Origin: Lachnospiraceae bacterium
Lineage (GTDB): Bacteria; Bacillota; Clostridia; Lachnospirales; Lachnospiraceae
Direction of reading: 5' to 3'
Length of the DNA: 64,000 nucleotides
Assembly (NCBI GenBank): GCA_017436865.1
Contig: JAFSCH010000017.1
Coordinates: 33,453 to 97,452, forward strand
The first letter of the stretch is position 1. The number at the start of each line of letters is the position of its first letter. This document shows, piece after piece, positions 1-64,000 of the stretch. The notes under the pieces are model-generated. The model worked only from the letters and a program-made list of their open reading frames with translations. It was not told where the DNA came from and did not search any database. The position numbers and the translations under genes are program-made.

Positions 1-476
1 AGCTTACAGATACCAGAAACAGTATTATGCTCATGGATATGGAAGTATACCATCCTGACGATATTCTGGTAAAGGTAGATAGAACAGCGATGGCAGTTTC
101 GCTGGAAACCAGAGTTCCTATGCTGGATAAAGACGTGGTCGAATTTGCATGGACAATTCCGATGGAATATAAGAAACAGGGTGAGGAAGGTAAGCTCGTC
201 TTAAAGGATGTGCTGTATCGTTATGTGCCAAAGGAAATGATGGATAGACCAAAGAAAGGCTTTTCTATTCCGATTATGAAATGGCTCAAGGAGTCGGAAT
301 TGCGTGCTTGGGCGGAGAGTTTAATTGATAGAAAGACCTTGGAGCAGCAAGGCATCTTGAATCCGGATGTAGTATGGAGAATCTGGAAGGATTATGTGGA
401 AAATGATAATTGGCGAATTCAGATTTGGTATATTTTGATGTTCCAGAGTTGGATGTGTGAGATTTATCATAGATAG
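1..476 (+). CDS. asnB: Asparagine synthase (glutamine-hydrolysing), C-terminal part
   Basis: This is the 3' end of a gene that begins before the window; the frame is open from base 3 and ends at TAG. The visible part is the C-terminal synthetase domain. It carries the DDILVKVDR and SLETRVPMLD blocks typical of AsnB, where the ATP-dependent amidation of aspartate takes place; the N-terminal glutaminase half is not visible. The KKGFSIPI stretch is also typical of the family. AsnB-like proteins are frequent in capsule loci, where some amidate sugar acids, so the substrate could be a glycan precursor and not free aspartate. That role is inference; the family assignment is firm. Confidence 0.9.
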   Translation, partial: LTDTRNSIMLMDMEVYHPDDILVKVDRTAMAVSLETRVPMLDKDVVEFAWTIPMEYKKQGEEGKLVLKDVLYRYVPKEMMDRPKKGFSIPIMKWLKESELRAWAESLIDRKTLEQQGILNPDVVWRIWKDYVENDNWRIQIWYILMFQSWMCEIYHR

Positions 477-490
477 AGGATTAAGGAAGA

Positions 491-2089
491 ATGAGATTAA
501 AAGATAAGTGGAATTTGCCGGAATGGCTTACAGCAGGGCTTGTTTTTGTATATTACTGGATTATGGCATTGTTTCGGCTGATGGATGCCCCCATTTGGCA
601 AGATGAGACCATGGAATTCTATTGTTCGATTCCGGTAAAGGGTGCGATTCAGGGAATAACACAATACGAGACGATGTATCAGAGAATGGCAAATATCCAG
701 CAGCAACCCCCATTATATAACTGGGTCATGTGTCTGTGGCTACAGATTAGTGAGGATGGCTGGTGGTATCGCTTTTCCAGTGTTGTTATGGTATTTGTAG
801 CAGTGGTCGGATTGTATCTCGTTATGAAGAAGCTGTGCGATCGCTTTACAGCTACGTTATCGGTATTTGTATTTTCTAGTATCTATATATTGATGTATTA
901 TGTCAAAGAGGCGTCGGAATACAGTATGCTGATTATGTTGTTGATTTGGACAGTGTATCTGTATCTTCATATCTTGGAGAAAGTAACTATCAAAAGAGTA
1001 CTTGGATTTGCTGTCATGTGCGTAGTAAATATTTACACACATTATGGAGCGGCATTTGTTATGGTCCCGATGGCAGTTCAGTTGTTGTTTTATTATATGA
1101 GACAGAAAGACTGGAAAGCTTTTAAGACATCGTTGGTATCTTATGTAGTTGCTGGGGTAGGCGCAGGAGTACCGCTTATCTTGCTCTTTTTAATACCGCA
1201 GTCTAAAAATCCCGTATCTACGATGGGAATTGAAAAGCCGCTTGAAATAACAGGGAATAACATTATCTTAGATTTTTTTGACAGTATGATGTGGGTATTG
1301 CGTTGGTGTATGCTTGATTATGATAGAGACTGGGACAAGCTGACCTGGGCAATTTGGATTCTTTTGTTTGCATTACTAATCATAGGTATCATTACGTATC
1401 GTTGTACCAAACGGAAAGAATTAAAGATGTTTATCAATTGCAATATTGGTATTTATCTGATTTATTACGTGTTAACAACCTTGAATTTCTATGCGTATGG
1501 TTGGTTTGGTAACCGCTACAATTTATTCATTTTACCGATGTGGTTTATTCTCATTGTTGTCATTCTACATGAATTTTTAAGAATACTTGCAGAGAGTGGA
1601 AAGGCATGGATACGCAAAATTGTACCGGTTATGCAAGTAGGAGTGATTCTTGCGGCATTATTATTTAGCAGTTATGGTGTGAAGCGAATCAATGACCATT
1701 GGATGAAGATGGATTTGAGAACAGTTGCTTCGACATGGTATGAGCGGGAAGGATATCAAATCCCTACTTATGTAAACTTCCATCAGCGTTATCCGTTTGT
1801 GTACTATTTTACACATGATGATGCGTATACAGAGGATAAGTGGGAGAATGTATATTGTAGCCAGAATTTGGAATCCTTAAGCTATTCTGATGAGGAATGG
1901 ATAGAATTTTTACAGACAGAGGTTTATCCGAATGGATTACCAGAGAAGCTTTATGTGGTTTCCGGTCAAGTAGATACCATTGCTAGAGCGTTGGAAAACT
2001 ATGGTTATACGATAGAGGAGCTGGTAGACACCACAGCAGAGCTGTTATTGCTAACAGCACCGGAAGAAGGAATAAAAAGAGCAGAGTAA
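491..2089 (+). CDS. Membrane glycosyltransferase, GT-C fold (GT39/ArnT-like)
   Basis: A 532-residue polytopic membrane protein. After the first membrane segment comes the loop DAPIWQDETMEFY, with the acidic pair expected in the first extracytoplasmic loop of lipid-phosphate-sugar-dependent GT-C enzymes. About ten hydrophobic segments follow, then a soluble C-terminal tail from about residue 405 (YEREGYQIPTYVNFHQRYPF onward). It probably moves a sugar from a polyprenyl-phosphate donor to the growing glycan outside the membrane. It starts 15 bases after the asparagine synthase stop, behind GGATTAAGGAAG. The sugar and acceptor cannot be read from the sequence. Confidence 0.7.
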   Translation: MRLKDKWNLPEWLTAGLVFVYYWIMALFRLMDAPIWQDETMEFYCSIPVKGAIQGITQYETMYQRMANIQQQPPLYNWVMCLWLQISEDGWWYRFSSVVMVFVAVVGLYLVMKKLCDRFTATLSVFVFSSIYILMYYVKEASEYSMLIMLLIWTVYLYLHILEKVTIKRVLGFAVMCVVNIYTHYGAAFVMVPMAVQLLFYYMRQKDWKAFKTSLVSYVVAGVGAGVPLILLFLIPQSKNPVSTMGIEKPLEITGNNIILDFFDSMMWVLRWCMLDYDRDWDKLTWAIWILLFALLIIGIITYRCTKRKELKMFINCNIGIYLIYYVLTTLNFYAYGWFGNRYNLFILPMWFILIVVILHEFLRILAESGKAWIRKIVPVMQVGVILAALLFSSYGVKRINDHWMKMDLRTVASTWYEREGYQIPTYVNFHQRYPFVYYFTHDDAYTEDKWENVYCSQNLESLSYSDEEWIEFLQTEVYPNGLPEKLYVVSGQVDTIARALENYGYTIEELVDTTAELLLLTAPEEGIKRAE

Positions 2090-2108
2090 AGAAAAAGAGG
2101 TAACCTTT

Positions 2109-3005
2109 ATGGTCATCATACATGTTATGGGTGGACTTGGAAATCAGCTATATCAATATGCGATGTATGAGAAATTGAAGAGCATGGGAAGAGAGGTAAA
2201 GCTTGATTTCTATGCTTATACAGAAGCTATAGGCGAGGAACGGGAGTGGCGTAAGCTTGAATTGCCCCGTTTTGAAGGTCTAGAGTATGAAGTCTGCACA
2301 AAGGAAGAACGAACGAGATTGTTGGATAACAGTATGACGTTTGCAAATAGAATACGAAGAAAGCTTTTGGGAAGACAGGACAAGACTTTCCAGGAGAAAA
2401 GTAATTATATGCCCGAACTTTTTGAAAAAGATGAAATATATCTTTATGGTTTTTGGGATTGTGAGAAGTATTATGAGGATAGAATATCTGCGCTTCAGAG
2501 AAAACTAATCTTTCCACAGAGTAGCAATCCTAAGAATCATGAGTGTATGGAACAGATGAAGCGGGAGCAGGCAGTCAGTGTTCATATTCGTAGGACGGAT
2601 TATTTGGCCGTAGCTGACGGAAAACGCTATATGGGAATCTGCACAGATGATTATTATGCGAGTGCCATGCGATTTATCAGAGAAAGAGTAGAAAACCCTG
2701 TGTTTTATATCTTTTCGGATGATGTTTCGTATGTGCGTGAGCATTATCAGGGAGAGGATATCCGTATTGTGGATTGGAATACGGGAGAGGACAGCCTCTT
2801 TGATATGCAGCTCATGAGCAAGTGCAAGCATAATATTTGTGCAAACTCGACATTTAGCTTTTGGGGAGCGAGGTTGAATCAGAATCAGCATAAGCTTATG
2901 ATTCGACCATTGCGGCATGATAACTATGAGAGTATAACAGCCAGTCAGATGCATGAGAATTGGCCGGGCTGGATATTAATAGATGCAGAAGGAAAGATTT
3001 GTTGA
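2109..3005 (+). CDS. Alpha-1,2-fucosyltransferase-like glycosyltransferase (GT11)
   Basis: 298 residues, the normal size for bacterial GT11 enzymes. The N-terminal GGLGNQLYQYAMY block and the HIRRTDY motif (residues 159-165) are hallmarks of alpha-1,2-fucosyltransferases, which use GDP-fucose. A late block, NSTFSFWGARLN, is the third conserved GT11 region. Expected to be cytoplasmic or membrane-associated, adding fucose (or another 6-deoxyhexose) to a repeat unit. Its TGA stop overlaps the ATG of the next gene by one base, so the two are probably translationally coupled. No GDP-fucose synthesis genes are in the window. Family certain; sugar specificity inferred. Confidence 0.88.
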   Translation: MVIIHVMGGLGNQLYQYAMYEKLKSMGREVKLDFYAYTEAIGEEREWRKLELPRFEGLEYEVCTKEERTRLLDNSMTFANRIRRKLLGRQDKTFQEKSNYMPELFEKDEIYLYGFWDCEKYYEDRISALQRKLIFPQSSNPKNHECMEQMKREQAVSVHIRRTDYLAVADGKRYMGICTDDYYASAMRFIRERVENPVFYIFSDDVSYVREHYQGEDIRIVDWNTGEDSLFDMQLMSKCKHNICANSTFSFWGARLNQNQHKLMIRPLRHDNYESITASQMHENWPGWILIDAEGKIC

Positions 3006-4027
3006 TGATACAGCAGAAGGATTTGATATCCGTTATTGTTCCGGTGTACAACATGGAGCAGTATTTGGAACGATGTATGAATTCTATATGGCAGCAGACC
3101 TATACGAATTTGGAGATTATTTTAGTGGATGATGGTTCCACAGACCATTCACCGCAGATGTGTGACGAGTATGCAACAAAAGACCAGAGAATCAAGGTTA
3201 TACACAAGCAAAATGGTGGTTTGTCAGATGCGAGAAATGCAGGACTTGCGATTGCAGGTGGTGCATATATCGGTTATGTGGACAGTGATGACTGGATAGA
3301 GCCCGAAATGTATGAAAAAATGTATCAGGCATGTGTGGAACATCATGCTCAGGTTGCAGTATGCCGTTATGCTCAGGTATATAAAGACCATGTGGTACAA
3401 GGTGGAACGGGTAAAGTGACAGCCTTTGAAAAGGAAGAGTTATTACGGGCTTATATAGGCGATTGTGATGATTATATCATCTATAATTCGGTGTGGAGCA
3501 AGCTATATGCGAGAGAAATCGTAGATGGTGTACAATTTCCAAAAGGAAAGAATTCAGAGGATATTATGTATACCACCAAGGCATTTTGCAAGGCGGACAG
3601 AGGTGTCTATATAGATCAATGCTTATATAACTATGTTCTTGACCGCGATGGAAGTATCATGAACGTAAAGCGCGGTGAAAGAATGTTTCAGGATGAGCTT
3701 CCTTTTTGGAGAGAGCATATTTCTCATATTAGACATAATGTTTCTAAGGAATTGGGAGACTACGCAGCATATTACTATTATCGCAGACTGCTATTTTATT
3801 ACATGGACTGGATGAAGGAAGATAAACAGTCTCGCGGAGATTATGCGAAGCGGATTGCAGACGAGTTAAAGGAGAATCGACAGGAGATTCTGAGAGTATA
3901 CAGTCAGGAGTTTGTTGCAACAGGTGACCGTGCCAGAATGAAGCTGGCGTTGGTGAGCCCGGAACTGTATAGCCATGTAACAAAGGGGTATGAGAAGATA
4001 ATTATTCCATTGAGGAATAGAAGCTAA
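3005..4027 (+). CDS. GT2 family glycosyltransferase
   Basis: 340 residues from the chosen ATG at 3005, which overlaps the previous stop; a longer frame reaches back to 2960 but would run deep into the fucosyltransferase gene. The GT-A nucleotide-binding start (SVIVPVYNMEQYLERC), VDDGST (41-46) and the metal-binding YVDSDDW (D93/D95/D96) are all present. The NGGLSDARNAG segment is typical of capsule GT2 enzymes. No C-terminal membrane segment is seen, so it probably works at the cytoplasmic face on a lipid-linked acceptor. Donor and linkage unknown. Confidence 0.9.
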   Translation: MIQQKDLISVIVPVYNMEQYLERCMNSIWQQTYTNLEIILVDDGSTDHSPQMCDEYATKDQRIKVIHKQNGGLSDARNAGLAIAGGAYIGYVDSDDWIEPEMYEKMYQACVEHHAQVAVCRYAQVYKDHVVQGGTGKVTAFEKEELLRAYIGDCDDYIIYNSVWSKLYAREIVDGVQFPKGKNSEDIMYTTKAFCKADRGVYIDQCLYNYVLDRDGSIMNVKRGERMFQDELPFWREHISHIRHNVSKELGDYAAYYYYRRLLFYYMDWMKEDKQSRGDYAKRIADELKENRQEILRVYSQEFVATGDRARMKLALVSPELYSHVTKGYEKIIIPLRNRS

Positions 4028-4042
4028 ACCAAAGGAGCAAGT

Positions 4043-5512
4043 ATGCTTTTCAATTCTTATATTTTTATATTTTTATTTTTACCAGTAGTTCTGTTAGGGT
4101 ACTATGGATTGCATTATGCAAAACTGCATAAGCTTGCATTGATGTTTTTGACAGGTATGTCTATGTGGTTTTGTGCATATACAGGTCTAGGAAATTTAAC
4201 GGTTTTGCTCGTTAATATTTTCGTTAATTTTATACTTGTGGAGATGATAGCAAGAGTGCAGGCGAAGCAAGGAAGAAAAGTGATTCTGTTCGTGGGGCTT
4301 TTATGGAATATAGGTATCCTGTTTTATTATAAGTACTTTAATTTCTTTGCAGGGAATATCAACGAGATATTTGAATCAGATATCACTTTATTAGATTTGG
4401 CTTTGCCATTGGGAATTAGCTTTTATGTATTTCAGCAATTGGCATATTTGATTGACTCTTATAGAGGAGATTGTGAGAAATACGGATTTTTGGAATTTGC
4501 AGCATATAGCATGTTTTTTCCAAAGCTGATACAGGGACCACTTGTGGGACATGTGGAATTGATTGCGCAGTTACGTGATGAAGCAAATCATACGTTGAAT
4601 TATAAGAATCTATCTAAGGGAATCTATGCATTTGCGTTAGGACTTGCTAAAAAGGTACTACTAGCAGATACCTTAGCGAAAATAGTAGCTATTGGTTATC
4701 GAGATATACCATTGTTGAATACACCAAGTGCATTCCTTGTTATGGTGTGCTATTCACTTCAGTTATATTTTGACTTTAGCGGCTATTGTGATATGGCTTA
4801 TGGAATTGGTTTGTTTTTTCATGTGGAGCTTCCATTTAATTTTAATTCGCCATACAAAGCTACTTCGATTATGGATTTCTGGGATCGTTGGCATATAACC
4901 TTGACGAAATTCTTTACAAAGTATGTTTATATACCATTAGGCGGAAATCGGAGGGGAACCATCAGAACATATGTCAATGTATGGCTTGTGTTTTTGATTA
5001 GTGGTTTGTGGCATGGTGCGAACTGGACCTTTGTTTTGTGGGGAGCGATACATGGGCTTTTTAGTGTGATAGAGAGATTTAAGCTGAGCAAAGCTGTTAT
5101 GGCAAGGATTCCAAATGCTGTCAAAATGGTAGTTACTTTTATTCTGGTTACCTTTTTATGGAGTTTGTTCCGTGCAGAGTCTGTGACACAGGCAATGGAG
5201 TTGTGGAATCGATTATTCCATGCAGGTTGGGGAGAAATCTATGCGCCATTAACGGAGGCATTTCATGATTTGATAGAATTAAAGTTATTGTATCGTCTAG
5301 GCTTAAGCAGTATGATGACTGCTTATCCGAGCGTGTTATTGTTGATATTTATCATTATGGCACTTCTTGCATGTATTTTTATGAAGAATACACAGGAGAA
5401 GGTTTTGAGCATGAAGCTATCGGATAAAAAGATAGTAGTTATTGTAGTATTGATGGTGTGGAGTATTTTGTCTTTATCAGAGGTTAGTGAATTCTTGTAT
5501 GTTAATTTTTAG
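4043..5512 (+). CDS. MBOAT family O-acyltransferase (AlgI/DltB-like)
   Basis: A 489-residue multi-pass protein that starts with the family's usual MLFNSYIFIFLFLP and has the signature blocks DFWDRWHITLTKFF and SGLWHGANWTFVLWG. His324 lies in the latter, where the catalytic histidine of AlgI-type acyltransferases is expected. These proteins pass acyl (usually acetyl) groups across the membrane onto polysaccharides. The next gene encodes a one-TM SGNH-like partner, as in AlgI/AlgJ and DltB/DltD systems, so the two probably O-acylate the glycan made here. Acyl group and position on the sugar are inference. Confidence 0.9.
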   Translation: MLFNSYIFIFLFLPVVLLGYYGLHYAKLHKLALMFLTGMSMWFCAYTGLGNLTVLLVNIFVNFILVEMIARVQAKQGRKVILFVGLLWNIGILFYYKYFNFFAGNINEIFESDITLLDLALPLGISFYVFQQLAYLIDSYRGDCEKYGFLEFAAYSMFFPKLIQGPLVGHVELIAQLRDEANHTLNYKNLSKGIYAFALGLAKKVLLADTLAKIVAIGYRDIPLLNTPSAFLVMVCYSLQLYFDFSGYCDMAYGIGLFFHVELPFNFNSPYKATSIMDFWDRWHITLTKFFTKYVYIPLGGNRRGTIRTYVNVWLVFLISGLWHGANWTFVLWGAIHGLFSVIERFKLSKAVMARIPNAVKMVVTFILVTFLWSLFRAESVTQAMELWNRLFHAGWGEIYAPLTEAFHDLIELKLLYRLGLSSMMTAYPSVLLLIFIIMALLACIFMKNTQEKVLSMKLSDKKIVVIVVLMVWSILSLSEVSEFLYVNF

Positions 5513-5525
5513 TAGGGACGGGACG

Positions 5526-6581
5526 ATGAATCAAGAAAAGAAATGGTTTAAAAAGTGCATAGTGTGTCTGCTTGGGGCGATTTTTCTTGTGTTTGCGATG
5601 GTATACGTGTTTGACCCATATTTCCATTTTCACAAACCGTTTTCCTTTATATCATATAGGTTATATGATGAACGCTATACGAATGACGGGATATCAAGAC
5701 ATTTTGATTATAATGCTATTGTGACAGGAACCTCTATGGCGCAGAATTTTAAGCCGACAGAGGTAGACGCTTTGTTTGGAACGAAGTCTGTAAAGGAGAC
5801 GTTTTCCGGAGCTGGATATAAGGAACTATCGGAGAATCTAGAAAGAGCATTGCAGAGGAATTCAAACTTGAAAACCATTATTTGGACAATGGATTATAGT
5901 GCATTAATAAGGGATAAGGACTGGACGCAGTATGAAGGATATCCGACTTATCTATATGATGATAATCCATGGAATGATGTGTCTTATGTGTTTAATAAAT
6001 CTGTACTCTATCATGGTGTGCTTCCGAATATGGCACGAACCTTGCTAGGACAACCCAGTACAACGATGGATGAGTATTCATCATGGAACAAAGAGACAGG
6101 GTTAGAATATATCATGCAAAGCTATGATCGTTGGGAAGTTAAGGCGGAGATGATATCGGGCTTAACAGAAGAAGAGAAGCAGATGGTTACAGAAAATGTA
6201 AAGGTGAATTTTGTGGATATGGTAAATAAGTATCCGGATACTACCTTTTATATTTTTTATACACCATATAGTATTTATTATTGGGATTTTCTGAATCAGG
6301 AAGGTATGATGCAGATGCAGTTTGATGCGGAGCAGATTGCTACAGAGTTGTTATTAGAGTGTCCGAATGTCAGGTTATTTAACTTTTATGACCAATATGA
6401 TGTCATTACGAATGCAAACAATTATCGAGACAAGGAGCATTATTCGCCAGAAATCAATACAAAAATTCTAGAGTGGATGGCTTCGGGAGTTGGACTGGTA
6501 ACCAAGGAAAACTATTTGGAGAGATTGGAAATAGAAAAAGAATACTATCTGAATTACGATTATGAGAGTATTTTTAGATAA
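5526..6581 (+). CDS. SGNH/DltD-like partner of the MBOAT acyltransferase
   Basis: 351 residues from ATG 5526. The open frame reaches back to 5487, but 5526 avoids overlap with the preceding gene. One N-terminal membrane segment (about residues 8-28) anchors an extracytoplasmic domain. GTSMAQN (about 68-74) resembles the nucleophile-serine block of SGNH hydrolases, and DKEHYSP near residue 302 could supply the Asp/His pair. AlgJ/AlgX- and DltD-type partners accept the acyl group that the MBOAT protein exports and pass it to the polymer. Placement directly after the MBOAT gene supports that role. No closer family can be named. Confidence 0.72.
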   Translation: MNQEKKWFKKCIVCLLGAIFLVFAMVYVFDPYFHFHKPFSFISYRLYDERYTNDGISRHFDYNAIVTGTSMAQNFKPTEVDALFGTKSVKETFSGAGYKELSENLERALQRNSNLKTIIWTMDYSALIRDKDWTQYEGYPTYLYDDNPWNDVSYVFNKSVLYHGVLPNMARTLLGQPSTTMDEYSSWNKETGLEYIMQSYDRWEVKAEMISGLTEEEKQMVTENVKVNFVDMVNKYPDTTFYIFYTPYSIYYWDFLNQEGMMQMQFDAEQIATELLLECPNVRLFNFYDQYDVITNANNYRDKEHYSPEINTKILEWMASGVGLVTKENYLERLEIEKEYYLNYDYESIFR

Positions 6582-6613
6582 AAACATGCGAAGGCGAAAG
6601 GAGCAGAAATGCA

Positions 6614-8359
6614 ATGAAGGATATTGTAAAGAAACTGCGTTATATATTGGATAGAAAACAGAAGATTAACATCTGCTTTTTGGGTGTTATGATTTTGGTA
6701 GGGGGATTATTGGAGACATTAAATGTATCAGCAATTCTTCCGGTTGTGTATGTCATTATAGACCCAGTACAGGCGCAGGAAAATAAATATATTAGAATGG
6801 TCATGGACTTTATTGGAATCGAGGATGTAAGTAGTCTTGTGATACCGTTTTTAAGTATTTTGATTGTTATGTATATTCTAAAAAATGCGTTTCTGTTATT
6901 GCTTGCAAGTGAACAGAATAAATTTATTTCATACAATAGAAATAAGCTAATTAGCCAGGTACTTAGAGAATTCTTAAACAGACCGTACGAGTTTTATTTG
7001 GATGCAGATATTCCTACCGTTTTTCGTTTGACAGACAGTGATATTCCGAATGTATTTAATATCTTGATGGCTTTAATTTCACTTGTTTCCGAGGCGGTTG
7101 TATTTTCCTTTATTTGTGTTCTGTTGCTTGTGACAGACTGGAAGCTTGTTGTATTTATGGTAGTCATATTCGGTATCATGTCGTTGTTGCTATTTAAGAT
7201 TATCAAGCCTAAAATGTCAGCACTTGGTGCTAAGAATCAGGCGATTCAGTCAAGAATTGCGAAGTGGAGAATTCAGGCAATCTATGGAATTAAGGATGTA
7301 AAGGTACTTCATAGAGAAGCTTTCTTTGCAGACAATTACGAAGGCAGTGGCAAGATTGGAGCCGCGTATAGTAAGAAGCATGCGGTAATGAATAACATTC
7401 CAAGACTGTTAATTGAAACAGTATTTATGACAAGCATTCTTCTCTATATTATGTACTATATTGTGGCTGGAAATGATATTGCAACATTAGTGCCGATGTT
7501 ATCCGCTTTTGCAGTGGCAGCAATGAGATTATTACCTAGCGTAAACCGCATCAATACGTATCTGACAGATGTTTCCTATTTCAGACCATGTCTTGATTAT
7601 GTGTATGAAAATATGAATATCAGTGAGATAAGCAGAAGAAATAACCAGACATTATTACCAGTAGACGAGAAAAAGTCTATGAAACTTACGAATAAAATCG
7701 AGCTTAAGGATATTGTATATGCATATCCGAATACGGATAAATTTATTTTTGATCATGCTCACATGGAGGTGCCATGCGGTAAGTCCGTAGGTATTATGGG
7801 GCCGTCTGGTGCTGGTAAGTCTACGATTGTAGATATCCTGCTTGGTTTATTGAAGGTGCAGGAAGGTGCCATTACTTGCGATGGCGACAATATTTTTGAC
7901 AATTATCCGGCTTGGCTTGCTCAGATAGGTTATATCCCACAGTCTATCTATCTGGTAGATGAACCGATTCGAAATAACATTGCCTTTGGTATTGCGGATG
8001 AAGAAATTGACGATGAGAGAATCTGGCAAGTATTAGAGGAAGCACAGTTAAAAGACTTTATTAAGACCCTACCAGAAGGTTTAGACACAACCATAGGTGA
8101 TCGAGGTGTAAGACTTTCGGGAGGGCAAAGACAGCGTCTTGGTATTGCAAGAGCATTGTATCATAATCCTGAGATTTTGGTATTTGATGAAGCGACCTCT
8201 GCTCTTGATAATGAGACAGAACAAGCTGTTATGGATGCGATTAATAGCTTCCATGGAAAGAAGACGATGGTTATTATTGCACATAGATTGAATACGATTG
8301 AGAAATGTGACATCATCTATAAGGTTGATGGTGGAAAGATTGTAGAGACGAAATTGTAG
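6614..8359 (+). CDS. ABC exporter, MsbA/PglK-like lipid-linked glycan flippase
   Basis: 581 residues with the half-transporter layout: membrane domain of six segments (about 1-330) followed by an ATPase. Walker A is GPSGAGKST (396-404), the ABC signature LSGGQRQR starts at 501, and Walker B ILVFDEATSAL starts at 521, so the ATPase looks intact. Homologues such as MsbA and PglK flip lipid A or undecaprenyl-PP oligosaccharides; in this context the cargo is probably a lipid-linked repeat unit. A full-length paralogue lies at 37758-39518 and shares the N-terminal pattern RKQK...NVSAILPVV / GVSAILPIV. Confidence 0.88.
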   Translation: MKDIVKKLRYILDRKQKINICFLGVMILVGGLLETLNVSAILPVVYVIIDPVQAQENKYIRMVMDFIGIEDVSSLVIPFLSILIVMYILKNAFLLLLASEQNKFISYNRNKLISQVLREFLNRPYEFYLDADIPTVFRLTDSDIPNVFNILMALISLVSEAVVFSFICVLLLVTDWKLVVFMVVIFGIMSLLLFKIIKPKMSALGAKNQAIQSRIAKWRIQAIYGIKDVKVLHREAFFADNYEGSGKIGAAYSKKHAVMNNIPRLLIETVFMTSILLYIMYYIVAGNDIATLVPMLSAFAVAAMRLLPSVNRINTYLTDVSYFRPCLDYVYENMNISEISRRNNQTLLPVDEKKSMKLTNKIELKDIVYAYPNTDKFIFDHAHMEVPCGKSVGIMGPSGAGKSTIVDILLGLLKVQEGAITCDGDNIFDNYPAWLAQIGYIPQSIYLVDEPIRNNIAFGIADEEIDDERIWQVLEEAQLKDFIKTLPEGLDTTIGDRGVRLSGGQRQRLGIARALYHNPEILVFDEATSALDNETEQAVMDAINSFHGKKTMVIIAHRLNTIEKCDIIYKVDGGKIVETKL

Positions 8360-8372
8360 AGTGGAGATAAAG

Positions 8373-10541
8373 ATGTCTGAATTAATTATGCTAGTAATGA
8401 TACTACTTTTATCTATTTTTGGTGGAACGGTTGCTACGATAATTTTATTTGGGAAAAGTGAAAAAAGAGATACTCGAATCAAAATGATTCTGACATGGAT
8501 ATTAAATTGCTATTTTGAGTTTTGGATATTAAATTGTTTTCGATTTGTTTTACTAAAAGGGAATATAATTCTTTCATATGCTCAGGATGGATTTGTCCTT
8601 TTTTTTGATATTATATTGATGATTGGCAGTATATTCATTTTATATTACTGTTATAAGGCGAAAAAAAGAAAAAGCAGTTTGTTTGAAGTAATAAGTATTA
8701 TATGTTTGGTGATATATTATATAGTGGTATTATTATTGGGTATTTTACGATACGAAAATGTGAATGCTGCTATATATGATGTGCTGTTGCCAAAAAGCCA
8801 TTTATTTGGAGGTGTGATTTTATTTGTATGTCAATATATGATGACATATACAAATAATTCAAGTAAATCAGAGATAAAAGTAGCGGTTGCTGTTTTAAGC
8901 TTATTCATTGTAACAGTATTTATTTATCCGGGTATGGAAACATATCTTACTAATGTGGATGAATTTTCTTTTTCGTTAAAGCAAATTTGGTATTGGTATA
9001 TTTTATTCATTCTTTTGGTTTCAGTTGGAGTAAGTATTATATATTTCTTGTTTATGGGAAAATTAAAAGAAATATTTCTATTTATGTTATGGAGTTTTTC
9101 TATCTGCGCTTATATACAAGGTATGTTTTTGAATGGCAAGTTGTTTTTAATGGATGGAAAAGAAGCAGAATGGAGTGTGGGATTTAAGCTTGGTAATTTT
9201 ATGATATGGGTATTACTTTTAGGAGTATTATATTTTGCATATAGATTAATAAGTGCTAAGCGAAAAGAGTTATTGGTATATTCATCAGCGGTTTTGTGTA
9301 TTATGCAGTTAGTGGCTGGAATTTCGTTAATTCCTAGTTGTCTTAGTCAAGAAAGCAAAGGACTGAGTACAAATGATTATTTATCTACCGAGGGGTTGTA
9401 TGAAGTGGCCAAAGAAGAAAATATAATCATGTTCGTGTTGGATACATATGATGTGGATTATGTTAATGAAATTCTTACTCAGAAACCAGATTTTTTAGAG
9501 CCGTTAAATGGATTTACTTATTTTCCGGATACGGTATCACAATTCTCTCGTACATTTCCATCAGTACCTTATATGTTGACAGAAGAATTGCATTTTTATG
9601 AAAAGCCACTAAATGAATATGTGGATGAAGCGTTTGAAAAATGTTCTTTTTGGGAGCAGATGAAAGAGCAGGGATATCAATTATATTTCTTTGAAGAAGA
9701 TGAAAATTATATTGGTGAATCTATTAGAGTGATAGCTGGTAATTATGCAAAAGAAGGTCATGTGATAAAAGAGAGAATTTCTTTCAAAGGATGTGCCGAA
9801 GCAATAGTAAGAATTAATAATTATAGAATTCTTCCATATGCATTAAAAGAATATTATATGTATACATCAGGAATAATCAGCGATTTGGTAGTGAAGGAAA
9901 GAGAATGGGATATGCCTGCATTTGTGGCTAATGATATTGAAGTTTTTGAACAATTTAAAAAAAATAAGCTTCAGATTTCAGATGAAAGTAAGGCGTTGAG
10001 ATTTATTCATTTAAATGGCGCACATGCACCTTATACGATGGCGGAAGATGGAACAAAAGCAGAGGAAGGAACAATAAGTCCTATTTCACAATATATAGGC
10101 AGTATGAATTTAGTGTATAATTATTTAGAGATGTTACAACAACTAGGAGTGTATGAAAATTCTACAATTGTTATTACAGCAGACCATGGAGAGAATTATG
10201 TAACAACGCATTTAGAACAAAATACAAATCCCATTTTGTTTATAAAACCGGCTGGTGCAGATTTGGAAAAGGAACTGATAGTGTCAGATGTGTATGCATC
10301 ACAAAATGATATAATTCCAACGCTTTCCGGCATGTATGAAATCGAATATGCCAAAGATTGGGGAATAAACCTCTTTTTAGCTCAGGATGCAGATAAGAGT
10401 AGAGTACGTTATCACTATTATACAGTAGTTGAGAATGGAATACAGACAAAAGCTAGGACTTATGAGATAAATGGGAGTTCGCTTGATTTTAACAATTGGA
10501 ACGCAACGGATGAATATCATGAATTTGGCGAATATTATTAG
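8373..10541 (+). CDS. Sulfatase-fold membrane protein, possible phosphoglycerol/phosphoethanolamine transferase
   Basis: 722 residues from ATG 8373, preceded by GTGGAG at a good distance; an earlier GTG at 8361 is less likely. The first ~310 residues hold about nine membrane segments; the rest is an extracytoplasmic alkaline-phosphatase-superfamily domain. VLDTYDVDY (near 354) carries the first metal ligand, SRTFPSVPYMLT a plausible catalytic Thr, and TADHGEN the distal Asp/His ligands. LtaS and its relatives use the same fold to move phosphoglycerol from lipid to glycan. The gene is visibly A/T-richer than its neighbours. The exact group transferred is unknown. Confidence 0.72.
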   Translation: MSELIMLVMILLLSIFGGTVATIILFGKSEKRDTRIKMILTWILNCYFEFWILNCFRFVLLKGNIILSYAQDGFVLFFDIILMIGSIFILYYCYKAKKRKSSLFEVISIICLVIYYIVVLLLGILRYENVNAAIYDVLLPKSHLFGGVILFVCQYMMTYTNNSSKSEIKVAVAVLSLFIVTVFIYPGMETYLTNVDEFSFSLKQIWYWYILFILLVSVGVSIIYFLFMGKLKEIFLFMLWSFSICAYIQGMFLNGKLFLMDGKEAEWSVGFKLGNFMIWVLLLGVLYFAYRLISAKRKELLVYSSAVLCIMQLVAGISLIPSCLSQESKGLSTNDYLSTEGLYEVAKEENIIMFVLDTYDVDYVNEILTQKPDFLEPLNGFTYFPDTVSQFSRTFPSVPYMLTEELHFYEKPLNEYVDEAFEKCSFWEQMKEQGYQLYFFEEDENYIGESIRVIAGNYAKEGHVIKERISFKGCAEAIVRINNYRILPYALKEYYMYTSGIISDLVVKEREWDMPAFVANDIEVFEQFKKNKLQISDESKALRFIHLNGAHAPYTMAEDGTKAEEGTISPISQYIGSMNLVYNYLEMLQQLGVYENSTIVITADHGENYVTTHLEQNTNPILFIKPAGADLEKELIVSDVYASQNDIIPTLSGMYEIEYAKDWGINLFLAQDADKSRVRYHYYTVVENGIQTKARTYEINGSSLDFNNWNATDEYHEFGEYY

Positions 10542-10561
10542 ATAGAAAGTAGGGTGAAGTT

Positions 10562-11596
10562 GTGTCAGACAATAAAATCTTAGCAACAGAATTATTAAAA
10601 GGACAGGGCTTGGGAAACCAGCTGTTCTGTTATATTGCAATCAGATGTCTGGCAGAGGAGAAAGGCTGGGATTTCAGTATTTTAAATCGTGAAATCTTAG
10701 CCAACAACATTCACAGTAACAAAGGCATGTATTTTATGGATCTGGACTGTGGATTAGACCTTGCCAAAGATGATTTTAAGAATACTTATCATGAGAAGGA
10801 AGACAGAATCTATTTAGGGAATTCGAATCATGATATCGAGCATGGTTGTTATATTACGGGGGCTGATGAGAAGCTTTTAGAATTGGATGAAACAACACTT
10901 ATATACGGTAATTTACAGGATGAATCTTATTTTGGAAAATATCGTGAACAGATAAAGGAATGGATGAAGGTAAAGCCAGAGTATGATAATTATAAGTATT
11001 CGATAGAGAATTTGTGCATTATCAACATTCGCGGTGGTGAGTATACCAGTAATCCGGAACTGTTCCTTAGAAGAAAGTACTGGCTGGATGCCATGAAGGT
11101 TATGAAGGCGAAACGCGCAGATATGCAATTCCTGGTAATAACGGATGATATAGAGGCTGCCAGAAGGATTCTACCTGGGGTTCCAGCAGCTCATTTTGAT
11201 TTAGCAGGTGACTATACGGTAATAAAAAATGCGCATTATTTAATATTGTCGAATTCTACTTTTGCATTCTTTCCAGCATTTACCAGTGAAACGGTGAAGT
11301 ATGTAATAGCACCAAAATACTGGGCAAGACATAATGTGTCTGATGGCTATTGGGCATCAGAGCAGAATATTTATTCTGGCTTTACCTATATGGATAGAAA
11401 AGGAAAGCTCTTTACTGCAGAGGAATGTCGTAAGGAACTGGAGGAATATAAGAAGAATTCAAAGAACTATCAAAGAATCGGAGAAAAATTAAGTGGTATC
11501 GAGTTAACCACAGCAAGATATCATGCCAAATATCTGATATACAAGGATTTGTTTATTAGAATGTTACGTTCGCTAAAGCGTAGAATGGGAATTTAG
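10562..11596 (+). CDS. Alpha-1,2-fucosyltransferase-like glycosyltransferase (GT11), divergent
   Basis: 344 residues with a GTG start. GQGLGNQLFCYIAIRCL at the N terminus matches the GT11 GGLGNQxFQY block, and NSTFAFFPAFTS is a late GT11 motif. The donor-binding HxRRxDY motif is altered to NIRGGEY (155-161), so GDP-fucose may not be the donor or the specificity may have shifted. It is only distantly similar to the window's first GT11 gene (2109-3005). A long C-terminal basic tail ends in LKRRMG. Confidence is high for family and low for sugar. Confidence 0.78.
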   Translation: MSDNKILATELLKGQGLGNQLFCYIAIRCLAEEKGWDFSILNREILANNIHSNKGMYFMDLDCGLDLAKDDFKNTYHEKEDRIYLGNSNHDIEHGCYITGADEKLLELDETTLIYGNLQDESYFGKYREQIKEWMKVKPEYDNYKYSIENLCIINIRGGEYTSNPELFLRRKYWLDAMKVMKAKRADMQFLVITDDIEAARRILPGVPAAHFDLAGDYTVIKNAHYLILSNSTFAFFPAFTSETVKYVIAPKYWARHNVSDGYWASEQNIYSGFTYMDRKGKLFTAEECRKELEEYKKNSKNYQRIGEKLSGIELTTARYHAKYLIYKDLFIRMLRSLKRRMGI

Positions 11597-11614
11597 AAGG
11601 AGGAGGCGCAGGCT

Positions 11615-13192
11615 ATGGGGTATTACTTGAATCCAACGACGAAAGGTTTTCAAGACAGTCTTAATTCAGAGATCTATGTTGATAAAACAGGACTTATTGA
11701 GCAGTTGAATCGTTTGATTAATACAGAACAAAGATATGTCTGTGTCAGCCGACCGAGAAGATTTGGAAAATCAATGGCAATTAAAATGCTGTCAGCTTAT
11801 TATAATGTGGAAAGTAATGCAAATGAGTTATTTAAAGATCTAAAAATTGGTGAGGCTCAGAGCTATAAGAAGCATTTGAATCAATATGATGTGATTCGTA
11901 TCAATATGACTGAATTTATGAGTGATAGTAAAAGTATGGATGAGTTGGTCGCATTAATAGAGGAATCCATACTTTGGGAATTATTGGAAAGATATTCAGA
12001 AATACGTTTTTTTAACCCAAAGAGCCTGAATAGAACAATGACTGACATATATCGGAAGTTGAATACATCTTTTATTATTCTGGTAGACGAATGGGACTGT
12101 ATCTTCCGTGAATACAAGGACAAAAAGGAAGAACAGGGAAAATACCTTGATTTTCTGCGTAATTGGCTGAAAGATAAAGAATATATTGCACTTGCCTATA
12201 TGACAGGAATCCTACCAATCAAGAAATACGGGACACATTCAGCCTTGAATATGTTTACAGAATATTCTATGACAAATGCAGGAACGCTTGCAGGATATTT
12301 TGGTTTTCAAGAAGAGGAAGTAAGAGAGCTATGTGAGCGATATCAGATGAGTTTTGAAGATACCAAGACATGGTATGATGGTTATCATCTAGGCAAAGTT
12401 GAGTCTATCTATAATCCGAGGTCAGTTGTGGGAGCTATGCTTGCAAATACTTTTGATACTTATTGGAATCAGACAGAGACCTTTGAAGCATTACGCACAT
12501 ACATTGATATGAATTATGATGGCTTGAAGGATGCTATTATTAAAATGCTTGCTGGGGAGCAGGTACAGATAGATGTAAGAAGCTTTGTGAATGATATGAC
12601 GACGTTCCATAGTTATGAAGATGTGTTGACGTTGCTTGTACATTTAGGATATCTTGCATATGATAGGGAAAAGGAAGCAGTGTATATTCCAAACAAAGAG
12701 ATTTCCAAAGAATTTATTACGGCAATCAGGAATACTTCATGGGGGGAAATCATTCGTTCTGTAAGAGAGTCAGAAACTTTGCTAAAAAGTGTATGGACAA
12801 TGGATACAGAAACGGTTGCGAAGGGCGTGGAAAAAGCCCATTATGAGACTTCTATTTTGACATACAATGATGAGAATGCTTTAAGTTATACGATATCTTT
12901 AGCATTTTATGCGGCAAGAGAGTATTATACAATATTTCGTGAGCTACCAACGGGAAAGGGCTATGCAGATATCGTGTTTATTCCAAAATCGAAAGCAGCG
13001 GATAAACCGGCAATGGTTATCGAGTTAAAATATGATAAAAGCGTGCAGGGAGCAATTGCACAGATAAAAGATAAGCGATATACAGAGAGCTTATCGGCAT
13101 ATCGTGGAAACTTGCTTTTGGTTGGAATTAATTATGATAAAGAAGCGAAAAAGCATGAATGTATGATAGAACAGGTAGAGGTTAACGAGTAA
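11615..13192 (+). CDS. AAA ATPase with C-terminal PD-(D/E)XK nuclease-like domain (AAA-ATPase_like/DUF1703 type)
   Basis: 525 residues behind a strong AGGAGG site. The N terminus has the family's DKTGLIEQLNRL segment and a P-loop, PRRFGKS (47-53); Walker B is FIILVDEWD near 152-160. The C terminus carries a PD-(D/E)XK core: ADIVFIP near 450 and IELKYD at 469-474. Proteins of this layout (PF09820 plus PF08011) are multiplied in gut Clostridia and Bacteroidetes, with no settled function; nuclease or mobile-element roles have been proposed. It stands alone between two glycan genes. Family assignment is strong; activity untested. Confidence 0.85.
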   Translation: MGYYLNPTTKGFQDSLNSEIYVDKTGLIEQLNRLINTEQRYVCVSRPRRFGKSMAIKMLSAYYNVESNANELFKDLKIGEAQSYKKHLNQYDVIRINMTEFMSDSKSMDELVALIEESILWELLERYSEIRFFNPKSLNRTMTDIYRKLNTSFIILVDEWDCIFREYKDKKEEQGKYLDFLRNWLKDKEYIALAYMTGILPIKKYGTHSALNMFTEYSMTNAGTLAGYFGFQEEEVRELCERYQMSFEDTKTWYDGYHLGKVESIYNPRSVVGAMLANTFDTYWNQTETFEALRTYIDMNYDGLKDAIIKMLAGEQVQIDVRSFVNDMTTFHSYEDVLTLLVHLGYLAYDREKEAVYIPNKEISKEFITAIRNTSWGEIIRSVRESETLLKSVWTMDTETVAKGVEKAHYETSILTYNDENALSYTISLAFYAAREYYTIFRELPTGKGYADIVFIPKSKAADKPAMVIELKYDKSVQGAIAQIKDKRYTESLSAYRGNLLLVGINYDKEAKKHECMIEQVEVNE

Positions 13193-13228
13193 ATATAATA
13201 CGATTAGTAAGAGGAATTGATTAATAGA

Positions 13229-13987
13229 ATGAAAACAAAGATAGAAAAGCTACAGCTTCCACAGGTAACACTGGTAGCTATGACGAGTGTAAACGTAAAG
13301 GCAACGATTCAGGCAATGGAATACAGTATGCGTGGTATAGATTTTGGAGATGTGGTATTAATCACACATAAAAAGCCATTAGGTTTGCCAAAGTCCATAC
13401 GCTACAGTCATACGAGCAAGCTGACGAATATAGATGATTTTAATTATAAGATGGTATATGAACTCGGTGACCACATTAAGACAGATTATGCATTGATTGT
13501 GCATGCAGATGGCTTTGTCGTACATCCGGAAATGTGGCGAGATGAGTTCCTTGACTATGATTATATTGGGGCTCCGTGGCCATTGCCTAAGGAGGGGGAC
13601 ACGACCACTTATCGTGATATTTATGGTAATATTTGTCGTGTAGGTAACAGCGCAGGAATTCGTAGTAAAAGACTCATGGATTTCCCAAAGAAAGCGAATG
13701 TTCCATGGGAAGGTGAATATGCATATGGAAAGATGTGGTTCTATGAGGATGGTTTCATCTGTTGTAAAATAAGACATCTGCTAGAAGCAGAAGGGATGCG
13801 CATAGCACCACTTGAAGTGGCAAAGTATTACAGCCATGAACAGATGATACCTGAGGTGCAGGGGATTATGCCATTTGCTTTTCATAAGTGGGAGGGAACG
13901 AATGCCCAGTACCCGAACTTTATTAAACCAACGATAAAAGAAAAAGCAAAGGCATTAGCACGGAAGATATTAAGAAGAAATTCGTAG
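13229..13987 (+). CDS. DUF5672 family protein, probable glycosyltransferase
   Basis: 252 residues from ATG 13229; a TTG at 13217 is only two bases from the AGAGG site and so less likely. The sequence opens with LPQVTLVAMTSVN and contains YDYIGAPWPLP and VGNSAGIRSKRL, which I recognise as the DUF5672 pattern often found in capsule and O-antigen clusters. HADGFVV is a possible nucleotide-sugar metal site. DUF5672 has no proven reaction I can cite; a GT-A-like transferase role is inferred from context. It sits between the two AAA/PD-(D/E)XK genes. Confidence 0.7.
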   Translation: MKTKIEKLQLPQVTLVAMTSVNVKATIQAMEYSMRGIDFGDVVLITHKKPLGLPKSIRYSHTSKLTNIDDFNYKMVYELGDHIKTDYALIVHADGFVVHPEMWRDEFLDYDYIGAPWPLPKEGDTTTYRDIYGNICRVGNSAGIRSKRLMDFPKKANVPWEGEYAYGKMWFYEDGFICCKIRHLLEAEGMRIAPLEVAKYYSHEQMIPEVQGIMPFAFHKWEGTNAQYPNFIKPTIKEKAKALARKILRRNS

Positions 13988-14003
13988 AAAGGAAAGTCAT
14001 TGC

Positions 14004-15581
14004 ATGGAGAAAAGGTTTAACATAACAGGCTGTTGTTATCCGGATAAACATTATATGGTTGATATTAGTGAAAAACTGATAGAAATCAAAAGACTTGTTG
14101 ATAAAGGCGAGTATTTTATTATTAATAAGGCAAGACAGTATGGAAAGACAACAACATTAAAAATGCTTCGCACTTATTTGGGTAGCTCATATGTTATTTT
14201 ATCACTTGATTTCCAAAGTATTGGAGCAGGGGATTTTCAAGATGAATACCGATTCTCTAAAGTGTTGGCAGAGATGCTACTACAGACAGTCCGCTTTCAT
14301 GGAAAAATGAGTGGTTATCAGATGGAAGCTAGTGCTTTGGACGGATTACAGAGGATAGCGCTACAGGAAAATGAAAAGGTTGGTTTGCGTGGATTATTGA
14401 TGGCATTAAACCAATTGTGTGAAAATACACCAAAGCCGGTTGTTTTAATGGTTGATGAGGTAGACAGTGCATCGAATAATCAGGTTTTTCTTGATTTCCT
14501 TGGCATTCTTAGAAATGCTTATATGAATAGAGAGGAAGTAGCAAGCCTGCAGTCGGTTATTCTGGCAGGGGTGTATGATATTAAGAACTTAAAGCATCGC
14601 ATAAGATCGGATGAGCAGCACAAATATAACAGCCCTTGGAATATTGCAGCAGATTTCAAGGTAGATATGAGCTTCCGCATTCAGGATATTAGAGGCATGC
14701 TGGAAAACTATAAAACAGATAAATGTATAGAGATGGATGTACAGAAGTGTGCAGAGCTTATTCATGCTTATACATCAGGATATCCTTATCTGGTATCCTA
14801 TATTTGTAAATTAGTGGATGAGGAACAGCAACTTACATGGGATAAGGAAGGCATATTGAAGGCTGTAAATATTGTTGTAAAAGGTCCCAATACTTTGTAT
14901 GATGATATGATTAAGCATGTCACAGAATATAGGGAGCTATATGATATGTTAAGCAATATTCTGTTTGGGGGAGAGTACTATCCTTATCAGGTTTATGATT
15001 TAGCTGTTGATATTGGAAGTATGTTTGGCTTTATTATAGATAGAAATGGTGAGGTTGCGATTGCAAATCGTATTTTTGAGACACAGCTTTATAATTTTTT
15101 CCTAGCAGTAGAGCGGAAGGAAAATAACAAAGCAGGTGATGCATTGCCGGACAGAAATCAGTTTATTAAGTCAGGGAAGCTTGATATGGATATGGTTATG
15201 CAGAAGTTTTTTGAGTATTATGAAAGCCTGTCAGAGCCAGAGGATGAAGCATTTGTAGAGAAGTGTGGAAGAAAACTATTTCTGTTGTATTTACGTCCGA
15301 TTATCAATGGGACAGGGAATTATTATATAGAAGATCAGAGTAGGACTAAGTATCGCACAGATGTTGTAGTAGATTACAAAGGAGAGCAGTATATAATAGA
15401 GCTGAAAATCTGGCGAGGGGAGGAATATAATCGTCGAGGTGAAGAACAGCTATTCTCGTATTTGGATGCATATGGACAAAAAAGAGGATATTTACTTAGC
15501 TTTTGTTTTCAGTCCAATAAGGCTAGAGGAATGAATGAGATAAAATGTGGGGATAAAACTATTTTAGAAGTAGTAGTATAG
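14004..15581 (+). CDS. AAA-like ATPase with C-terminal PD-(D/E)XK domain, second type
   Basis: 525 residues. P-loop ARQYGKTT (43-50), Walker B VVLMVDEVDSA near 147, and a C-terminal nuclease-like core with TDVVVDYKGEQYIIELKIW near 450. The layout equals that of the 11615-13192 gene, and the lengths happen to be identical, but the sequences differ throughout, so this is a second family of the same kind (CYPDKHYMVD N-terminal block), not a recent duplicate. No methylase or other partner gene lies beside it. Function unknown; DNA-related or mobile-element activity is inference. Confidence 0.8.
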   Translation: MEKRFNITGCCYPDKHYMVDISEKLIEIKRLVDKGEYFIINKARQYGKTTTLKMLRTYLGSSYVILSLDFQSIGAGDFQDEYRFSKVLAEMLLQTVRFHGKMSGYQMEASALDGLQRIALQENEKVGLRGLLMALNQLCENTPKPVVLMVDEVDSASNNQVFLDFLGILRNAYMNREEVASLQSVILAGVYDIKNLKHRIRSDEQHKYNSPWNIAADFKVDMSFRIQDIRGMLENYKTDKCIEMDVQKCAELIHAYTSGYPYLVSYICKLVDEEQQLTWDKEGILKAVNIVVKGPNTLYDDMIKHVTEYRELYDMLSNILFGGEYYPYQVYDLAVDIGSMFGFIIDRNGEVAIANRIFETQLYNFFLAVERKENNKAGDALPDRNQFIKSGKLDMDMVMQKFFEYYESLSEPEDEAFVEKCGRKLFLLYLRPIINGTGNYYIEDQSRTKYRTDVVVDYKGEQYIIELKIWRGEEYNRRGEEQLFSYLDAYGQKRGYLLSFCFQSNKARGMNEIKCGDKTILEVVV

Positions 15582-15594
15582 GCAGGAGTAGCGT

Positions 15595-16545
15595 ATGATA
15601 TACGATTGTTTTCAATTTTTTAATGAATTAGATATGTTGAAAATCAGACTCAATGTAATGAGTCCGATTGTTGATAAATTTGTGATCAGCGAAGCGACAG
15701 AGACCTTTTCAGGACTGAAAAAGCCTCTTTATTATGAAGAGAACAAGGAAATGTTTGCAGAGTTTGCAGACAAGATTATACATGTGGTTGTAGATGATAC
15801 ACCGGAAGGGTACACCCATGACCGTGACACGTTCCAAAAGAATGCGGTAACGAGAGGGTTAAAAGACTGTACGGATGAGGATATCATTATCTTTAGCGAT
15901 TTGGACGAGATTCCAAATCCCGAGAAAATCAAGGAGATATTAAAGGATTTTCAAGAGGATAAGATTTATCATTTTGCACAAAGATTGTTCTATTGCTATT
16001 TGAATATGGAAGAGGTATCTGGCAATCTGTTGTCTTACGCTGGAGAATTTGAAGGTGTAGAGCGAAAGAAATGGATAGGCTCTAAAATGTGCAGTTATAA
16101 GCTTCTTCGTGAGCAGAATTTACAGCTTGGAGAGCTTCGCTTCCCGGAGCGTAAGGAAATTGGCATCCGCGTTGAGGACGGCGGATGGCACTTTGGCTAC
16201 ATGGGGGGACATGGCGAGAAGGACATCAAGAAGCGCGTGCAGGAGAAGGTAATCTCAGCAGCACATCAGGAGTATAATTCCAAGCATGTTCTAAATCAGG
16301 TAACAGACCAGATAAAGGATGGAAAGGATATTTTCGGTAGAGATGCGAAATTTATTCGTTGTGAGATTGATGAGAGCTTTCCAGTCTATGTTCGAGAGCA
16401 TCAAGATGAGCTCTCTTATCTGATTATGCAGGAAGAGAAAGAAGCAGAGAAGAGACTGCGACATATAAAAGTGACATGCCGAAATGCATGTCATAAGGTT
16501 GAGGTTGGGCTAAAGCGAATTGTGAAGAAACTGATAGGTAGATAG
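15595..16545 (+). CDS. GT17 family glycosyltransferase
   Basis: 316 residues. The opening MIYDCFQFFNELDMLKIRL, the SEATETFSGLKKPLYYEE block and FSDLDEIPNP (100-109, metal-binding DxD) are the classic GT17 pattern. The family is named for eukaryotic beta-1,4-N-acetylglucosaminyltransferase III; bacterial members occur in capsule loci. WHFGYMGG near residue 198 is another conserved block. Probably cytosolic, transferring GlcNAc or a related sugar. It follows the AAA gene by 13 bases. Family certain, donor inferred. Confidence 0.88.
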   Translation: MIYDCFQFFNELDMLKIRLNVMSPIVDKFVISEATETFSGLKKPLYYEENKEMFAEFADKIIHVVVDDTPEGYTHDRDTFQKNAVTRGLKDCTDEDIIIFSDLDEIPNPEKIKEILKDFQEDKIYHFAQRLFYCYLNMEEVSGNLLSYAGEFEGVERKKWIGSKMCSYKLLREQNLQLGELRFPERKEIGIRVEDGGWHFGYMGGHGEKDIKKRVQEKVISAAHQEYNSKHVLNQVTDQIKDGKDIFGRDAKFIRCEIDESFPVYVREHQDELSYLIMQEEKEAEKRLRHIKVTCRNACHKVEVGLKRIVKKLIGR

Positions 16546-16554
16546 GAGCAGAGT

Positions 16555-17499
16555 ATGCCAAAGGTATCTATATGTGTTCCTACATATAACAATGCAGATG
16601 AAGTAAAACATCTGCTAGAATCCATATATGAACAGGAATACAAAGATTTTGAAGTAAATATATCGGATGATTCCACAAATGATGAAATTGCCATGGTGGT
16701 AAAGGGGTATCAAGAGCAGTATGGAGAGGAACAGATACGATATGTCCATAATGAGAAACGATTAGGACACATTATTAACTGGAATGCCCCAATAAGGATG
16801 GCAACCGGAGAGTACATTAAAATCATGTTTAGTGATGACTGGTTTGCAGATTCTAAGAGTCTTGGTAAGTTTGTAAGTATGTTGGATGAGAATCCTGAGG
16901 CAATGCTCGCGTTTTGTGGAAGCAGGCAGGTTATGCTGGATGGGCAGAATGCAGAAGGCGTGAAGCATGTAGCAGAGGAAAATGTAAAGGATTCTTATGA
17001 CAGATATGCTTCGGATGAGTTTATTGACAGATTACAGCAGGACTATAGAAATCTGTTCCTTGGAAATGAGATAGGAACACCAAGTGCCAGCATTTATCGT
17101 AGAGGAACGGAACTTTCCATGTTTGATGAGCAGAGTAACTGGGCATCGGACATGTTTTTGTATTTTGAACTTTTGAAAAAAAGTGAGAAGTTTACCTATA
17201 CCAAAGCTCCACTCATTTGCGTAGGTGTTCACGAAAATCAGTATACAGAAACCTTTTCAGAGAAAGACGAGCGAATTTACAATGACTATCGTTATATGTA
17301 TACAAAGTATCAGTTACAGGATAGTGAGAATTGTAGAGGATATTTTACAGAACAGTTTATTATTAAGTATCATAAGGGCTTGCAGGAGGCAAAGGCTTTA
17401 GGAATTAGCTCTAGACTGTACTGGAAGAAATGGCTTGCGGAGCAGAAGGAAACAGTAACATGTTTTGTAAATGCGCGTTTAAAGCGGATTAGTAAATGA
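16555..17499 (+). CDS. GT2 family glycosyltransferase
   Basis: 314 residues. KVSICVPTYNNADEVKHLLESI, ISDDST and the metal site MFSDDWF (about residue 91-97) mark a GT-A fold GT2 enzyme. GTPSASIYRRG is typical of the acceptor half in capsule transferases. No membrane segment. It follows the GT17 gene by nine bases behind AGGAG, in the same transcription unit. Donor and linkage unknown. Confidence 0.88.
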   Translation: MPKVSICVPTYNNADEVKHLLESIYEQEYKDFEVNISDDSTNDEIAMVVKGYQEQYGEEQIRYVHNEKRLGHIINWNAPIRMATGEYIKIMFSDDWFADSKSLGKFVSMLDENPEAMLAFCGSRQVMLDGQNAEGVKHVAEENVKDSYDRYASDEFIDRLQQDYRNLFLGNEIGTPSASIYRRGTELSMFDEQSNWASDMFLYFELLKKSEKFTYTKAPLICVGVHENQYTETFSEKDERIYNDYRYMYTKYQLQDSENCRGYFTEQFIIKYHKGLQEAKALGISSRLYWKKWLAEQKETVTCFVNARLKRISK

Positions 17500-17508
17500 T
17501 AAGAGAAG

Positions 17509-19263
17509 ATGAACATGAAAAACAAGAAGTGTCTATTACTATATATTATTTTTATCATAGCAGCATCGATTCCACTTATGAATGATTTTCTCATTCGGGG
17601 ACATGATATCTATTTTCATCTGATGCGTATCGAAGGACTTGCCCAAGGGATACAAAACGGGCAATTTCCAGTAAAGATTCAGCCGGTATGGTATGATGAC
17701 TATGGCTACGCGGTGTCTGTGTTTTATGGTGATTTATTTGTATATTTGGCAGCGTTTTTGAGATTGCTTGGTTTTTCCTTACAGAATGCGTATAAAGGCT
17801 ATCTTGTGTTTTGTAACATGGCGACGTTAATGATAGCAGGCTATAGCTTTGGGAAAATATTTCGAAATCCATATATAGGAGCATTTGGTGGTTTCTTGTA
17901 TAGTATGTCTGCCTACCGCTTAGTGAATCTCTATACAAGAGGAGCTGTAGGCGAATATACCGGAATGATGTTTCTGCCTTTACTCATATATGCATGTGTA
18001 TTGCTTCTGGATGAAGAGAAGAAAAAAGAGAATCTGAAAAAAGGATCTGTTATTCTTGGAGTTAGCATGGCATGCATTTTGCAGAGTCATATTTTGACAG
18101 CAGAGATTGTATGTATGGTACTTGCAGGTGTTGTGATTCTGTATGCGAAGCGAGTATTTTGTAAGGAAGTATTGTTGGCAGGGATTAAGGCAGTTGCTAT
18201 TGCACTGGTACTGAGTGCATGGTTCTTGGTTCCTTTTCTTGATTATATGCTCTGTGGAGAGTTTAATATAAATAGCATTCGCAACAATGACCTTTTGATT
18301 CAACGTCAAGGAGTCTTTCTAACACAAGTATTTGCCATGTTTGATAATGCAATTGGCCAAAGTCTTGATTTGAGTGCAGGAACACAGGGAGATTTTGCAC
18401 AGGGAGTAGGACTCGGACTTATGCTGGCAATTCCTGCGTTACTCGTATTGTTCTTCATGGGATATCAGAAAAAGGAAGAAAAGAAAAACCAGAGATTAGC
18501 TGTGACAGCGGCATTTGTTTCCCTTGTTATGGTAGGTATGAGTACGATTTATTTTCCATGGGATACGTTGTGTAGAATGGCAAAAATTTTTCAATATATT
18601 ATTGTGAAGATACAGTTCCCTTGGCGATTTACCGGTGTTGCGACAGCGGTATTGGCATTGCTTTGGTGCGCCGTGGTGTTTTATATCTGGAAGCAATATG
18701 GTCAGAAAAAAGCAATCGTATTGGTAGCAGGCGTTGTTTTGGTGATGTCTTTGTCAGCAGGACATTTTATGGTGGATTTGCTGAATCGAGGACAGAGGAT
18801 ACAGATACATTCTGTTACAGATATGGACAGCTTTGTAGCATCCGGAGAGGAATATCTTCTAGTAAATACTGTGTTGGATGATTTAAAGCAGGAGAATTTG
18901 CTTCATGCTAAGGATATAGAAGTTTCCGACTACATAAAGGCGGGAACAACGATAACATTCCATGCTAAGAATGCAGCAGAGCGTGCTGGAAGAATGGAGT
19001 TGCCACTTTTGTATTATGAAGGTTATCGTGCGATAGCAACAAGAGAAGATGGAACGAATATTCCACTAGAAATATCAGCAGGACAGAACAATGTGGTAAG
19101 CATAGAACTGGAAGCAGGTATGGATTGTGACGTTAGAATAGAATTTTGTGAACCATGGTATTGGAGAATGGCGGAGATGTTTTCTGCCATATCGTTAGTG
19201 ATAGTAATTTGGTATGGTTATAGTCAGGGAGGAACGACGTGGAAGCGAAAGCAAAAAGAATAG
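17509..19263 (+). CDS. Polytopic membrane protein, PTPS-related/YfhO-like family
   Basis: 584 residues (ATG 17509; ATG 17515 is equally possible and better spaced from AAGAGAAG). About eleven membrane segments are followed by a beta-rich C-terminal stretch (about 430-560) and a final membrane segment. The loop after the first segment, IRGHDIYFHLMRIEGL, with its His/Asp, and VSVFYGDLFVYLAAFLRLLG match the conserved membrane family annotated as '6-pyruvoyl-tetrahydropterin synthase-related', a name that reflects domain naming and not activity. The layout resembles GT-C/YfhO proteins, so a role in extracytoplasmic glycosylation is plausible. It overlaps the next gene by 25 bases. Confidence 0.65.
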   Translation: MNMKNKKCLLLYIIFIIAASIPLMNDFLIRGHDIYFHLMRIEGLAQGIQNGQFPVKIQPVWYDDYGYAVSVFYGDLFVYLAAFLRLLGFSLQNAYKGYLVFCNMATLMIAGYSFGKIFRNPYIGAFGGFLYSMSAYRLVNLYTRGAVGEYTGMMFLPLLIYACVLLLDEEKKKENLKKGSVILGVSMACILQSHILTAEIVCMVLAGVVILYAKRVFCKEVLLAGIKAVAIALVLSAWFLVPFLDYMLCGEFNINSIRNNDLLIQRQGVFLTQVFAMFDNAIGQSLDLSAGTQGDFAQGVGLGLMLAIPALLVLFFMGYQKKEEKKNQRLAVTAAFVSLVMVGMSTIYFPWDTLCRMAKIFQYIIVKIQFPWRFTGVATAVLALLWCAVVFYIWKQYGQKKAIVLVAGVVLVMSLSAGHFMVDLLNRGQRIQIHSVTDMDSFVASGEEYLLVNTVLDDLKQENLLHAKDIEVSDYIKAGTTITFHAKNAAERAGRMELPLLYYEGYRAIATREDGTNIPLEISAGQNNVVSIELEAGMDCDVRIEFCEPWYWRMAEMFSAISLVIVIWYGYSQGGTTWKRKQKE

Positions 19264-20405
19264 GCGAGATTTGCTTTTGGATTGCATTATTCATAGAGCT
19301 TATTATCGTGATTGTTGATAAAAGTGCATATTTGAACCCGTATGAAAGTCAGTTATTTCGTATCACCTTTTTGTTATTCGGAATCAAGCTGATAACGACA
19401 AAATATACCATGAAGGAATGGATTTGTATCGCTATTGTTGGAGTGATTGCGGCATGTTCTTACTTTATCAACGAGAAGGATGAGGCAGTACGTTCTGTTG
19501 TATTCATTGCTTCCTGCAAAGGGATATCATTAAATAAAAATATCAAGGTTATCTTCTATGTTACTATGATAGGCTGTATGGCATTAATTTTGCTGTCGGT
19601 GACAGGTATTTTTGGTGCAATGTCAGTAACAGCGGACTATGGAAGAGAAGCGATAGAGACAAGATATACACTTGGAATGGGACATCCGAATGCATTGCAT
19701 TGTATGATTTGGATGGTGATTACCTTGGCGATGTATGCCTATGATAGCTCCATGAAGTGGTACCACTATTTGTTGTGTATGATCATTAACATAGCTACCT
19801 ATCTGTTAACCAATTCGAATACAGGTATGATGCTTGCTACAGTGATGATTTTGGGAGTTGTTGTATTGCATTATATTCCGCTGTTGCAGAAGGCATCATG
19901 GGTGTATGTTGCGGGCGCAATGGTTGTTATTGCATGCATAGGATTTTCGGTATATGGAGCTTATGCAGGGAATGGCTGGAATGACAGTAATACCTTCATG
20001 TATAAGCTGGATAAAGTGTTAAATGGACGTTATGAGTATTGCTACAAGGTAGAGGCAGCGAGACTTTCCAATTGGAAGATTTTCGCAGCGCCAGAGAACA
20101 CAGAGTATTTTGACGCAGGATTTGTAAGGGCATTTTATTGGTATGGTATTATTCCCGGAATCTTATATGGATTGATGCATATATATCTAATCTGGCAAAG
20201 CTTCAAGCATAAGGATTATGTGTTGTTGGTTATGGTTGTTGCATTTGCTGTTTATCATTTGATGGAGGCACATTTTGTGTCGGTATATTTACTTAGAAAT
20301 TATTTACTAGTATGCATGGGATATTATTGGTATCAGCCATTTATGGAATATCAGGAATCAGCAGGGTACTTTTGGCAGATAAAGAAACTCTTAGGAAAGG
20401 CATAG
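19239..20405 (+). CDS. O-antigen/EPS polymerase-like membrane protein (Wzy candidate)
   Basis: 388 residues with about ten membrane segments. The GTG start at 19239 lies within the previous gene, preceded by GGGAGG at good spacing, which settles the start. TLGMGHPNALHCMIWM and LTNSNTGMM resemble the HPN and loop motifs of Wzy-type polymerases in Gram-positive EPS clusters. It would join lipid-linked repeat units on the outer face. Wzy proteins diverge strongly, so the call rests on topology, these two motifs and context. Only clear polymerase candidate in the window. Confidence 0.68.
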   Translation: MEAKAKRIGEICFWIALFIELIIVIVDKSAYLNPYESQLFRITFLLFGIKLITTKYTMKEWICIAIVGVIAACSYFINEKDEAVRSVVFIASCKGISLNKNIKVIFYVTMIGCMALILLSVTGIFGAMSVTADYGREAIETRYTLGMGHPNALHCMIWMVITLAMYAYDSSMKWYHYLLCMIINIATYLLTNSNTGMMLATVMILGVVVLHYIPLLQKASWVYVAGAMVVIACIGFSVYGAYAGNGWNDSNTFMYKLDKVLNGRYEYCYKVEAARLSNWKIFAAPENTEYFDAGFVRAFYWYGIIPGILYGLMHIYLIWQSFKHKDYVLLVMVVAFAVYHLMEAHFVSVYLLRNYLLVCMGYYWYQPFMEYQESAGYFWQIKKLLGKA

Positions 20406-20408
20406 AGC

Positions 20409-21227
20409 ATGAAGTTAGTAAGTGTTGTAGTTTTATCCTATCGTTCGGCAGAAACGATGATAGAAACCTTGGACAGTATTAAGAGTCAAACATATCCGAA
20501 TATTGAACTCATTATTACGGACGATTGTTCACCGGATGAATCAGTGGAGGTAGCAAAACGTTGGATTGATGCAAATCAAGGATGTCTGACGGCAATAAAG
20601 CTTGTTACAGCAGAACAGAATACGGGTATTCCGGGGAATATTAACAGAGCCTTAGAGCAGGCAACAGGAGACTACCTAAAACTGATAGCAGCAGATGACT
20701 ATATGACAGAAGATGCCATTCAGGAATATGTTTCTTTTTGTGAGCAGAATCCTAAAGCGATTCCGATTGCAAAAGTGCATCTTTTTGCGGATGAGGAAGC
20801 AGATTTTAGCGACGTGCAGGGATATTGTGACCGATGCTATGCATTTGCCAAAAAGGATTATAAAGAACAGTATGAAATGTTATTAATGCAGAATCGCATT
20901 GTAGCACCATCTGGTTCGTTTTATCCGATGCAGCTTATCAGGGAATGTGGTGGATATGATGAACATTATCGCTGGTTCGAGGATTATCCAATGAACTTAA
21001 AGGTTATGCATAAGGGGTATCGTTGCGGATTGATTGATAAAGAGTTAGTATATTATAGAATGTCTGCAAAGTCGATTACCTCATCTCAGCAGCTACGATT
21101 GAAGAAAACAGAGATGACGCTGTTCTTCCGACAGAAGTTCTGGTATATGTGGGAAGCAGGTATGGGCTGGGAAGCAGTGAAGCAGATGAAGTATTGGATT
21201 AAAATAGCGAGGATGAAGGAAGCATAA
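20409..21227 (+). CDS. GT2 family glycosyltransferase
   Basis: 272 residues. LVSVVVLSYRSAETMIETLDSI, ITDDCSPDES and LIAADDYMTEDA give a complete GT-A signature, with AADD as the metal site. FEDYPMNLKVM holds the expected ED acceptor/catalytic-base motif. It begins three bases after the polymerase stop and is followed after three bases by the next gene, so expression is coupled. Soluble or peripheral. Donor unknown. Confidence 0.88.
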   Translation: MKLVSVVVLSYRSAETMIETLDSIKSQTYPNIELIITDDCSPDESVEVAKRWIDANQGCLTAIKLVTAEQNTGIPGNINRALEQATGDYLKLIAADDYMTEDAIQEYVSFCEQNPKAIPIAKVHLFADEEADFSDVQGYCDRCYAFAKKDYKEQYEMLLMQNRIVAPSGSFYPMQLIRECGGYDEHYRWFEDYPMNLKVMHKGYRCGLIDKELVYYRMSAKSITSSQQLRLKKTEMTLFFRQKFWYMWEAGMGWEAVKQMKYWIKIARMKEA

Positions 21228-21230
21228 TCT

Positions 21231-22397
21231 ATGAATATTGTAATTATTCCAGCGTTTTTTCAAACTAAGAACAGACCTACTCTTGGAAGTTTTTTCCTTG
21301 ATCAGGCAAAAGCATTAAAAAGAGCAGGACATCAGGTGAGTATTTTATATTGTGATACTTATTCAGTGAAATGCATACAAGAATGGGTGCGCTATGAAGA
21401 AGATAGTGTATCTCAGATAAAGGGCATACAAATATATCGTAGCAAGTGTTTTTGTCCGTTAAAACATGGTATAGAAGGACATAAAGAAGCGTTTGCTAAA
21501 GGTATCGAAAAGCTTTGGAGTAAATATATGAAGAAGGAAAGCGTGGATATTATCCACGCTCATTGTTGTGTCTGGGCTGGCTATGCAGCAAGGAAGCTTT
21601 CAGAGAAAACAAAGATTCCTTATGTAGTTACCGAGCATGCAACGCTTTTTCAGCTACATAAGAATGAAATCAGCGTGACGAATAATGCTGTTATTGCAGA
21701 GGTGTTTCAAAAGGCAGCAAAGGTTATCTGTGTTAGTAGAGCCTTTGCAAAGCTGTTGGATGATTATACATCAAATATCGAAGTGATTGGAAATGTTGTG
21801 GATTGTGAGCAGTTTCAAGTAAAGGAGACGAACAAAGAAGCGGTTCGGCTTTTAACCGTCTGTTATATGGAAGAAGAAGCTCAATTGTACAAAAAAGGAA
21901 TGGATATTCTGATTAAAGCATGGGCGAAAGTGTCTGCAAAGTATCCACAGGCAAAACTAATCATTGGTGGTGGTGGAAAATCATTAGAAAAAGTAGTAGA
22001 ATGGACGAGGGAATATCAGGTTACAGAAAAAGTAGAGTTTCTAGGGGCATTAACTAGACAACAGGTAGTAGAACAGATGCAGATGTGTGACTGCTTCGTG
22101 TTGCCAAGCCGATATGAAACGTTTGGAGTGGTATATATCGAAGCAATGGCTTGTGGAAAGCCTGTAATCGCGGTTGCAAACGGTGGTCCGGATGATTTTG
22201 TCCATGAATTCAACGGCATACTGATTCAGCCAGAGCAGGAAGAAGAACTGGTGCAGGCGTTAGATAAGATGATAACAGCTATTGAAAAAAAGGACGCTAC
22301 CTATCAGCCGGAGCGAATAGCAGCTTATGTGGAAGAGAAGTTTTCCTATAGAGCGATTGCAGAACAGTTGGAAAAAGTATATCAAAATATATTATAA
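21231..22397 (+). CDS. GT4 family glycosyltransferase
   Basis: 388 residues with a GT-B fold. The acceptor half starts with FFQTKNRPTLGSFFLDQA; the donor half has the EX7E motif (E296, E304) in ETFGVVYIEAMACGKPV, followed by the NGGPDDFV donor-phosphate loop. HAHCCVWAGYAA is a typical GT4 N-terminal block. Retaining mechanism expected; the nucleotide sugar cannot be read out. It lies within a run of five glycosyltransferase-type genes (19.2-24.3 kb including the polymerase). Confidence 0.9.
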   Translation: MNIVIIPAFFQTKNRPTLGSFFLDQAKALKRAGHQVSILYCDTYSVKCIQEWVRYEEDSVSQIKGIQIYRSKCFCPLKHGIEGHKEAFAKGIEKLWSKYMKKESVDIIHAHCCVWAGYAARKLSEKTKIPYVVTEHATLFQLHKNEISVTNNAVIAEVFQKAAKVICVSRAFAKLLDDYTSNIEVIGNVVDCEQFQVKETNKEAVRLLTVCYMEEEAQLYKKGMDILIKAWAKVSAKYPQAKLIIGGGGKSLEKVVEWTREYQVTEKVEFLGALTRQQVVEQMQMCDCFVLPSRYETFGVVYIEAMACGKPVIAVANGGPDDFVHEFNGILIQPEQEEELVQALDKMITAIEKKDATYQPERIAAYVEEKFSYRAIAEQLEKVYQNIL

Positions 22398-22409
22398 GGA
22401 AGAACGAAC

Positions 22410-23138
22410 ATGCAGGAAATCTTAGTATCCGTGTTAACACCGTGCTATAATAGTGCAAAAACAATAGAAAAAACATTAGAGTGCATCGAAAAGCAGACCT
22501 ATCAAAATATTGAGTATATCATTGTGGACGGTGGTTCGACCGATGATACACGAAACATCATAGAAAAGCATCGGAGTAGATTGCCGGAGCGATTTACTCT
22601 TATTTCAGAGAAGGATAATGGAATCTATGATGCCATGAATAAGGGAATCGGACTTGCGAGTGGTGAACTGATTGGCATTGTAAATAGTGATGATTGGTAT
22701 GAGGCGGATACGATAGAGCAGATTGTAAAGCATTATCAAGGAAATGCAAAGGAAGTTGTATACGGTATGCAACGTACCTTTCTAAATGGTAAGGAGAAAG
22801 CAACCTTCATCTATCATCATGATTTTTTACCGGAGCAGATGATTACGCATCCGACTTGTTTTGTGACAAAGGAAGCATATCAGGAGCTTGGTGTGTTTGA
22901 CTTGAAGTATCGGTCTGCGGCTGATTATGACCTCATGTTACGCTTTTATGAATCAAAAAAAGTAACATTTACACCTGTTTACCGAGTATTGTCTAATTTT
23001 CAGCTTGGCGGTATGTCGAGCAGTCAGGTGGGAGTTCGGGAGAATGCCACGATACGATATGAAAGAGGGTTCATGTCGAAGAAGAAATATCGTTTTGTCA
23101 TGATAAAGAGCAGAATTTATGAGTGGCTTCATGGTTAA
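22410..23138 (+). CDS. GT2 family glycosyltransferase (WcaA/colanic-type)
   Basis: 242 residues, short for GT2 but complete. SVLTPCYNSAKTIEKTLECI, VDGGSTDDT, SEKDNGIYDAMNKGI and VNSDDWY form the full GT-A core. The SEKDNGIYDAMNKG block is characteristic of the WcaA-like group, often the galactosyl- or glucosyltransferases of colanic-type clusters. HPTCFVTKEAY and AADYDLMLRF supply the acceptor side. Donor unknown. Confidence 0.9.
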   Translation: MQEILVSVLTPCYNSAKTIEKTLECIEKQTYQNIEYIIVDGGSTDDTRNIIEKHRSRLPERFTLISEKDNGIYDAMNKGIGLASGELIGIVNSDDWYEADTIEQIVKHYQGNAKEVVYGMQRTFLNGKEKATFIYHHDFLPEQMITHPTCFVTKEAYQELGVFDLKYRSAADYDLMLRFYESKKVTFTPVYRVLSNFQLGGMSSSQVGVRENATIRYERGFMSKKKYRFVMIKSRIYEWLHG

Positions 23139-23176
23139 TAAGAAATTGATAGTTGTTTAGTAGTATAAGGGATATT

Positions 23177-24301
23177 ATGGATAAGAAACTAAGAATAGCA
23201 GTAATTTCATTGAATACAGAAGAAAAGAATCTCAGTCAATATTATAATTCACAGGCGGAAGGGTTAGCGAAGGCATTTGCAAGAGCTGGTCATGATGCGA
23301 TTGTATATCATTTGATTCCTGATTTAGAGCAGGAAGTCGAGATTGTACAGAAAAGTGGGATTACCGCAGAATATCATAAATGTAAGCACATGGGAAAGCA
23401 TGCCTTTCCTGACTATAATAAGTTAGATAAGGAAAGAGATTGTTATATTACCGCATCGGATAATTATATTGCATTAAGAAGCTTTGCTAAGTGGTGTAAG
23501 AAGAATCAGATACTATGTTTACCATATATTGGTGTGGTACGAAGCAATAACGCTTCGCCTTGGAAGAAAAAACTAGTTGACATGTTGTGTAATAACGTAC
23601 CATATTATAAGAAGAATCCTACCATAGTAAAGACACCCGCTTTGGCAGAATATTTGAACAGCTACGGTGCAGGAGATAATGTACACGTTGTTCCTGTGGG
23701 ACTGGACACAGAGCTATTAAAACAGGATTATGCGGATTATCCAGTAGAAGAGTTAAAAAAGAACTGGGGATATACCAAGGATGATAAAGTGATTTTATTC
23801 GTCGGACGTATGACAGCAGAGAAACAGCCTGTTAAAATGATAGAGATTTTCCAAAAGCTTTACAACAAGGATACAAACTATCGATTGCTGATGGTAGGAC
23901 AGGGAGAATTACTTGAGGAAGTAGAGCAGGAGATTAATAAAAAAGAGCTTAACACTGTTGTGAAAATTCATAAGAAGGTTCCTAATGATAGAATGTGGGA
24001 ACTGTATCGCTTAGCAGAGTGTTATGTAAACCTGAATACGCATGAGATATTTGGAATGGCTATTTTGGAAGCGATGTATTATGAAAATGTGGTAGTTGCA
24101 TTAAGAGCACCGGGACCGGAGCTGATTATTGAAAATGAAAGCATGGGATATCTTTGTGAGGATGAAGAAAGTCTTATTCAGCGAGTGTTGACAGCTGACA
24201 AGAATGTCTTAGGAAAGTATGCTCATAAAAGCATTGAAGAATGCTTTTTGTGGAAAAAGTCAGCAGAGAAGATGGATGAGATTATACAGAAATATAGATA
24301 A
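23177..24301 (+). CDS. GT4 family glycosyltransferase
   Basis: 374 residues from ATG 23177 (AAGGG just upstream); the open frame extends to a TTG at 23153 that lacks a good ribosome site. The donor-binding half has [17 protein letters not shown] and the EX7E motif at E290/E298 within [12 protein letters not shown], then APGPELI in place of the common GG.PE. GT-B fold, retaining. Last transferase before the aminosugar genes, separated by only 21 bases. Confidence 0.87.
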
Positions 24302-24322
24302 ACGCAGAAAGGTAAAAGGAAA

Positions 24323-25414
24323 ATGCAGATAAAATGTAATGTACTAGACAGACAATTTCAGATGTACCAACAGGAATATGAAGAAGCAGCTCTGCGTGTA
24401 CTTCGTTCAGGGTGGTATATTCTTGGAAATGAAGTAAAGCAGTTTGAAGAAGAATTTGCAGCATACACAGGAAGAAAATACTGTGTAGGACTCAATTCTG
24501 GTTTGGATGCACTCATTATGTCAGTGCGTGCACTTGGAATTGGAGAGGGCGATGAAGTCATTGTTCAGGCCAATACTTATATTGCAACCGTACTAGGCAT
24601 TACAGAAAATGGAGCTACACCAGTGTTCGTAGAACCAGATGAGTACTTTAACCTTGATGCAGAGAGAATAGAAGCAGCGATTACAGATAAGACAAAAGCG
24701 ATTATGGTAGTTCATCTATATGGACAAGCTAGCAATATGAATCGTATTGTAGAGATTGCAAACCAATACCATCTTCCCATTATTGAGGACTGTGCACAGT
24801 CTCATGGTGCATGCTTTGATGGAAAAATGACCGGAACATTTGGTGTTTCTGGTTGTTTTAGCTTCTATCCGACTAAGAATTTAGGTGCTTTTGGAGATGC
24901 AGGTGCTATTGTAACAGATGATAAAGAATTTGCAGACAGGATTCGTATGATGCGTAATTATGGCAGCAGGATTAAGTATGTAAATGAGATAGAAGGAATC
25001 AATTCCAGACTAGATGAGATGCAGGCAGCATTGTTGCGAGTGAAGTTAACTCATATGCAGGAATTGAACGATGAGAGAAAGGTATTAGGAGAACGCTACA
25101 CCAAGGGAATACACAATGATAAGCTTATTAAACCGGAAATTAGAGAACAAGCAGATAGTGTATTTCATCAATACGTTATTCGTTGCTCAGAAAGAGAGAA
25201 GCTTCAAAAATATTTAGAAGAACAAGGAATTCAGACACAGATTCATTATCCAATACCACCGCATCTAGCAGAGTGCTATCAGCAGATGGGGTATAAGGTG
25301 GGAGATTATCCAATTACGGAACAGTATGCAAATGAAGTATTGAGTTTGCCGCTTTATACAGGAATGACTTTGGAAGAGCAGGATTATGTGATTGAGAAGT
25401 TGAATGAGTTTTGA
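24323..25414 (+). CDS. DegT/DnrJ/EryC1/StrS sugar aminotransferase (FdtB/QdtB-like)
   Basis: 363 residues. A PLP-dependent fold type I enzyme of nucleotide-sugar metabolism: LNSGLDALIMSVRALGIG, EDCAQSHGA and FYPTKNLGAFGDAGA with the Schiff-base Lys185 are diagnostic. GINSRLDEMQAALLRVKL and QIHYPIPPH are further signature blocks; the latter is common in the 3-aminotransferase branch. A FdtA/QdtA-type 3,4-ketoisomerase lies at 26483-26899, which points to a dTDP-3-amino-3,6-dideoxyhexose (Fuc3N or Qui3N). RmlA and RmlB for the dTDP-4-keto precursor are not in the window and must be elsewhere. Confidence 0.9.
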   Translation: MQIKCNVLDRQFQMYQQEYEEAALRVLRSGWYILGNEVKQFEEEFAAYTGRKYCVGLNSGLDALIMSVRALGIGEGDEVIVQANTYIATVLGITENGATPVFVEPDEYFNLDAERIEAAITDKTKAIMVVHLYGQASNMNRIVEIANQYHLPIIEDCAQSHGACFDGKMTGTFGVSGCFSFYPTKNLGAFGDAGAIVTDDKEFADRIRMMRNYGSRIKYVNEIEGINSRLDEMQAALLRVKLTHMQELNDERKVLGERYTKGIHNDKLIKPEIREQADSVFHQYVIRCSEREKLQKYLEEQGIQTQIHYPIPPHLAECYQQMGYKVGDYPITEQYANEVLSLPLYTGMTLEEQDYVIEKLNEF

Positions 25415-25445
25415 TAATGAAGAAATAAAGGGTGGTATATAGCTA

Positions 25446-26486
25446 ATGACGGGGAAAACAAAAGAGAAAATATATTTAAAATGGCTTGATGCAGCAAAGG
25501 GAATAGCGATACTCGCAGTACTTGTTGATCATTTAGGTGGAATATTATATTCGAATACAATGATATCTGTGTGTTCTTATTTTTCAGTGACAGTTTTCGT
25601 GTTTTTAGCGGGCATAACTTCATATTATTCAAGTGAAAGACACAAAGAAGATGATAGTAAGAACGAGATAATAAGAAAAGTAAAAGGTATATTTATACCT
25701 TATATTATTGCTACAGGTGTATATCAAGTAGTGATAAATAGGAGGTTTGATTTATTTGATTGTTTGTCTCATATAATCAAATTTAACAGTACGCCACCGT
25801 TTTATTTTGTTGTATTTTACATTCAGTTGATGATAATTAGTCCGTATATATATAGATTAATAAATCATTGGAAAACGAAAATTGCCCATGGAATAATACT
25901 CGTTTTGACCATTATAATCTCGATAATATGTATAAGATATACATTTATTCTAGATGTATGGGGAGGCGGAAAATATTTATTTGGAGGAAGTTATTTATTT
26001 GTATTTTTACTTGGTGAGATGTCAGCTCATTATGGACTTCCTTTACAGAAGAAAAGAAATGTTGTAAAAACTATAATGGCAGTCGGTGCAGTAATTATAT
26101 GTATGATATGGCTGGGACTGTATCGATTTAAACTGGATAATATTATAAAAGAACCATTTGGTGAAGGAGTGAATCCCCCTGGTGTGACATTGATGCTTTA
26201 CGGCGGATGTATAGTTATAGCATTACAGTATATTTTCTCGTATATTGAAATTAGTAAGAGTATAGTATTGAGAGTCATTTATGATAATTTGTCTTTTATA
26301 GGGAATTATTCATTATATATATTCTTGTATCATAAGGTAGTATTGGACTATTTTCTGATTCGTATTAATATTTCGAATGTGTGGATGAAAAGAGTTATAT
26401 ATATAGTTGCTATGATAGGAATTCCAATTTTAATAAAGAAAGTTGTAGATAAAATATACATGCAAATGAAAGAGGTAAAGATATGA
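25446..26486 (+). CDS. Acyltransferase family 3 (OafA-like) membrane O-acyltransferase
   Basis: 346 residues with about ten membrane segments. LKWLDAAKGIAILAVLVDHL at the N terminus and FFxVxVFVFLAG-type text (FSVTVFVFLAGIT) are the hallmark of PF01757; the Asp/His pair around residue 28 fits the conserved catalytic histidine block. These proteins O-acetylate sugars. It is inserted between the aminotransferase and ketoisomerase genes and overlaps the latter by four bases (ATGA). It is A/T-richer than the GT run upstream. A broken relative lies at 54726-55624. Confidence 0.85.
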   Translation: MTGKTKEKIYLKWLDAAKGIAILAVLVDHLGGILYSNTMISVCSYFSVTVFVFLAGITSYYSSERHKEDDSKNEIIRKVKGIFIPYIIATGVYQVVINRRFDLFDCLSHIIKFNSTPPFYFVVFYIQLMIISPYIYRLINHWKTKIAHGIILVLTIIISIICIRYTFILDVWGGGKYLFGGSYLFVFLLGEMSAHYGLPLQKKRNVVKTIMAVGAVIICMIWLGLYRFKLDNIIKEPFGEGVNPPGVTLMLYGGCIVIALQYIFSYIEISKSIVLRVIYDNLSFIGNYSLYIFLYHKVVLDYFLIRINISNVWMKRVIYIVAMIGIPILIKKVVDKIYMQMKEVKI

Positions 26487-26899
26487 TAAATAAGTGTAAA
26501 TTATTGTCCTTTGATGAAAAAGGGGATGTGCGTGGTCATTTGGTTATTATTGAGGGGAAAAAGGATATTCCATTTGATATAAAGCGAGTATTTTATATCT
26601 ATGGTTCTGATAAAGATGTAATACGTGGCAGACATGCCAATTTTAATTCAGAATTTGTCTTGATTAATGTAGCCGGAACATCTAAGGTAAAAGTAGATGA
26701 TGGAACAAATCAGAAAGTATTCAACTTGGACAGACCACATATCGGAATCTATCTGCCTAAGCTTGTATGGAAGGATATGTATGACTTTTCGGAGGATTCT
26801 GTATTGTTAGTGCTTGCAAGTGAGCACTATGATGCGAATGAATATATTAGAGATTATGATGAGTATCTTGAAGTAATAAAAGAATATAAAAAGAATTAG
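26483..26899 (+). CDS. fdtA: Sugar 3,4-ketoisomerase, FdtA/QdtA (cupin) family
   Basis: 138 residues, the normal length. A cupin fold enzyme that would convert dTDP-4-keto-6-deoxyglucose to the 3-keto sugar for the aminotransferase at 24323-25414. GDVRGHLVIIE, KRVFYIYG and RGRHANFNSEFVLINV match the family; the conserved Arg and first His of the active site (R48, H51) are present, but the second position of the usual His-x-His is Asn53. The product epimer (Fuc3N or Qui3N) depends on details not readable here. It overlaps the acyltransferase by four bases. Other WxcM-like cupin isomerases are the main alternative. Confidence 0.85.
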   Translation: MINKCKLLSFDEKGDVRGHLVIIEGKKDIPFDIKRVFYIYGSDKDVIRGRHANFNSEFVLINVAGTSKVKVDDGTNQKVFNLDRPHIGIYLPKLVWKDMYDFSEDSVLLVLASEHYDANEYIRDYDEYLEVIKEYKKN

Positions 26900-26942
26900 A
26901 AGATGTTTGGACATTGAGAATAGTATGGAAGGTGGATGCTTT

Positions 26943-28355
26943 GTGTTAAAGTATGATAAAAAAGTTTTATATATAACGATAGGTGTTTTGTTATTTTTTC
27001 CAATAATTTTATTTTCCCTATACTTATATGAGGATATATGTCTAACGACAATGCACGGATTAACAGTATGGTATACAATATTTGATGGATATTCGTTATG
27101 TGATTTTTATGCAATACCATATCCTTTAAATACAAATCCAGCATATGCATATTATGACTTTTTTATTTATATTATTTTTGCTATATGGAATATTCCGCTG
27201 TTTGTTTTTGAAAAGATAACAAATGTAAGTTTTATGGATCATTACATTACTCGTTTATATGCCAAAACAATTATATTGTTTTTTCTTGTATTAGCATCCG
27301 TACAGGTAAAAAAATTAACGATGAAGGTTTGTAATGATGAAAATAAATCAAATTGGTCAGTATTTGTATTTATTTTTTCAATAACTGTATTTCAAACAAT
27401 ATTTGTTATAGGTGGATATGATATTATATCTGTTTTTTTTACATTAGTTGGTATAAATTCATACCTTGATAAAAAGAATAAAAAATTTGTTGTTTCGTTT
27501 GCTTGTGCGATTGCATGTAAAATGTTTGCAGCATGGATATTTATTCCATTGGTATTACTGAGAAAAAAGAAGATAAGCCATATTTTTCTTTATGGTATTG
27601 GTGGAATTAGTGTTATTGCTATACCTAAAGTGATTTTTAAAATACATACATTAGTTAACGGCAAATTAACAGCATTTTCAGAGTTTGGACCAGGTGAAGT
27701 GTCAAACATGGATTTAATCAATGATTTTCTGTGGAGTGGAGAGGCTCCGATTACGATTCCGTCAATTCCATTGTTATTCTTTTGCTATTTTATTATATGG
27801 GTATGGTGTTGGTTTGAAAAAGAAGAGAGGAAGAATGCAGAAGTTGTGTATATTTCATTGATTAGTATAGCCGTGTTTTTTCTTACAGCGAATACATATC
27901 CTTATTGGTTAATTTTGGTGTCACCATATATTGCGGTACTAATATGCTATAATTGGACAGAGGTTTCTAAAACACTTTTTTTGGAGGCGTGTTTTGGAAT
28001 AGGATATATTTTCACAAAAGTATTTTCAAGTCCTCAGTGTTATCACTATAATTTGATTGTGCAGATGCTAAAAAATGAGGAGTTTTCCATGGATTTCTAT
28101 TATATAGGGCTGTATAATATTTTGAATAAACTTGCAAATTTAATGAGTATAACATCTGATAGTTTCAGAACTTTAGCTAGGAGTGTTTATGGTGCTTCAT
28201 TTATATTACTTATATATTATTTGAGACCTAAATTAGAGAGCAAAGATGATATTTTGATAGACAATAAAAAATATTTTTACTGGAAAGCTGCTTGTTGTAT
28301 TTTTGTTTCGTGTATTCCGGTGTTAGGCTTTGTTATTAGAAAGGTAATATATTAA
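26943..28355 (+). CDS. Polytopic membrane protein, possible GT-C glycosyltransferase
   Basis: 470 residues from GTG 26943, chosen because AAGGTGG lies seven bases upstream; ATG 26925 and TTG 26907 are alternatives. About eleven membrane segments. The first extracytoplasmic loop starts with YEDICL, the acidic pair seen in GT-C enzymes, and the gene is followed directly by a GtrB-like polyprenyl-phosphate sugar synthase, the usual donor maker for such enzymes. I cannot name a family. Strongly A/T-rich codon use (ATA, TTA, TAT) compared with upstream genes suggests separate origin. A Wzx/Wzy-type role is a weaker alternative. Confidence 0.5.
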   Translation: MLKYDKKVLYITIGVLLFFPIILFSLYLYEDICLTTMHGLTVWYTIFDGYSLCDFYAIPYPLNTNPAYAYYDFFIYIIFAIWNIPLFVFEKITNVSFMDHYITRLYAKTIILFFLVLASVQVKKLTMKVCNDENKSNWSVFVFIFSITVFQTIFVIGGYDIISVFFTLVGINSYLDKKNKKFVVSFACAIACKMFAAWIFIPLVLLRKKKISHIFLYGIGGISVIAIPKVIFKIHTLVNGKLTAFSEFGPGEVSNMDLINDFLWSGEAPITIPSIPLLFFCYFIIWVWCWFEKEERKNAEVVYISLISIAVFFLTANTYPYWLILVSPYIAVLICYNWTEVSKTLFLEACFGIGYIFTKVFSSPQCYHYNLIVQMLKNEEFSMDFYYIGLYNILNKLANLMSITSDSFRTLARSVYGASFILLIYYLRPKLESKDDILIDNKKYFYWKAACCIFVSCIPVLGFVIRKVIY

Positions 28356-28378
28356 AAGTTAGGAGATTGTAGAAAAGG

Positions 28379-29299
28379 ATGAAGCCTTCAATAGTAGTTC
28401 CAGTTTATTATAATGCGGATAGCTTGGAAGATATGTATCATGATTTAAAAGAAAGGGTACTGACAAAATTAGAGTGTGAATATGAATTGATTTTTGTAAA
28501 TGATGGATCTGGTGATGAGAGTTATCAGGTTATGAAAAAGCTAAAGGAACAGGATGACAATATAAGGAATTTTAGTTTATCTAGAAACTTTGGCTCGCAT
28601 GCGGCAATATTGTGTGGCTTAGAGCATATAACAGGAGATTGTGCTGTTGTAAAGGCAGCAGATATGCAGGAACCTAGCGAATTGATTTTAGATATGCTTG
28701 AAAGTTGGAAAAAGGGAAATAATGTTGTATTGGCGGTAAGGCAGGAAAGAAATGAAAGCTTAAAGCAGAAATATTTTGCTAATTTATACTATACATTAGT
28801 TCGGAAAATGGCATTGTCTAATATGCCGGAGGCAGGATTTGATATTTATTTAGTTGATAAAAAAGTAGTTAACGTGTTAAGCGCACTGGACGAGAAAAAT
28901 AGTTCTTTAGCTTGTCAAATATTATGGTCAGGATTTAAAACAGACATGGTTCCATATGTAAGATTGGCTAGACAAGTAGGAAAGAGTCGCTGGACATTAG
29001 CAAAAAAGCTTCGCCTTGTTATGGATACATTATTTAGTTTTTCTACAGTACCAATAAAGGCAGTGACTACGATAGGAATATTTTCTTTCTGTGGTGCTAT
29101 TATTTGGGCGATTGTAGAAATTGTATTTAAATTGATGGGAATGATAGATGTTAATGGATGGACAACACTATTTATTTTCAACTTGTTTAGCTTTGGTGTT
29201 ATTATGTTGACTTTAGGTATCCTTGGTGAATATTTGTGGAGAACCTTTGATGCATCAAGAAATCGTCCGCCATATATAGTCGAGGATGACGATAAATAA
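28379..29299 (+). CDS. GtrB/ArnC-like polyprenyl-phosphate glycosyltransferase (GT2)
   Basis: 306 residues. N-terminal GT-A domain: SIVVPVYYNADSLEDMY, FVNDGSGDES, LSRNFGSHAAILCGLEH and KAADMQEPSEL, the form taken by the DADLQDPPE motif of this family. Two C-terminal membrane segments (about residues 222-290) and the LGILGEYLWR end block are typical of GtrB/DPM-like synthases, which load a sugar onto undecaprenyl phosphate for an extracytoplasmic transferase. The upstream membrane protein (26943) is the probable user. No GtrA-type flippase is present. Confidence 0.87.
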   Translation: MKPSIVVPVYYNADSLEDMYHDLKERVLTKLECEYELIFVNDGSGDESYQVMKKLKEQDDNIRNFSLSRNFGSHAAILCGLEHITGDCAVVKAADMQEPSELILDMLESWKKGNNVVLAVRQERNESLKQKYFANLYYTLVRKMALSNMPEAGFDIYLVDKKVVNVLSALDEKNSSLACQILWSGFKTDMVPYVRLARQVGKSRWTLAKKLRLVMDTLFSFSTVPIKAVTTIGIFSFCGAIIWAIVEIVFKLMGMIDVNGWTTLFIFNLFSFGVIMLTLGILGEYLWRTFDASRNRPPYIVEDDDK

Positions 29300-29315
29300 T
29301 CAATGAGAGGAATAT

Positions 29316-29807
29316 ATGTTACGCAGATTAGAAAAAAAGGATGCACCATTCATGCTAGAGTGGATGCATGATGAGGATATTACCGCAGGCTTTCAGCGAC
29401 CATTCATGGAGACAACATTAGAAGAAGTGTTGGCTTTTATTGAGAACAGCTTTGATGAGGAAAATCAAAATTTTGCGTTTGTGAATGAGCAGGATGAATA
29501 TATGGGAACCATCAGTTTGAAGCATATTTGTCATGTGAATGATAAGGCAGAATATGCAGTTGTTGCAAGAAAGTGTGCACAAGGGACTGGAGTAACTAAG
29601 ACGGCAACGGAGGAATTATTAAGATATGCCTTCGAAGAACTTGGTTTACATAAAATATACCTAAGTGTATTAGAAGAGAATATAAGAGCGCAGAAGTTTT
29701 ATGAGAAATGTGGCTTTGTCAAAGAAGGATTAGAAACCGATGCGGTGAAGATAAAGGGAAGATATCATAATCATATTTGGTATGGAATAGTTGAGAGGCA
29801 CATATAG
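29316..29807 (+). CDS. GNAT family N-acetyltransferase
   Basis: 163 residues. RimJ/RimL-type GNAT: LRRLEKKDAPFMLEWMHD at the start, the acetyl-CoA loop ARKCAQGTGVTKTA near residue 86, and the C-terminal NIRAQKFYEKCGFVKEG block. Located five genes after a sugar aminotransferase and three after the FdtA-like enzyme, it is the best candidate for N-acetylating the amino sugar, as the GNAT WecD does for dTDP-Fuc4N. Known FdtC/QdtC enzymes are left-handed beta-helix proteins, so this would be an unrelated replacement; that is inference. Behind GAGAGGAA. Confidence 0.82.
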   Translation: MLRRLEKKDAPFMLEWMHDEDITAGFQRPFMETTLEEVLAFIENSFDEENQNFAFVNEQDEYMGTISLKHICHVNDKAEYAVVARKCAQGTGVTKTATEELLRYAFEELGLHKIYLSVLEENIRAQKFYEKCGFVKEGLETDAVKIKGRYHNHIWYGIVERHI

Positions 29808-29840
29808 AAATCGTAAAAGTAATTAACGAAGGAGAAAGAT

Positions 29841-30278
29841 ATGGAAGATAATTATAAGGATACCGTATATCGAATGAGTGATTCGGCAACAGTGCTTCAT
29901 AAGAACAAAAAGTGGTTTAACACTTGCTATTTAGCAGGATATGTAGCAGAGTGTTATTGCAAGGAAATATTGCTTTTAGCAGAACAGGAAGGATATCACT
30001 TTCATAGTGCTGGTAGTGTAAGAAAGTTTAGCCATAAATTGGATAAATTAAAGGATGAAGTCAATCTGATTGCTCTAGTGGCAGGTGTAGCATCTGCATA
30101 CTGTATAGATGTGCAGAAGGAATGTCCAACAATATATGCTAATTGGAATCCTAATAAGCGGTATCAGAGCAACAGCCATATGTTTAATCAGGAAGTTAAT
30201 GCAGATAAAGTAATGAATGAAATGCAAAAATTGATGAAAAGTATTGTGCAAATGGAAATAGATGGGGTGCTGGTATGA
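29841..30278 (+). CDS. HEPN-like domain protein
   Basis: 145 residues, helical. WFNTCYLAGYVAECYCKEILL (split here as WFNTCYLAGYVAE and CYCKEILL) is the pattern of HEPN first helices, where a small-residue/Cys stretch packs the bundle, and a KFSHKLDKL segment follows. R61 and H65 are three residues apart, so the ribonuclease motif Rx4-6H is not met as written. The next gene, a large double ATPase, starts within its stop (four-base ATGA overlap), so the two form a unit. HEPN proteins paired with ATPases are common in toxin-antitoxin and abortive-infection systems. Function inferred. Confidence 0.6.
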   Translation: MEDNYKDTVYRMSDSATVLHKNKKWFNTCYLAGYVAECYCKEILLLAEQEGYHFHSAGSVRKFSHKLDKLKDEVNLIALVAGVASAYCIDVQKECPTIYANWNPNKRYQSNSHMFNQEVNADKVMNEMQKLMKSIVQMEIDGVLV

Positions 30279-32962
30279 TTCATTTTGATGAGGTAAAGGA
30301 CAAGGTTATAGTATTTGTAAAAAAGACTAAGGAAGTAGATAATGAGTATTATATTGTACGTGATGTGTATGGAAAGATATCTATCTATATTATCGGGGAT
30401 ACAGATATAGACAAATTGTATTTTGAACTTAAAGATGTGATTAGTGAAGCTTGGATCGGTCAGATAAGAATATTAGAAAAAGATTCTGTGTTGTTAGAGG
30501 AAATTATCTCTTGTAGTAAGGAAATAGAATCACAAATTTATTATAGTGAGAGACAGTTAGTAAAGCGTTCATGGAGAGGTGTGCAGTGTAGAAGCAGCGA
30601 TACGAACAGTAAAGTGGTTACATTTTATTCTTATAAGGGTGGAGTAGGAAGAACAACTACATTAGCTTTGACAGCGTTACAAATGGCGCGTGAAGGAAAA
30701 AAAGTAGTAGCGTTAGATTTAGATCTTGAAGCACCGGGTTTGTCAACTGTATTGAAACCAGAGAACGCAAAGCAGTATCCTCAATATGGTGTTGTGGATT
30801 ATTTGGTTGAAGGAGAAGTAAATCAAGAACATATAAAGCTGGATGAATATATGTATGCAGTTACAGATAAGAGCCTGTTAGGTATGGCAGGTGGTGAACT
30901 GTATGTAATGCAGGCGGCAAATATGATAGATAGTGAATATGAGAAATATTATTCTAAATTGTCAAGAATTGATTTTAATATGCCTAAGTATATGAACGAG
31001 AATGGTCCTATACAAGTACTGTTAAAAAAGATTGAAAAACAGTATGCACCAGACTATATATTGATTGATTCGCGAGCAGGTATTCATGATATAGGTGGAT
31101 TAGCATTATTAAATTATTCTGATGAAGTAGTGGCTTTGTTCTATGGGAATGAGCAAAATATGCTTGGATTAAAATTTGTGTTGCCTAGATTAGTTGCAGC
31201 TGAACTACCGTTTTATTTAATAAATACACCAGTTCCTGTGTTAGAAGAAGCTACACAAGAGGAAGTTATGTGCTACTTGAAAAATTGTTATCATATATTG
31301 TCTGAATGCGGTTATTTTGGTGATGAAATACCTGATATTTTTGATGAAAGCTCACCTCATTATCCAATAAATATTTTCTATGATGTTGTTAGTGCTAATC
31401 CTAATACAGTGACCAAATTGGTACAAATTTTGAATAGAGATGGAGAGCAGAATATTTATAAACAGCTTGCAAAATTGCTATTTGCTGAAAGTGAAGTGAC
31501 AACGGTTTCGGATTCAGACTGGAATAAGAAAAGTATGTTGCAGGCGATAAAAGAGATATCAGTTTCTTCTGCTGATGATGAATTTCTGTCATATGAAGAG
31601 TTGAAGCAAAATTTTTATCCATTGGTAGAATATAAATATGTATTTGACAACAGTAAGTTCATTATAACCGGTTCAAAAGGGAGTGGGAAGACTGCCTTAT
31701 TTAAAGCATTGAAATGTCAGCAGTATGCGCAGGCACTGGCTGAATATTTAGATATCCCTGAAAATGTTATACAATCCACAAAATGGATTGTTGGATTAGA
31801 TAAAGCAATAGGCTTTCCTACTAAGGCAAATATTAATGCGGTAGGAAAGACACGAGATAGAGAATATTATTCTATTTATTGGAAAGTATTAGCAATACGT
31901 GTTTTAAAGAATATAATTGAAGAAATTGGATTGATTTGTTCAGATGATATAAAGGAATTGATAAATTGTAAATATAGTGAGATTAGTACAATTGTTAGTT
32001 TTAAAAAGAATATAGATGAGCAGTTGTCCGATTATTTTATGGATATAGAACAGAAATTACAAGAAGAACAAAAAACGGTAATTATAACGTATGATTATTT
32101 AGATTATTATATAGATAAAGAGTATCGAGGAGAAATGATTTCGGAGTTATTGAATTTCTGGTGGGAGAATCATATACGTTTTCGTAATTTAAGGACAAAG
32201 ATATTTTTGCGTAAGGATATTCTAAATAATGAGGTATATTTAACAGATAAAGTGAAGTTAAGTAATTATCAGGCCACAATAGAATGGGATTATAATCATT
32301 TATTATCAATGTTATGGAAACGAATGATGGAAGCTAATGGGGATTTGCGAGAGTCAGTAAAACGTGTTTTAGAGAATAAAGGATATTCTATACAAGAATC
32401 GAAGGTAGTAGGGATTGTACCGAAACCAAGTGAGGAAATCAATAAGATTATTTTAGGAGAACTTATTGGTGAAAAAATGGGAAAAGGTAATAAAGCCTAT
32501 ACGTATAATTGGATTATGTATAGATTAGGAGATACCAATCAGAATATTGTTCCGAGAAGTATATTGAAGTTATTTTCTATAGCGGCACAAAACGAAATAA
32601 TTGAAATGGAAAATAGTAATAAGGATAATTATAAGTTGATTAGACCGCGTTCTTTGGAAAAGTCAATGCTTGAAGTGTCGAAGGACAGAGTTACTGATAT
32701 GCGAGAAGAATATCAAGAATATGCATGTGTATTTGATGATTTGCAAAATTATTGCAAAACTTTTCCAGTAGAAGAAATTGATTTACGTAAGGCTTTGATT
32801 CAATGTGGATTAAAAACAGAAAATCTAAATACAGAAATTGCAAAACTGATAGAAATAGGAGTTTTGAAAGAGTATCAGAATAAGAAAAGTGATCCTGTCA
32901 GATACCACATTCCGGATATTTATTTACGAGGAATGTCATTAACAAGAAAGGGATTCAACTAA
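30275..32962 (+). CDS. Double P-loop protein: KGGVGR (ParA/MinD-like) ATPase fused to a second ATPase
   Basis: 895 residues. Residues 1-110 form a small alpha/beta domain of unknown kind. KGGVGRTT (121-128) is the deviant Walker A of the ParA/MinD (SIMIBI) class, with Arg in place of the usual second Lys; DLDLEAPGLS (about 148-157) and YILIDSRAG (about 259-267) are its switch and Walker B blocks. A second P-loop, GSKGSGKT (466-473), begins another ATPase domain resembling the Sll1717-type P-loop family. The C terminus (about 760-895) looks like winged helices. Such proteins occur near defence genes. It is coupled to the HEPN-like gene. Function not known. Confidence 0.75.
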   Translation: MIHFDEVKDKVIVFVKKTKEVDNEYYIVRDVYGKISIYIIGDTDIDKLYFELKDVISEAWIGQIRILEKDSVLLEEIISCSKEIESQIYYSERQLVKRSWRGVQCRSSDTNSKVVTFYSYKGGVGRTTTLALTALQMAREGKKVVALDLDLEAPGLSTVLKPENAKQYPQYGVVDYLVEGEVNQEHIKLDEYMYAVTDKSLLGMAGGELYVMQAANMIDSEYEKYYSKLSRIDFNMPKYMNENGPIQVLLKKIEKQYAPDYILIDSRAGIHDIGGLALLNYSDEVVALFYGNEQNMLGLKFVLPRLVAAELPFYLINTPVPVLEEATQEEVMCYLKNCYHILSECGYFGDEIPDIFDESSPHYPINIFYDVVSANPNTVTKLVQILNRDGEQNIYKQLAKLLFAESEVTTVSDSDWNKKSMLQAIKEISVSSADDEFLSYEELKQNFYPLVEYKYVFDNSKFIITGSKGSGKTALFKALKCQQYAQALAEYLDIPENVIQSTKWIVGLDKAIGFPTKANINAVGKTRDREYYSIYWKVLAIRVLKNIIEEIGLICSDDIKELINCKYSEISTIVSFKKNIDEQLSDYFMDIEQKLQEEQKTVIITYDYLDYYIDKEYRGEMISELLNFWWENHIRFRNLRTKIFLRKDILNNEVYLTDKVKLSNYQATIEWDYNHLLSMLWKRMMEANGDLRESVKRVLENKGYSIQESKVVGIVPKPSEEINKIILGELIGEKMGKGNKAYTYNWIMYRLGDTNQNIVPRSILKLFSIAAQNEIIEMENSNKDNYKLIRPRSLEKSMLEVSKDRVTDMREEYQEYACVFDDLQNYCKTFPVEEIDLRKALIQCGLKTENLNTEIAKLIEIGVLKEYQNKKSDPVRYHIPDIYLRGMSLTRKGFN

Positions 32963-32990
32963 GTAAGATAATATGCAGAGGAATAGATAA

Positions 32991-34652
32991 ATGATATCAA
33001 TAATTGTATTTTCAAAAGGGCGTCCAATGCAGTTACATGCGTATCTGGAGAGCTTATTAAAGTACTCAGATGCACAGCAGAAATGGATTACCGTATTATG
33101 CTGTGAAATGGAAAAAATTCGATACGAAAAGGTAAAAAAGAGCTTTCCGGAAGTGAATTGGGTGACAGAAACTCGTTTTGAAACGGATTTGAAGCAGGCA
33201 ATAGCACAGGCAAATGATTATATTATGTTTGGCTGTGATGATGTTGTGTTTACAAGAAAGTTCAGTCTGGAAAAGGCATGCGAGTACTTAAAGACGAATG
33301 AACAGGTCTTTGGTTTTAGCATGCGTTTGGGCGAGAATATTAAGCCAATGCCGGAGAATCTGTCAAAGGATAATGAAGTACTGGAATGGAAGTGGGAAGG
33401 CTGTAAAGAAGCACACTACAACTATCCTTGGGAGCTAGACTGTACAGTATATCGCAAGGAAGATGTATTGCAGCTTACGAATCAGAAGGAAGTACAGATT
33501 AAGAATCCGAATTACTATGAAGCAATGATTACGGAAGATAATCGAAGTGAGAGAATTGCTAGAAAGCACATGGCTTCTAACAAAGAGTCGGGTTGTGCGA
33601 TTGTCATTACCGTAAATCGTGTACAGGAGACACATCAGAATGGTTTCGATGATAGTATGATGACGGATATCTATTCTTTAGACAAGCTTTATAATGATGA
33701 AGACAATTATCTTGATATTGATAAGATATCTCAAATGAGTAACGATATCATTCATGTAGGCGCAGAGTATTTTATACTGAAAAAGCAGGCTAAGGGCTAT
33801 TCTCAGAACCGCTTATGGAAGAAAAAAGCAAAAGCATTACAAGATAAGCTTTTGAGATTCCCTAAGCGTGTATATCGTTATTGTGAAAAAAGAAAGTATT
33901 TAAGTGGAGCATATGAGAATAAGCTTCATATTCTGAGTACCGATGAGACGCTAACGGCATTAGAGAACATGAATTTTAGCTTTTTACGTTTTGGAGATGG
34001 CGAGATAGCGATTGCAAATGGTCAGGGAATCCCTTTTCAGGAAGCAAATGAAACGCTTGGAGGAAGGTTAAAAGAGCTGCTTACCGTGCAGGAGGAAGGA
34101 CTTAAGGTAGGAATCCCATACTATTATATGCATCCGATTAAGAATATGAATTCCTTCGTTCAGAACTTTGCATATTCATTAGGAAAGCAGAGAAAGTACT
34201 TGCTTGCAAACTGCAAGAAAGAAAATGTATATATAGATACAGCCTTAACACAGGTATATCAGACCTATGGCGAGTACGATTTTGATGCATATTATACACG
34301 TATGCAGAAATTACTGGAGGGAAAAGATGTTACCGTTATCTGTGGAGAAGGTGTGCTTGATAAGCTGGAATATAAAGCTTTGGATGTATGCCATTCGGTA
34401 GAATACGTATATGGACCAAGTATGAATGCATATTCTCATTATGATAAGTTATTAGAGCAGGCTAAGAAGATTGATAAAAATAGATTAGTTCTTGTAATTC
34501 TTGGACCGACAGCTAAGGTACTGGTATATGACTTATATAAGGCTGGTTACACAGCATGGGATATAGGGCATTATCTGAAGGATTACGATGCTTATAAGAA
34601 GCAAAGACCGAGAACAGAGGCAGAGATTACACAGTTTTATAAGCCGGATTAA
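32991..34652 (+). CDS. Two-domain glycosyltransferase: GT-A N-terminal domain plus GT-D (DUF1792) domain
   Basis: 553 residues. The N-terminal ~240 residues look like a GT2/GT-A transferase (MISIIVFSKGRPMQLHAYLE; metal-site-like GCDDVVF near 79-85). From about 310 the chain matches the DUF1792/GT-D domain: LRFGDGEIAIANG (R333 to E338 is the RFGDGE signature), GVLDKLEY and VILGPTAKVLVYDLYKAGYTAWDIGHY. GT-D enzymes such as streptococcal DGT1 transfer glucose in glycoprotein glycan synthesis. One chain may therefore add two sugars in turn. It lies between the two defence-like cassettes. Strong for family, inferred for sugars. Confidence 0.82.
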   Translation: MISIIVFSKGRPMQLHAYLESLLKYSDAQQKWITVLCCEMEKIRYEKVKKSFPEVNWVTETRFETDLKQAIAQANDYIMFGCDDVVFTRKFSLEKACEYLKTNEQVFGFSMRLGENIKPMPENLSKDNEVLEWKWEGCKEAHYNYPWELDCTVYRKEDVLQLTNQKEVQIKNPNYYEAMITEDNRSERIARKHMASNKESGCAIVITVNRVQETHQNGFDDSMMTDIYSLDKLYNDEDNYLDIDKISQMSNDIIHVGAEYFILKKQAKGYSQNRLWKKKAKALQDKLLRFPKRVYRYCEKRKYLSGAYENKLHILSTDETLTALENMNFSFLRFGDGEIAIANGQGIPFQEANETLGGRLKELLTVQEEGLKVGIPYYYMHPIKNMNSFVQNFAYSLGKQRKYLLANCKKENVYIDTALTQVYQTYGEYDFDAYYTRMQKLLEGKDVTVICGEGVLDKLEYKALDVCHSVEYVYGPSMNAYSHYDKLLEQAKKIDKNRLVLVILGPTAKVLVYDLYKAGYTAWDIGHYLKDYDAYKKQRPRTEAEITQFYKPD

Positions 34653-34667
34653 GTGGAGATGCTAATA

Positions 34668-35816
34668 ATGAAACAGGAATATCAAATTTTTGAATTAGAA
34701 GCAAAATTGAAAGATGAGATGAATGGTCTGGAATATGAAGAAGAATCTGATGACCTCGGATTAGAAGATATGGAGGAAATACCTTATTGCGCAGATGACA
34801 TTCGTATAGATCAGAAGATGATTTCACTCTATCAGGTGTTTAGGTGGATACAGCAAGAAAAATTGAACCTTCGTCCTGATTTTCAAAGAAATTTTATATG
34901 GAACAGAAAGAAACAGTCATTACTTATAGAATCTCTCATGCTAAAGATACCTATTCCTGCATTTTATTTTGATGAAGATTCAGAAGGGAATAGAACTGTT
35001 ATTGATGGTTTGCAGAGATTATCGACGATTAGTGATTTTCTTGAAGGTAAGTTCCGACTAAATGGTTTGCAGTATTTAGTAAATTGTAATGGGAAAAGCT
35101 ATGATGAATTAGAAAAAAAGTATCAGATGCGAATAGAAGATACACAGTTGGCGGTGAATATTTTGGATGCAAAATGTCCGCCAACCGTGAAATTTGATGT
35201 ATTTAGAAGGATTAATACAGGAGGAGTTCCGCTCAATTCACAAGAAGTACGTAATGTAATGGCAAATAGAAGAACACAGGAGTTTTTGTTAAGATTGTCA
35301 CAGTCAGAAGCTTTTGTAAGCGCAACACGAGGAAAAATAAAGGATAATCGAATGGGAGCGCAAGAGCTTTGCTTGCGATTTGTAACTTATCTTGTGTTAT
35401 ATGATAGAGAAAATAGAAATTTTATTTCTTTTGGAGAAATGAATAATTTGTTGGACAATGCTATTATTGAATTGAATAAAATGGATGAAATAGAATTGAA
35501 GATATTTGAAGATCAATTTGTGACCAGTATGAAAAGGTGTATGTGCTTACTAGGAGAAAAGGCATTTTCGAAACCGAACAATAAAAATGTTATTAACAGA
35601 GCATTATTTATAAGTTGGAGTGTCATTCTTGCCAATAGAGATTTTTCCTTAGAATGGTGTACGAAGAAATTTGAGAAAGCATGTAAGCTTCAACAAAAAT
35701 ATTTGCAAGAAGATATAGGGTATTTTAATTCGATTACATCATCAACGAGCTCCAAAAGAAATATGCTAATGCAATTTCATTATGTTGAAAAAATATTGGA
35801 GGAATTAAATGATTAA
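34668..35816 (+). CDS. DUF262 (ParB/Srx-like nuclease fold) protein
   Basis: 382 residues from ATG 34668, which has AGTGGAG about nine bases upstream; the GTG at 34653 directly abuts the previous stop and is less likely. LRPDFQRNFIWN (about 68-79) and VIDGLQRLSTI (about 111-121) are the DUF262 core, shared with the N-terminal half of GmrSD type IV restriction enzymes. No DUF1524 HNH half follows in this chain or in the next genes. It overlaps the next gene by eight bases. DUF262 proteins are often parts of anti-phage systems; the substrate here is unknown. Confidence 0.82.
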   Translation: MKQEYQIFELEAKLKDEMNGLEYEEESDDLGLEDMEEIPYCADDIRIDQKMISLYQVFRWIQQEKLNLRPDFQRNFIWNRKKQSLLIESLMLKIPIPAFYFDEDSEGNRTVIDGLQRLSTISDFLEGKFRLNGLQYLVNCNGKSYDELEKKYQMRIEDTQLAVNILDAKCPPTVKFDVFRRINTGGVPLNSQEVRNVMANRRTQEFLLRLSQSEAFVSATRGKIKDNRMGAQELCLRFVTYLVLYDRENRNFISFGEMNNLLDNAIIELNKMDEIELKIFEDQFVTSMKRCMCLLGEKAFSKPNNKNVINRALFISWSVILANRDFSLEWCTKKFEKACKLQQKYLQEDIGYFNSITSSTSSKRNMLMQFHYVEKILEELND

Positions 35817-36876
35817 GTCATTACATTTGGAAGATTATAAGTGTTTTACGAATCAAAGGATAGAACTAAATAATATAACACTTTTTACAGGAGCAAATGC
35901 TGCTGGGAAATCCAGTATAATTCAGGCTATGCTGTTATATCAGGCAGGGTGTTCTAATAAAGGAATTATTAATGTAAGTCAGGCGTTAGGAGTCCAAGTA
36001 GGAAGTCCGAAGGCGTTTATTGCACAAGATTCAGAAGGAAAAGGAGCATTTGACTTTAAAATCAGTTTTGATAATGCTGGGCTCGCATTTTATGTAGATA
36101 AGGAAAATGGTTTGGATCTACGAGCAATACCTGATAGTGAAGCAGATGAAATAGAGATATCCTATCTAAATGCAGAACGTATAGGACCAAGAATGTCTTA
36201 TCGTGCCGGGGGCGAAGAGAAGATATTATCAGATGGAAGTAATGCAGCATATTTGATAGAAAAGGCTGACAACAAAGACCTTAAAATACCGGAGCTGTTA
36301 TTATTGAATTCTGATATTTCTCAAAAGTTTTCTTATCAATTAGAACAGTGGATGAGTATTATTTTGGGAAATATGAAGTTATCTGTTAAAGTTGATAATA
36401 ATAAAGCAGAAACGGAGATATTAATAAAAAACGAATTGGTCCAGGACTTTATAACACCAACGCAGACCGGCTTTGGTATTAGCTATATTCTTCCGATTGT
36501 TACAGCTGCATTGTGGGCTTCTACGCAGCAAAATCAAATATTGCTGATAGAAAATCCGGAAGCTCATTTACACCCGGCAGCACAAAGTAAAATAGGGAAA
36601 TTTCTTGCACTGGTTGCAGCAAGTGGGGTACAGGTTATTGTGGAAACACACAGCGAGCATGTTGTTGATGGTGTACGTGTGCAGATGACAGCGTTAGAAA
36701 AGACAGAAGATGTATATGTTCACTTTTTGTCACAAGAAAATGGGCATGTAGAAATAGAGCAATTAACAGTAAATAGATATGGTGAATTGAGTGATTGGCC
36801 GGAATATTTTTTTGATCAAAAGCAAATGGATTTACGAGAATTAATAAAGATGAGATTGAAAAATGAGGGTAAATAA
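35809..36876 (+). CDS. AAA ATPase with ABC/SMC-like fold, DUF3696 type
   Basis: 355 residues. LEDYKCFTNQRIELNNITLFTG opens a RecF/OLD-like ATPase; Walker A is GANAAGKSS (28-36), Walker B LLIENPEAHLHP near 245-256, and VQVIVETHSEHVVDGVR near 275 carries the H-loop. The signature region QTGFGISYILPIVTAALW is that of the AAA_15/AAA_21 group, and the C terminus FFDQKQMDLRELI fits DUF3696. No TOPRIM domain follows, unlike OLD nucleases. It overlaps both neighbours (8 and 14 bases), making a three-gene set with the DUF262 protein. Probably a DNA-responsive regulator or sensor; inferred. Confidence 0.83.
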   Translation: MIKSLHLEDYKCFTNQRIELNNITLFTGANAAGKSSIIQAMLLYQAGCSNKGIINVSQALGVQVGSPKAFIAQDSEGKGAFDFKISFDNAGLAFYVDKENGLDLRAIPDSEADEIEISYLNAERIGPRMSYRAGGEEKILSDGSNAAYLIEKADNKDLKIPELLLLNSDISQKFSYQLEQWMSIILGNMKLSVKVDNNKAETEILIKNELVQDFITPTQTGFGISYILPIVTAALWASTQQNQILLIENPEAHLHPAAQSKIGKFLALVAASGVQVIVETHSEHVVDGVRVQMTALEKTEDVYVHFLSQENGHVEIEQLTVNRYGELSDWPEYFFDQKQMDLRELIKMRLKNEGK

Positions 36877-37717
36877 TATACTAAAGGAAGAAAGTCTTGG
36901 TTATGACATTACAGGTATTGGATTGACTGAGAGAATACACGATATCAAGGCATTGGATGAGGTATCTGATTTCTGTAAAAAACAAGGAGAGAAGATAGAA
37001 TACAGTATTGCTATGTATGAAATGCAAGTAGAGCCAAATTTAACAATGATGGATCTTTTATATAGTGAGAGAATGGCAACTTCGGCAGATGCAATGGCAA
37101 TGCTTATGGAGCTCATAGATAAGAAATGGAAGCTGCAAGTGCAGGAAGAACCTCAAGGAGAAATAATCAGATGTTCCTTGGGGAAATCAAACAATGCGGC
37201 ACATAATATGACAGAGTATATGGCAGAACGGCAAAAGCTTCTCAGGACTTTGACAAAGCAAGAGGAATATTTGGAGTTTATGAAGAGCTGCTTTAGTAAT
37301 AGTGTTTTTGCCGAAGGATTTGATGAAGAATTCATGCATATTAAAGATTTTAAACAGCATATGGATGAGATTACGGATTGTTTACAGGTATTAGATAGTG
37401 AAGCGATTACATTATATGAAGAATATAAAAATAATTTGCAACAGGCGATGAACATTCTGACAAAGAAGCTTTGTACATGTGGACCAGATCCAAAACATGA
37501 GAAAGATTTACATTTTATATTTCAGTATGAAGTAGCAGAAAATGGTGAAGTAGATATTCGAAAGAAAGATATTATATGTTCACCGCATCTGAAGCTAATT
37601 CGAGATGACTCAGACTTACGAATTTACTTTTATTGGAAAGATGCAGATATTTGCGAAGGGAAAAAAGTATTAATCGGAAGAGTGGGCAGGCATACATGGA
37701 GTAAGTATAAAAAATAA
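36863..37717 (+). CDS. Unrecognised third component of the DUF262/AAA set
   Basis: 284 residues that I cannot place in a family. It starts within the AAA gene (14-base overlap), so it is translated together with it. The N-terminal half is mixed; a helical middle (about 115-210, EYMAERQKLLRTLTKQEEYL onward) looks coiled-coil-like; the C-terminal ~70 residues read as beta-rich, with the block IYFYWKD then KKVLIGRVGRHTW at the very end. Two Cys (CTCGPD, about 208-213) are not enough for a zinc site. No HNH, TOPRIM or PD-(D/E)XK motif is visible. The partner context suggests an effector or adaptor. Confidence 0.6.
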   Translation: MRVNNILKEESLGYDITGIGLTERIHDIKALDEVSDFCKKQGEKIEYSIAMYEMQVEPNLTMMDLLYSERMATSADAMAMLMELIDKKWKLQVQEEPQGEIIRCSLGKSNNAAHNMTEYMAERQKLLRTLTKQEEYLEFMKSCFSNSVFAEGFDEEFMHIKDFKQHMDEITDCLQVLDSEAITLYEEYKNNLQQAMNILTKKLCTCGPDPKHEKDLHFIFQYEVAENGEVDIRKKDIICSPHLKLIRDDSDLRIYFYWKDADICEGKKVLIGRVGRHTWSKYKK

Positions 37718-37757
37718 TCTGCTTGTATATTGTGGATTAAAATAGATGGAGATTACT

Positions 37758-39518
37758 ATGTTAAAGAAAATAGGTTATGTATTGAACAGAAAGCAGAAGC
37801 TACAGTTGGCTATGCTTTTGGTTATTATATTTATAGGTGCATTTGTGGAAATGCTTGGAGTATCTGCAATACTTCCGATTGTTAATATAGCCATAAGCCC
37901 GGAATCGATAGAAGAGACGTGGTATTTAGTATGGATTCGAAGTACCTTTGGATTACATGATGCCAAGCAAATGCTCATGTTCATGTCAGTTGTTATGATT
38001 GTGATATACATCATAAAGAATATATATATTATGTTCATGTACAGTGAGCAATATCGATTTACATTCAACAATCAGCGAAAATTGGCAGTGCAAATGTTAG
38101 ACTGTTATATGCAACAGGACTATATCTTTCATGTGTCAAAGAACGTAGCAGAGTTGCAAAGAAATGTTACAGCAGATGTAAATGGCTTTTTTACGGTACT
38201 CCTGAATACCTTACAGCTTATAGCAGAGGTAAGTGTTTGTGTACTTGTTTCTCTCTTCTTGGTAAATACAGATCTGATGACAACGATTTTGCTTGCAGTA
38301 TTAATGGTAGTCTTTATTTCGGCATTTGCAGGGATTTTCAAGAAAGTTCTCGTAAAAAAGGGTGAAGAGAACAGAGTTGCCAATATGCATGTAACAAAAT
38401 GGATTCTTCAGTCCTTTTCAGGAATTAAAGAGATTAAGGTTATAGATGGAGAGAAATTCTTTATCACGAATTATGATAAGCATTATAGGAAATGTGCAGC
38501 ATTACAAAGACAACAGTCTACGATGACGATAATGCCAAGACCAATTATGGAGACGGTATGTATCTGTGGATTGCTGTTTACCGTAATTATCAAATTGCAG
38601 ATTGCGCAAACAGAGATTACAGAATTGATTCCTACATTAACTGCTTTTGCAATGGCGGCATTCAGATTACTTCCTGCATTTAACCGTATTACAGGATATT
38701 TGAGTGGAATTATGTTTAATAAACCATCTATCGATGCAGTCTATCAGGATTTGATAGAGATAGAGGCATTGACGAATAAGAAAAAAGAAGTAATTGATAA
38801 TAAGATAGATTTGAGATTAAAGGATGCTATAAAGGTGGAGAAGTTATCCTTTAAATATCCTGAGAATGACAAATGGATATTGAAGGATGCAGAATTGGAA
38901 ATTAAAAAGAATAGCTCGGTTGCATTAGTAGGTGCTTCCGGTGCAGGTAAGACTACGGTAGCAGATTTGATCTTAGGTCTGTTTGAGCCTCAAGGCGGTA
39001 GAATTACGGTAAATAATCTTGATATTAAGACCAATATGGCAGCATGGCATAGCAATATCGGATATATACCTCAGAATATCTATCTGATTGATGATACCAT
39101 AAGCGCAAACGTTGCATTTGGAATGGATGTTGAGAATATCGATGAGCAGGCAATGCGAAAGGCATTGAAGGAAGCAAAGCTCGATGAATTCGTGGATAGC
39201 TTACCAGATGGAATAAATACCATAATTGGTGATAGAGGTGTTAAGCTTTCCGGCGGTCAGAGACAGAGAATCGGAATTGCAAGAGCCCTGTATCGTAATC
39301 CAAATGTATTAATTCTGGATGAAGCAACTTCAGCTCTTGATAACGAGACAGAGAAAGAAGTAATGAATGCCATTGATGGACTTCATGGAACAAGAACCTT
39401 GATTATTATCGCACATAGATTAAGTACAATTGAGAAATGTGATGAAATCTATGAAGTGGGAAATGGGAAGATTACAAAGAGAGAAAAAGGAGAAGTGTTG
39501 GGGGATAGCAAGGAGTAA
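37758..39518 (+). CDS. ABC exporter, MsbA/PglK-like lipid-linked glycan flippase, second copy
   Basis: 586 residues from ATG 37758 (GGAG six bases upstream; the frame opens at ATG 37746). Membrane domain, then an ATPase with GASGAGKTT (392-400), LSGGQRQR and ILDEATSALD. Same organisation as 6614-8359, with aligned N termini and an identical end of the ATPase domain (IIAHRLSTIEKCD / IIAHRLNTIEKCD). The two are paralogues, clearly diverged, so they may flip different lipid-linked glycans. It stands right after the DUF262 set and begins the final stretch of the first polysaccharide region. Confidence 0.88.
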   Translation: MLKKIGYVLNRKQKLQLAMLLVIIFIGAFVEMLGVSAILPIVNIAISPESIEETWYLVWIRSTFGLHDAKQMLMFMSVVMIVIYIIKNIYIMFMYSEQYRFTFNNQRKLAVQMLDCYMQQDYIFHVSKNVAELQRNVTADVNGFFTVLLNTLQLIAEVSVCVLVSLFLVNTDLMTTILLAVLMVVFISAFAGIFKKVLVKKGEENRVANMHVTKWILQSFSGIKEIKVIDGEKFFITNYDKHYRKCAALQRQQSTMTIMPRPIMETVCICGLLFTVIIKLQIAQTEITELIPTLTAFAMAAFRLLPAFNRITGYLSGIMFNKPSIDAVYQDLIEIEALTNKKKEVIDNKIDLRLKDAIKVEKLSFKYPENDKWILKDAELEIKKNSSVALVGASGAGKTTVADLILGLFEPQGGRITVNNLDIKTNMAAWHSNIGYIPQNIYLIDDTISANVAFGMDVENIDEQAMRKALKEAKLDEFVDSLPDGINTIIGDRGVKLSGGQRQRIGIARALYRNPNVLILDEATSALDNETEKEVMNAIDGLHGTRTLIIIAHRLSTIEKCDEIYEVGNGKITKREKGEVLGDSKE

Positions 39519-39547
39519 AAGTACTTGAAGTAGAGAAGGAGAGCTAT

Positions 39548-40399
39548 ATGATTTATGCAATGACATGTGCAGACAGTAACTACATGCCTTGCGCAGAGTT
39601 TCACATGGAGACGGCGAAAAAAAAGGGAAAAGTTGATAAAACGATTATATGCAATATCGAAGAGCTTGACGAGGAATTTAGAAATAAGAATCAAAAAATA
39701 TTATCTTCAGGAGAAGGAAGAAAAAAAGGATTTTATATATGGAAACCTTATTATGTAAACAAAATACTGTCGCAATTACAGTACGGAGACTTTTTGATTT
39801 ACTTAGATAGTGCTGGATTCTATTATCGTAATGATGTTCATGAAATTGTAAATTATATGCTGAAAAAGCATATAGATATGGTCGGAACAAGAAGATTTTC
39901 TTATTTAGACAAGCATTGGACGAGAAGAGATACCTTTGTGTATATGGGATGTGATACGCCAGAATATACAGATAGATGTCAATGCATGGGTGGCTGTTTT
40001 GTTTTACAAAAAACAGAGAAGACTGTAAAACTGATACAGGAATGGATTGATTTTTCACAGAATTTTCAGATTATTGCTGATGCAGAGAATACTTGTGGAT
40101 TAGATAATTATGATGGGTTTGTTGCTCATCGTCATGACCAGAGTATTATGTCGATTTTACAGACAAAGTATCATGTAGTGACAATTGAAAAAATTCCGGT
40201 AGCTGATTTTTATGTATATCATCATACTATGGAAACGTCGATACGAGGAATAAAAAAACAACTTCGTAAAAACAGAAGAGAGCAAATTAAAAAGGCTTTA
40301 AAAAGAAAAGATATAAAAATGATATATTATATAGAGCGAGAGCGGTATTATAATACATCATTGGTACAAAGAAGAATACGATCAAGGAATTGTAAGTAG
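39548..40399 (+). CDS. Probable GT-A glycosyltransferase of the 'YIWKPY' family
   Basis: 283 residues, behind GAAGGAG. The sequence shares GFYIWKPYYVNK, DFLIYLDSAG (metal site-like), RRDTFVYMGCD and HRHDQSIMSIL with the gene at 51234-52070 (GYYLWKPYFLNK, DYLIYTDSG, KRDTFILMGCD, HRHDQSVWSLM), so both belong to one family. The order of these motifs fits a GT-A fold sugar transferase, as found in capsule clusters. The C terminus is very basic (many Lys/Arg, about 235-283), which may hold it to the membrane. Followed by a strong terminator. Reaction inferred. Confidence 0.68.
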   Translation: MIYAMTCADSNYMPCAEFHMETAKKKGKVDKTIICNIEELDEEFRNKNQKILSSGEGRKKGFYIWKPYYVNKILSQLQYGDFLIYLDSAGFYYRNDVHEIVNYMLKKHIDMVGTRRFSYLDKHWTRRDTFVYMGCDTPEYTDRCQCMGGCFVLQKTEKTVKLIQEWIDFSQNFQIIADAENTCGLDNYDGFVAHRHDQSIMSILQTKYHVVTIEKIPVADFYVYHHTMETSIRGIKKQLRKNRREQIKKALKRKDIKMIYYIERERYYNTSLVQRRIRSRNCK

Positions 40400-40447
40400 A
40401 AAAAGTCCTTTGCATGGATTTGTGGAAATTTATGCAAAGGACTTTTT
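40400..40447. terminator. Bidirectional intrinsic terminator
   Basis: A perfect 16-base inverted repeat, AAAAAGTCCTTTGCAT at 40400-40415 and ATGCAAAGGACTTTTT at 40432-40447, with a 16-base loop. The A-run on one side and T-run on the other make it work in both directions. It lies exactly between the convergent ends of the + gene (stop at 40399) and the minus-strand YfhO gene (stop at 40452). Confidence 0.9.
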
Positions 40448-40451
40448 ATGG

Positions 40452-43016
40452 TTATATTTCTCGGTTACTTTTATTTATTATATAAAAAGTTATTAAAGTT
40501 GAAAAGATAGTAATAAGGAAAGCAATTTTAATACCAGGAGTACAATAGGAAAAGATTATTTCGTGTTTTCCTTCATCTACATCAATTCCCATAAACATGC
40601 TATTGATACGATAAATATCAACTTCTTTACCGTCAACTTTAGCAGACCAGCCAGCACTGTAAGGTAAAGAAAGACATAACATACGGGGGTCCTGCAAATT
40701 TACCTGTGCTGAAATACAGTTGGTTTCAATACTAAGATTAGACATATCTATACGCAATTCAGAAATGATATCATGATAGCTGGAATAATCATAATTGATT
40801 AGTTGTAAAGTTATTTGGTCATCAGCAGAAACTTTGATAGTATATTCCTTCAAAGTTTCATGGTCAACACATCCTAAATTCATACCAATATATCCATTAT
40901 TATGTTCGGGAAGAACACTTGCTTTGGAAACGAGCGTTTTATTTTCATAAATTTCGAATAGATTGCCGACATCGAGGTGTTTTATAAGAATATAATTTTC
41001 ACAGTTAGGTAATAATTTCATATTGAAATGGAGTTCATCGCCAGCTTGTAAATGGATACTATCTTTATATGAATCAGTATTTTGAATTGAAATGATATCA
41101 TTTATGTAACTGTTTAGAACTTCTTTGTTATTTATTTTCTTGAGTTTCCCGTCATAAGAATCTAAGCAAGCCATTTGTGATATTAATGCCTGTATAGAAA
41201 AGCCATCTAAGTTATCCAGCTTATAGTCGGCAATTGAACGGTAGCCATACATAATTGGTAAAAATTCTGAATTTCTATATAATGACCATTTTCCATCAGC
41301 TGTCTTTTGGTGAAAATCAAAACCATAAGGTATTTGAACATTTTCGTTACTAGGAACAACCATGTATTTTACACCACATAAAGTTTCTAAAGTAGCTCGA
41401 TTATCCAAACCACGATTAGTGATTTTGCTGGTTATATGAGGGGAAACATTCCATTGTTGCATAGTATTTGTAAAATAACTATTTGAAATACTGTAATAAT
41501 TAGATATTCCATTGTAATTTTGCAGAAAGGCTATGTTTGGATAAGTACCTGGTTCTAAATAAGTTACAGCATTATCAACTCTGAAAAAATCTTTATCGTT
41601 GATAAGTTCGCTTATAACTTCTCTTTGTTGAACAGAATCTATAGGCTTATCAAGATAGTTTTCTTTCCAGCAGATATGTATGGAGTATGTACAAACAACT
41701 AAAAAAAGAAGTTGTATAAGTTGTTTTGTATATGAATATTTCAATTTATTTAGGAGAGGAATAACAATTACTAATGTAAACCATATTATTGTGTATGATA
41801 CAAGAGTGATATAATATCTTCTGTTGTCAAGCAATTCGCAACTTCTTCCAATATATATAAGAAGTATAAGAGGAAATGTAATTGCTACTGTTTGAATGGA
41901 TTTTAAATGAAAAAGTTCATCATAAATCTGTACTGCAAGAAAAGCAATATAAAAAATAACTACAATAACCCAACGATCATATGAGCCAAAAAAACCAGAC
42001 ATAATTCGATTGATAACCGGCATTGACGTTAATAAAAGTAGTATTATAAGGTTATATCTATGCTTTTTATAAGAATGAGAGGTAAAAAGCACTAAAAGGC
42101 ATATGACACCAACACTGACTAAGGATAAAACTTGAAAGCTACTGTTATACTGCGGTATAAATATATTTTTAAATAAATTTATGAATAGTTCTTTTGAAAA
42201 TAAAGAAATATTTATATTAGAAACATTAGTTCTGTTACTGGTAAAAAAGCTGTATAATACAGGAAGAAAAAACACACAGGACATTCCAATTCCTAAAAGG
42301 TATTCAATAAGCAGATTCCCAATGGTGTGTAAAGACTTCTTTAGGGAGATTCTTTGCGAAGCAAGTTTGTAAAGGACATAAACAGCAAGAGTAATAGAGC
42401 CTACATATAAAAAGAAAAAACCAGAAAGAGCAAAAAGAAAAGTAGAAAGTGTTAATATGCCCTTTTGTGTAGCTTTAATGTTCTTTTCGGCACCATATAT
42501 TACTAATGGAATACAGTACATTGCATGAGTAAAAATGATGAACATATTACAATGTAGCGTAAAACCCGTAAAAGAGTATATGAGTGCTCCAAAAATATAT
42601 GCATTGTCGTTCTTTGAATTATCAATTTCAAAAGCTACAAGAATAAAAGATAGCCCGCCTAATAGGATTTTGAAATAAAATATAGCAGTATAAACATATG
42701 GTAGCATATTATCTTCAAAAAATAGAAAAAGAAGATAAAAAGGATCACCAAAACCATAGTAATTAAGAGTAGCTATAATATCTTCCCCTAGTCCCAAAGT
42801 ATATCCAAACATTGGAAAACTAAATTGTCCGTGAGATAGATTAGATAAAAACTCTGTGAAGCATCTTTTGATATATAAAGCGGTTGGGTACATTTGGTTA
42901 ACAGCATCCCAACCACCAAAAGCAGCTTGCTTATCTAAACTGAAGCGAATTACTATAGGCATAATAATAAATAGATAAAGAATGACATATAGTAGATATT
43001 TGCGTTTATTTTTCAT
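40452..43016 (-). CDS. YfhO family membrane protein (GT-C-like)
   Basis: 854 residues on the minus strand, the only clear gene in that direction. ATG at 43016 is chosen because GGGGG lies eight bases upstream; a frame from 43043 is open. About twelve membrane segments precede a large extracytoplasmic region. The first loop GGWDAVNQMYP and the C-terminal LPYSAGWSAKVDGKEVDIYRINSMF block, shown here as two parts LPYSAGWSAKVDG and KEVDIYRIN, are the YfhO (PF09586) signature. YfhO is used in Gram-positive bacteria to glycosylate lipoteichoic acid with a polyprenyl-linked sugar; here it may decorate the surface glycan or LTA. The A/T-rich composition differs from upstream. Confidence 0.85.
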   Translation of the reverse strand: MKNKRKYLLYVILYLFIIMPIVIRFSLDKQAAFGGWDAVNQMYPTALYIKRCFTEFLSNLSHGQFSFPMFGYTLGLGEDIIATLNYYGFGDPFYLLFLFFEDNMLPYVYTAIFYFKILLGGLSFILVAFEIDNSKNDNAYIFGALIYSFTGFTLHCNMFIIFTHAMYCIPLVIYGAEKNIKATQKGILTLSTFLFALSGFFFLYVGSITLAVYVLYKLASQRISLKKSLHTIGNLLIEYLLGIGMSCVFFLPVLYSFFTSNRTNVSNINISLFSKELFINLFKNIFIPQYNSSFQVLSLVSVGVICLLVLFTSHSYKKHRYNLIILLLLTSMPVINRIMSGFFGSYDRWVIVVIFYIAFLAVQIYDELFHLKSIQTVAITFPLILLIYIGRSCELLDNRRYYITLVSYTIIWFTLVIVIPLLNKLKYSYTKQLIQLLFLVVCTYSIHICWKENYLDKPIDSVQQREVISELINDKDFFRVDNAVTYLEPGTYPNIAFLQNYNGISNYYSISNSYFTNTMQQWNVSPHITSKITNRGLDNRATLETLCGVKYMVVPSNENVQIPYGFDFHQKTADGKWSLYRNSEFLPIMYGYRSIADYKLDNLDGFSIQALISQMACLDSYDGKLKKINNKEVLNSYINDIISIQNTDSYKDSIHLQAGDELHFNMKLLPNCENYILIKHLDVGNLFEIYENKTLVSKASVLPEHNNGYIGMNLGCVDHETLKEYTIKVSADDQITLQLINYDYSSYHDIISELRIDMSNLSIETNCISAQVNLQDPRMLCLSLPYSAGWSAKVDGKEVDIYRINSMFMGIDVDEGKHEIIFSYCTPGIKIAFLITIFSTLITFYIINKSNREI

Positions 43017-43226
43017 GAAAAGAGCCCCCGTAAATGTTACCATAAAATATTAGTTGATTATAATTTGTTACAATAGTATTATACTGTTAGTGAAAAAAAT
43101 TGCAATCATAACTTAGAAATAGTAGTAATTGCAAATTAGTTGTTTTTGATAACAATATAAATGGAGAACTGGGCGATTATGTTACATTTGTTTGTATCAG
43201 AATGAAATGAAGGGAATGGCGAAAAT
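43017..43226. other. Divergent intergenic region, A/T-rich
   Basis: 210 bases between the starts of the minus-strand YfhO gene and the + strand gene at 43227. It must hold promoters for both directions. Several -10-like TATAAT words occur (for example 43059-43064 on + and a second on the minus strand near 43078-43085), but none has a good -35 at 16-18 bases that I could find, so I assign no promoter. GAAGGGAATGG just before 43227 serves as ribosome site. No small gene seen. Confidence 0.5.
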
Positions 43227-45362
43227 ATGAAAGAAAAAATAGCGAATTACAAAGGGATATTTTGGGCAACATTAATAATAGGGTTAATAACACATGGATT
43301 TTGTTATGCAAATATATTTTCTGGACATGATGCGGCCGGGTTGTGGTGGATTGGAGATTTTTTTGGAGCAGCTGAAGGAGCAAGAATTTTTCAGCCATTG
43401 TTGAATGAACTTTTTTATAATGTGAGAATACCATGGTTGGATGGTGTGTTAACATTACTTTTCTATTCTGTGGCAATTTGGGGGACTTGTGAAAGCTTAC
43501 ATATAAAAAATAGAGTATTAGAATATTTGGTTGCCGGATTATTTATTACGTCGCCAACGGCCATTTCTTCAAATCATTATACAGGATATGTTTTTGCGTT
43601 TGCACTTATGACATCTTGTTTGGCTGTTTATGTATATGATAATGTGAGGTTTGGAACTCTGTGGAGTTTTATCTTGATATTAATAACTGCTAATGTATAT
43701 GCATCTTATTTAAATGTGACAATTGCTCTTTTTTTGTTATATTCTTTGCGATGTGTTATTATTGAGAAACGAAAGTATTTTCTGCGACAAATTGAGATGG
43801 CGGCCATTACACTGGGGGCAATGATATTGTCGTTGGTTGCTAGCATAAAAATAGCTGAGGTTGGTAATGCAACTTTACAGAATAGAGTAGAAGAAGCTGC
43901 TTCAATTGAAATGGATTCTTTTGGAGAATTATTAAGAAATGCTATAGATGAGGTGTTTTTATTCTTTTCACCAGAAGGTAACATTAGTTTTTTTCAGGGA
44001 ATACCAATTGTTTATTATTCATTTTTAACTATGTTTTTTGTTTCAACTTTAGGGTTAATTTATGTAATTTTTTCAACAGGTATTTATAAAGAAATTACAA
44101 AGTTGATTATTGTTATAATTGACATTATGTTTATTCCGTTAGCTATGAATATGCTGGCAGTTGTTACGACGTGCCATTATCTGATGACATTTTCTTTTAT
44201 TACTCCTTGGCTTATGTCAATACATTTATTAAATATGATTCTCGAGCATAACATGATCAAACAAGATTGGATTGAAAAAGGGTATAGGATAGTTATTTTA
44301 GTGGTCAGTGCAGTAACGATAATAGAGGGCGGAAAACTTGCTAATATCAGTTATATAAAACAATATGCAAATTATGAAACGGGTATTCAGTATGTTAATA
44401 GGGTGGTAAGCCGTATAGAGAGCATTGATGGTTATATTCCAGGAAAAACGAAAGTGGCTTTTGTGGGATTTAGCAAGATTGGAAATAAGCAAAAGGGCTA
44501 TCAAATGCTTGATGATTTATCAGGAATAGATGGTACAAGTTCATTAACATATAGTATTCCGTTTATTTATTATATTCAGCAACGAATCGGAGTTGATATG
44601 AATATAATAAATGGACAGGATTATCGTTTTGGATTGGATGAATGTTTAGAGACTTTTGAAAAAATGAATCTGTTTTATGATGTAGAAGAAATTTTAAATC
44701 TTGATGCTTATCCAAGTAATAAATGTTTTTTATGGCTTGAAGATGTTTTAGTTGTTAGGCTAGGAGAAAATTTGCAGTATGACATTACAAAAAATGATGC
44801 TGTTGTAATGGAGTGTTGGGAGGAGAATGGTGACTATGAATTGACAGATACAATACAATATAAACTAGATATTCCGCTAGGAATAAGCAGAATTGTTATG
44901 GATGTAGGGAATAGTAAAAACTTCCAACTTGAGTTGTTAGAAAATGTAGATTTGCAAAATTTTACTATTAATAAAATTAGTGATACCAAGATATACATTG
45001 ATATAATAAGTAAAAAAAATACTATTGTTGAGCTGAAAGTTGGACGCTTTTCTGAGGAAGAATACACAACGATACATAGGATTGCTATTAGAACATTATG
45101 CGGTGGAATGTATGAACTTACAGTTAGCCAAGAAGGTGCAGTTTTTATGGATGCTAACCAATACATATTTAATTTGACGGGGGAAGATTTAGAGAATTTA
45201 GACTTAGAATTAGAGGGAACAGGGATTGAAATGGAGTTGTTAGAATGTGAAAAAGATTTTAAAATATACAATGTATTAGTTCCACAAAATCAAGTTGTAA
45301 ACTATTGTATAAAAGGTGATATAAATAAGCTGGATAAGATGACGTATAAAATTGAAAAGTAG
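43227..45362 (+). CDS. GtrII-like membrane glucosyltransferase-domain protein
   Basis: 711 residues, about ten membrane segments followed by a beta-rich extracytoplasmic region (about 500-711). The N-terminal loop FSGHDAAGLWWIGDFFGAAEG, split here as SGHDAAGLWW and GDFFGAAEG, and RIFQPLLNELF fit the 'glucosyltransferase domain' (GtrII, PF14264) family; the latter parallels the WxL.PLL block. Such proteins transfer sugar from a polyprenyl-phosphate donor to the outside glycan. A YfhO gene is divergent to it; the donor could come from the GtrB-like enzymes at 28379 or 50102. Family call moderate. Confidence 0.6.
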   Translation: MKEKIANYKGIFWATLIIGLITHGFCYANIFSGHDAAGLWWIGDFFGAAEGARIFQPLLNELFYNVRIPWLDGVLTLLFYSVAIWGTCESLHIKNRVLEYLVAGLFITSPTAISSNHYTGYVFAFALMTSCLAVYVYDNVRFGTLWSFILILITANVYASYLNVTIALFLLYSLRCVIIEKRKYFLRQIEMAAITLGAMILSLVASIKIAEVGNATLQNRVEEAASIEMDSFGELLRNAIDEVFLFFSPEGNISFFQGIPIVYYSFLTMFFVSTLGLIYVIFSTGIYKEITKLIIVIIDIMFIPLAMNMLAVVTTCHYLMTFSFITPWLMSIHLLNMILEHNMIKQDWIEKGYRIVILVVSAVTIIEGGKLANISYIKQYANYETGIQYVNRVVSRIESIDGYIPGKTKVAFVGFSKIGNKQKGYQMLDDLSGIDGTSSLTYSIPFIYYIQQRIGVDMNIINGQDYRFGLDECLETFEKMNLFYDVEEILNLDAYPSNKCFLWLEDVLVVRLGENLQYDITKNDAVVMECWEENGDYELTDTIQYKLDIPLGISRIVMDVGNSKNFQLELLENVDLQNFTINKISDTKIYIDIISKKNTIVELKVGRFSEEEYTTIHRIAIRTLCGGMYELTVSQEGAVFMDANQYIFNLTGEDLENLDLELEGTGIEMELLECEKDFKIYNVLVPQNQVVNYCIKGDINKLDKMTYKIEK

Positions 45363-45461
45363 ATAGAGAATATGACAAGTGATATATGAAATAGTCTTTT
45401 TGCAGGAGAATTAGTTTACAAGTAAGCATATAATCAATTTAGATAAAGGGAAGAGAAGCAA

Positions 45462-46571
45462 ATGAAACAAATATATTTTTTTATAGGAACAGAAGCAGAG
45501 CTTATAAAGGTGTTTCCTGTAATTACAGAATGCCAAAATCGTGGAAGTATATGTCACATTATTGCATCAGGACAAAATGAATTAAATAAAAGTAGGATTA
45601 TGAAACATATTCAACTGAATGGAGAATTTTTTGAATTGTCAAAGGAAAAGGATATTGTAAAAAGTGCCTTAGGTTTATTAAAATGGTTTTTTGATACAAA
45701 AAGAAAAGCTATTCCCGCGATACAGGGAAAATTTAAAGATTACAGGCTGAGTGGAGAAAAATTGGTGGTTCATGGTGATACAGTATCTACTATGATGGGG
45801 GCAATGATTGGGAAAAGGCTTGGAATGCAGATTTGCCATGTGGAAGCAGGATTACGTTCACACCATTTATTTAATCCATTTCCGGAGGAAATTGATCGGC
45901 TAATAACAAGTAAAATTGCAAGAGTTCATTTTGCACCGGGAGCAATAGCAGAGAAAAACCTTGTAGGAGTTAAGGGTAAAGTTATAAATACAGAATATAA
46001 TACGATTTTGGACAGCCTTTCGGAGTCAAGGAATTTACCGATTCAAACAGACAAGGTTGTAGATGTCTTAGAACAGAAATACTTTGTGTTTGTTATGCAT
46101 AGGCAAGAAAATTTGATGAATAAATATTTCGTGCAGGACGTATTAGAGCAAATAAGGGATGTAAGCAAACAGATGAAATGTGTATTTATCCTTCACAAGA
46201 TTACAGAAAAAACTTTGATAGAGATGAATCTGCTTAATGATTTGAAAAAAGATAAAAATTGCATTTTAATGCCAAGAGTAGATTATTTTGACTTTATGAA
46301 ATTGCTAGCTTGTTCTCAATTTGTTATAACGGATGGTGGAAGTAATCAGGAGGAATTGCATTATATGGGAAAACCTTGTTTGATTATGCGAAAGACTACA
46401 GAGCGTAATGAAGGGATTGGACAAAATGCTATACTTTTTGGTGGTGAGGTGAAAATGATTGCAGATTTTGTGGATGAATATGAAAAATATAAGATACCGC
46501 CAGTAGTAGGAACAGAAAGCCCTTCGAAGATTATCGCAGAATATTTGTTTGGAAATGATGGAAGAGTTTAG
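45462..46571 (+). CDS. UDP-N-acetylglucosamine 2-epimerase family protein (WecB-like)
   Basis: 369 residues, the normal size. The catalytic set is complete: VHGDT (H104, D106), HVEAGLR (E128), PEEIDR, and MHRQEN (H213), with TDGGSNQEE binding the UDP. It would make ManNAc (or another 2-epimer) for the glycan. The N-terminal FIGTEAELIK replaces the usual GTRPExIK with GTEAELIK, an Arg-to-Glu change near the UDP site, so the substrate may differ from UDP-GlcNAc. Separated from the previous gene by a 99-base gap. Confidence 0.87.
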   Translation: MKQIYFFIGTEAELIKVFPVITECQNRGSICHIIASGQNELNKSRIMKHIQLNGEFFELSKEKDIVKSALGLLKWFFDTKRKAIPAIQGKFKDYRLSGEKLVVHGDTVSTMMGAMIGKRLGMQICHVEAGLRSHHLFNPFPEEIDRLITSKIARVHFAPGAIAEKNLVGVKGKVINTEYNTILDSLSESRNLPIQTDKVVDVLEQKYFVFVMHRQENLMNKYFVQDVLEQIRDVSKQMKCVFILHKITEKTLIEMNLLNDLKKDKNCILMPRVDYFDFMKLLACSQFVITDGGSNQEELHYMGKPCLIMRKTTERNEGIGQNAILFGGEVKMIADFVDEYEKYKIPPVVGTESPSKIIAEYLFGNDGRV

Positions 46572-46715
46572 ATAGAATGGTTTTCAATATTGCAGATAAC
46601 TATGTAAGAGGGCGTTAAGAGGATAATATTAGTAGTTATTTGACTTATAATAAGCTAATTGTTTGTAGTCATAAAGTTATTCAATTTATTAAGCCAAGTT
46701 TTATGAAATGGAGCG

Positions 46716-47735
46716 ATGTGTTTGAAAAATGAGGTATTATTTTCAATTATTATGCCAACATATAACTCAGAAGATACAATAGAGATGGCATTAAAATCAA
46801 TAAGAGAACAAGATTTACCTGAAGAATCTATAGAGGTATTGGTAATTGATGGTGGGTCAACAGATAGAACATTAGATATTGCTAGAAAATATGGAGCGAC
46901 TATTTTGGAGAATCCTAAAAGGTTTCCAGAATATGCAAAGCGTATAGGATTTGCGGTGGCGAGTGGGCGTTGGATTGTTATGGAAGATTCGGATGAAGTA
47001 CTAACAGATAAGAGTCAGTTGAGAAGAAGAAAAGATTTTTTTGAATCAAATCCTCATGTATATTCTTTGATATTGGATAAGTATATCCCAGGCAAAAATT
47101 GTGGAATTGCGTGTTCGTATATAAATTGGTTTGGTGATCCTTTTAGTTATGTTGTATATAATTTATCGGATTCAAGAATAATAAGTAATAGAAAGAACAT
47201 GGTAAAAACTACTAAAACAGGCAATATATATTACTATGAAAAAAATGATATAATTCCAATTGGTGATGGTGGAACTACAACAATTGATATTCATAAAGCG
47301 AAAGAATTATTCGGTAAAGATTACTATACACAGGAATTTGCCACATCAATATTTTATAATATGGTTAGTGAGACACAATATGTTGGATGTATTCCGGAAG
47401 ATAATATTATACATTATTCGGTAGCTGGATTTAGAGCATATTTGAAAAAGCTTCGTTTTAAAATTAATACAAATTTGAATGAAGTTGAACAATCTGGTTA
47501 CAGTGTAAGGGCAGGAAAAAGTAATAAGTTGAGGAATAGGAAGGTGATATTCATATTATATGCAGCAACATTAATTATACCATTTGCAGATTCAATAAGA
47601 ATGGTTGTTCAATATAGAAAACCAAGTTTATTATTACACTTTTTTTATACATATTATACAGTAGTGATGGTTGGAGTGGAACTGATAAAAAAGATATTGA
47701 AGATTAAAGGGAAAGAATATATGTATGGGAAATAG
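46716..47735 (+). CDS. GT2 family glycosyltransferase with C-terminal membrane segments
   Basis: 339 residues (ATG 46716 close to GGAG; TTG 46722 is a possible start with better spacing). FSIIMPTYNSEDTIEMALKSI, VIDGGSTDRT and MEDSDEVL are GT-A blocks; the metal site reads EDSD. Hydrophobic stretches near 275-320 suggest membrane attachment. The last 11 bases overlap the flippase gene, so the two are coupled. A/T-rich. Donor unknown. Confidence 0.85.
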   Translation: MCLKNEVLFSIIMPTYNSEDTIEMALKSIREQDLPEESIEVLVIDGGSTDRTLDIARKYGATILENPKRFPEYAKRIGFAVASGRWIVMEDSDEVLTDKSQLRRRKDFFESNPHVYSLILDKYIPGKNCGIACSYINWFGDPFSYVVYNLSDSRIISNRKNMVKTTKTGNIYYYEKNDIIPIGDGGTTTIDIHKAKELFGKDYYTQEFATSIFYNMVSETQYVGCIPEDNIIHYSVAGFRAYLKKLRFKINTNLNEVEQSGYSVRAGKSNKLRNRKVIFILYAATLIIPFADSIRMVVQYRKPSLLLHFFYTYYTVVMVGVELIKKILKIKGKEYMYGK

Positions 47736-48978
47736 CGATCGTGAATTTGAGGTGAAGAGTCTTATTGTATTTATATTAGCCATGGTAGCCAATGTGATGG
47801 GAGTTATATTTCAGTCTTTAGCGGGGCATTTGTTACATGATGCAACACTATTTGCTGATTTAAATGCAGTGATAGCATTGTTTAACATATTGGTTTTGCC
47901 TACTATGGTTACAAGCTGTTTAATAACGAAATATACAGCAGAGTTTGCAGCAAAAGATGAATATGGTAAAATAAAAAAATTTTTAAATGAAGTTGCAAAA
48001 GTTTTGATAATAGGAGCTGTTTTGTTTATACTTGTGCTGATGTTATTTCGGGACTTAATATCAAAATGGCTTCATATGGGTGATTCCAATATAATAATAA
48101 CTGCGATTGTGTTAGCGGGAATTTCTTTGTTTTCTTCTATATTTGTTGGTGGATTACAAGGAATGCAGGCGTTTGTTTTATATGGAATATTCGGGATGAT
48201 TGGTCCTTTTTTCAAGATTGTTGCAGTTCTTTTTGCTACAATTATGGAAGGAAAAATTGTGACAATTTTAGTTATTTGGCTATTAGGAACAATTATTTCG
48301 TATTTTATAGGTATTGTTTTTTTAAAAAAAAAATTAGATAAATACGACAAAAGAAAAACAAATATATCTACTAAGGCGTTATGGAGTTATTTAATTAGCT
48401 TGTTTGTAACTAATGTAGGTTTATTGCTATTTAGCAATATAGATACTTTGCTAGTGAAGCATTACTTTGATACAGAGGCGGGATATTATACTGCTGCACT
48501 TATGTTAGGAAAAATAATAACATATTTTACTGGATCATTTGTTGTAGTTATGTTTCCGATGGTTTCTGCGGAAGAAAAAACAGAAAGTGAAAAGTTTGCA
48601 ATATTGAAAAAGTCAATAATTTATAACATCGGAATTGGAATTATAATAGTAGTTATGATAAATTTGTTGGGAGATATAAGCATTACCTTGTTGTTAGGAA
48701 GAGAGTTTGCAGAATGTAAAAAATTTTTATTTCCATTATCGGTCTATGTTCTACCTTTAAGTATATTAAATCTTATTGCCAATTATGCCATGGCTAATAA
48801 AAAAACAAAAATAATGTCATTGTCTTTAGTGCTGGGGAGTATAGCAGAGGTTATAGGAGTAGGGATGTTACAAGAGTCTATTTTCTTGTTTGTTTGGTTT
48901 ATTGCGTTTATGGCATGGGGGTTAGTATTTATTAATTATATGCATATGTATGAAAACAGTAAGAAAGCTGAGGAATGA
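47725..48978 (+). CDS. Wzx-like polysaccharide flippase (MOP superfamily)
   Basis: 417 residues with about twelve membrane segments and few charged loops, the layout of Wzx and related oligosaccharide flippases. TKYTAEFAAKDEYG and FSNIDTLLVKHYFD are typical of the family (the Asn-Asp pair in the latter is common in polysaccharide transporters), and TAALMLGKIITYF fits too. It would carry an undecaprenyl-linked repeat across the membrane, a third translocation route in addition to two ABC exporters. It overlaps the GT2 gene by 11 bases. Strong for superfamily. Confidence 0.82.
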   Translation: MGNSDREFEVKSLIVFILAMVANVMGVIFQSLAGHLLHDATLFADLNAVIALFNILVLPTMVTSCLITKYTAEFAAKDEYGKIKKFLNEVAKVLIIGAVLFILVLMLFRDLISKWLHMGDSNIIITAIVLAGISLFSSIFVGGLQGMQAFVLYGIFGMIGPFFKIVAVLFATIMEGKIVTILVIWLLGTIISYFIGIVFLKKKLDKYDKRKTNISTKALWSYLISLFVTNVGLLLFSNIDTLLVKHYFDTEAGYYTAALMLGKIITYFTGSFVVVMFPMVSAEEKTESEKFAILKKSIIYNIGIGIIIVVMINLLGDISITLLLGREFAECKKFLFPLSVYVLPLSILNLIANYAMANKKTKIMSLSLVLGSIAEVIGVGMLQESIFLFVWFIAFMAWGLVFINYMHMYENSKKAEE

Positions 48979-48981
48979 ATA

Positions 48982-49755
48982 ATGAATAAGAGTAAAGAAC
49001 TTGCAATTATAATATATTCTTGTTGGAAAAATTCAGATATGTGGTTGATTTTTATGAAACTGTTGAAGAAATATTGGGATAATTGTAAATATAAAGTGAT
49101 ACTTCTAACCGATAAATACGAGGGTGAAAAGGCCCAATATGGTTTTGATGATATCGTGACATTGGATAGCACATGGTATGAGATGATTATGGCGGGAATA
49201 GAGTGTGCAGGAACAGAATATGTGATGTTATGGATGGATGATTATCTTTTATGTGACTATGTAAAAAATGAAGATATTGATAAATATATACAAGTTGCAA
49301 GGAAATATAGTGCTGCCAATATTCGCCTTGTTGAATCATCAATTATTACTGGTAAAGAATTTGCAAAAGATAATAAATATAATTATTATGAACCAGGTAC
49401 AGCGTATTCTATATCTACTCAAGTTGGTATTTGGAATGTGGAATTTTTGAAAACTAGGGCGAAAAAAGAATGGTCTCCTTGGGATTTTGAAAGAAAAGGT
49501 TCTATTCACATAAAAGATTATGAGCATCCAATATTAGCGCCAAAGGATTACGCATTTCCTTATGAAGAGGGGGTACGTAGAGGAAAATGGATGGATAGTG
49601 GTATTAAGGTATGTAAAAGAAATAATATTAAGATAGATTTTTCAAAAAGAAAACAGATGAGTAACTTTGAATTAGCATGGGCATATTTTAAGGGGGGTGT
49701 TCTTCAAAAAAATCCTACGCTTATAGTAAAGATACAGAATTTATTGTTGAAATGA
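48982..49755 (+). CDS. Putative GT-A-like glycosyltransferase
   Basis: 257 residues. ELAIIIYSCWKNSDMWLIFMKLL is GT-A-like; LWMDDYLLCDYV (about residue 77-88) resembles a DxD site followed by a Tyr/Leu stretch, as in capsule glycosyltransferases of poorly named families. GTAYSISTQVGIWNVEFL and KEWSPWDFERKG are further recognisable blocks. Three bases after the flippase gene. I cannot assign a CAZy family. Confidence 0.6.
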   Translation: MNKSKELAIIIYSCWKNSDMWLIFMKLLKKYWDNCKYKVILLTDKYEGEKAQYGFDDIVTLDSTWYEMIMAGIECAGTEYVMLWMDDYLLCDYVKNEDIDKYIQVARKYSAANIRLVESSIITGKEFAKDNKYNYYEPGTAYSISTQVGIWNVEFLKTRAKKEWSPWDFERKGSIHIKDYEHPILAPKDYAFPYEEGVRRGKWMDSGIKVCKRNNIKIDFSKRKQMSNFELAWAYFKGGVLQKNPTLIVKIQNLLLK

Positions 49756-50101
49756 TAGTTTAGTGTGGAAGATAAGTTTTTGCCTTTAAAATATGTATGA
49801 TAAATGGTAAGAGTTTTGTAAGCATTGAGCCAAAGTAAAGAAGAGAAAAATAGTATAGAATCATCAATATAAAATTTTAACATGATTGTCGATTATATTT
49901 AACCCCAAAATTAATATGACAATTGCATTATGAATTAATTTGCATTGCATATAGTGAAAAGATATATTGCTTGGTTTGATAACGGAAGAATTGGTTAATT
50001 TTATGATGAAAGAAATATAGAGAAAGTGTTAGTTATTATTTTATTTGATATTTAAGAGGCTTGCTATGTGAAAAGATGAAAGATACATTGAGGAAAATGA
50101 G
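49756..50101. other. Long non-coding A/T-rich stretch with one promoter
   Basis: 346 bases without a supported gene, ending with the upstream region of the GT2 gene at 50102. It has many stop codons on all frames and no clear hairpin. A promoter-like site (49940-49968) is the only feature I can support; the leader from there to 50102 would be about 125 bases. A long leader between two operons in a cluster this compact hints at a regulatory or recombination seam. Confidence 0.5.
49940..49968 (+). promoter_or_regulatory. Sigma-A-type promoter candidate for the 50102 gene
   Basis: TTGCAT at 49940-49945 and TATATT at 49963-49968, separated by exactly 17 bases. The -35 differs from TTGACA at two positions and the -10 from TATAAT at one. 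It is the best-matching pair in this gap; the A/T-rich background raises the chance of a coincidental match. Confidence 0.45.
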
Positions 50102-51085
50102 ATGAAGACAATAGAGCTTATAGTACCTTGTTATAATGAGGAAGAATGTATAGGTTTATTTTACAAACGAATATGTCAGGTGTTTCAAGAATTACCGGGT
50201 TTTGATTTTATCATTACTTATATTGATGATGGAAGCAAAGATTGTACTTTAGAAGAAATTAAGAAAGTGGTTGTTTCTTCAAATCAAGGAAAGGTGCAGT
50301 ACATATCTTTATCACGTAATTTTGGTAAAGAGTCAGCAATATATGCAGGGCTGTCAAAGTGTACAGGTGATTATGTGGCACTTCTTGATGCGGATTTGCA
50401 GCATCCCCCTGAATTATTAAAACAGATGATAGTAGCAATTGAAGAAGAAGGCTATGATTGTGCATCTGCTAGAAGGGTTTCTCGAAAGGGGGAACCTATT
50501 ATTAGAAGCATGTTTTCAAAAGCATTCTATCATATTATTAATCGAATAACAGTAATGGACTTAGTACCTGGAAGTACAGATTATCGTCTAATGAGGCGTA
50601 ATGTTGTGGAAGCAATTGTGTCCATGACTGAACGAGAACGATTTACTAAGGGAATCTATTCATGGGTTGGATTTAAAAATAAATGGATAGAATATGAAAA
50701 TGTGGAAAGAGTAGCCGGAAGTACGACATGGAACTTTTGGGGATTACTTCGATATGCTTATACAGGATTTATAGCATTTGCGGCGACTCCTTTAAGAGGT
50801 GTTGTTTATTTTGGCATGCTAATTGTATTAATATCTATTCTGATGGCAATTTATATAGGTATGGGAGCACTGAAAACGGCGAATACCGAAAGAACGGGGT
50901 ATGCATCTATAATGATTTTAATGCTGTTTTTAGGTGGAGTTATTATAACTATTCTTGGTATGATAGGTGAATATATGGCGAGAATTTATATGGAGGTTAA
51001 AAATCGACCAATTTATTTTGCTCGCGAAACAAATATAGGTAAAGAAACAGAGGATGAATGTAGAAAAGATACGCCACAAAAATGA
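50102..51085 (+). CDS. GtrB/ArnC-like polyprenyl-phosphate glycosyltransferase (GT2)
   Basis: 327 residues. TIELIVPCYNEEECIGLFYKRI, YIDDGSKDCT, LSRNFGKESAIYAGLSKC, LLDADLQHPPELL and PGSTDYRLM form the full GtrB pattern; two C-terminal membrane segments and IGEYMARIYMEVKNRPIYF complete it. It would transfer a sugar to undecaprenyl phosphate. The GT-C gene at 52098-53651, three genes on, is a likely user, though no GtrA-type flippase is present. A second such enzyme lies at 28379-29299; the two match in layout but differ in sequence. Confidence 0.9.
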   Translation: MKTIELIVPCYNEEECIGLFYKRICQVFQELPGFDFIITYIDDGSKDCTLEEIKKVVVSSNQGKVQYISLSRNFGKESAIYAGLSKCTGDYVALLDADLQHPPELLKQMIVAIEEEGYDCASARRVSRKGEPIIRSMFSKAFYHIINRITVMDLVPGSTDYRLMRRNVVEAIVSMTERERFTKGIYSWVGFKNKWIEYENVERVAGSTTWNFWGLLRYAYTGFIAFAATPLRGVVYFGMLIVLISILMAIYIGMGALKTANTERTGYASIMILMLFLGGVIITILGMIGEYMARIYMEVKNRPIYFARETNIGKETEDECRKDTPQK

Positions 51086-51094
51086 TTGTGGCGT
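51071..51094 (+). terminator. Hairpin at the end of the GtrB-like gene, probable terminator
   Basis: ACGCCACAA (51071-51079) and TTGTGGCGT (51086-51094), a perfect nine-base stem with a six-base loop, covering the last codons and stop of the gene at 50102. The tail after it is only TAATTTG, a weak U-tract, so termination may be partial. Confidence 0.6.
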
Positions 51095-51139
51095 TAATTT
51101 GTATGTGAGTGCATTGTTTGACGCTTAAAACGAAAATGC

Positions 51140-51168
51140 TTGACCACAACAGGTGGTAGCATTATAAT
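51140..51168 (+). promoter_or_regulatory. Strong sigma-A-type promoter for the 51234 gene and those after it
   Basis: TTGACC (51140-51145) and TATAAT (51163-51168) with a 17-base spacer; only one -35 base departs from consensus. It lies about 65 bases before the GTG start at 51234 and right after the hairpin at 51071-51094, so transcription is probably re-started here. Confidence 0.7.
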
Positions 51169-51233
51169 ATGGATGCTATTGTTGGAAATGTTAGAAGAAT
51201 TGAGCATATAGGAATAAAAGGTGGGACAATTTT

Positions 51234-52070
51234 GTGATTATTGCAATAAATTATGCTGATAATGGATTTAAAAAAGCTCAAAGGTTAAATAGTAAAACTG
51301 CAAAAAAATGGGGAGCCGATAAGGTTATAGAATATGGACCTGCTGATATTGATGAGAAATTTCGAGAGAAAAACAAAGAAATTCTTGATGCAAAGCGTGG
51401 GAACGGATACTATCTGTGGAAACCCTATTTTTTGAATAAAGCCTATAAAGAGTTAGGAGAAGATGACTATTTAATATATACGGATTCGGGGGCTATATAT
51501 GTCAATAAGATTCAATATCTTATTGAGTGTATGGAGAAAGAGCAAGTTGATTTAATGATATTCTCTCTTGAGAAGGATATGCTTGAAAAAAAGTATACAA
51601 AACGAGATACTTTTATACTAATGGGATGTGATTTGGAAGAATTTACAGATACTCCGCAGTCTATTGGCGGATATGTTGTAATGAAAAAATCGCCTTTTGT
51701 AGAAAAGTTTCTTGCCCAGGATTTGGAATATGCGCAAGATCCTAGAATTATTACAGAATTGGATAATACTCAGGGCGTTACTAATTATGAGGAATTTATT
51801 GCACATCGTCATGACCAATCGGTATGGTCACTAATGTCGAAAAAGTATAAACTAAAAAGATTTCGAGATCCTTCACAATTTGGAATGATAAATTTTTATG
51901 AGTCAGAAGTAGAAGAAAGAAGTACTTTTCCACAGGTTATTGATTCGCATAGAATGAATGTGGGAAGTATATTAGAACTTCGATGGAAGAGAAGTGTATT
52001 AGGTAAGGGAATGACAAAAATTGTCAACAAATTTAAGGGGTTAAGAATGGAAGGTTTGAATAATAAGTAG
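51234..52070 (+). CDS. Probable GT-A glycosyltransferase of the 'YLWKPY' family
   Basis: 278 residues; GTG start with AAAGGTGGG at good spacing. Its blocks GYYLWKPYFLNK, DYLIYTDSGA, KRDTFILMGCD, QSIGGYVVMKKS and HRHDQSVWSLM line up with those in the 39548-40399 gene. The Asp-rich TDSG segment is a candidate metal site of a GT-A fold, and the HRHDQS block probably lies at the acceptor side. Occurs in capsule loci as hypothetical glycosyltransferases. First gene after a strong promoter. Function inferred. Confidence 0.68.
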   Translation: MIIAINYADNGFKKAQRLNSKTAKKWGADKVIEYGPADIDEKFREKNKEILDAKRGNGYYLWKPYFLNKAYKELGEDDYLIYTDSGAIYVNKIQYLIECMEKEQVDLMIFSLEKDMLEKKYTKRDTFILMGCDLEEFTDTPQSIGGYVVMKKSPFVEKFLAQDLEYAQDPRIITELDNTQGVTNYEEFIAHRHDQSVWSLMSKKYKLKRFRDPSQFGMINFYESEVEERSTFPQVIDSHRMNVGSILELRWKRSVLGKGMTKIVNKFKGLRMEGLNNK

Positions 52071-52097
52071 AAGTATACGACGTTATAGAGGAAGAGT

Positions 52098-53651
52098 ATG
52101 AATTATATAAAGAAAATAGATATAAAGTTAGTAGGTATTATAATAATAGCAATACTTAGCAGAGCAGTTCTACTTGGAGTATATCCTGTTGGTATTCATG
52201 TAGATGAGGCTTATGCTGCATATGAGGCATATTCTATGCTTATGTATGGAACTGATTCATGGGGATATGTGAATCCTGTATATCTTACTGTATGGGGAAG
52301 TGGAATGAGTGCATTAGAATCGTATATGATGATGCCATTTATTGCTATTTGGGGATTGAACATGGTTACGATAAGACTTCCACAGATGATAATGGGATGT
52401 CTATCTGTAATTATATTATATTTATTAATTAAGAAGGTTGCAAATAAAGAAATGGCAATATGGGCAGGGCTAATGCTGGCAATATGTCCGTGGCACATTA
52501 TGATGAGTAGATGGGGACTCGATGCAAATTTTGCACCAGCATTTATTCTGTTAGGAATGTATTTCTTTGTATTAGGATTAGAAAAAGATAAGTATTTTAT
52601 TATTTCCTCCTTTTTTTGGGGATTGTCTTTATATTGTTATGCGCTAATGTGGATATTTGTTCCAGTGTTTTTGATATTATCTATTATTTATTGTTTAAAG
52701 CATAAAAAGATAAGAGTATCAAAATATAGTGTTAGTGCGGTGATTGTGTTAGGAATAGTGGCGTTGCCACTGATGTTATTTGTATTGATAAATATGGGGA
52801 TATTATCGGAAATCAGAACACCTTACATTTCTATTCCTCAACTAGTTGAATTCCGAAGTGATGAATTAACACTAGCAAATGTTGTAACGAATATAAGAGA
52901 TTTTTTAAGAATATATATCAAACAATATGATTATAATTTGATGAATGGAACGCCATATTTTGGCTTATATTATTTGTTTTCGTTGCCGTTTATTATCTTA
53001 GGTGCCTGTGTTATTGTAAAAAGAGTAATAGATAATGCAAGAAATAATAGGTTTGGCTATGAAGTTTTTATAATATTTTGGATTATAATATGCACGGCAA
53101 TAGGATTAATCAGATCTATGAGTATTTATCGGGCAAATTGCATGAATATGTCAGTGCTTATCGTGTTAGTAGTAGGAATTTATTCTTTTTATACAAAGAT
53201 TTCGCATGTATGGTGTAAGCGAAGTATAGTAGCATTGTATTTGATTAGTTTTATGGCATTTCAGATATATTATTTTACTGGTTATCAAGAAAGTATTAGA
53301 GAGATGCAATTGGCCGGGGCAGATGATGCGTTAGAGTATGCGGTTTCATTGAAAGAAACAAATGAAAAGAATATAATTCGCATAACGGGAAGATTAAGAC
53401 ATCCACAGGTGTTGTTTTATCAAGAGTATCCAACAGACGAGTTTATTGAGACAGTAGAATGGCGTAATTATCCGGCTAAATGGATTAGTGCGAAACAATT
53501 CGGATATTTTTTATGGGATGTGGATACTTTGAATTATGATGATATTTATATCATCTGTGAGGATGAAATTGATAGATTCAAGGAAAATGGATTTACAATA
53601 CGAAATTATGATTTTTGTGCTGTTGCCGTATATGAAAATAGTGGAAAGTAA
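52098..53651 (+). CDS. Membrane glycosyltransferase, GT-C fold (PMT/ArnT-like)
   Basis: 517 residues with about eleven membrane segments. First extracytoplasmic loop GIHVDEAYAAYEAYSM has the Asp-Glu pair of the GT39/GT83 (PMT_2) family; CPWHIMMSRWGLDANF is the second hallmark. The C terminus (about 400-517) is soluble. It takes a polyprenyl-linked sugar, perhaps the product of the 50102 enzyme. Compared with the other GT-C gene at 491 it shares the overall plan only. Followed after 11 bases by the next gene. Confidence 0.8.
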   Translation: MNYIKKIDIKLVGIIIIAILSRAVLLGVYPVGIHVDEAYAAYEAYSMLMYGTDSWGYVNPVYLTVWGSGMSALESYMMMPFIAIWGLNMVTIRLPQMIMGCLSVIILYLLIKKVANKEMAIWAGLMLAICPWHIMMSRWGLDANFAPAFILLGMYFFVLGLEKDKYFIISSFFWGLSLYCYALMWIFVPVFLILSIIYCLKHKKIRVSKYSVSAVIVLGIVALPLMLFVLINMGILSEIRTPYISIPQLVEFRSDELTLANVVTNIRDFLRIYIKQYDYNLMNGTPYFGLYYLFSLPFIILGACVIVKRVIDNARNNRFGYEVFIIFWIIICTAIGLIRSMSIYRANCMNMSVLIVLVVGIYSFYTKISHVWCKRSIVALYLISFMAFQIYYFTGYQESIREMQLAGADDALEYAVSLKETNEKNIIRITGRLRHPQVLFYQEYPTDEFIETVEWRNYPAKWISAKQFGYFLWDVDTLNYDDIYIICEDEIDRFKENGFTIRNYDFCAVAVYENSGK

Positions 53652-53662
53652 GAGAAAATATT

Positions 53663-54673
53663 ATGCATACCAATGAATTAAAGAAAAAATGGAAATTCTA
53701 TGAAAATCGTTGGAAGTTTCGAGATTTTTATTTTAACAAATGTTTAAGAAGGCATGGAATTGTGAAATATTTTCACAGAGAACCGGTAATGCCTCATTAT
53801 GCCCATAAATGGGTAATGTCATCCAAGAAAACAAATGATTACATTTATAGTAAGATAATGGATGGTAAGCCGTTTTTAGCATGTAGATTTGGAAATACAG
53901 AACTTCAAACGGTAGTAGGAAATCTGAAAACTAAGATTGTAGGGCATTCAAAAGAAGCGGATGAATATTTAGATAAATGGTTTACACGTTTAGGAAAGGA
54001 TTCAGGTTTCTTTCCGGTGGATTATCAGTATTTAGATAGATTTACAGATTGTATATTGGATGCGGCAAAGCAGGCAGATTTGATTGCCATGTGGCATTTA
54101 AATATGGAAGATTTTGTTTTAGAAGAGTACAATCCGGATGCAAAGCTCACGTTTTTGTTTAGATTAGAACCTTGGTTGTATAGTGGAAGACCATGGACAG
54201 CGGCACTAAAAGGCAAGAAAGTATTGGTTATACATCCATTTGAAGATACTATTATTGCACAATATAAGAAGCGGAAGAAACTTTTCCCAGGAACAGAGAT
54301 ATTGCCAAGGTTTGAACTGAAGACTTTAAAGGCTGTACAAACGTTATGTGGAGAGCGTGATGAGAGATTTTCTACTTGGTTTGAAGCTTTGGAATATATG
54401 TATCAAGAAGCGTTAAAGATAGAATTTGATGTCGCAATTATTGGTTGTGGTGCATATGGTATGCCGTTAGCTGCTATGCTGAAACAGGCAGGAAAACAAG
54501 CAGTTCATTTAGGAGGAGCAACGCAACTTTTATTTGGAATTAAAGGAAAAAGGTGGGAAGAAAATTATCCATCTAAGATTGCAACATGGTTTAATGAATA
54601 TTGGGTATATCCAGCTGATTCAGAGAAACCCCAAAATGGTAGTACTGTTGAGATGGGATGCTATTGGAAATAG
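53663..54673 (+). CDS. GT-D-like glycosyltransferase-domain protein
   Basis: 336 residues. LACRFGNTELQTVV resembles the RFGDGE signature of the GT-D/DUF1792 fold with RFGNTE, so the Asp is replaced by Asn, and the later VAIIGCGAYGMPLAAMLKQAGKQAVHLGGATQ block (in parts: VAIIGCGAYGMPLA, AGKQAVHLGGATQ) matches the second half of GT-D-like hypothetical proteins in glycan loci. Tightly placed after a GT-C gene. Its last codons are part of a 17-base direct repeat (54656-54706). Transferase activity inferred; a distant relative of the GT-D half at 32991-34652. Confidence 0.6.
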   Translation: MHTNELKKKWKFYENRWKFRDFYFNKCLRRHGIVKYFHREPVMPHYAHKWVMSSKKTNDYIYSKIMDGKPFLACRFGNTELQTVVGNLKTKIVGHSKEADEYLDKWFTRLGKDSGFFPVDYQYLDRFTDCILDAAKQADLIAMWHLNMEDFVLEEYNPDAKLTFLFRLEPWLYSGRPWTAALKGKKVLVIHPFEDTIIAQYKKRKKLFPGTEILPRFELKTLKAVQTLCGERDERFSTWFEALEYMYQEALKIEFDVAIIGCGAYGMPLAAMLKQAGKQAVHLGGATQLLFGIKGKRWEENYPSKIATWFNEYWVYPADSEKPQNGSTVEMGCYWK

Positions 54674-54706
54674 TGAATGTTGTGGAAAAAGGATGCTATT
54701 GAAATA
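54656..54706 (+). repeat. Short direct repeat beside the broken acyltransferase
   Basis: GGATGCTATTGGAAATA at 54656-54672 (within the last codons of the 53663 gene) recurs as GGATGCTATTGAAATA at 54691-54706, one base shorter. The same GGATGCTATTG word also stands at 51171-51181. The pair lies in the 52-base gap before the degenerate acyltransferase gene. Confidence 0.55.
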
Positions 54707-54725
54707 CAGAGGATAGGGTGAAACG

Positions 54726-55624
54726 ATGAGAGAACATTGGGTAGATAGTGTTAAGGGAGTTGCCATATATTTAATGGTTTTGGGACATTGCATTCAGTAT
54801 GCTTCGCATGATGGATATATCTTTAGGGATATTTATTTTGGTATTCATTATCAAAGTACTCATTTGTAAAGGGACTTCTCGCCAAGTTAAAAGGGATTAT
54901 GATTCCTTGTATGGCATGGGGAATGGTGACATATCTTATTGATGTTGTTGTAAATAGTTGGAGTCCTGTAAGCGTATATGGATATCTATATTATACCGTA
55001 TATTCGAATTGGTTTTTGTGGGCGGTTTTTTATTGTTCTTTAGTTGGATTGTGTGCTAAATTCTTATTTAAAGGAAATATGATAGGATATTTAATGATAT
55101 TAGTATGCAATTATTTTATTCCGCGAGTTGCTAATATAGGAGGGGCAAAACGCTTAATGCCATTTTTTATATTAGGTCTGATACTGAATCAATATAAAGT
55201 GTTGGAGAAACTACAGGAAGTAAAACATAAGCTTATCGTATTTTTGGGGTTGTGTATTGCATACATTGCATCAATGGTGATAGCACCTGATGTTGAACTA
55301 ATAACAGGAACTACGGGAAGCCTTTTGATATGCTTTGTTTTTTGGGTAATGTCAAGTAGATATAGATTTACATGGATTGAGAATATTGGAAAGGTATCAA
55401 TCGGGATATATCTGTCTACCGGAATTGTATTCTACTTTGTGATTAAGGAGTATTGTAGAATTTCAGAGTCATATAGATATTTGATTCGAGCAGGATATGT
55501 AGTGGGGCTGTCTATTGGATTAACAGTACTCGCTTACTGGTTATGCATAGTACTAGGAAAGTGTAAGATAACCAGTATCCTTTTCTTGGGAAGAGAAGCG
55601 AAAGGGAGCATTAAGAAAGAATAA
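54726..55624 (+). pseudogene. Acyltransferase family 3 gene, broken by an internal deletion/frameshift
   Basis: The first 47 codons (54726-54869) read MREHWVDSVKGVAIYLMVLGHC onward, in parts EHWVDSVKGVAIYLM and VLGHC, the standard start of an OafA-like acyltransferase (compare LKWLDAAKGIAILAVLVDHL at 25446). They stop at TAA (54867-54869) after GIHYQSTHL. The remaining gene continues in another frame (shift of two) as SFVKGLLAKLKGIMIPCMAWGMV, with ATG 54899, to the stop at 55624, about 250 residues with eight membrane segments. The stretch that in intact members holds the second membrane segment (FFxFLSG block) is missing, so this is a deletion plus frameshift and not a sequencing slip alone. 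O-acyl transfer is probably lost. Confidence 0.78.
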
Positions 55625-55646
55625 TGTAGTTTGTTTCCATAATCCC

Positions 55647-55675
55647 TTTACGGAACTTTCTTATTGAGGTAAAAT
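55647..55675 (+). promoter_or_regulatory. Promoter candidate for the Ig-like surface protein gene
   Basis: TTTACG (55647-55652) and TAAAAT (55670-55675) with a 17-base spacer, 50 bases before the ATG at 55725. Two -35 positions and one -10 position depart from consensus. It fits a separate transcription start for the large surface protein after the broken gene. Confidence 0.5.
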
Positions 55676-55724
55676 GTGAATAGTAGTTTAGTTTTACACA
55701 ATGGAAGAGTTAGGGGGAAAAGGA

Positions 55725-58700
55725 ATGAAACGTTATCTTTTTGGCCGCATATTCGGAATATTTTTAGCAGGTATACTGATGATAGAGAGCAGTATACCTG
55801 TTTTTGCTACAGAGATTTCGACGGAACTACAACAGGTAGAAGCCGTGGAAGAAGTAGAACAGGAAGAAATTGCAGAAATAGAAACGGTTGAAATCGAGGA
55901 AAAAGAGGAGACCGTGCAGGCGGAGAGCCAGAACACGCAACAATCAGAGGCGGAAGTGGCTACTTCGGAGGCGGTTTCGACAGAGTCGCAGATGCCGACA
56001 ACAGAAGAGGAATCTTTAGAAGTAGAGACAACGGATGAATCGGAACAGTCGGAAGAAGTAACGCAGGAGAGTACAAGCGAAGCTGCTACAGATGAAACGG
56101 TTGAAGATGAGACAGAGGAAGAAACGGAAATAACAACCGAGGAAATGGTAGAACAGTTGCCGCAGACTGCATCGTTTTCGATGAGGGCAGCAGCTACAGC
56201 ACCTTCACAGGTATCTGTGATAAAGAAAACGGCAACGACAGCAATGATTCTTTGGGAAACCGTCGAAGGTTATACAGAATATCAGATCTATAGAAAGAGC
56301 AATACAGATGCTGATTTTTGTGTTCTGGATAATAAGATTATTGAGACGACGAGTAATGTAGGAGCATTTTTAGACACTAGCTGCGAAAACGGTAAAGTTT
56401 ATTATTATAAGATTTGTGCTGTAGTGACTTCGGATGGAAAGGTAGAGAGTCAAGGACCTTTTTCAGAAGTTGTAAGCAATCGTGTAGATTTACAGCAAAT
56501 AGTATTAAATAAGTCAGAACTTGCCATGGAAAAAGGTGAGAAAGAAGTATTGTCTGTTAGTTATGCGCCTAGCTTTGCAGAAGGAATGTACAAGGTTACA
56601 TGGACAAGTAGTAATGAAAAGGTTGCGACTGTAGAAGCAGGTAAGGTTATTGCGGTAGGAGCAGGAACGACAGTTATTACAGCTATGGCAGGGAATAAGA
56701 CAGCAACTTGTGAAGTAACCGTTAGCTTACCTTTAGAAGGGCTTGTACTTAGTACAGACCAATTGGAGCTTGCCAAGGGAGAGGATGCTACCGTATCAGT
56801 ACGATTAGAGCCGGTAGATACAACGGATTCGGTAGACTATCAGTGGAGTAGCAGTGATGAAAATGTTGCTATCGTGGTAGCAGATAAGCAAGATGCACAT
56901 GTTGCACGTATCATTGCAAAGAGTGAAGGGAATGCAATCATTAGCGTATCAGCAGGAGGCATGAAGGCAGAATGTAAGGTACGTGTCAAGCTTCCGATTA
57001 CGGATCTTGAATTAAGCGACTATAAGGTTCAGCTGTTGGAAAAGAATGACAGTGTTGACGTAGAGATTAAGGTTGATACTTCAGACAAGATAGAATATGA
57101 AATTGACAATCCTGAGCTTGTGAAATGTGAATTGAATGAACAGGTGTTAACATTGAAATCACAGGGAGTGTTAGGAACGACAAAAGTTCATGTAACAGTT
57201 GGAATGCAAACGGTTGAATTAATAGTTGAGGTGGTAGAAGAGAGAACGCAAGTAGACACTAGCGAGGGTCTCATTCCGGTAAGTGATATCGAAGTATCGG
57301 TAGCATGGAGAAAAAAAGGCGAGGAAGTAGAGACAAAAGAGCTTCCGATGATTCTCTATTTAGGAGATGAGGTTTATTCTACTGCAACAGTAAGTGCCAA
57401 GGTAAGTCCGGCGAATGCTACCAATAAACAGATTAGCTGGGAAATTTCAGATAAATCTGTTGCAACCGTTGATGAAAATGGAGTAGTGACAGCAGTTGGA
57501 ATTGGGCGTACCAATATTACTGCAACAGCAGACAACGGCTTGGAAGAGAAGATAACGGTAATTGTATTGCCGGGAGAAAGAACCTTTGATGTGGAAGATT
57601 CTAAGATAACCTTATATTGTAATGAGAATCTGCCTGATAAGATTAAGAATAAAAGAAGCTATCAGGTAGTGTTACCGTCAGATATGACATTTGAATATCG
57701 TTCTTCTAATGAAGAAATTGCCACAGTCGATGAAAATGGACAGATTACGGCTCATAAGCCGGGCAAAGCAGCTATTTCTGTCATTGGAGTAGAAAATGGT
57801 AATGTGAAGACGATTCAGGTGACGGTGAAAAAAGCCATTGAGTCGATAGAATTACCATTAGACACGATGGAAGTAATAGAGGGTACACAACCAGAGATTG
57901 CATTTAAGGTATTACCGGCTGATGCATCTATAGATTGCTTAAATACAATATCGATAAAAGCAAGCGATGCGAAACATATTAAAATAGACAGCAATTGGAC
58001 CAAGGGAAAACCAAGTGGAACCTTTAAGTTTTCTGCAATCAAGGAAACAGATAAAGAACAAACGATAACGATTACGGTTGGTGATACGAATAACACTGCT
58101 ATCGTAAAAAAGGAAATCAAAGTTAAAGTTAAAAAGTCGGCTGTTCAGGCAAGCTCTATAAAGATAACCGGACAAAATAAGATGCAAAGTGAAACGAGTC
58201 AACAGTTAGGAATCGATTTGAAAGACAGAAGTGGGAATCCGCTTAATACGTCATTAATGCCAATCGGTTATGTTTCTTCTGATACCGAGATTGCAACGGT
58301 CGATGAAAATGGTAAAGTAACTGCGCATAAGGGTGGAAGGGCTACGATTACAGCGTATGTCATGAATGGAAGCAATATCAAGGCGGATTATGCTATTACC
58401 GTAGAGCAAAGACCAACGGATATTGTATTTGACAGATCAGTTTATGGTGTGTCAAAAGCAGTAAATCAGGCAGTTGTGGTAGCACTGAAACCTGTATTCG
58501 TGCCGGCAACAACAGTAAATAAGAATGTAACATGGGCGGTTTCAGAAATAAGGACGGTAGATGGAGCATCGATAGAAGGTGCTGTAGCAGATTACTTTAC
58601 CGTAGATGCAAATGGTAGGGTAACAGCGAAAGCAAAGGCAACAGAAGGCATGTTTGCAGTTATTACGTGTACAAGAAAATCTTATGCAGAGGATGAGAAT

Positions 58701-61700
58701 ACAGTAGCAGGAAGCGTAATCGTACAAGTACAGCCGAAGAAAGTGACTGCTGTTAAGTTCGATAAGACAGCGTTGGAGGTTGTTGGGAAAGAGGAACATA
58801 ATCTGACATTTACAACTACTTATGCAAAGGGATATTCTGAGGTAGAATATGAAGCATTTACTTCGGATGCGGAGATTGCAACAGCAACGGTAAAAGATGG
58901 ACAGGTAGTGTTAACACCGCATAAGTATGGAACAGTAACAGTTACCTTATGTGCAGATTATGCGATAACAGCGACTTGCAAGGTAACGATTTATCCGGTT
59001 GCACGCGGTACAGTCGTTGCCAAAGAAAGTACCTATCTGTTACAGCAGGCAAAGTATAATAGTAACGATAGTGTACAATTAGAATTTGTAGATGCAAAGA
59101 AGAAAAAAGTGGATTCAAAGTTGTTCAGCTATGAGAGTTCCAACCCGGATATGGTATATGTGGATGAACAAGGTGTGGCGTATGCAAATGCACTATCGAA
59201 TGGAAAGATTACAGATACGAATAATCAGGTTACAATAACAGCAACCTTGAAAGATGACCCGGATAAGAGAAAAGTTACGACGAAGGTAACGGTTTGCACA
59301 AAAGAACAGATTGAACGAATGGATGTTTCTTATTATGCAACAGCCACTGCTAGTGCAAAAGATGTATATAATATGGGTGGAACTACCTTAACAGATCGTG
59401 GAGCTGGTATGGTATTTAGCAAGAACGGTCAGCAGTTTGCATTGAGAGTAATTTCTTATGGTGTTATGAATGAGAAGATTGCGAATGCGCAACTGACATT
59501 TACAAGCTCTGATACAGCTTTGGCAAATGTTACAAGTCAGACGATAAAGACATTTACAGATAGTAATAATAACAAGTATCAGGTATGGGAAGCTGTAGTA
59601 ACCGTACAACAGGCTGGAAGATTTAGCATTGATATAAAAGCACAGGATCAGAAACAATATACGAGAAGTATACCGTTTGTGGCATATTCTGCAAAACCAA
59701 TCTTAGCGTCAAAGGATTTGGGAACAATAAATCGTAATGCAGAAATTGTTATGCTACAAGATCAGGTAGATAAGAAAGAAAGCTTGGCAAGTGATAAGGA
59801 CTTTATATTGCTTGGCTCCGATGGAACAGAGATTACATCCGTTTCTGTAGAATCTGCCAAGGTTAAGATGAAAGCGTCGAATAAAATCGAAACGTTACCT
59901 GCTAAGAAATTTGCGATTAGAGAGATTGGCGACAATACTTATCGTTTGTATATGTTGGCGAGTGAGATGGATAATGTGGTGGATGGAACATATACGATTT
60001 CACTTAAAGTAAAGAGAACCTTATTGGGAACAGAAAATGAGGAGCCAGGCTATGTGGAAGAGAAGGAAACAACAACGGCAAGCTTGGATGCCACATTTAG
60101 CATAACAAGTACGGTTCCGAAGTTAAACCCTGCTAAGATTACATTAAATACCTTTATAAGAGGTGAAGCTGTCAAGATTCCAATCGATACAAAGGAAACC
60201 ATAGAAAGTGTATCAATTGCGCCTGGAATGATGATGGCAGAAGAGTTGGATGTATTTAAGTATGGCAAGGATTGGTATGCCAAGATTAAGGATGTAGCTT
60301 TTGATGATTGGAAGAAGACATCGACATCAGGAGTATTATATGTAAAGCTAAAGGGCTATGAGACGCCAATAGCAACGAATCTTAGTGTTACTTGCAAGTC
60401 GGTTAAGCCAGTGGTAAAACAGGCAGAGGTACCTTCTATTCAGTTAGAACACAGTGGAAATATCTATATAACCCTTATGGACGGTAACAAACAGATTTGG
60501 AAGGAGTATACAGCGAATAGAAAGCCATCAACGACAGCTCAGGTATTTGACGTTGAGAGTCAGGCGGATGGAAAGACAAAGATATCATTTGTAGATCCTT
60601 CTATGAAGCTAAGGAGTCAGGGTGCAACATTCACAGAAAAAGTGTTAATAAGTAAGAAAGAATGGCGTTCACCGATTGAAGTATCGATTTCGGTAAAGGC
60701 ATATAATGGAATTACGGTTCCTACTATTGGTTTCGAGAAGACAACTCTCAATATTAATAAGACAGTAAAAGAGACACAGGCAGAGACAAAGGTAAAGATT
60801 AGCCATAGCAATGTTGTCTTGAAGGAAGGCGAATGGAAAATATCAGATACTTGTAAGTATAGAGCGGTAGAAGATAAGAAAACAGTATGGCATCAGGCAT
60901 CAGAAGCCTTCAAAGTGGAATATGCAGGTGGTGTATTGAAGGTATCCTTACGAGACGGAATAGATGTTCCGAATGGAACCTATAGGTTAACCATGACTCA
61001 GTTATGGGATGAAAAGCTAGATGAAGAACTTGTGAAAAATAAAAAGCAACCATTATCAACATCAGCTTTAAGTGTTGTTGTGAAGCAGGCAGAACCGAAA
61101 GTAACAATTAATATGTCAGGACAGTTGGATTTGATTAATCGTGGTCAGTCAACATTAAAGGGAACGATTACTGTTTCTAATATGAATAGTGTAGTGCAGA
61201 AAGTAAGTCTGGTTAATGATAAGGATGCGAACAGAGCGGATAATAGGTTCTATTGTGTACGTAAAGACAATACATTTACTATTTTTGCAAGAAGCAATGC
61301 GGCATTAACAACATCTAAGACTACATGTATGGTGAAGGTTACTATGAGCGATGGAAATGTATTATATCAAAACATTTCAATTACGCCAAAGCAGAGTGTG
61401 CCAAGTGTTATTACACCTGAAAACGAGACCATATACAAGTCTTCATCGGCAAAGACGGTAAACTTCAATTTCTATGAGAAGCTTACAGAAGGTGTTCGTA
61501 TTGCTGATATCGAGGCAACGAGCGTACCGGCTGGTTTAAAGGTACAACATATCAATGGTCGCTTATATGTAACGCTTGCGAATAAGTCCTTGAAGCAAGG
61601 AAAATACAAGATCGTAGTTGATGTATACTTCAAAGGAGCACAAGCGATATCAGGAGAGTCTCGCGGAAAGGCAGTTAGCAAGACTGTTTATGTGGAAGTA

Positions 61701-61709
61701 AAGGAATAA
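55725..61709 (+). CDS. Secreted giant Ig-like (BIG2) repeat protein with FN3 domain
   Basis: 1994 residues from ATG 55725 with AGGGGG upstream; an earlier ATG (55701) would put charged residues before the signal. A signal peptide (KRYLFGRIFGIFLAGILM... cut after VFA, about residue 28) leads to an acidic Glu/Thr/Ser-rich stalk (about 30-145), then a fibronectin type III domain (about 157-247) and several bacterial Ig-like group 2 domains (from about 255 on) with repeated blocks such as ATVDENGVVTA, ATVDENGQITA and ATVDENGKVTA. The last ~870 residues are beta-rich without clear family. No C-terminal LPxTG, membrane helix or binding repeats are seen, so its mode of retention is unknown. Likely adhesin or matrix protein. 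Confidence 0.85.
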   Translation: MKRYLFGRIFGIFLAGILMIESSIPVFATEISTELQQVEAVEEVEQEEIAEIETVEIEEKEETVQAESQNTQQSEAEVATSEAVSTESQMPTTEEESLEVETTDESEQSEEVTQESTSEAATDETVEDETEEETEITTEEMVEQLPQTASFSMRAAATAPSQVSVIKKTATTAMILWETVEGYTEYQIYRKSNTDADFCVLDNKIIETTSNVGAFLDTSCENGKVYYYKICAVVTSDGKVESQGPFSEVVSNRVDLQQIVLNKSELAMEKGEKEVLSVSYAPSFAEGMYKVTWTSSNEKVATVEAGKVIAVGAGTTVITAMAGNKTATCEVTVSLPLEGLVLSTDQLELAKGEDATVSVRLEPVDTTDSVDYQWSSSDENVAIVVADKQDAHVARIIAKSEGNAIISVSAGGMKAECKVRVKLPITDLELSDYKVQLLEKNDSVDVEIKVDTSDKIEYEIDNPELVKCELNEQVLTLKSQGVLGTTKVHVTVGMQTVELIVEVVEERTQVDTSEGLIPVSDIEVSVAWRKKGEEVETKELPMILYLGDEVYSTATVSAKVSPANATNKQISWEISDKSVATVDENGVVTAVGIGRTNITATADNGLEEKITVIVLPGERTFDVEDSKITLYCNENLPDKIKNKRSYQVVLPSDMTFEYRSSNEEIATVDENGQITAHKPGKAAISVIGVENGNVKTIQVTVKKAIESIELPLDTMEVIEGTQPEIAFKVLPADASIDCLNTISIKASDAKHIKIDSNWTKGKPSGTFKFSAIKETDKEQTITITVGDTNNTAIVKKEIKVKVKKSAVQASSIKITGQNKMQSETSQQLGIDLKDRSGNPLNTSLMPIGYVSSDTEIATVDENGKVTAHKGGRATITAYVMNGSNIKADYAITVEQRPTDIVFDRSVYGVSKAVNQAVVVALKPVFVPATTVNKNVTWAVSEIRTVDGASIEGAVADYFTVDANGRVTAKAKATEGMFAVITCTRKSYAEDENTVAGSVIVQVQPKKVTAVKFDKTALEVVGKEEHNLTFTTTYAKGYSEVEYEAFTSDAEIATATVKDGQVVLTPHKYGTVTVTLCADYAITATCKVTIYPVARGTVVAKESTYLLQQAKYNSNDSVQLEFVDAKKKKVDSKLFSYESSNPDMVYVDEQGVAYANALSNGKITDTNNQVTITATLKDDPDKRKVTTKVTVCTKEQIERMDVSYYATATASAKDVYNMGGTTLTDRGAGMVFSKNGQQFALRVISYGVMNEKIANAQLTFTSSDTALANVTSQTIKTFTDSNNNKYQVWEAVVTVQQAGRFSIDIKAQDQKQYTRSIPFVAYSAKPILASKDLGTINRNAEIVMLQDQVDKKESLASDKDFILLGSDGTEITSVSVESAKVKMKASNKIETLPAKKFAIREIGDNTYRLYMLASEMDNVVDGTYTISLKVKRTLLGTENEEPGYVEEKETTTASLDATFSITSTVPKLNPAKITLNTFIRGEAVKIPIDTKETIESVSIAPGMMMAEELDVFKYGKDWYAKIKDVAFDDWKKTSTSGVLYVKLKGYETPIATNLSVTCKSVKPVVKQAEVPSIQLEHSGNIYITLMDGNKQIWKEYTANRKPSTTAQVFDVESQADGKTKISFVDPSMKLRSQGATFTEKVLISKKEWRSPIEVSISVKAYNGITVPTIGFEKTTLNINKTVKETQAETKVKISHSNVVLKEGEWKISDTCKYRAVEDKKTVWHQASEAFKVEYAGGVLKVSLRDGIDVPNGTYRLTMTQLWDEKLDEELVKNKKQPLSTSALSVVVKQAEPKVTINMSGQLDLINRGQSTLKGTITVSNMNSVVQKVSLVNDKDANRADNRFYCVRKDNTFTIFARSNAALTTSKTTCMVKVTMSDGNVLYQNISITPKQSVPSVITPENETIYKSSSAKTVNFNFYEKLTEGVRIADIEATSVPAGLKVQHINGRLYVTLANKSLKQGKYKIVVDVYFKGAQAISGESRGKAVSKTVYVEVKE

Positions 61710-61774
61710 AGAAAATAGGCGACATATCCAAATAGTGTTATGTAAAAGACAAAAGAATAATATGTAACGATGTG

Positions 61775-61818
61775 GAAAACACCTAGTCATACATATGCGA
61801 TGTTTGACAGGTGTTTTC
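61775..61818 (+). terminator. Hairpin after the Ig-like protein gene, probable terminator
   Basis: GAAAACACCT (61775-61784) pairs with AGGTGTTTTC (61809-61818); the stem can be extended by four pairs (GTCA with TGAC) after a single bulged base. TTTTC follows on the + strand. It lies 66 bases after the stop at 61709. The right arm also holds the -35 box of the following promoter. Confidence 0.7.
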
Positions 61819-61832
61819 TGTGTAAATATATA
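61804..61832 (+). promoter_or_regulatory. Strong sigma-A-type promoter for the LtaS-like gene
   Basis: TTGACA (61804-61809, exact consensus) and TATATA (61827-61832) with a 17-base spacer. The -35 box lies inside the terminator hairpin of the previous gene. The leader to ATG 61921 would be about 80 bases. Confidence 0.7.
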
Positions 61833-61845
61833 GTGATACTATTAA

Positions 61846-61874
61846 TTGAAACATTTGGGTAAAGAAAGTATTGT
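61846..61874 (+). promoter_or_regulatory. Second promoter candidate for the LtaS-like gene
   Basis: TTGAAA (61846-61851) and TATTGT (61869-61874), 17 bases apart, 46 bases before the ATG. Weaker than the site at 61804-61832; it could be a tandem start or chance in an A/T-rich gap. Confidence 0.4.
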
Positions 61875-61920
61875 AGAAAATAGTATGTTTGATATTGGCT
61901 ATAGAAAGGTAGTATAGATA

Positions 61921-63795
61921 ATGAATATAAAATGCGAAATATCTATTAAAAAAGGTATATGTGCAATTCTTGCAATGGCAGTAAGTATAGGCTATGCGCT
62001 TAGTACGAATTTGTCCTTGAAATTTGCAGTAGCATTACCGGTTATGTTGTTTTTAGGATTTTTTATAAGAATAGAAATAAAGTGGAAGTGGTTGGATATA
62101 GTTGCTGTTGCTGTGTCCTCATTTATTGCATTAACAATAATGCAATTGGAAACAGGCAGTGTTATTAATGATCTTGGAATAAAAAAGATGCTCTTTAATT
62201 GGCTTTTGACAATATGCGTATTTCTTATTATTCTGACAATCTCTAATAGATTAAGTTATACATGTAAAATTGGTTCGATAGCATTGTTTGTGATAGGATT
62301 TGCGGATGCATTGGTAATTGCATTTCGTGGAAATCAAATTTCTGTTAATGACATATATTCTATCCGTACAGCATTAAGTGTTGTAGGAAATTATAAAATG
62401 TCATGGAATCCTATGTTCGTGTTTGCAATTGTAATTTTTTGCGGATATATTATGTGCTTGTGGAAAGTAACGTTTGCTACTGAAAAAATAGGAAAAATAA
62501 GATTTGTAAGCATACCATTGATTTTTTTTATTGCAATTTTTGTAGTAACGAATATTCAGGAGTATCAAGTGGCAACATGGTCGAACAAAGGATGTACTTC
62601 TAATGGTGTTTTTCTGGAGTGGATATTAGAGGTTAGAGATTTAAATGTTAGAGAACCAGAAGGGTATACGGCAGAAAGTGTAGAGAAAATTCTTAGCGAC
62701 TATACAGAAGAAAAAAATGTAGAGGATAGAACGCCGAATATTATTGTTGTGATGAGCGAGGCATATAGTGACCTTTCCGTATTGGGGGATATAGAAACTT
62801 CTAAGGAGGTTATGCCGAATTTTCATGAATTGTGCAAAGAAAGTATACACGGATATGCATTGTCGTCTGTTTTTGGTGGAAATACGGCTGTTTCAGAGTG
62901 GGAATTTTTAACAGGGTCATCGATGGCTTTTATGCCTGCGGGTTCAGTTGCGTATCAACAGTATGTGAAGGGGGGGGATAATTCGCTTGTTAGTTTACTA
63001 AAGAGTCGAGGATATGAGACGGTTGCAATGCATCCGTATTTAGCAAGTGGGTGGAATCGTAGCAAAGTTTATAAGAATTTCGGGTTTGATGAATTCTTGT
63101 CTATTGATGATTTTAAACAGGAAAAATTGGTACGAAGTTATGTGTCAGATGAAGAGTTCTATGAAATGATCATTTCTAAGTTTGAAGAAAAGGAATCAGA
63201 TATACCACTATTTGTTTATGGAATAACGATGCAAAATCATGGTGGTTATGTGTATGAAGGGTTTGGAAATACAGTAGAAGCTACTACTACCGAAAAGGAA
63301 TATAGTGATTTGAATCAGTATCTTTCGTTGATTAATATAACAGATGCAGCATTACCTGTCTTTATAGATTATTTTAGAAATTATGATGAAGATGTTATAA
63401 TTGTATTCTTTGGGGATCATCAGCCTAATCTGAATGATGAGTTTTATAAAGAAGTGGCAGAAAATGTAGAGTTTGATAAATATAAAGTACCATTCTTTGT
63501 GTGGAGCAATTTCGCAACAGAAGAAGAAGGGAAGGATATTGGATTGACGAGTCTAAATTATCTTTCAACAATCATGTTAGAGGAAGCAGAAATACCAATG
63601 CCACCGTATTATCAGTATTTATCAGATTTACAAAAGAAAATACCTGCAATTCATGAATATGGATATTATGATGGAAAAGACTATAACAGGATAGAAGATT
63701 TGGAACAGAAGGATAGTAATATATTGGATGAATATTGGATGCTTCAGTATGCGAACGTATTTGGGACATATGAAGGATCGGAACTGTTTAATTAG
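61921..63795 (+). CDS. LtaS-like phosphoglycerol transferase (sulfatase fold)
   Basis: 624 residues. Five membrane segments (about 1-205) precede an extracytoplasmic enzyme domain. NIIVVMSEAYSDL (metal ligand E280), GGNTAVSEWEFLTG with the expected nucleophile T322, NFGFDEFLS and FFGDHQPN (D499, H500) give the full LtaS/alkaline phosphatase-superfamily set. It would move glycerol phosphate from phosphatidylglycerol to teichoic acid or to a cell-wall glycan. With 8373-10541 it is the second enzyme of this fold here, but the two differ strongly. Two promoters precede it, so it forms its own transcription unit. Confidence 0.88.
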   Translation: MNIKCEISIKKGICAILAMAVSIGYALSTNLSLKFAVALPVMLFLGFFIRIEIKWKWLDIVAVAVSSFIALTIMQLETGSVINDLGIKKMLFNWLLTICVFLIILTISNRLSYTCKIGSIALFVIGFADALVIAFRGNQISVNDIYSIRTALSVVGNYKMSWNPMFVFAIVIFCGYIMCLWKVTFATEKIGKIRFVSIPLIFFIAIFVVTNIQEYQVATWSNKGCTSNGVFLEWILEVRDLNVREPEGYTAESVEKILSDYTEEKNVEDRTPNIIVVMSEAYSDLSVLGDIETSKEVMPNFHELCKESIHGYALSSVFGGNTAVSEWEFLTGSSMAFMPAGSVAYQQYVKGGDNSLVSLLKSRGYETVAMHPYLASGWNRSKVYKNFGFDEFLSIDDFKQEKLVRSYVSDEEFYEMIISKFEEKESDIPLFVYGITMQNHGGYVYEGFGNTVEATTTEKEYSDLNQYLSLINITDAALPVFIDYFRNYDEDVIIVFFGDHQPNLNDEFYKEVAENVEFDKYKVPFFVWSNFATEEEGKDIGLTSLNYLSTIMLEEAEIPMPPYYQYLSDLQKKIPAIHEYGYYDGKDYNRIEDLEQKDSNILDEYWMLQYANVFGTYEGSELFN

Positions 63796-63807
63796 TAGTG
63801 AGATGGG

Positions 63808-63836
63808 AGTAAAACTAAATGGAAACTGTTTTTACT
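63808..63836 (+). terminator. Hairpin after the LtaS-like gene, possible terminator
   Basis: AGTAAAAC (63808-63815) pairs with GTTTTTACT (63828-63836) with one bulged T; the stem is A/T-rich. It follows the stop of the LtaS-like gene (63795) by 12 bases and is followed by TT. Weak but well placed. Confidence 0.45.
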
Positions 63837-63863
63837 TTAGATAATGTAATATATATTAATGAC

Positions 63864-64000
63864 TCAACTTTCCCAGCAGATATTTCCAAATAAAGCTTGA
63901 ATAAATGAGGCTTGAGAGCCAATCCATTCACTTACTTTACATTTGATTACAGATGTGATATCTGCTGACAGGCTGGAAATGTGCTCCACAAATAAAGCCA
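63864..64000 (-). CDS. Possible C-terminal end of a minus-strand gene entering from the right
   Basis: The minus strand is open from the window edge to a TGA at 63864-63866, giving about 45 residues that include ISSLSADITSVIKCKVSEW and end FGNICWES. The stretch is less A/T-biased than the intergenic DNA before it. It would be convergent with the LtaS-like gene, with the hairpin at 63808 between them. No family is recognisable and the open stretch is short, so it may be chance. Confidence 0.3.
   Translation of the reverse strand, partial: ALFVEHISSLSADITSVIKCKVSEWIGSQASFIQALFGNICWES

Follow-up and report, generated by a model that had tools for sequence, protein, structure and literature searches.

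Menshen (NsnABC) is a known anti-phage system, reportedly described by Millman et al. in 2022. A paper by Li et al. states in its title that Menshen domains are polymorphic. Passages of PMC10952713 name the system, report that mutation or deletion of its DUF262 gene abolished protection and place a TOPRIM-family domain in one of its components, and the table of a 2026 review lists its mechanism as unknown (PMC12926258). Two further types of defence enzyme share single domains with the locus described here: the type IV restriction systems GmrSD and BrxU have a DUF262 domain with a DGxQR motif, and Gabija GajA and the OLD nucleases have an ATPase of the OLD/AAA_15 type.

Three overlapping genes match the Menshen components

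The DNA analyzed, called the window, is a stretch of 64,000 nucleotides from a Lachnospiraceae bacterium. It encodes three consecutive proteins on one strand, the last of which contains a separate C-terminal module:

34668..35816, plus strand: nsnA, DUF262/GmrSD_N protein of 382 aa (387 aa from the GTG at 34653), from Pfam and PADLOC
35809..36876, plus strand: nsnB, AAA ATPase of the OLD/RecF-like type, 355 aa, ending in DUF3696, from Pfam and PADLOC
36863..37717, plus strand: nsnC, polymorphic third component of 284 aa, from PADLOC
37235..37717, plus strand: C-terminal module of nsnC (residues 125-284), common to one NsnC class, probable effector domain, from conserved residues

The reading frames lie at the positions given in an earlier note on this DNA, and its overlaps of eight bases (nsnA/nsnB) and 14 bases (nsnB/nsnC) were both exact on re-checking. 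The start of nsnA is the ATG at 34668, with a GGAG-type ribosome site upstream; an in-frame GTG at 34653 lies immediately past the stop of the previous gene.

The DUF262 identity of the first protein, read in the earlier note from RPDFQR and DGLQR, was confirmed by Pfam (PF03235, GmrSD_N, 3.2e-23; all Pfam searches at E<=0.1). NsnA contains the motifs RPDFQR, IDGLQRL and RRINTGG, residues D113, G114, Q116 and R117 (382-aa numbering) are invariant in alignment A3, and the PADLOC NsnA profile matches residues 17-385 of the 387-aa form with 1.9e-106. A search of solved structures with NsnA returned distant DUF262 matches. NsnB matches AAA_15 (PF13175, 1.5e-26), AAA_21 (1.8e-17) and DUF3696 (PF12476, 1.4e-10) in Pfam and the PADLOC NsnB profile over residues 1-347 of 355 (3.1e-91). 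Its motifs GANAAGKSS, ENPEAHLHP and ETHSEH are present, and K34, E248, E251 and H281 are invariant in alignment A4. The protein had been described as an SMC-like ATPase with intact Walker A and B motifs and lacking TOPRIM, and this agrees with our results: no TOPRIM family was matched in Pfam at E<=0.1 by any protein of the trio, and NsnB ends with DUF3696. The third protein had been called unplaceable, which proved incorrect, since it is NsnC by PADLOC (profile PDLC03899, 5.2e-32, residues 4-277 of 284). Two more of the many NsnC profiles held by PADLOC match it with 8.1e-14 and 3e-12. Pfam gave just three weak, meaningless matches for NsnC at E<=0.1 and NCBIfam and PHROGs no meaningful family, so that no housekeeping family, which would have spoken against a defence role, was found in these three collections. 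A seemingly unplaceable gene is thereby settled as a known defence component.

All three profiles match near full length, and the genes are tightly linked in the order nsnA-nsnB-nsnC. The trio is almost certainly a Menshen (NsnABC) anti-phage system, like it in all three components by profile, in gene order and in having overlapping genes for a DUF262 protein, an ATPase and a polymorphic third protein. It differs in its NsnB, which lacks a TOPRIM match, whereas passages of PMC10952713 assign a TOPRIM-family domain to one Menshen component. The trio is of a known system type and nothing marks it as a separate type of Menshen. Homology to NsnABC thus supports the earlier proposal that the trio is a defence module of three components in which the third protein may serve as effector or adaptor, although the system is not new; the window copy itself would be active in defence, judging from its sequence.

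A GajA/OLD-type nuclease was considered for NsnB, which matches the PADLOC GajA profile with 3.5e-18, PDB entry 6p74 with 1.6e-17 (profile of A4) and distant OLD/PtuA entries among solved structures. This identity was ruled out, as Pfam gave no C-terminal TOPRIM domain, and unlike Gabija the trio has no UvrD-like partner. The GmrSD_N domain of the first gene could also suggest that the three genes together encode a divided type IV, GmrSD-like restriction enzyme that reads modified phage DNA. Such an enzyme is highly improbable here: Pfam (E<=0.1) listed no DUF1524/HNH family for the trio, as the earlier note had seen for the HNH half, and NsnA scores 1.9e-106 with its own profile against 2.0e-35 with PD-T4-2_A and 1.7e-14 with a type II REase model. 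GmrSD identity was therefore rejected, with the DUF262 half present and the DUF1524/HNH half missing; in place of the latter, the ATPase and the third gene are separate.

The three-gene order is conserved

A search for the three-gene order in other genomes, which the earlier note had suggested, showed that it recurs in many loci, more than expected by chance. The comparison covered 42 distinct NsnA-NsnB pairs: 40 are followed directly by a third gene, with a spacing of -42 to +84 bases, and the other two stop at a contig edge. Absence of the third gene beside most DUF262/DUF3696 pairs, which would have argued against a module, was therefore not observed. Six further Menshen-type trios of the genus, beyond the 42 pairs, all have it as well. 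Among 391 genomes of the taxonomic class, the profile of the C-terminal module finds just two, and NsnB (E<=1e-60) finds these two and no others, on the same contigs. With a four-row NsnC profile, the window was the sole match in 398 genomes of the phylum. No close copies of the window NsnC were found in viral contigs, also with the four-row alignment, and none of the window NsnC or the NsnC of locus L016 in plasmids. Other Menshen loci have defence-type neighbors: in genome G018 (contig C313, same genus) type III R-M genes, a GajB-type helicase and a QatD-type gene, and in G089 (same order) WYL and PprDinG genes.

The third component is the likely effector

Of the three genes the third varies most, in line with the polymorphic domains named in the title of Li et al. 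From sequence comparison, NsnC proteins look modular, with a common N-terminal part and differing C-terminal parts. In the window class, the module carries H242-x-K244, R253-I-Y-F256 and G275-x-H277, and the VLIGRVGRHTW block noticed earlier near the C-terminus corresponds to residues 269-279. In alignment A8, H242 and R253 are conserved in 22/22 rows, K244 in 21/22 and F256 and H277 in 20/22. The proteins of this class are only 11-39% identical to the window NsnC, and the polar residues are still kept in 20-22 of the 22 rows, which makes them direct targets for mutagenesis.

Two sister NsnC proteins of the same genus, those of G007 and of G018 contig C118, end in a Gp49/HigB-type RNase domain (PF05973, 40.4 and 35.2 bits; Pfam cut-off 23.9 bits) like that of the HigB/Gp49 mRNA interferases of the RelE superfamily, whereas the window NsnC has no such match. 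Over the first ~130 residues these two proteins align with the third genes of G003, G005, G018 C101 and G023 (hhalign 97.0%); at residues 220-284 the Gp49 domain is found in the former (96.7%) and not in the latter group (0.3%). A sub-group of the window class (L022, L046, L050, L052 and L074) has its N-terminal part in common with the Gp49-bearing proteins (hhalign 91.3%) and is alike the window sub-group over most of its length (96.4%). Since this sub-group bridges both, the H-K-R-H module occupies the place that the RNase domain has in the sister proteins. In direct hhalign comparison, the N-terminal part of the window sub-group matched neither the proteins with a Gp49 domain (0.4%) nor the sisters of these proteins (0.7%), and its link to them runs via the one bridging sub-group.

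The module itself had seemed a likely relative of RelE/ParE or Gp49 by eye, but comparison with Gp49 and ParE profiles gave hhalign values of 0.3-0.9%. In this comparison the ParE set included an empty row, the Gp49 set had lost one row and kept six, and sequences close to contig ends may be miscut; of the two controls, the one pairing Gp49 with the G007/G018 third genes succeeded (96.7%) and Gp49 against ParE failed (0.4%). A close Gp49 domain in the window module was thus ruled out, distant kinship being outside the reach of the test. Among solved structures, the best E for the module was 0.18, NsnC gave chance-level matches only, and the G018 C118 third gene found HigB chains at a non-significant 0.31-0.41. 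Because of these missing solved-structure, Gp49 and ParE matches, the chemistry of the window module is a guess from conserved residues, and RNase chemistry falls slightly short of an even bet.

An effector role of NsnC, which we regard as likely, is indicated by the Gp49/HigB domain of the sister proteins, and the window-class module is most likely an effector as well. Variability is also expected of a recognition part, and NsnC could instead be a sensor or adaptor whose C-terminal domains recognize phage parts while NsnA-NsnB carries out the attack; according to passages of PMC10952713, the partners of DUF262 proteins in GmrSD and BrxU are DNA nucleases. This arrangement is unlikely, considering the RNase-type domain at that place in the two sisters, the absence of a recognizable nuclease domain from NsnA and NsnB in Pfam and the retention of the same polar residues despite low identity.

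Our overall explanation, a Menshen system with NsnA-NsnB sensing and NsnC as effector, has a probability of roughly 0.8. NTPase motifs are present in both NsnA and NsnB. NsnA (DUF262, a ParB/Srx-like NTPase) and the OLD-like ATPase NsnB would sense an infection cue and restrain NsnC via its N-terminal part. Upon a trigger, NTP turnover would release NsnC, and its freed C-terminal module, with the conserved His, Lys, Arg and His, would act as effector, perhaps as an RNase, halting phage growth by damaging the infected cell.

The trio lies in a putative surface-glycan operon

The window copy also differs from described Menshen in lying in a glycan operon. The neighboring genes appear to direct the synthesis of a surface coat of sugars, and Menshen and a second module, PDC-M28, fill two variable slots of this operon:

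29841..32962, plus strand: PDC-M28, a candidate defence module occupying slot 1, with M28A (145 aa) and fused M28B-M28C (895 aa), from PADLOC
32991..34652, plus strand: GT-D glycosyltransferase belonging to the host glycan operon and separating slots 1 and 2 (PF08759, 1.5e-52)
37746..39518, plus strand: ABC transporter belonging to the host glycan operon and bounding slot 2 on the right (PF00005, 1.5e-30)

The transporter has DNA relatives within the genus, and similarity to it was used to fetch 19 genus loci with a full-length GT-D copy. The GT-D relative is directly beside the transporter, with nothing between, in 17 of them, and a Menshen-type trio stands at the GT-D gene in two; hence the glycan operon does without the trio. 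One clean empty site was found at the glycan locus in the genus. The genus yielded 11 Menshen-type trios, four of which sit at this same GT-D gene, in slot 2 in the window and in slot 1 in G032, G007 and G018, and these four differ in slot and NsnC class. Since those of G007 and G018 resemble each other, the four represent, by our reading, at least three acquisitions.

A trio absorbed into the biology of the glycan operon, for instance to regulate synthesis of the surface glycan, and no longer acting as an independent defence module, would fit its position within a long run of glycan genes on the same strand, with no terminator-like site before 40402, and the recurrence of such trios at the GT-D gene. 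It is nevertheless very unlikely, given that only 2/19 loci have the trio, that slot and NsnC class vary and that its relatives at other loci occupy a defence island or unrelated sites. The recurrence of Menshen-type trios, and one PDC-M28, at one glycan gene suggests that a single piece of DNA can exchange both receptor variation and intracellular immunity. Tentatively, the glycan operon of this genus could be a recurrent landing site for immune modules, with changes of receptor (glycan) and immunity travelling on one exchangeable segment under the expression of one operon. A limited literature search found no papers on defence modules inside glycan clusters, which does not imply their absence from print.

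The base composition of 29500-38200 resembles that of the neighbors, and this region contains no tRNA and no Rfam family. Signs of transposition in it were confined to short two-copy repeats and two imperfect inverted pairs, which were taken as chance; the longer (25 bases, 80%, arms at 29729 and 37575) has its arms within two genes. The inverted repeat preceding NsnA in locus L170 is absent from the window, and a promoter scan gave 58 sites against 52.7 in shuffles, which is compatible with both the presence and the absence of internal promoters. In slot 1, PADLOC matched PDC-M28A (2.8e-15), M28B (7.5e-57, residues 1-398) and M28C (5.6e-42, residues 423-893). M28B and M28C are fused into one protein in the window, in difference to the PADLOC module, and G018 has a protein of equal length that is 39% identical to it.

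Identity of the gene trio

The trio consists of three genes on one strand that overlap by 8 and 14 bases:

34668-35816, plus strand (alternative GTG start at 34653): gene 1, nsnA, DUF262/GmrSD_N (Pfam, 3.2e-23)
35809-36876, plus strand: gene 2, nsnB, AAA_15/AAA_21 ATPase (1.5e-26) with a DUF3696 end (1.4e-10; both Pfam)
36863-37717, plus strand: gene 3, nsnC according to PADLOC

The earlier note had described coordinates, overlaps and domain families of the trio accurately, including the absence of HNH and TOPRIM; neither DUF1524/HNH nor TOPRIM families are listed for these proteins. Its statement that the third protein cannot be placed does not hold: searches of Pfam, NCBIfam and PHROG returned no meaningful family for gene 3, and PADLOC names it NsnC (5.2e-32). 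The PADLOC library matches are nearly full-length in each protein (NsnA 1.9e-106, NsnB 3.1e-91), and by these profiles the trio is a Menshen anti-phage system. Menshen was reportedly described by Millman et al. in 2022.

An excerpt of Mariano and Blower (2023; PMC10952713) groups Menshen with the DUF262 systems that lack DUF1524 and states that mutation or deletion of the DUF262 gene abolishes protection. Also mentioned there for Menshen are an OLD nuclease and a domain of the TOPRIM family; neither was found in the window trio. Menshen domain polymorphism is, by its title, the subject of a 2025 paper, and the mechanism is entered as unknown in a 2026 review (PMC12926258). We regard the earlier note's observation as sound, and the system as one of a known kind. 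The analysis contributes its name, the modular build of NsnC together with a set of conserved residues, and a genomic location found repeatedly within the genus.

The third gene accompanies NsnA-NsnB pairs

Loci were gathered from viral contigs, named genomes and other relatives, giving a set of 177 that was collected by similarity to the window proteins and is thus biased towards the window's kind. We counted 42 NsnB proteins that are distinct letter by letter and have NsnA adjacent (profile E<=1e-15), a number that includes near copies and the window's own protein. Had the third gene been absent beside most DUF262/DUF3696 pairs, the earlier note's three-component module would have been in doubt; 40/42 pairs are followed by a third ORF, 223-336 codons long, and the remaining two stop at the edge of their contig, with 0 and 94 bases left. 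The spacing of this ORF ranges from -42 to +84 bases and is <=15 bases in 39/40. Regular expressions detected Walker A in 41/42 NsnB, ENPExHxHP and ETHS in 35/42 each, and DGxQR in 37/38 NsnA longer than 300 residues.

A profile built from 18 third genes (A1) matches 24/40 third genes at E below 1e-6, namely its own 18 rows and six independent proteins; a looser letter pattern finds 25/40. When 22 of these 24 were aligned (A8, two near copies omitted), His242 and Arg253 of the window NsnC were invariant (22/22 each), followed by Lys244 (21/22), Phe256 and His277 (20/22 each) and Cys239 (19/22), in proteins only 11-39% identical to window NsnC. This class has four sub-groups, and in profile comparison five of the six sub-group pairs are linked via the C-terminal ~120-160 residues (89.7-98.8%), the remaining pair (96.4%) being alignable over most of its length. 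Links to other NsnC classes are hardly present in this comparison, the best being N-terminal (50.3%, to L125/L128). The best PADLOC NsnC profile matches 20/22 third genes of the window class; outside it, PADLOC NsnC profiles match 13/16, each profile up to 4, and one of those 13 also matches DUF2971 (3.3e-9).

Modularity of NsnC

Related genomes are given G numbers, their contigs C numbers and fetched loci L numbers. In two of the Menshen-type trios, both located in the glycan operon that also holds the window trio, the third gene ends in a Pfam Gp49 domain:

L233 3708-4577: third gene with Gp49 end (G018 C118)
L252 9279-10154: third gene with Gp49 end (G007)

Gp49 is a family of HigB-type RNases. 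The Pfam scores are 40.4 (G007) and 35.2 bits (G018 C118), with a cut-off of 23.9. The first ~130 residues of both proteins are homologous to the third genes of G003, G005, G018 C101 and G023 (hhalign 97.0%), and among these six only G007 and G018 C118 have the Gp49 domain (96.7% vs 0.3%). The N-terminal part of the window's own sub-group has no direct match to the Gp49-bearing proteins or their sisters (0.4 and 0.7%, hhalign). One other sub-group of the window class, however, shares its N-terminal part with G003, G005, G018 C101 and G023 (91.3%) and its C-terminal module with the window. Since it bridges both, the window's C-terminal module with His242, Lys244, Arg253 and His277 seems, by homology, to stand in the position where sister NsnC carry an RNase-type domain. 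The module itself showed no close match to Gp49 or ParE profiles, and neither NsnC nor its module matched solved structures. These alignments show the C-terminal parts of NsnC to be interchangeable, one of them being a predicted RNase-type domain. The identity of the trio, its gene order, its overlaps and its NTPase motifs are likewise shown.

We propose that NsnA and NsnB would sense infection and would control NsnC via its N-terminal part, with the C-terminal module as the putative effector. The main rival reading assigns recognition to NsnC instead of the effector role.

The third genes L005 6034-6984, L040 8198-9124 and L041 8201-9115 share a terminal HGM(L/F)E..GxHxGE..FDGS block, which we presume to be reminiscent of colicin E3-type RNases.

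Menshen lies among glycan genes

Glycan genes predominate around the trio in the annotated part of the window (glycosyltransferases, DegT aminotransferase, FdtA, acyltransferases, ABC transporter). The nearest are:

29841-32962: PDC-M28 (PADLOC), directly upstream of the GT-D gene
32991-34652: GT-D glycosyltransferase, left neighbour of Menshen
37746-39518: ABC transporter, right neighbour of Menshen

Only one terminator-like site was found in 29300-40500, at 40402-40445, compared to an average of 3.3 in shuffled sequences, which makes co-transcription of the genes in this region likely. The stem of this site has 20 pairs and a 4-base loop and lies between the end of the plus-strand run and a convergent YfhO gene. 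A 2002-codon ORF was seen at 55701-61709.

Another 36 genomes of the genus contain DNA relatives of the transporter, in many cases by short matches only; stretches from 24 of these genomes, chosen by transporter match, were compared. A full-length GT-D gene lies upstream of the transporter in 19/24 loci (L167 and L168 are near-identical and possibly non-independent). Between the two genes there is nothing in 17/19 and glycosyltransferase, DUF6311 or SIS genes in 2/19. Before the GT-D gene the loci differ: acyltransferase or other genes are present in some and no gene in others, and a Menshen-type trio stands there in 2/19, namely in G032 (L170) and in G018 (L233, where the assembly has a broken NsnB frame). 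G007 (L252, chosen by NsnB match) has an intact trio in this same place. An empty site for the G032 trio is found in G023 (L170 3558-7304 vs L171 7995-8053), with flanks of 83-93% DNA identity.

In L170 3500-3900, upstream of G032 NsnA, an N run is flanked by an inverted repeat of 14 bases that is nearly perfect. It may mark a small mobile element or a repeat at which the assembly has a gap. The inverted repeat was not found in the window. At L175 6477-8603 an AAA-ATPase_like/PDDEXK_9 protein of one relative directly precedes the short GT-D gene in the glycan operon.

Menshen in the genus

The NsnB profile (E<=1e-15) gave 17 rows at 16 places in 13/38 genomes of the genus. Thirteen places were examined (G006, G033 and G007 C95 left out), and 11 hold the complete trio, with a weak NsnA match in G018 C101 (7.4e-9); the places in G009 and G026 have no adjoining NsnA match. 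The GT-D gene of the glycan operon is the site of four of these 11 (window, G032, G007, G018 C118). The G008 trio (L032 92-5485), the closest relative of the window Menshen (NsnB 52% identical), is preceded by NAD-epimerase and two IspD-family genes; that of G018 C313 lies amid type III R-M, GajB-type and QatD-type genes, and that of G030 next to MraW, Leu/Phe-tRNA transferase and a PDC-M37B-like gene. The remaining trios are at other places, away from the GT-D gene. Random placement would yield 4/11 with a chance of 2.7e-6 and 3/10 with 1e-4 (target 40.4 kb of 4.2 Mb), rough post hoc values that ignore shared descent, and the trios of G007 and G018 C118 are alike, as those of G003 and G023 appear to be.

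The latter two (G023 and G003; L255 3887-12000, L256 858-16001) have similar ~620-aa genes upstream and similar large genes downstream. Because of these common neighbours on both sides they look like a single shared acquisition, at another place than the glycan operon.

The PDC-M28 neighbour

PDC-M28 of the window is a candidate defence module in which M28B, a KGGVGR-type ATPase, and M28C, a Sll1717-type ATPase, are fused in one 895-aa protein. It is preceded by a 145-aa protein that looks HEPN-like. At E<=1e-40 the fusion was found in 2/144 genomes, the window's own counted; the G018 counterpart (L230 3332-6468) is 39% identical and also has a small gene upstream.
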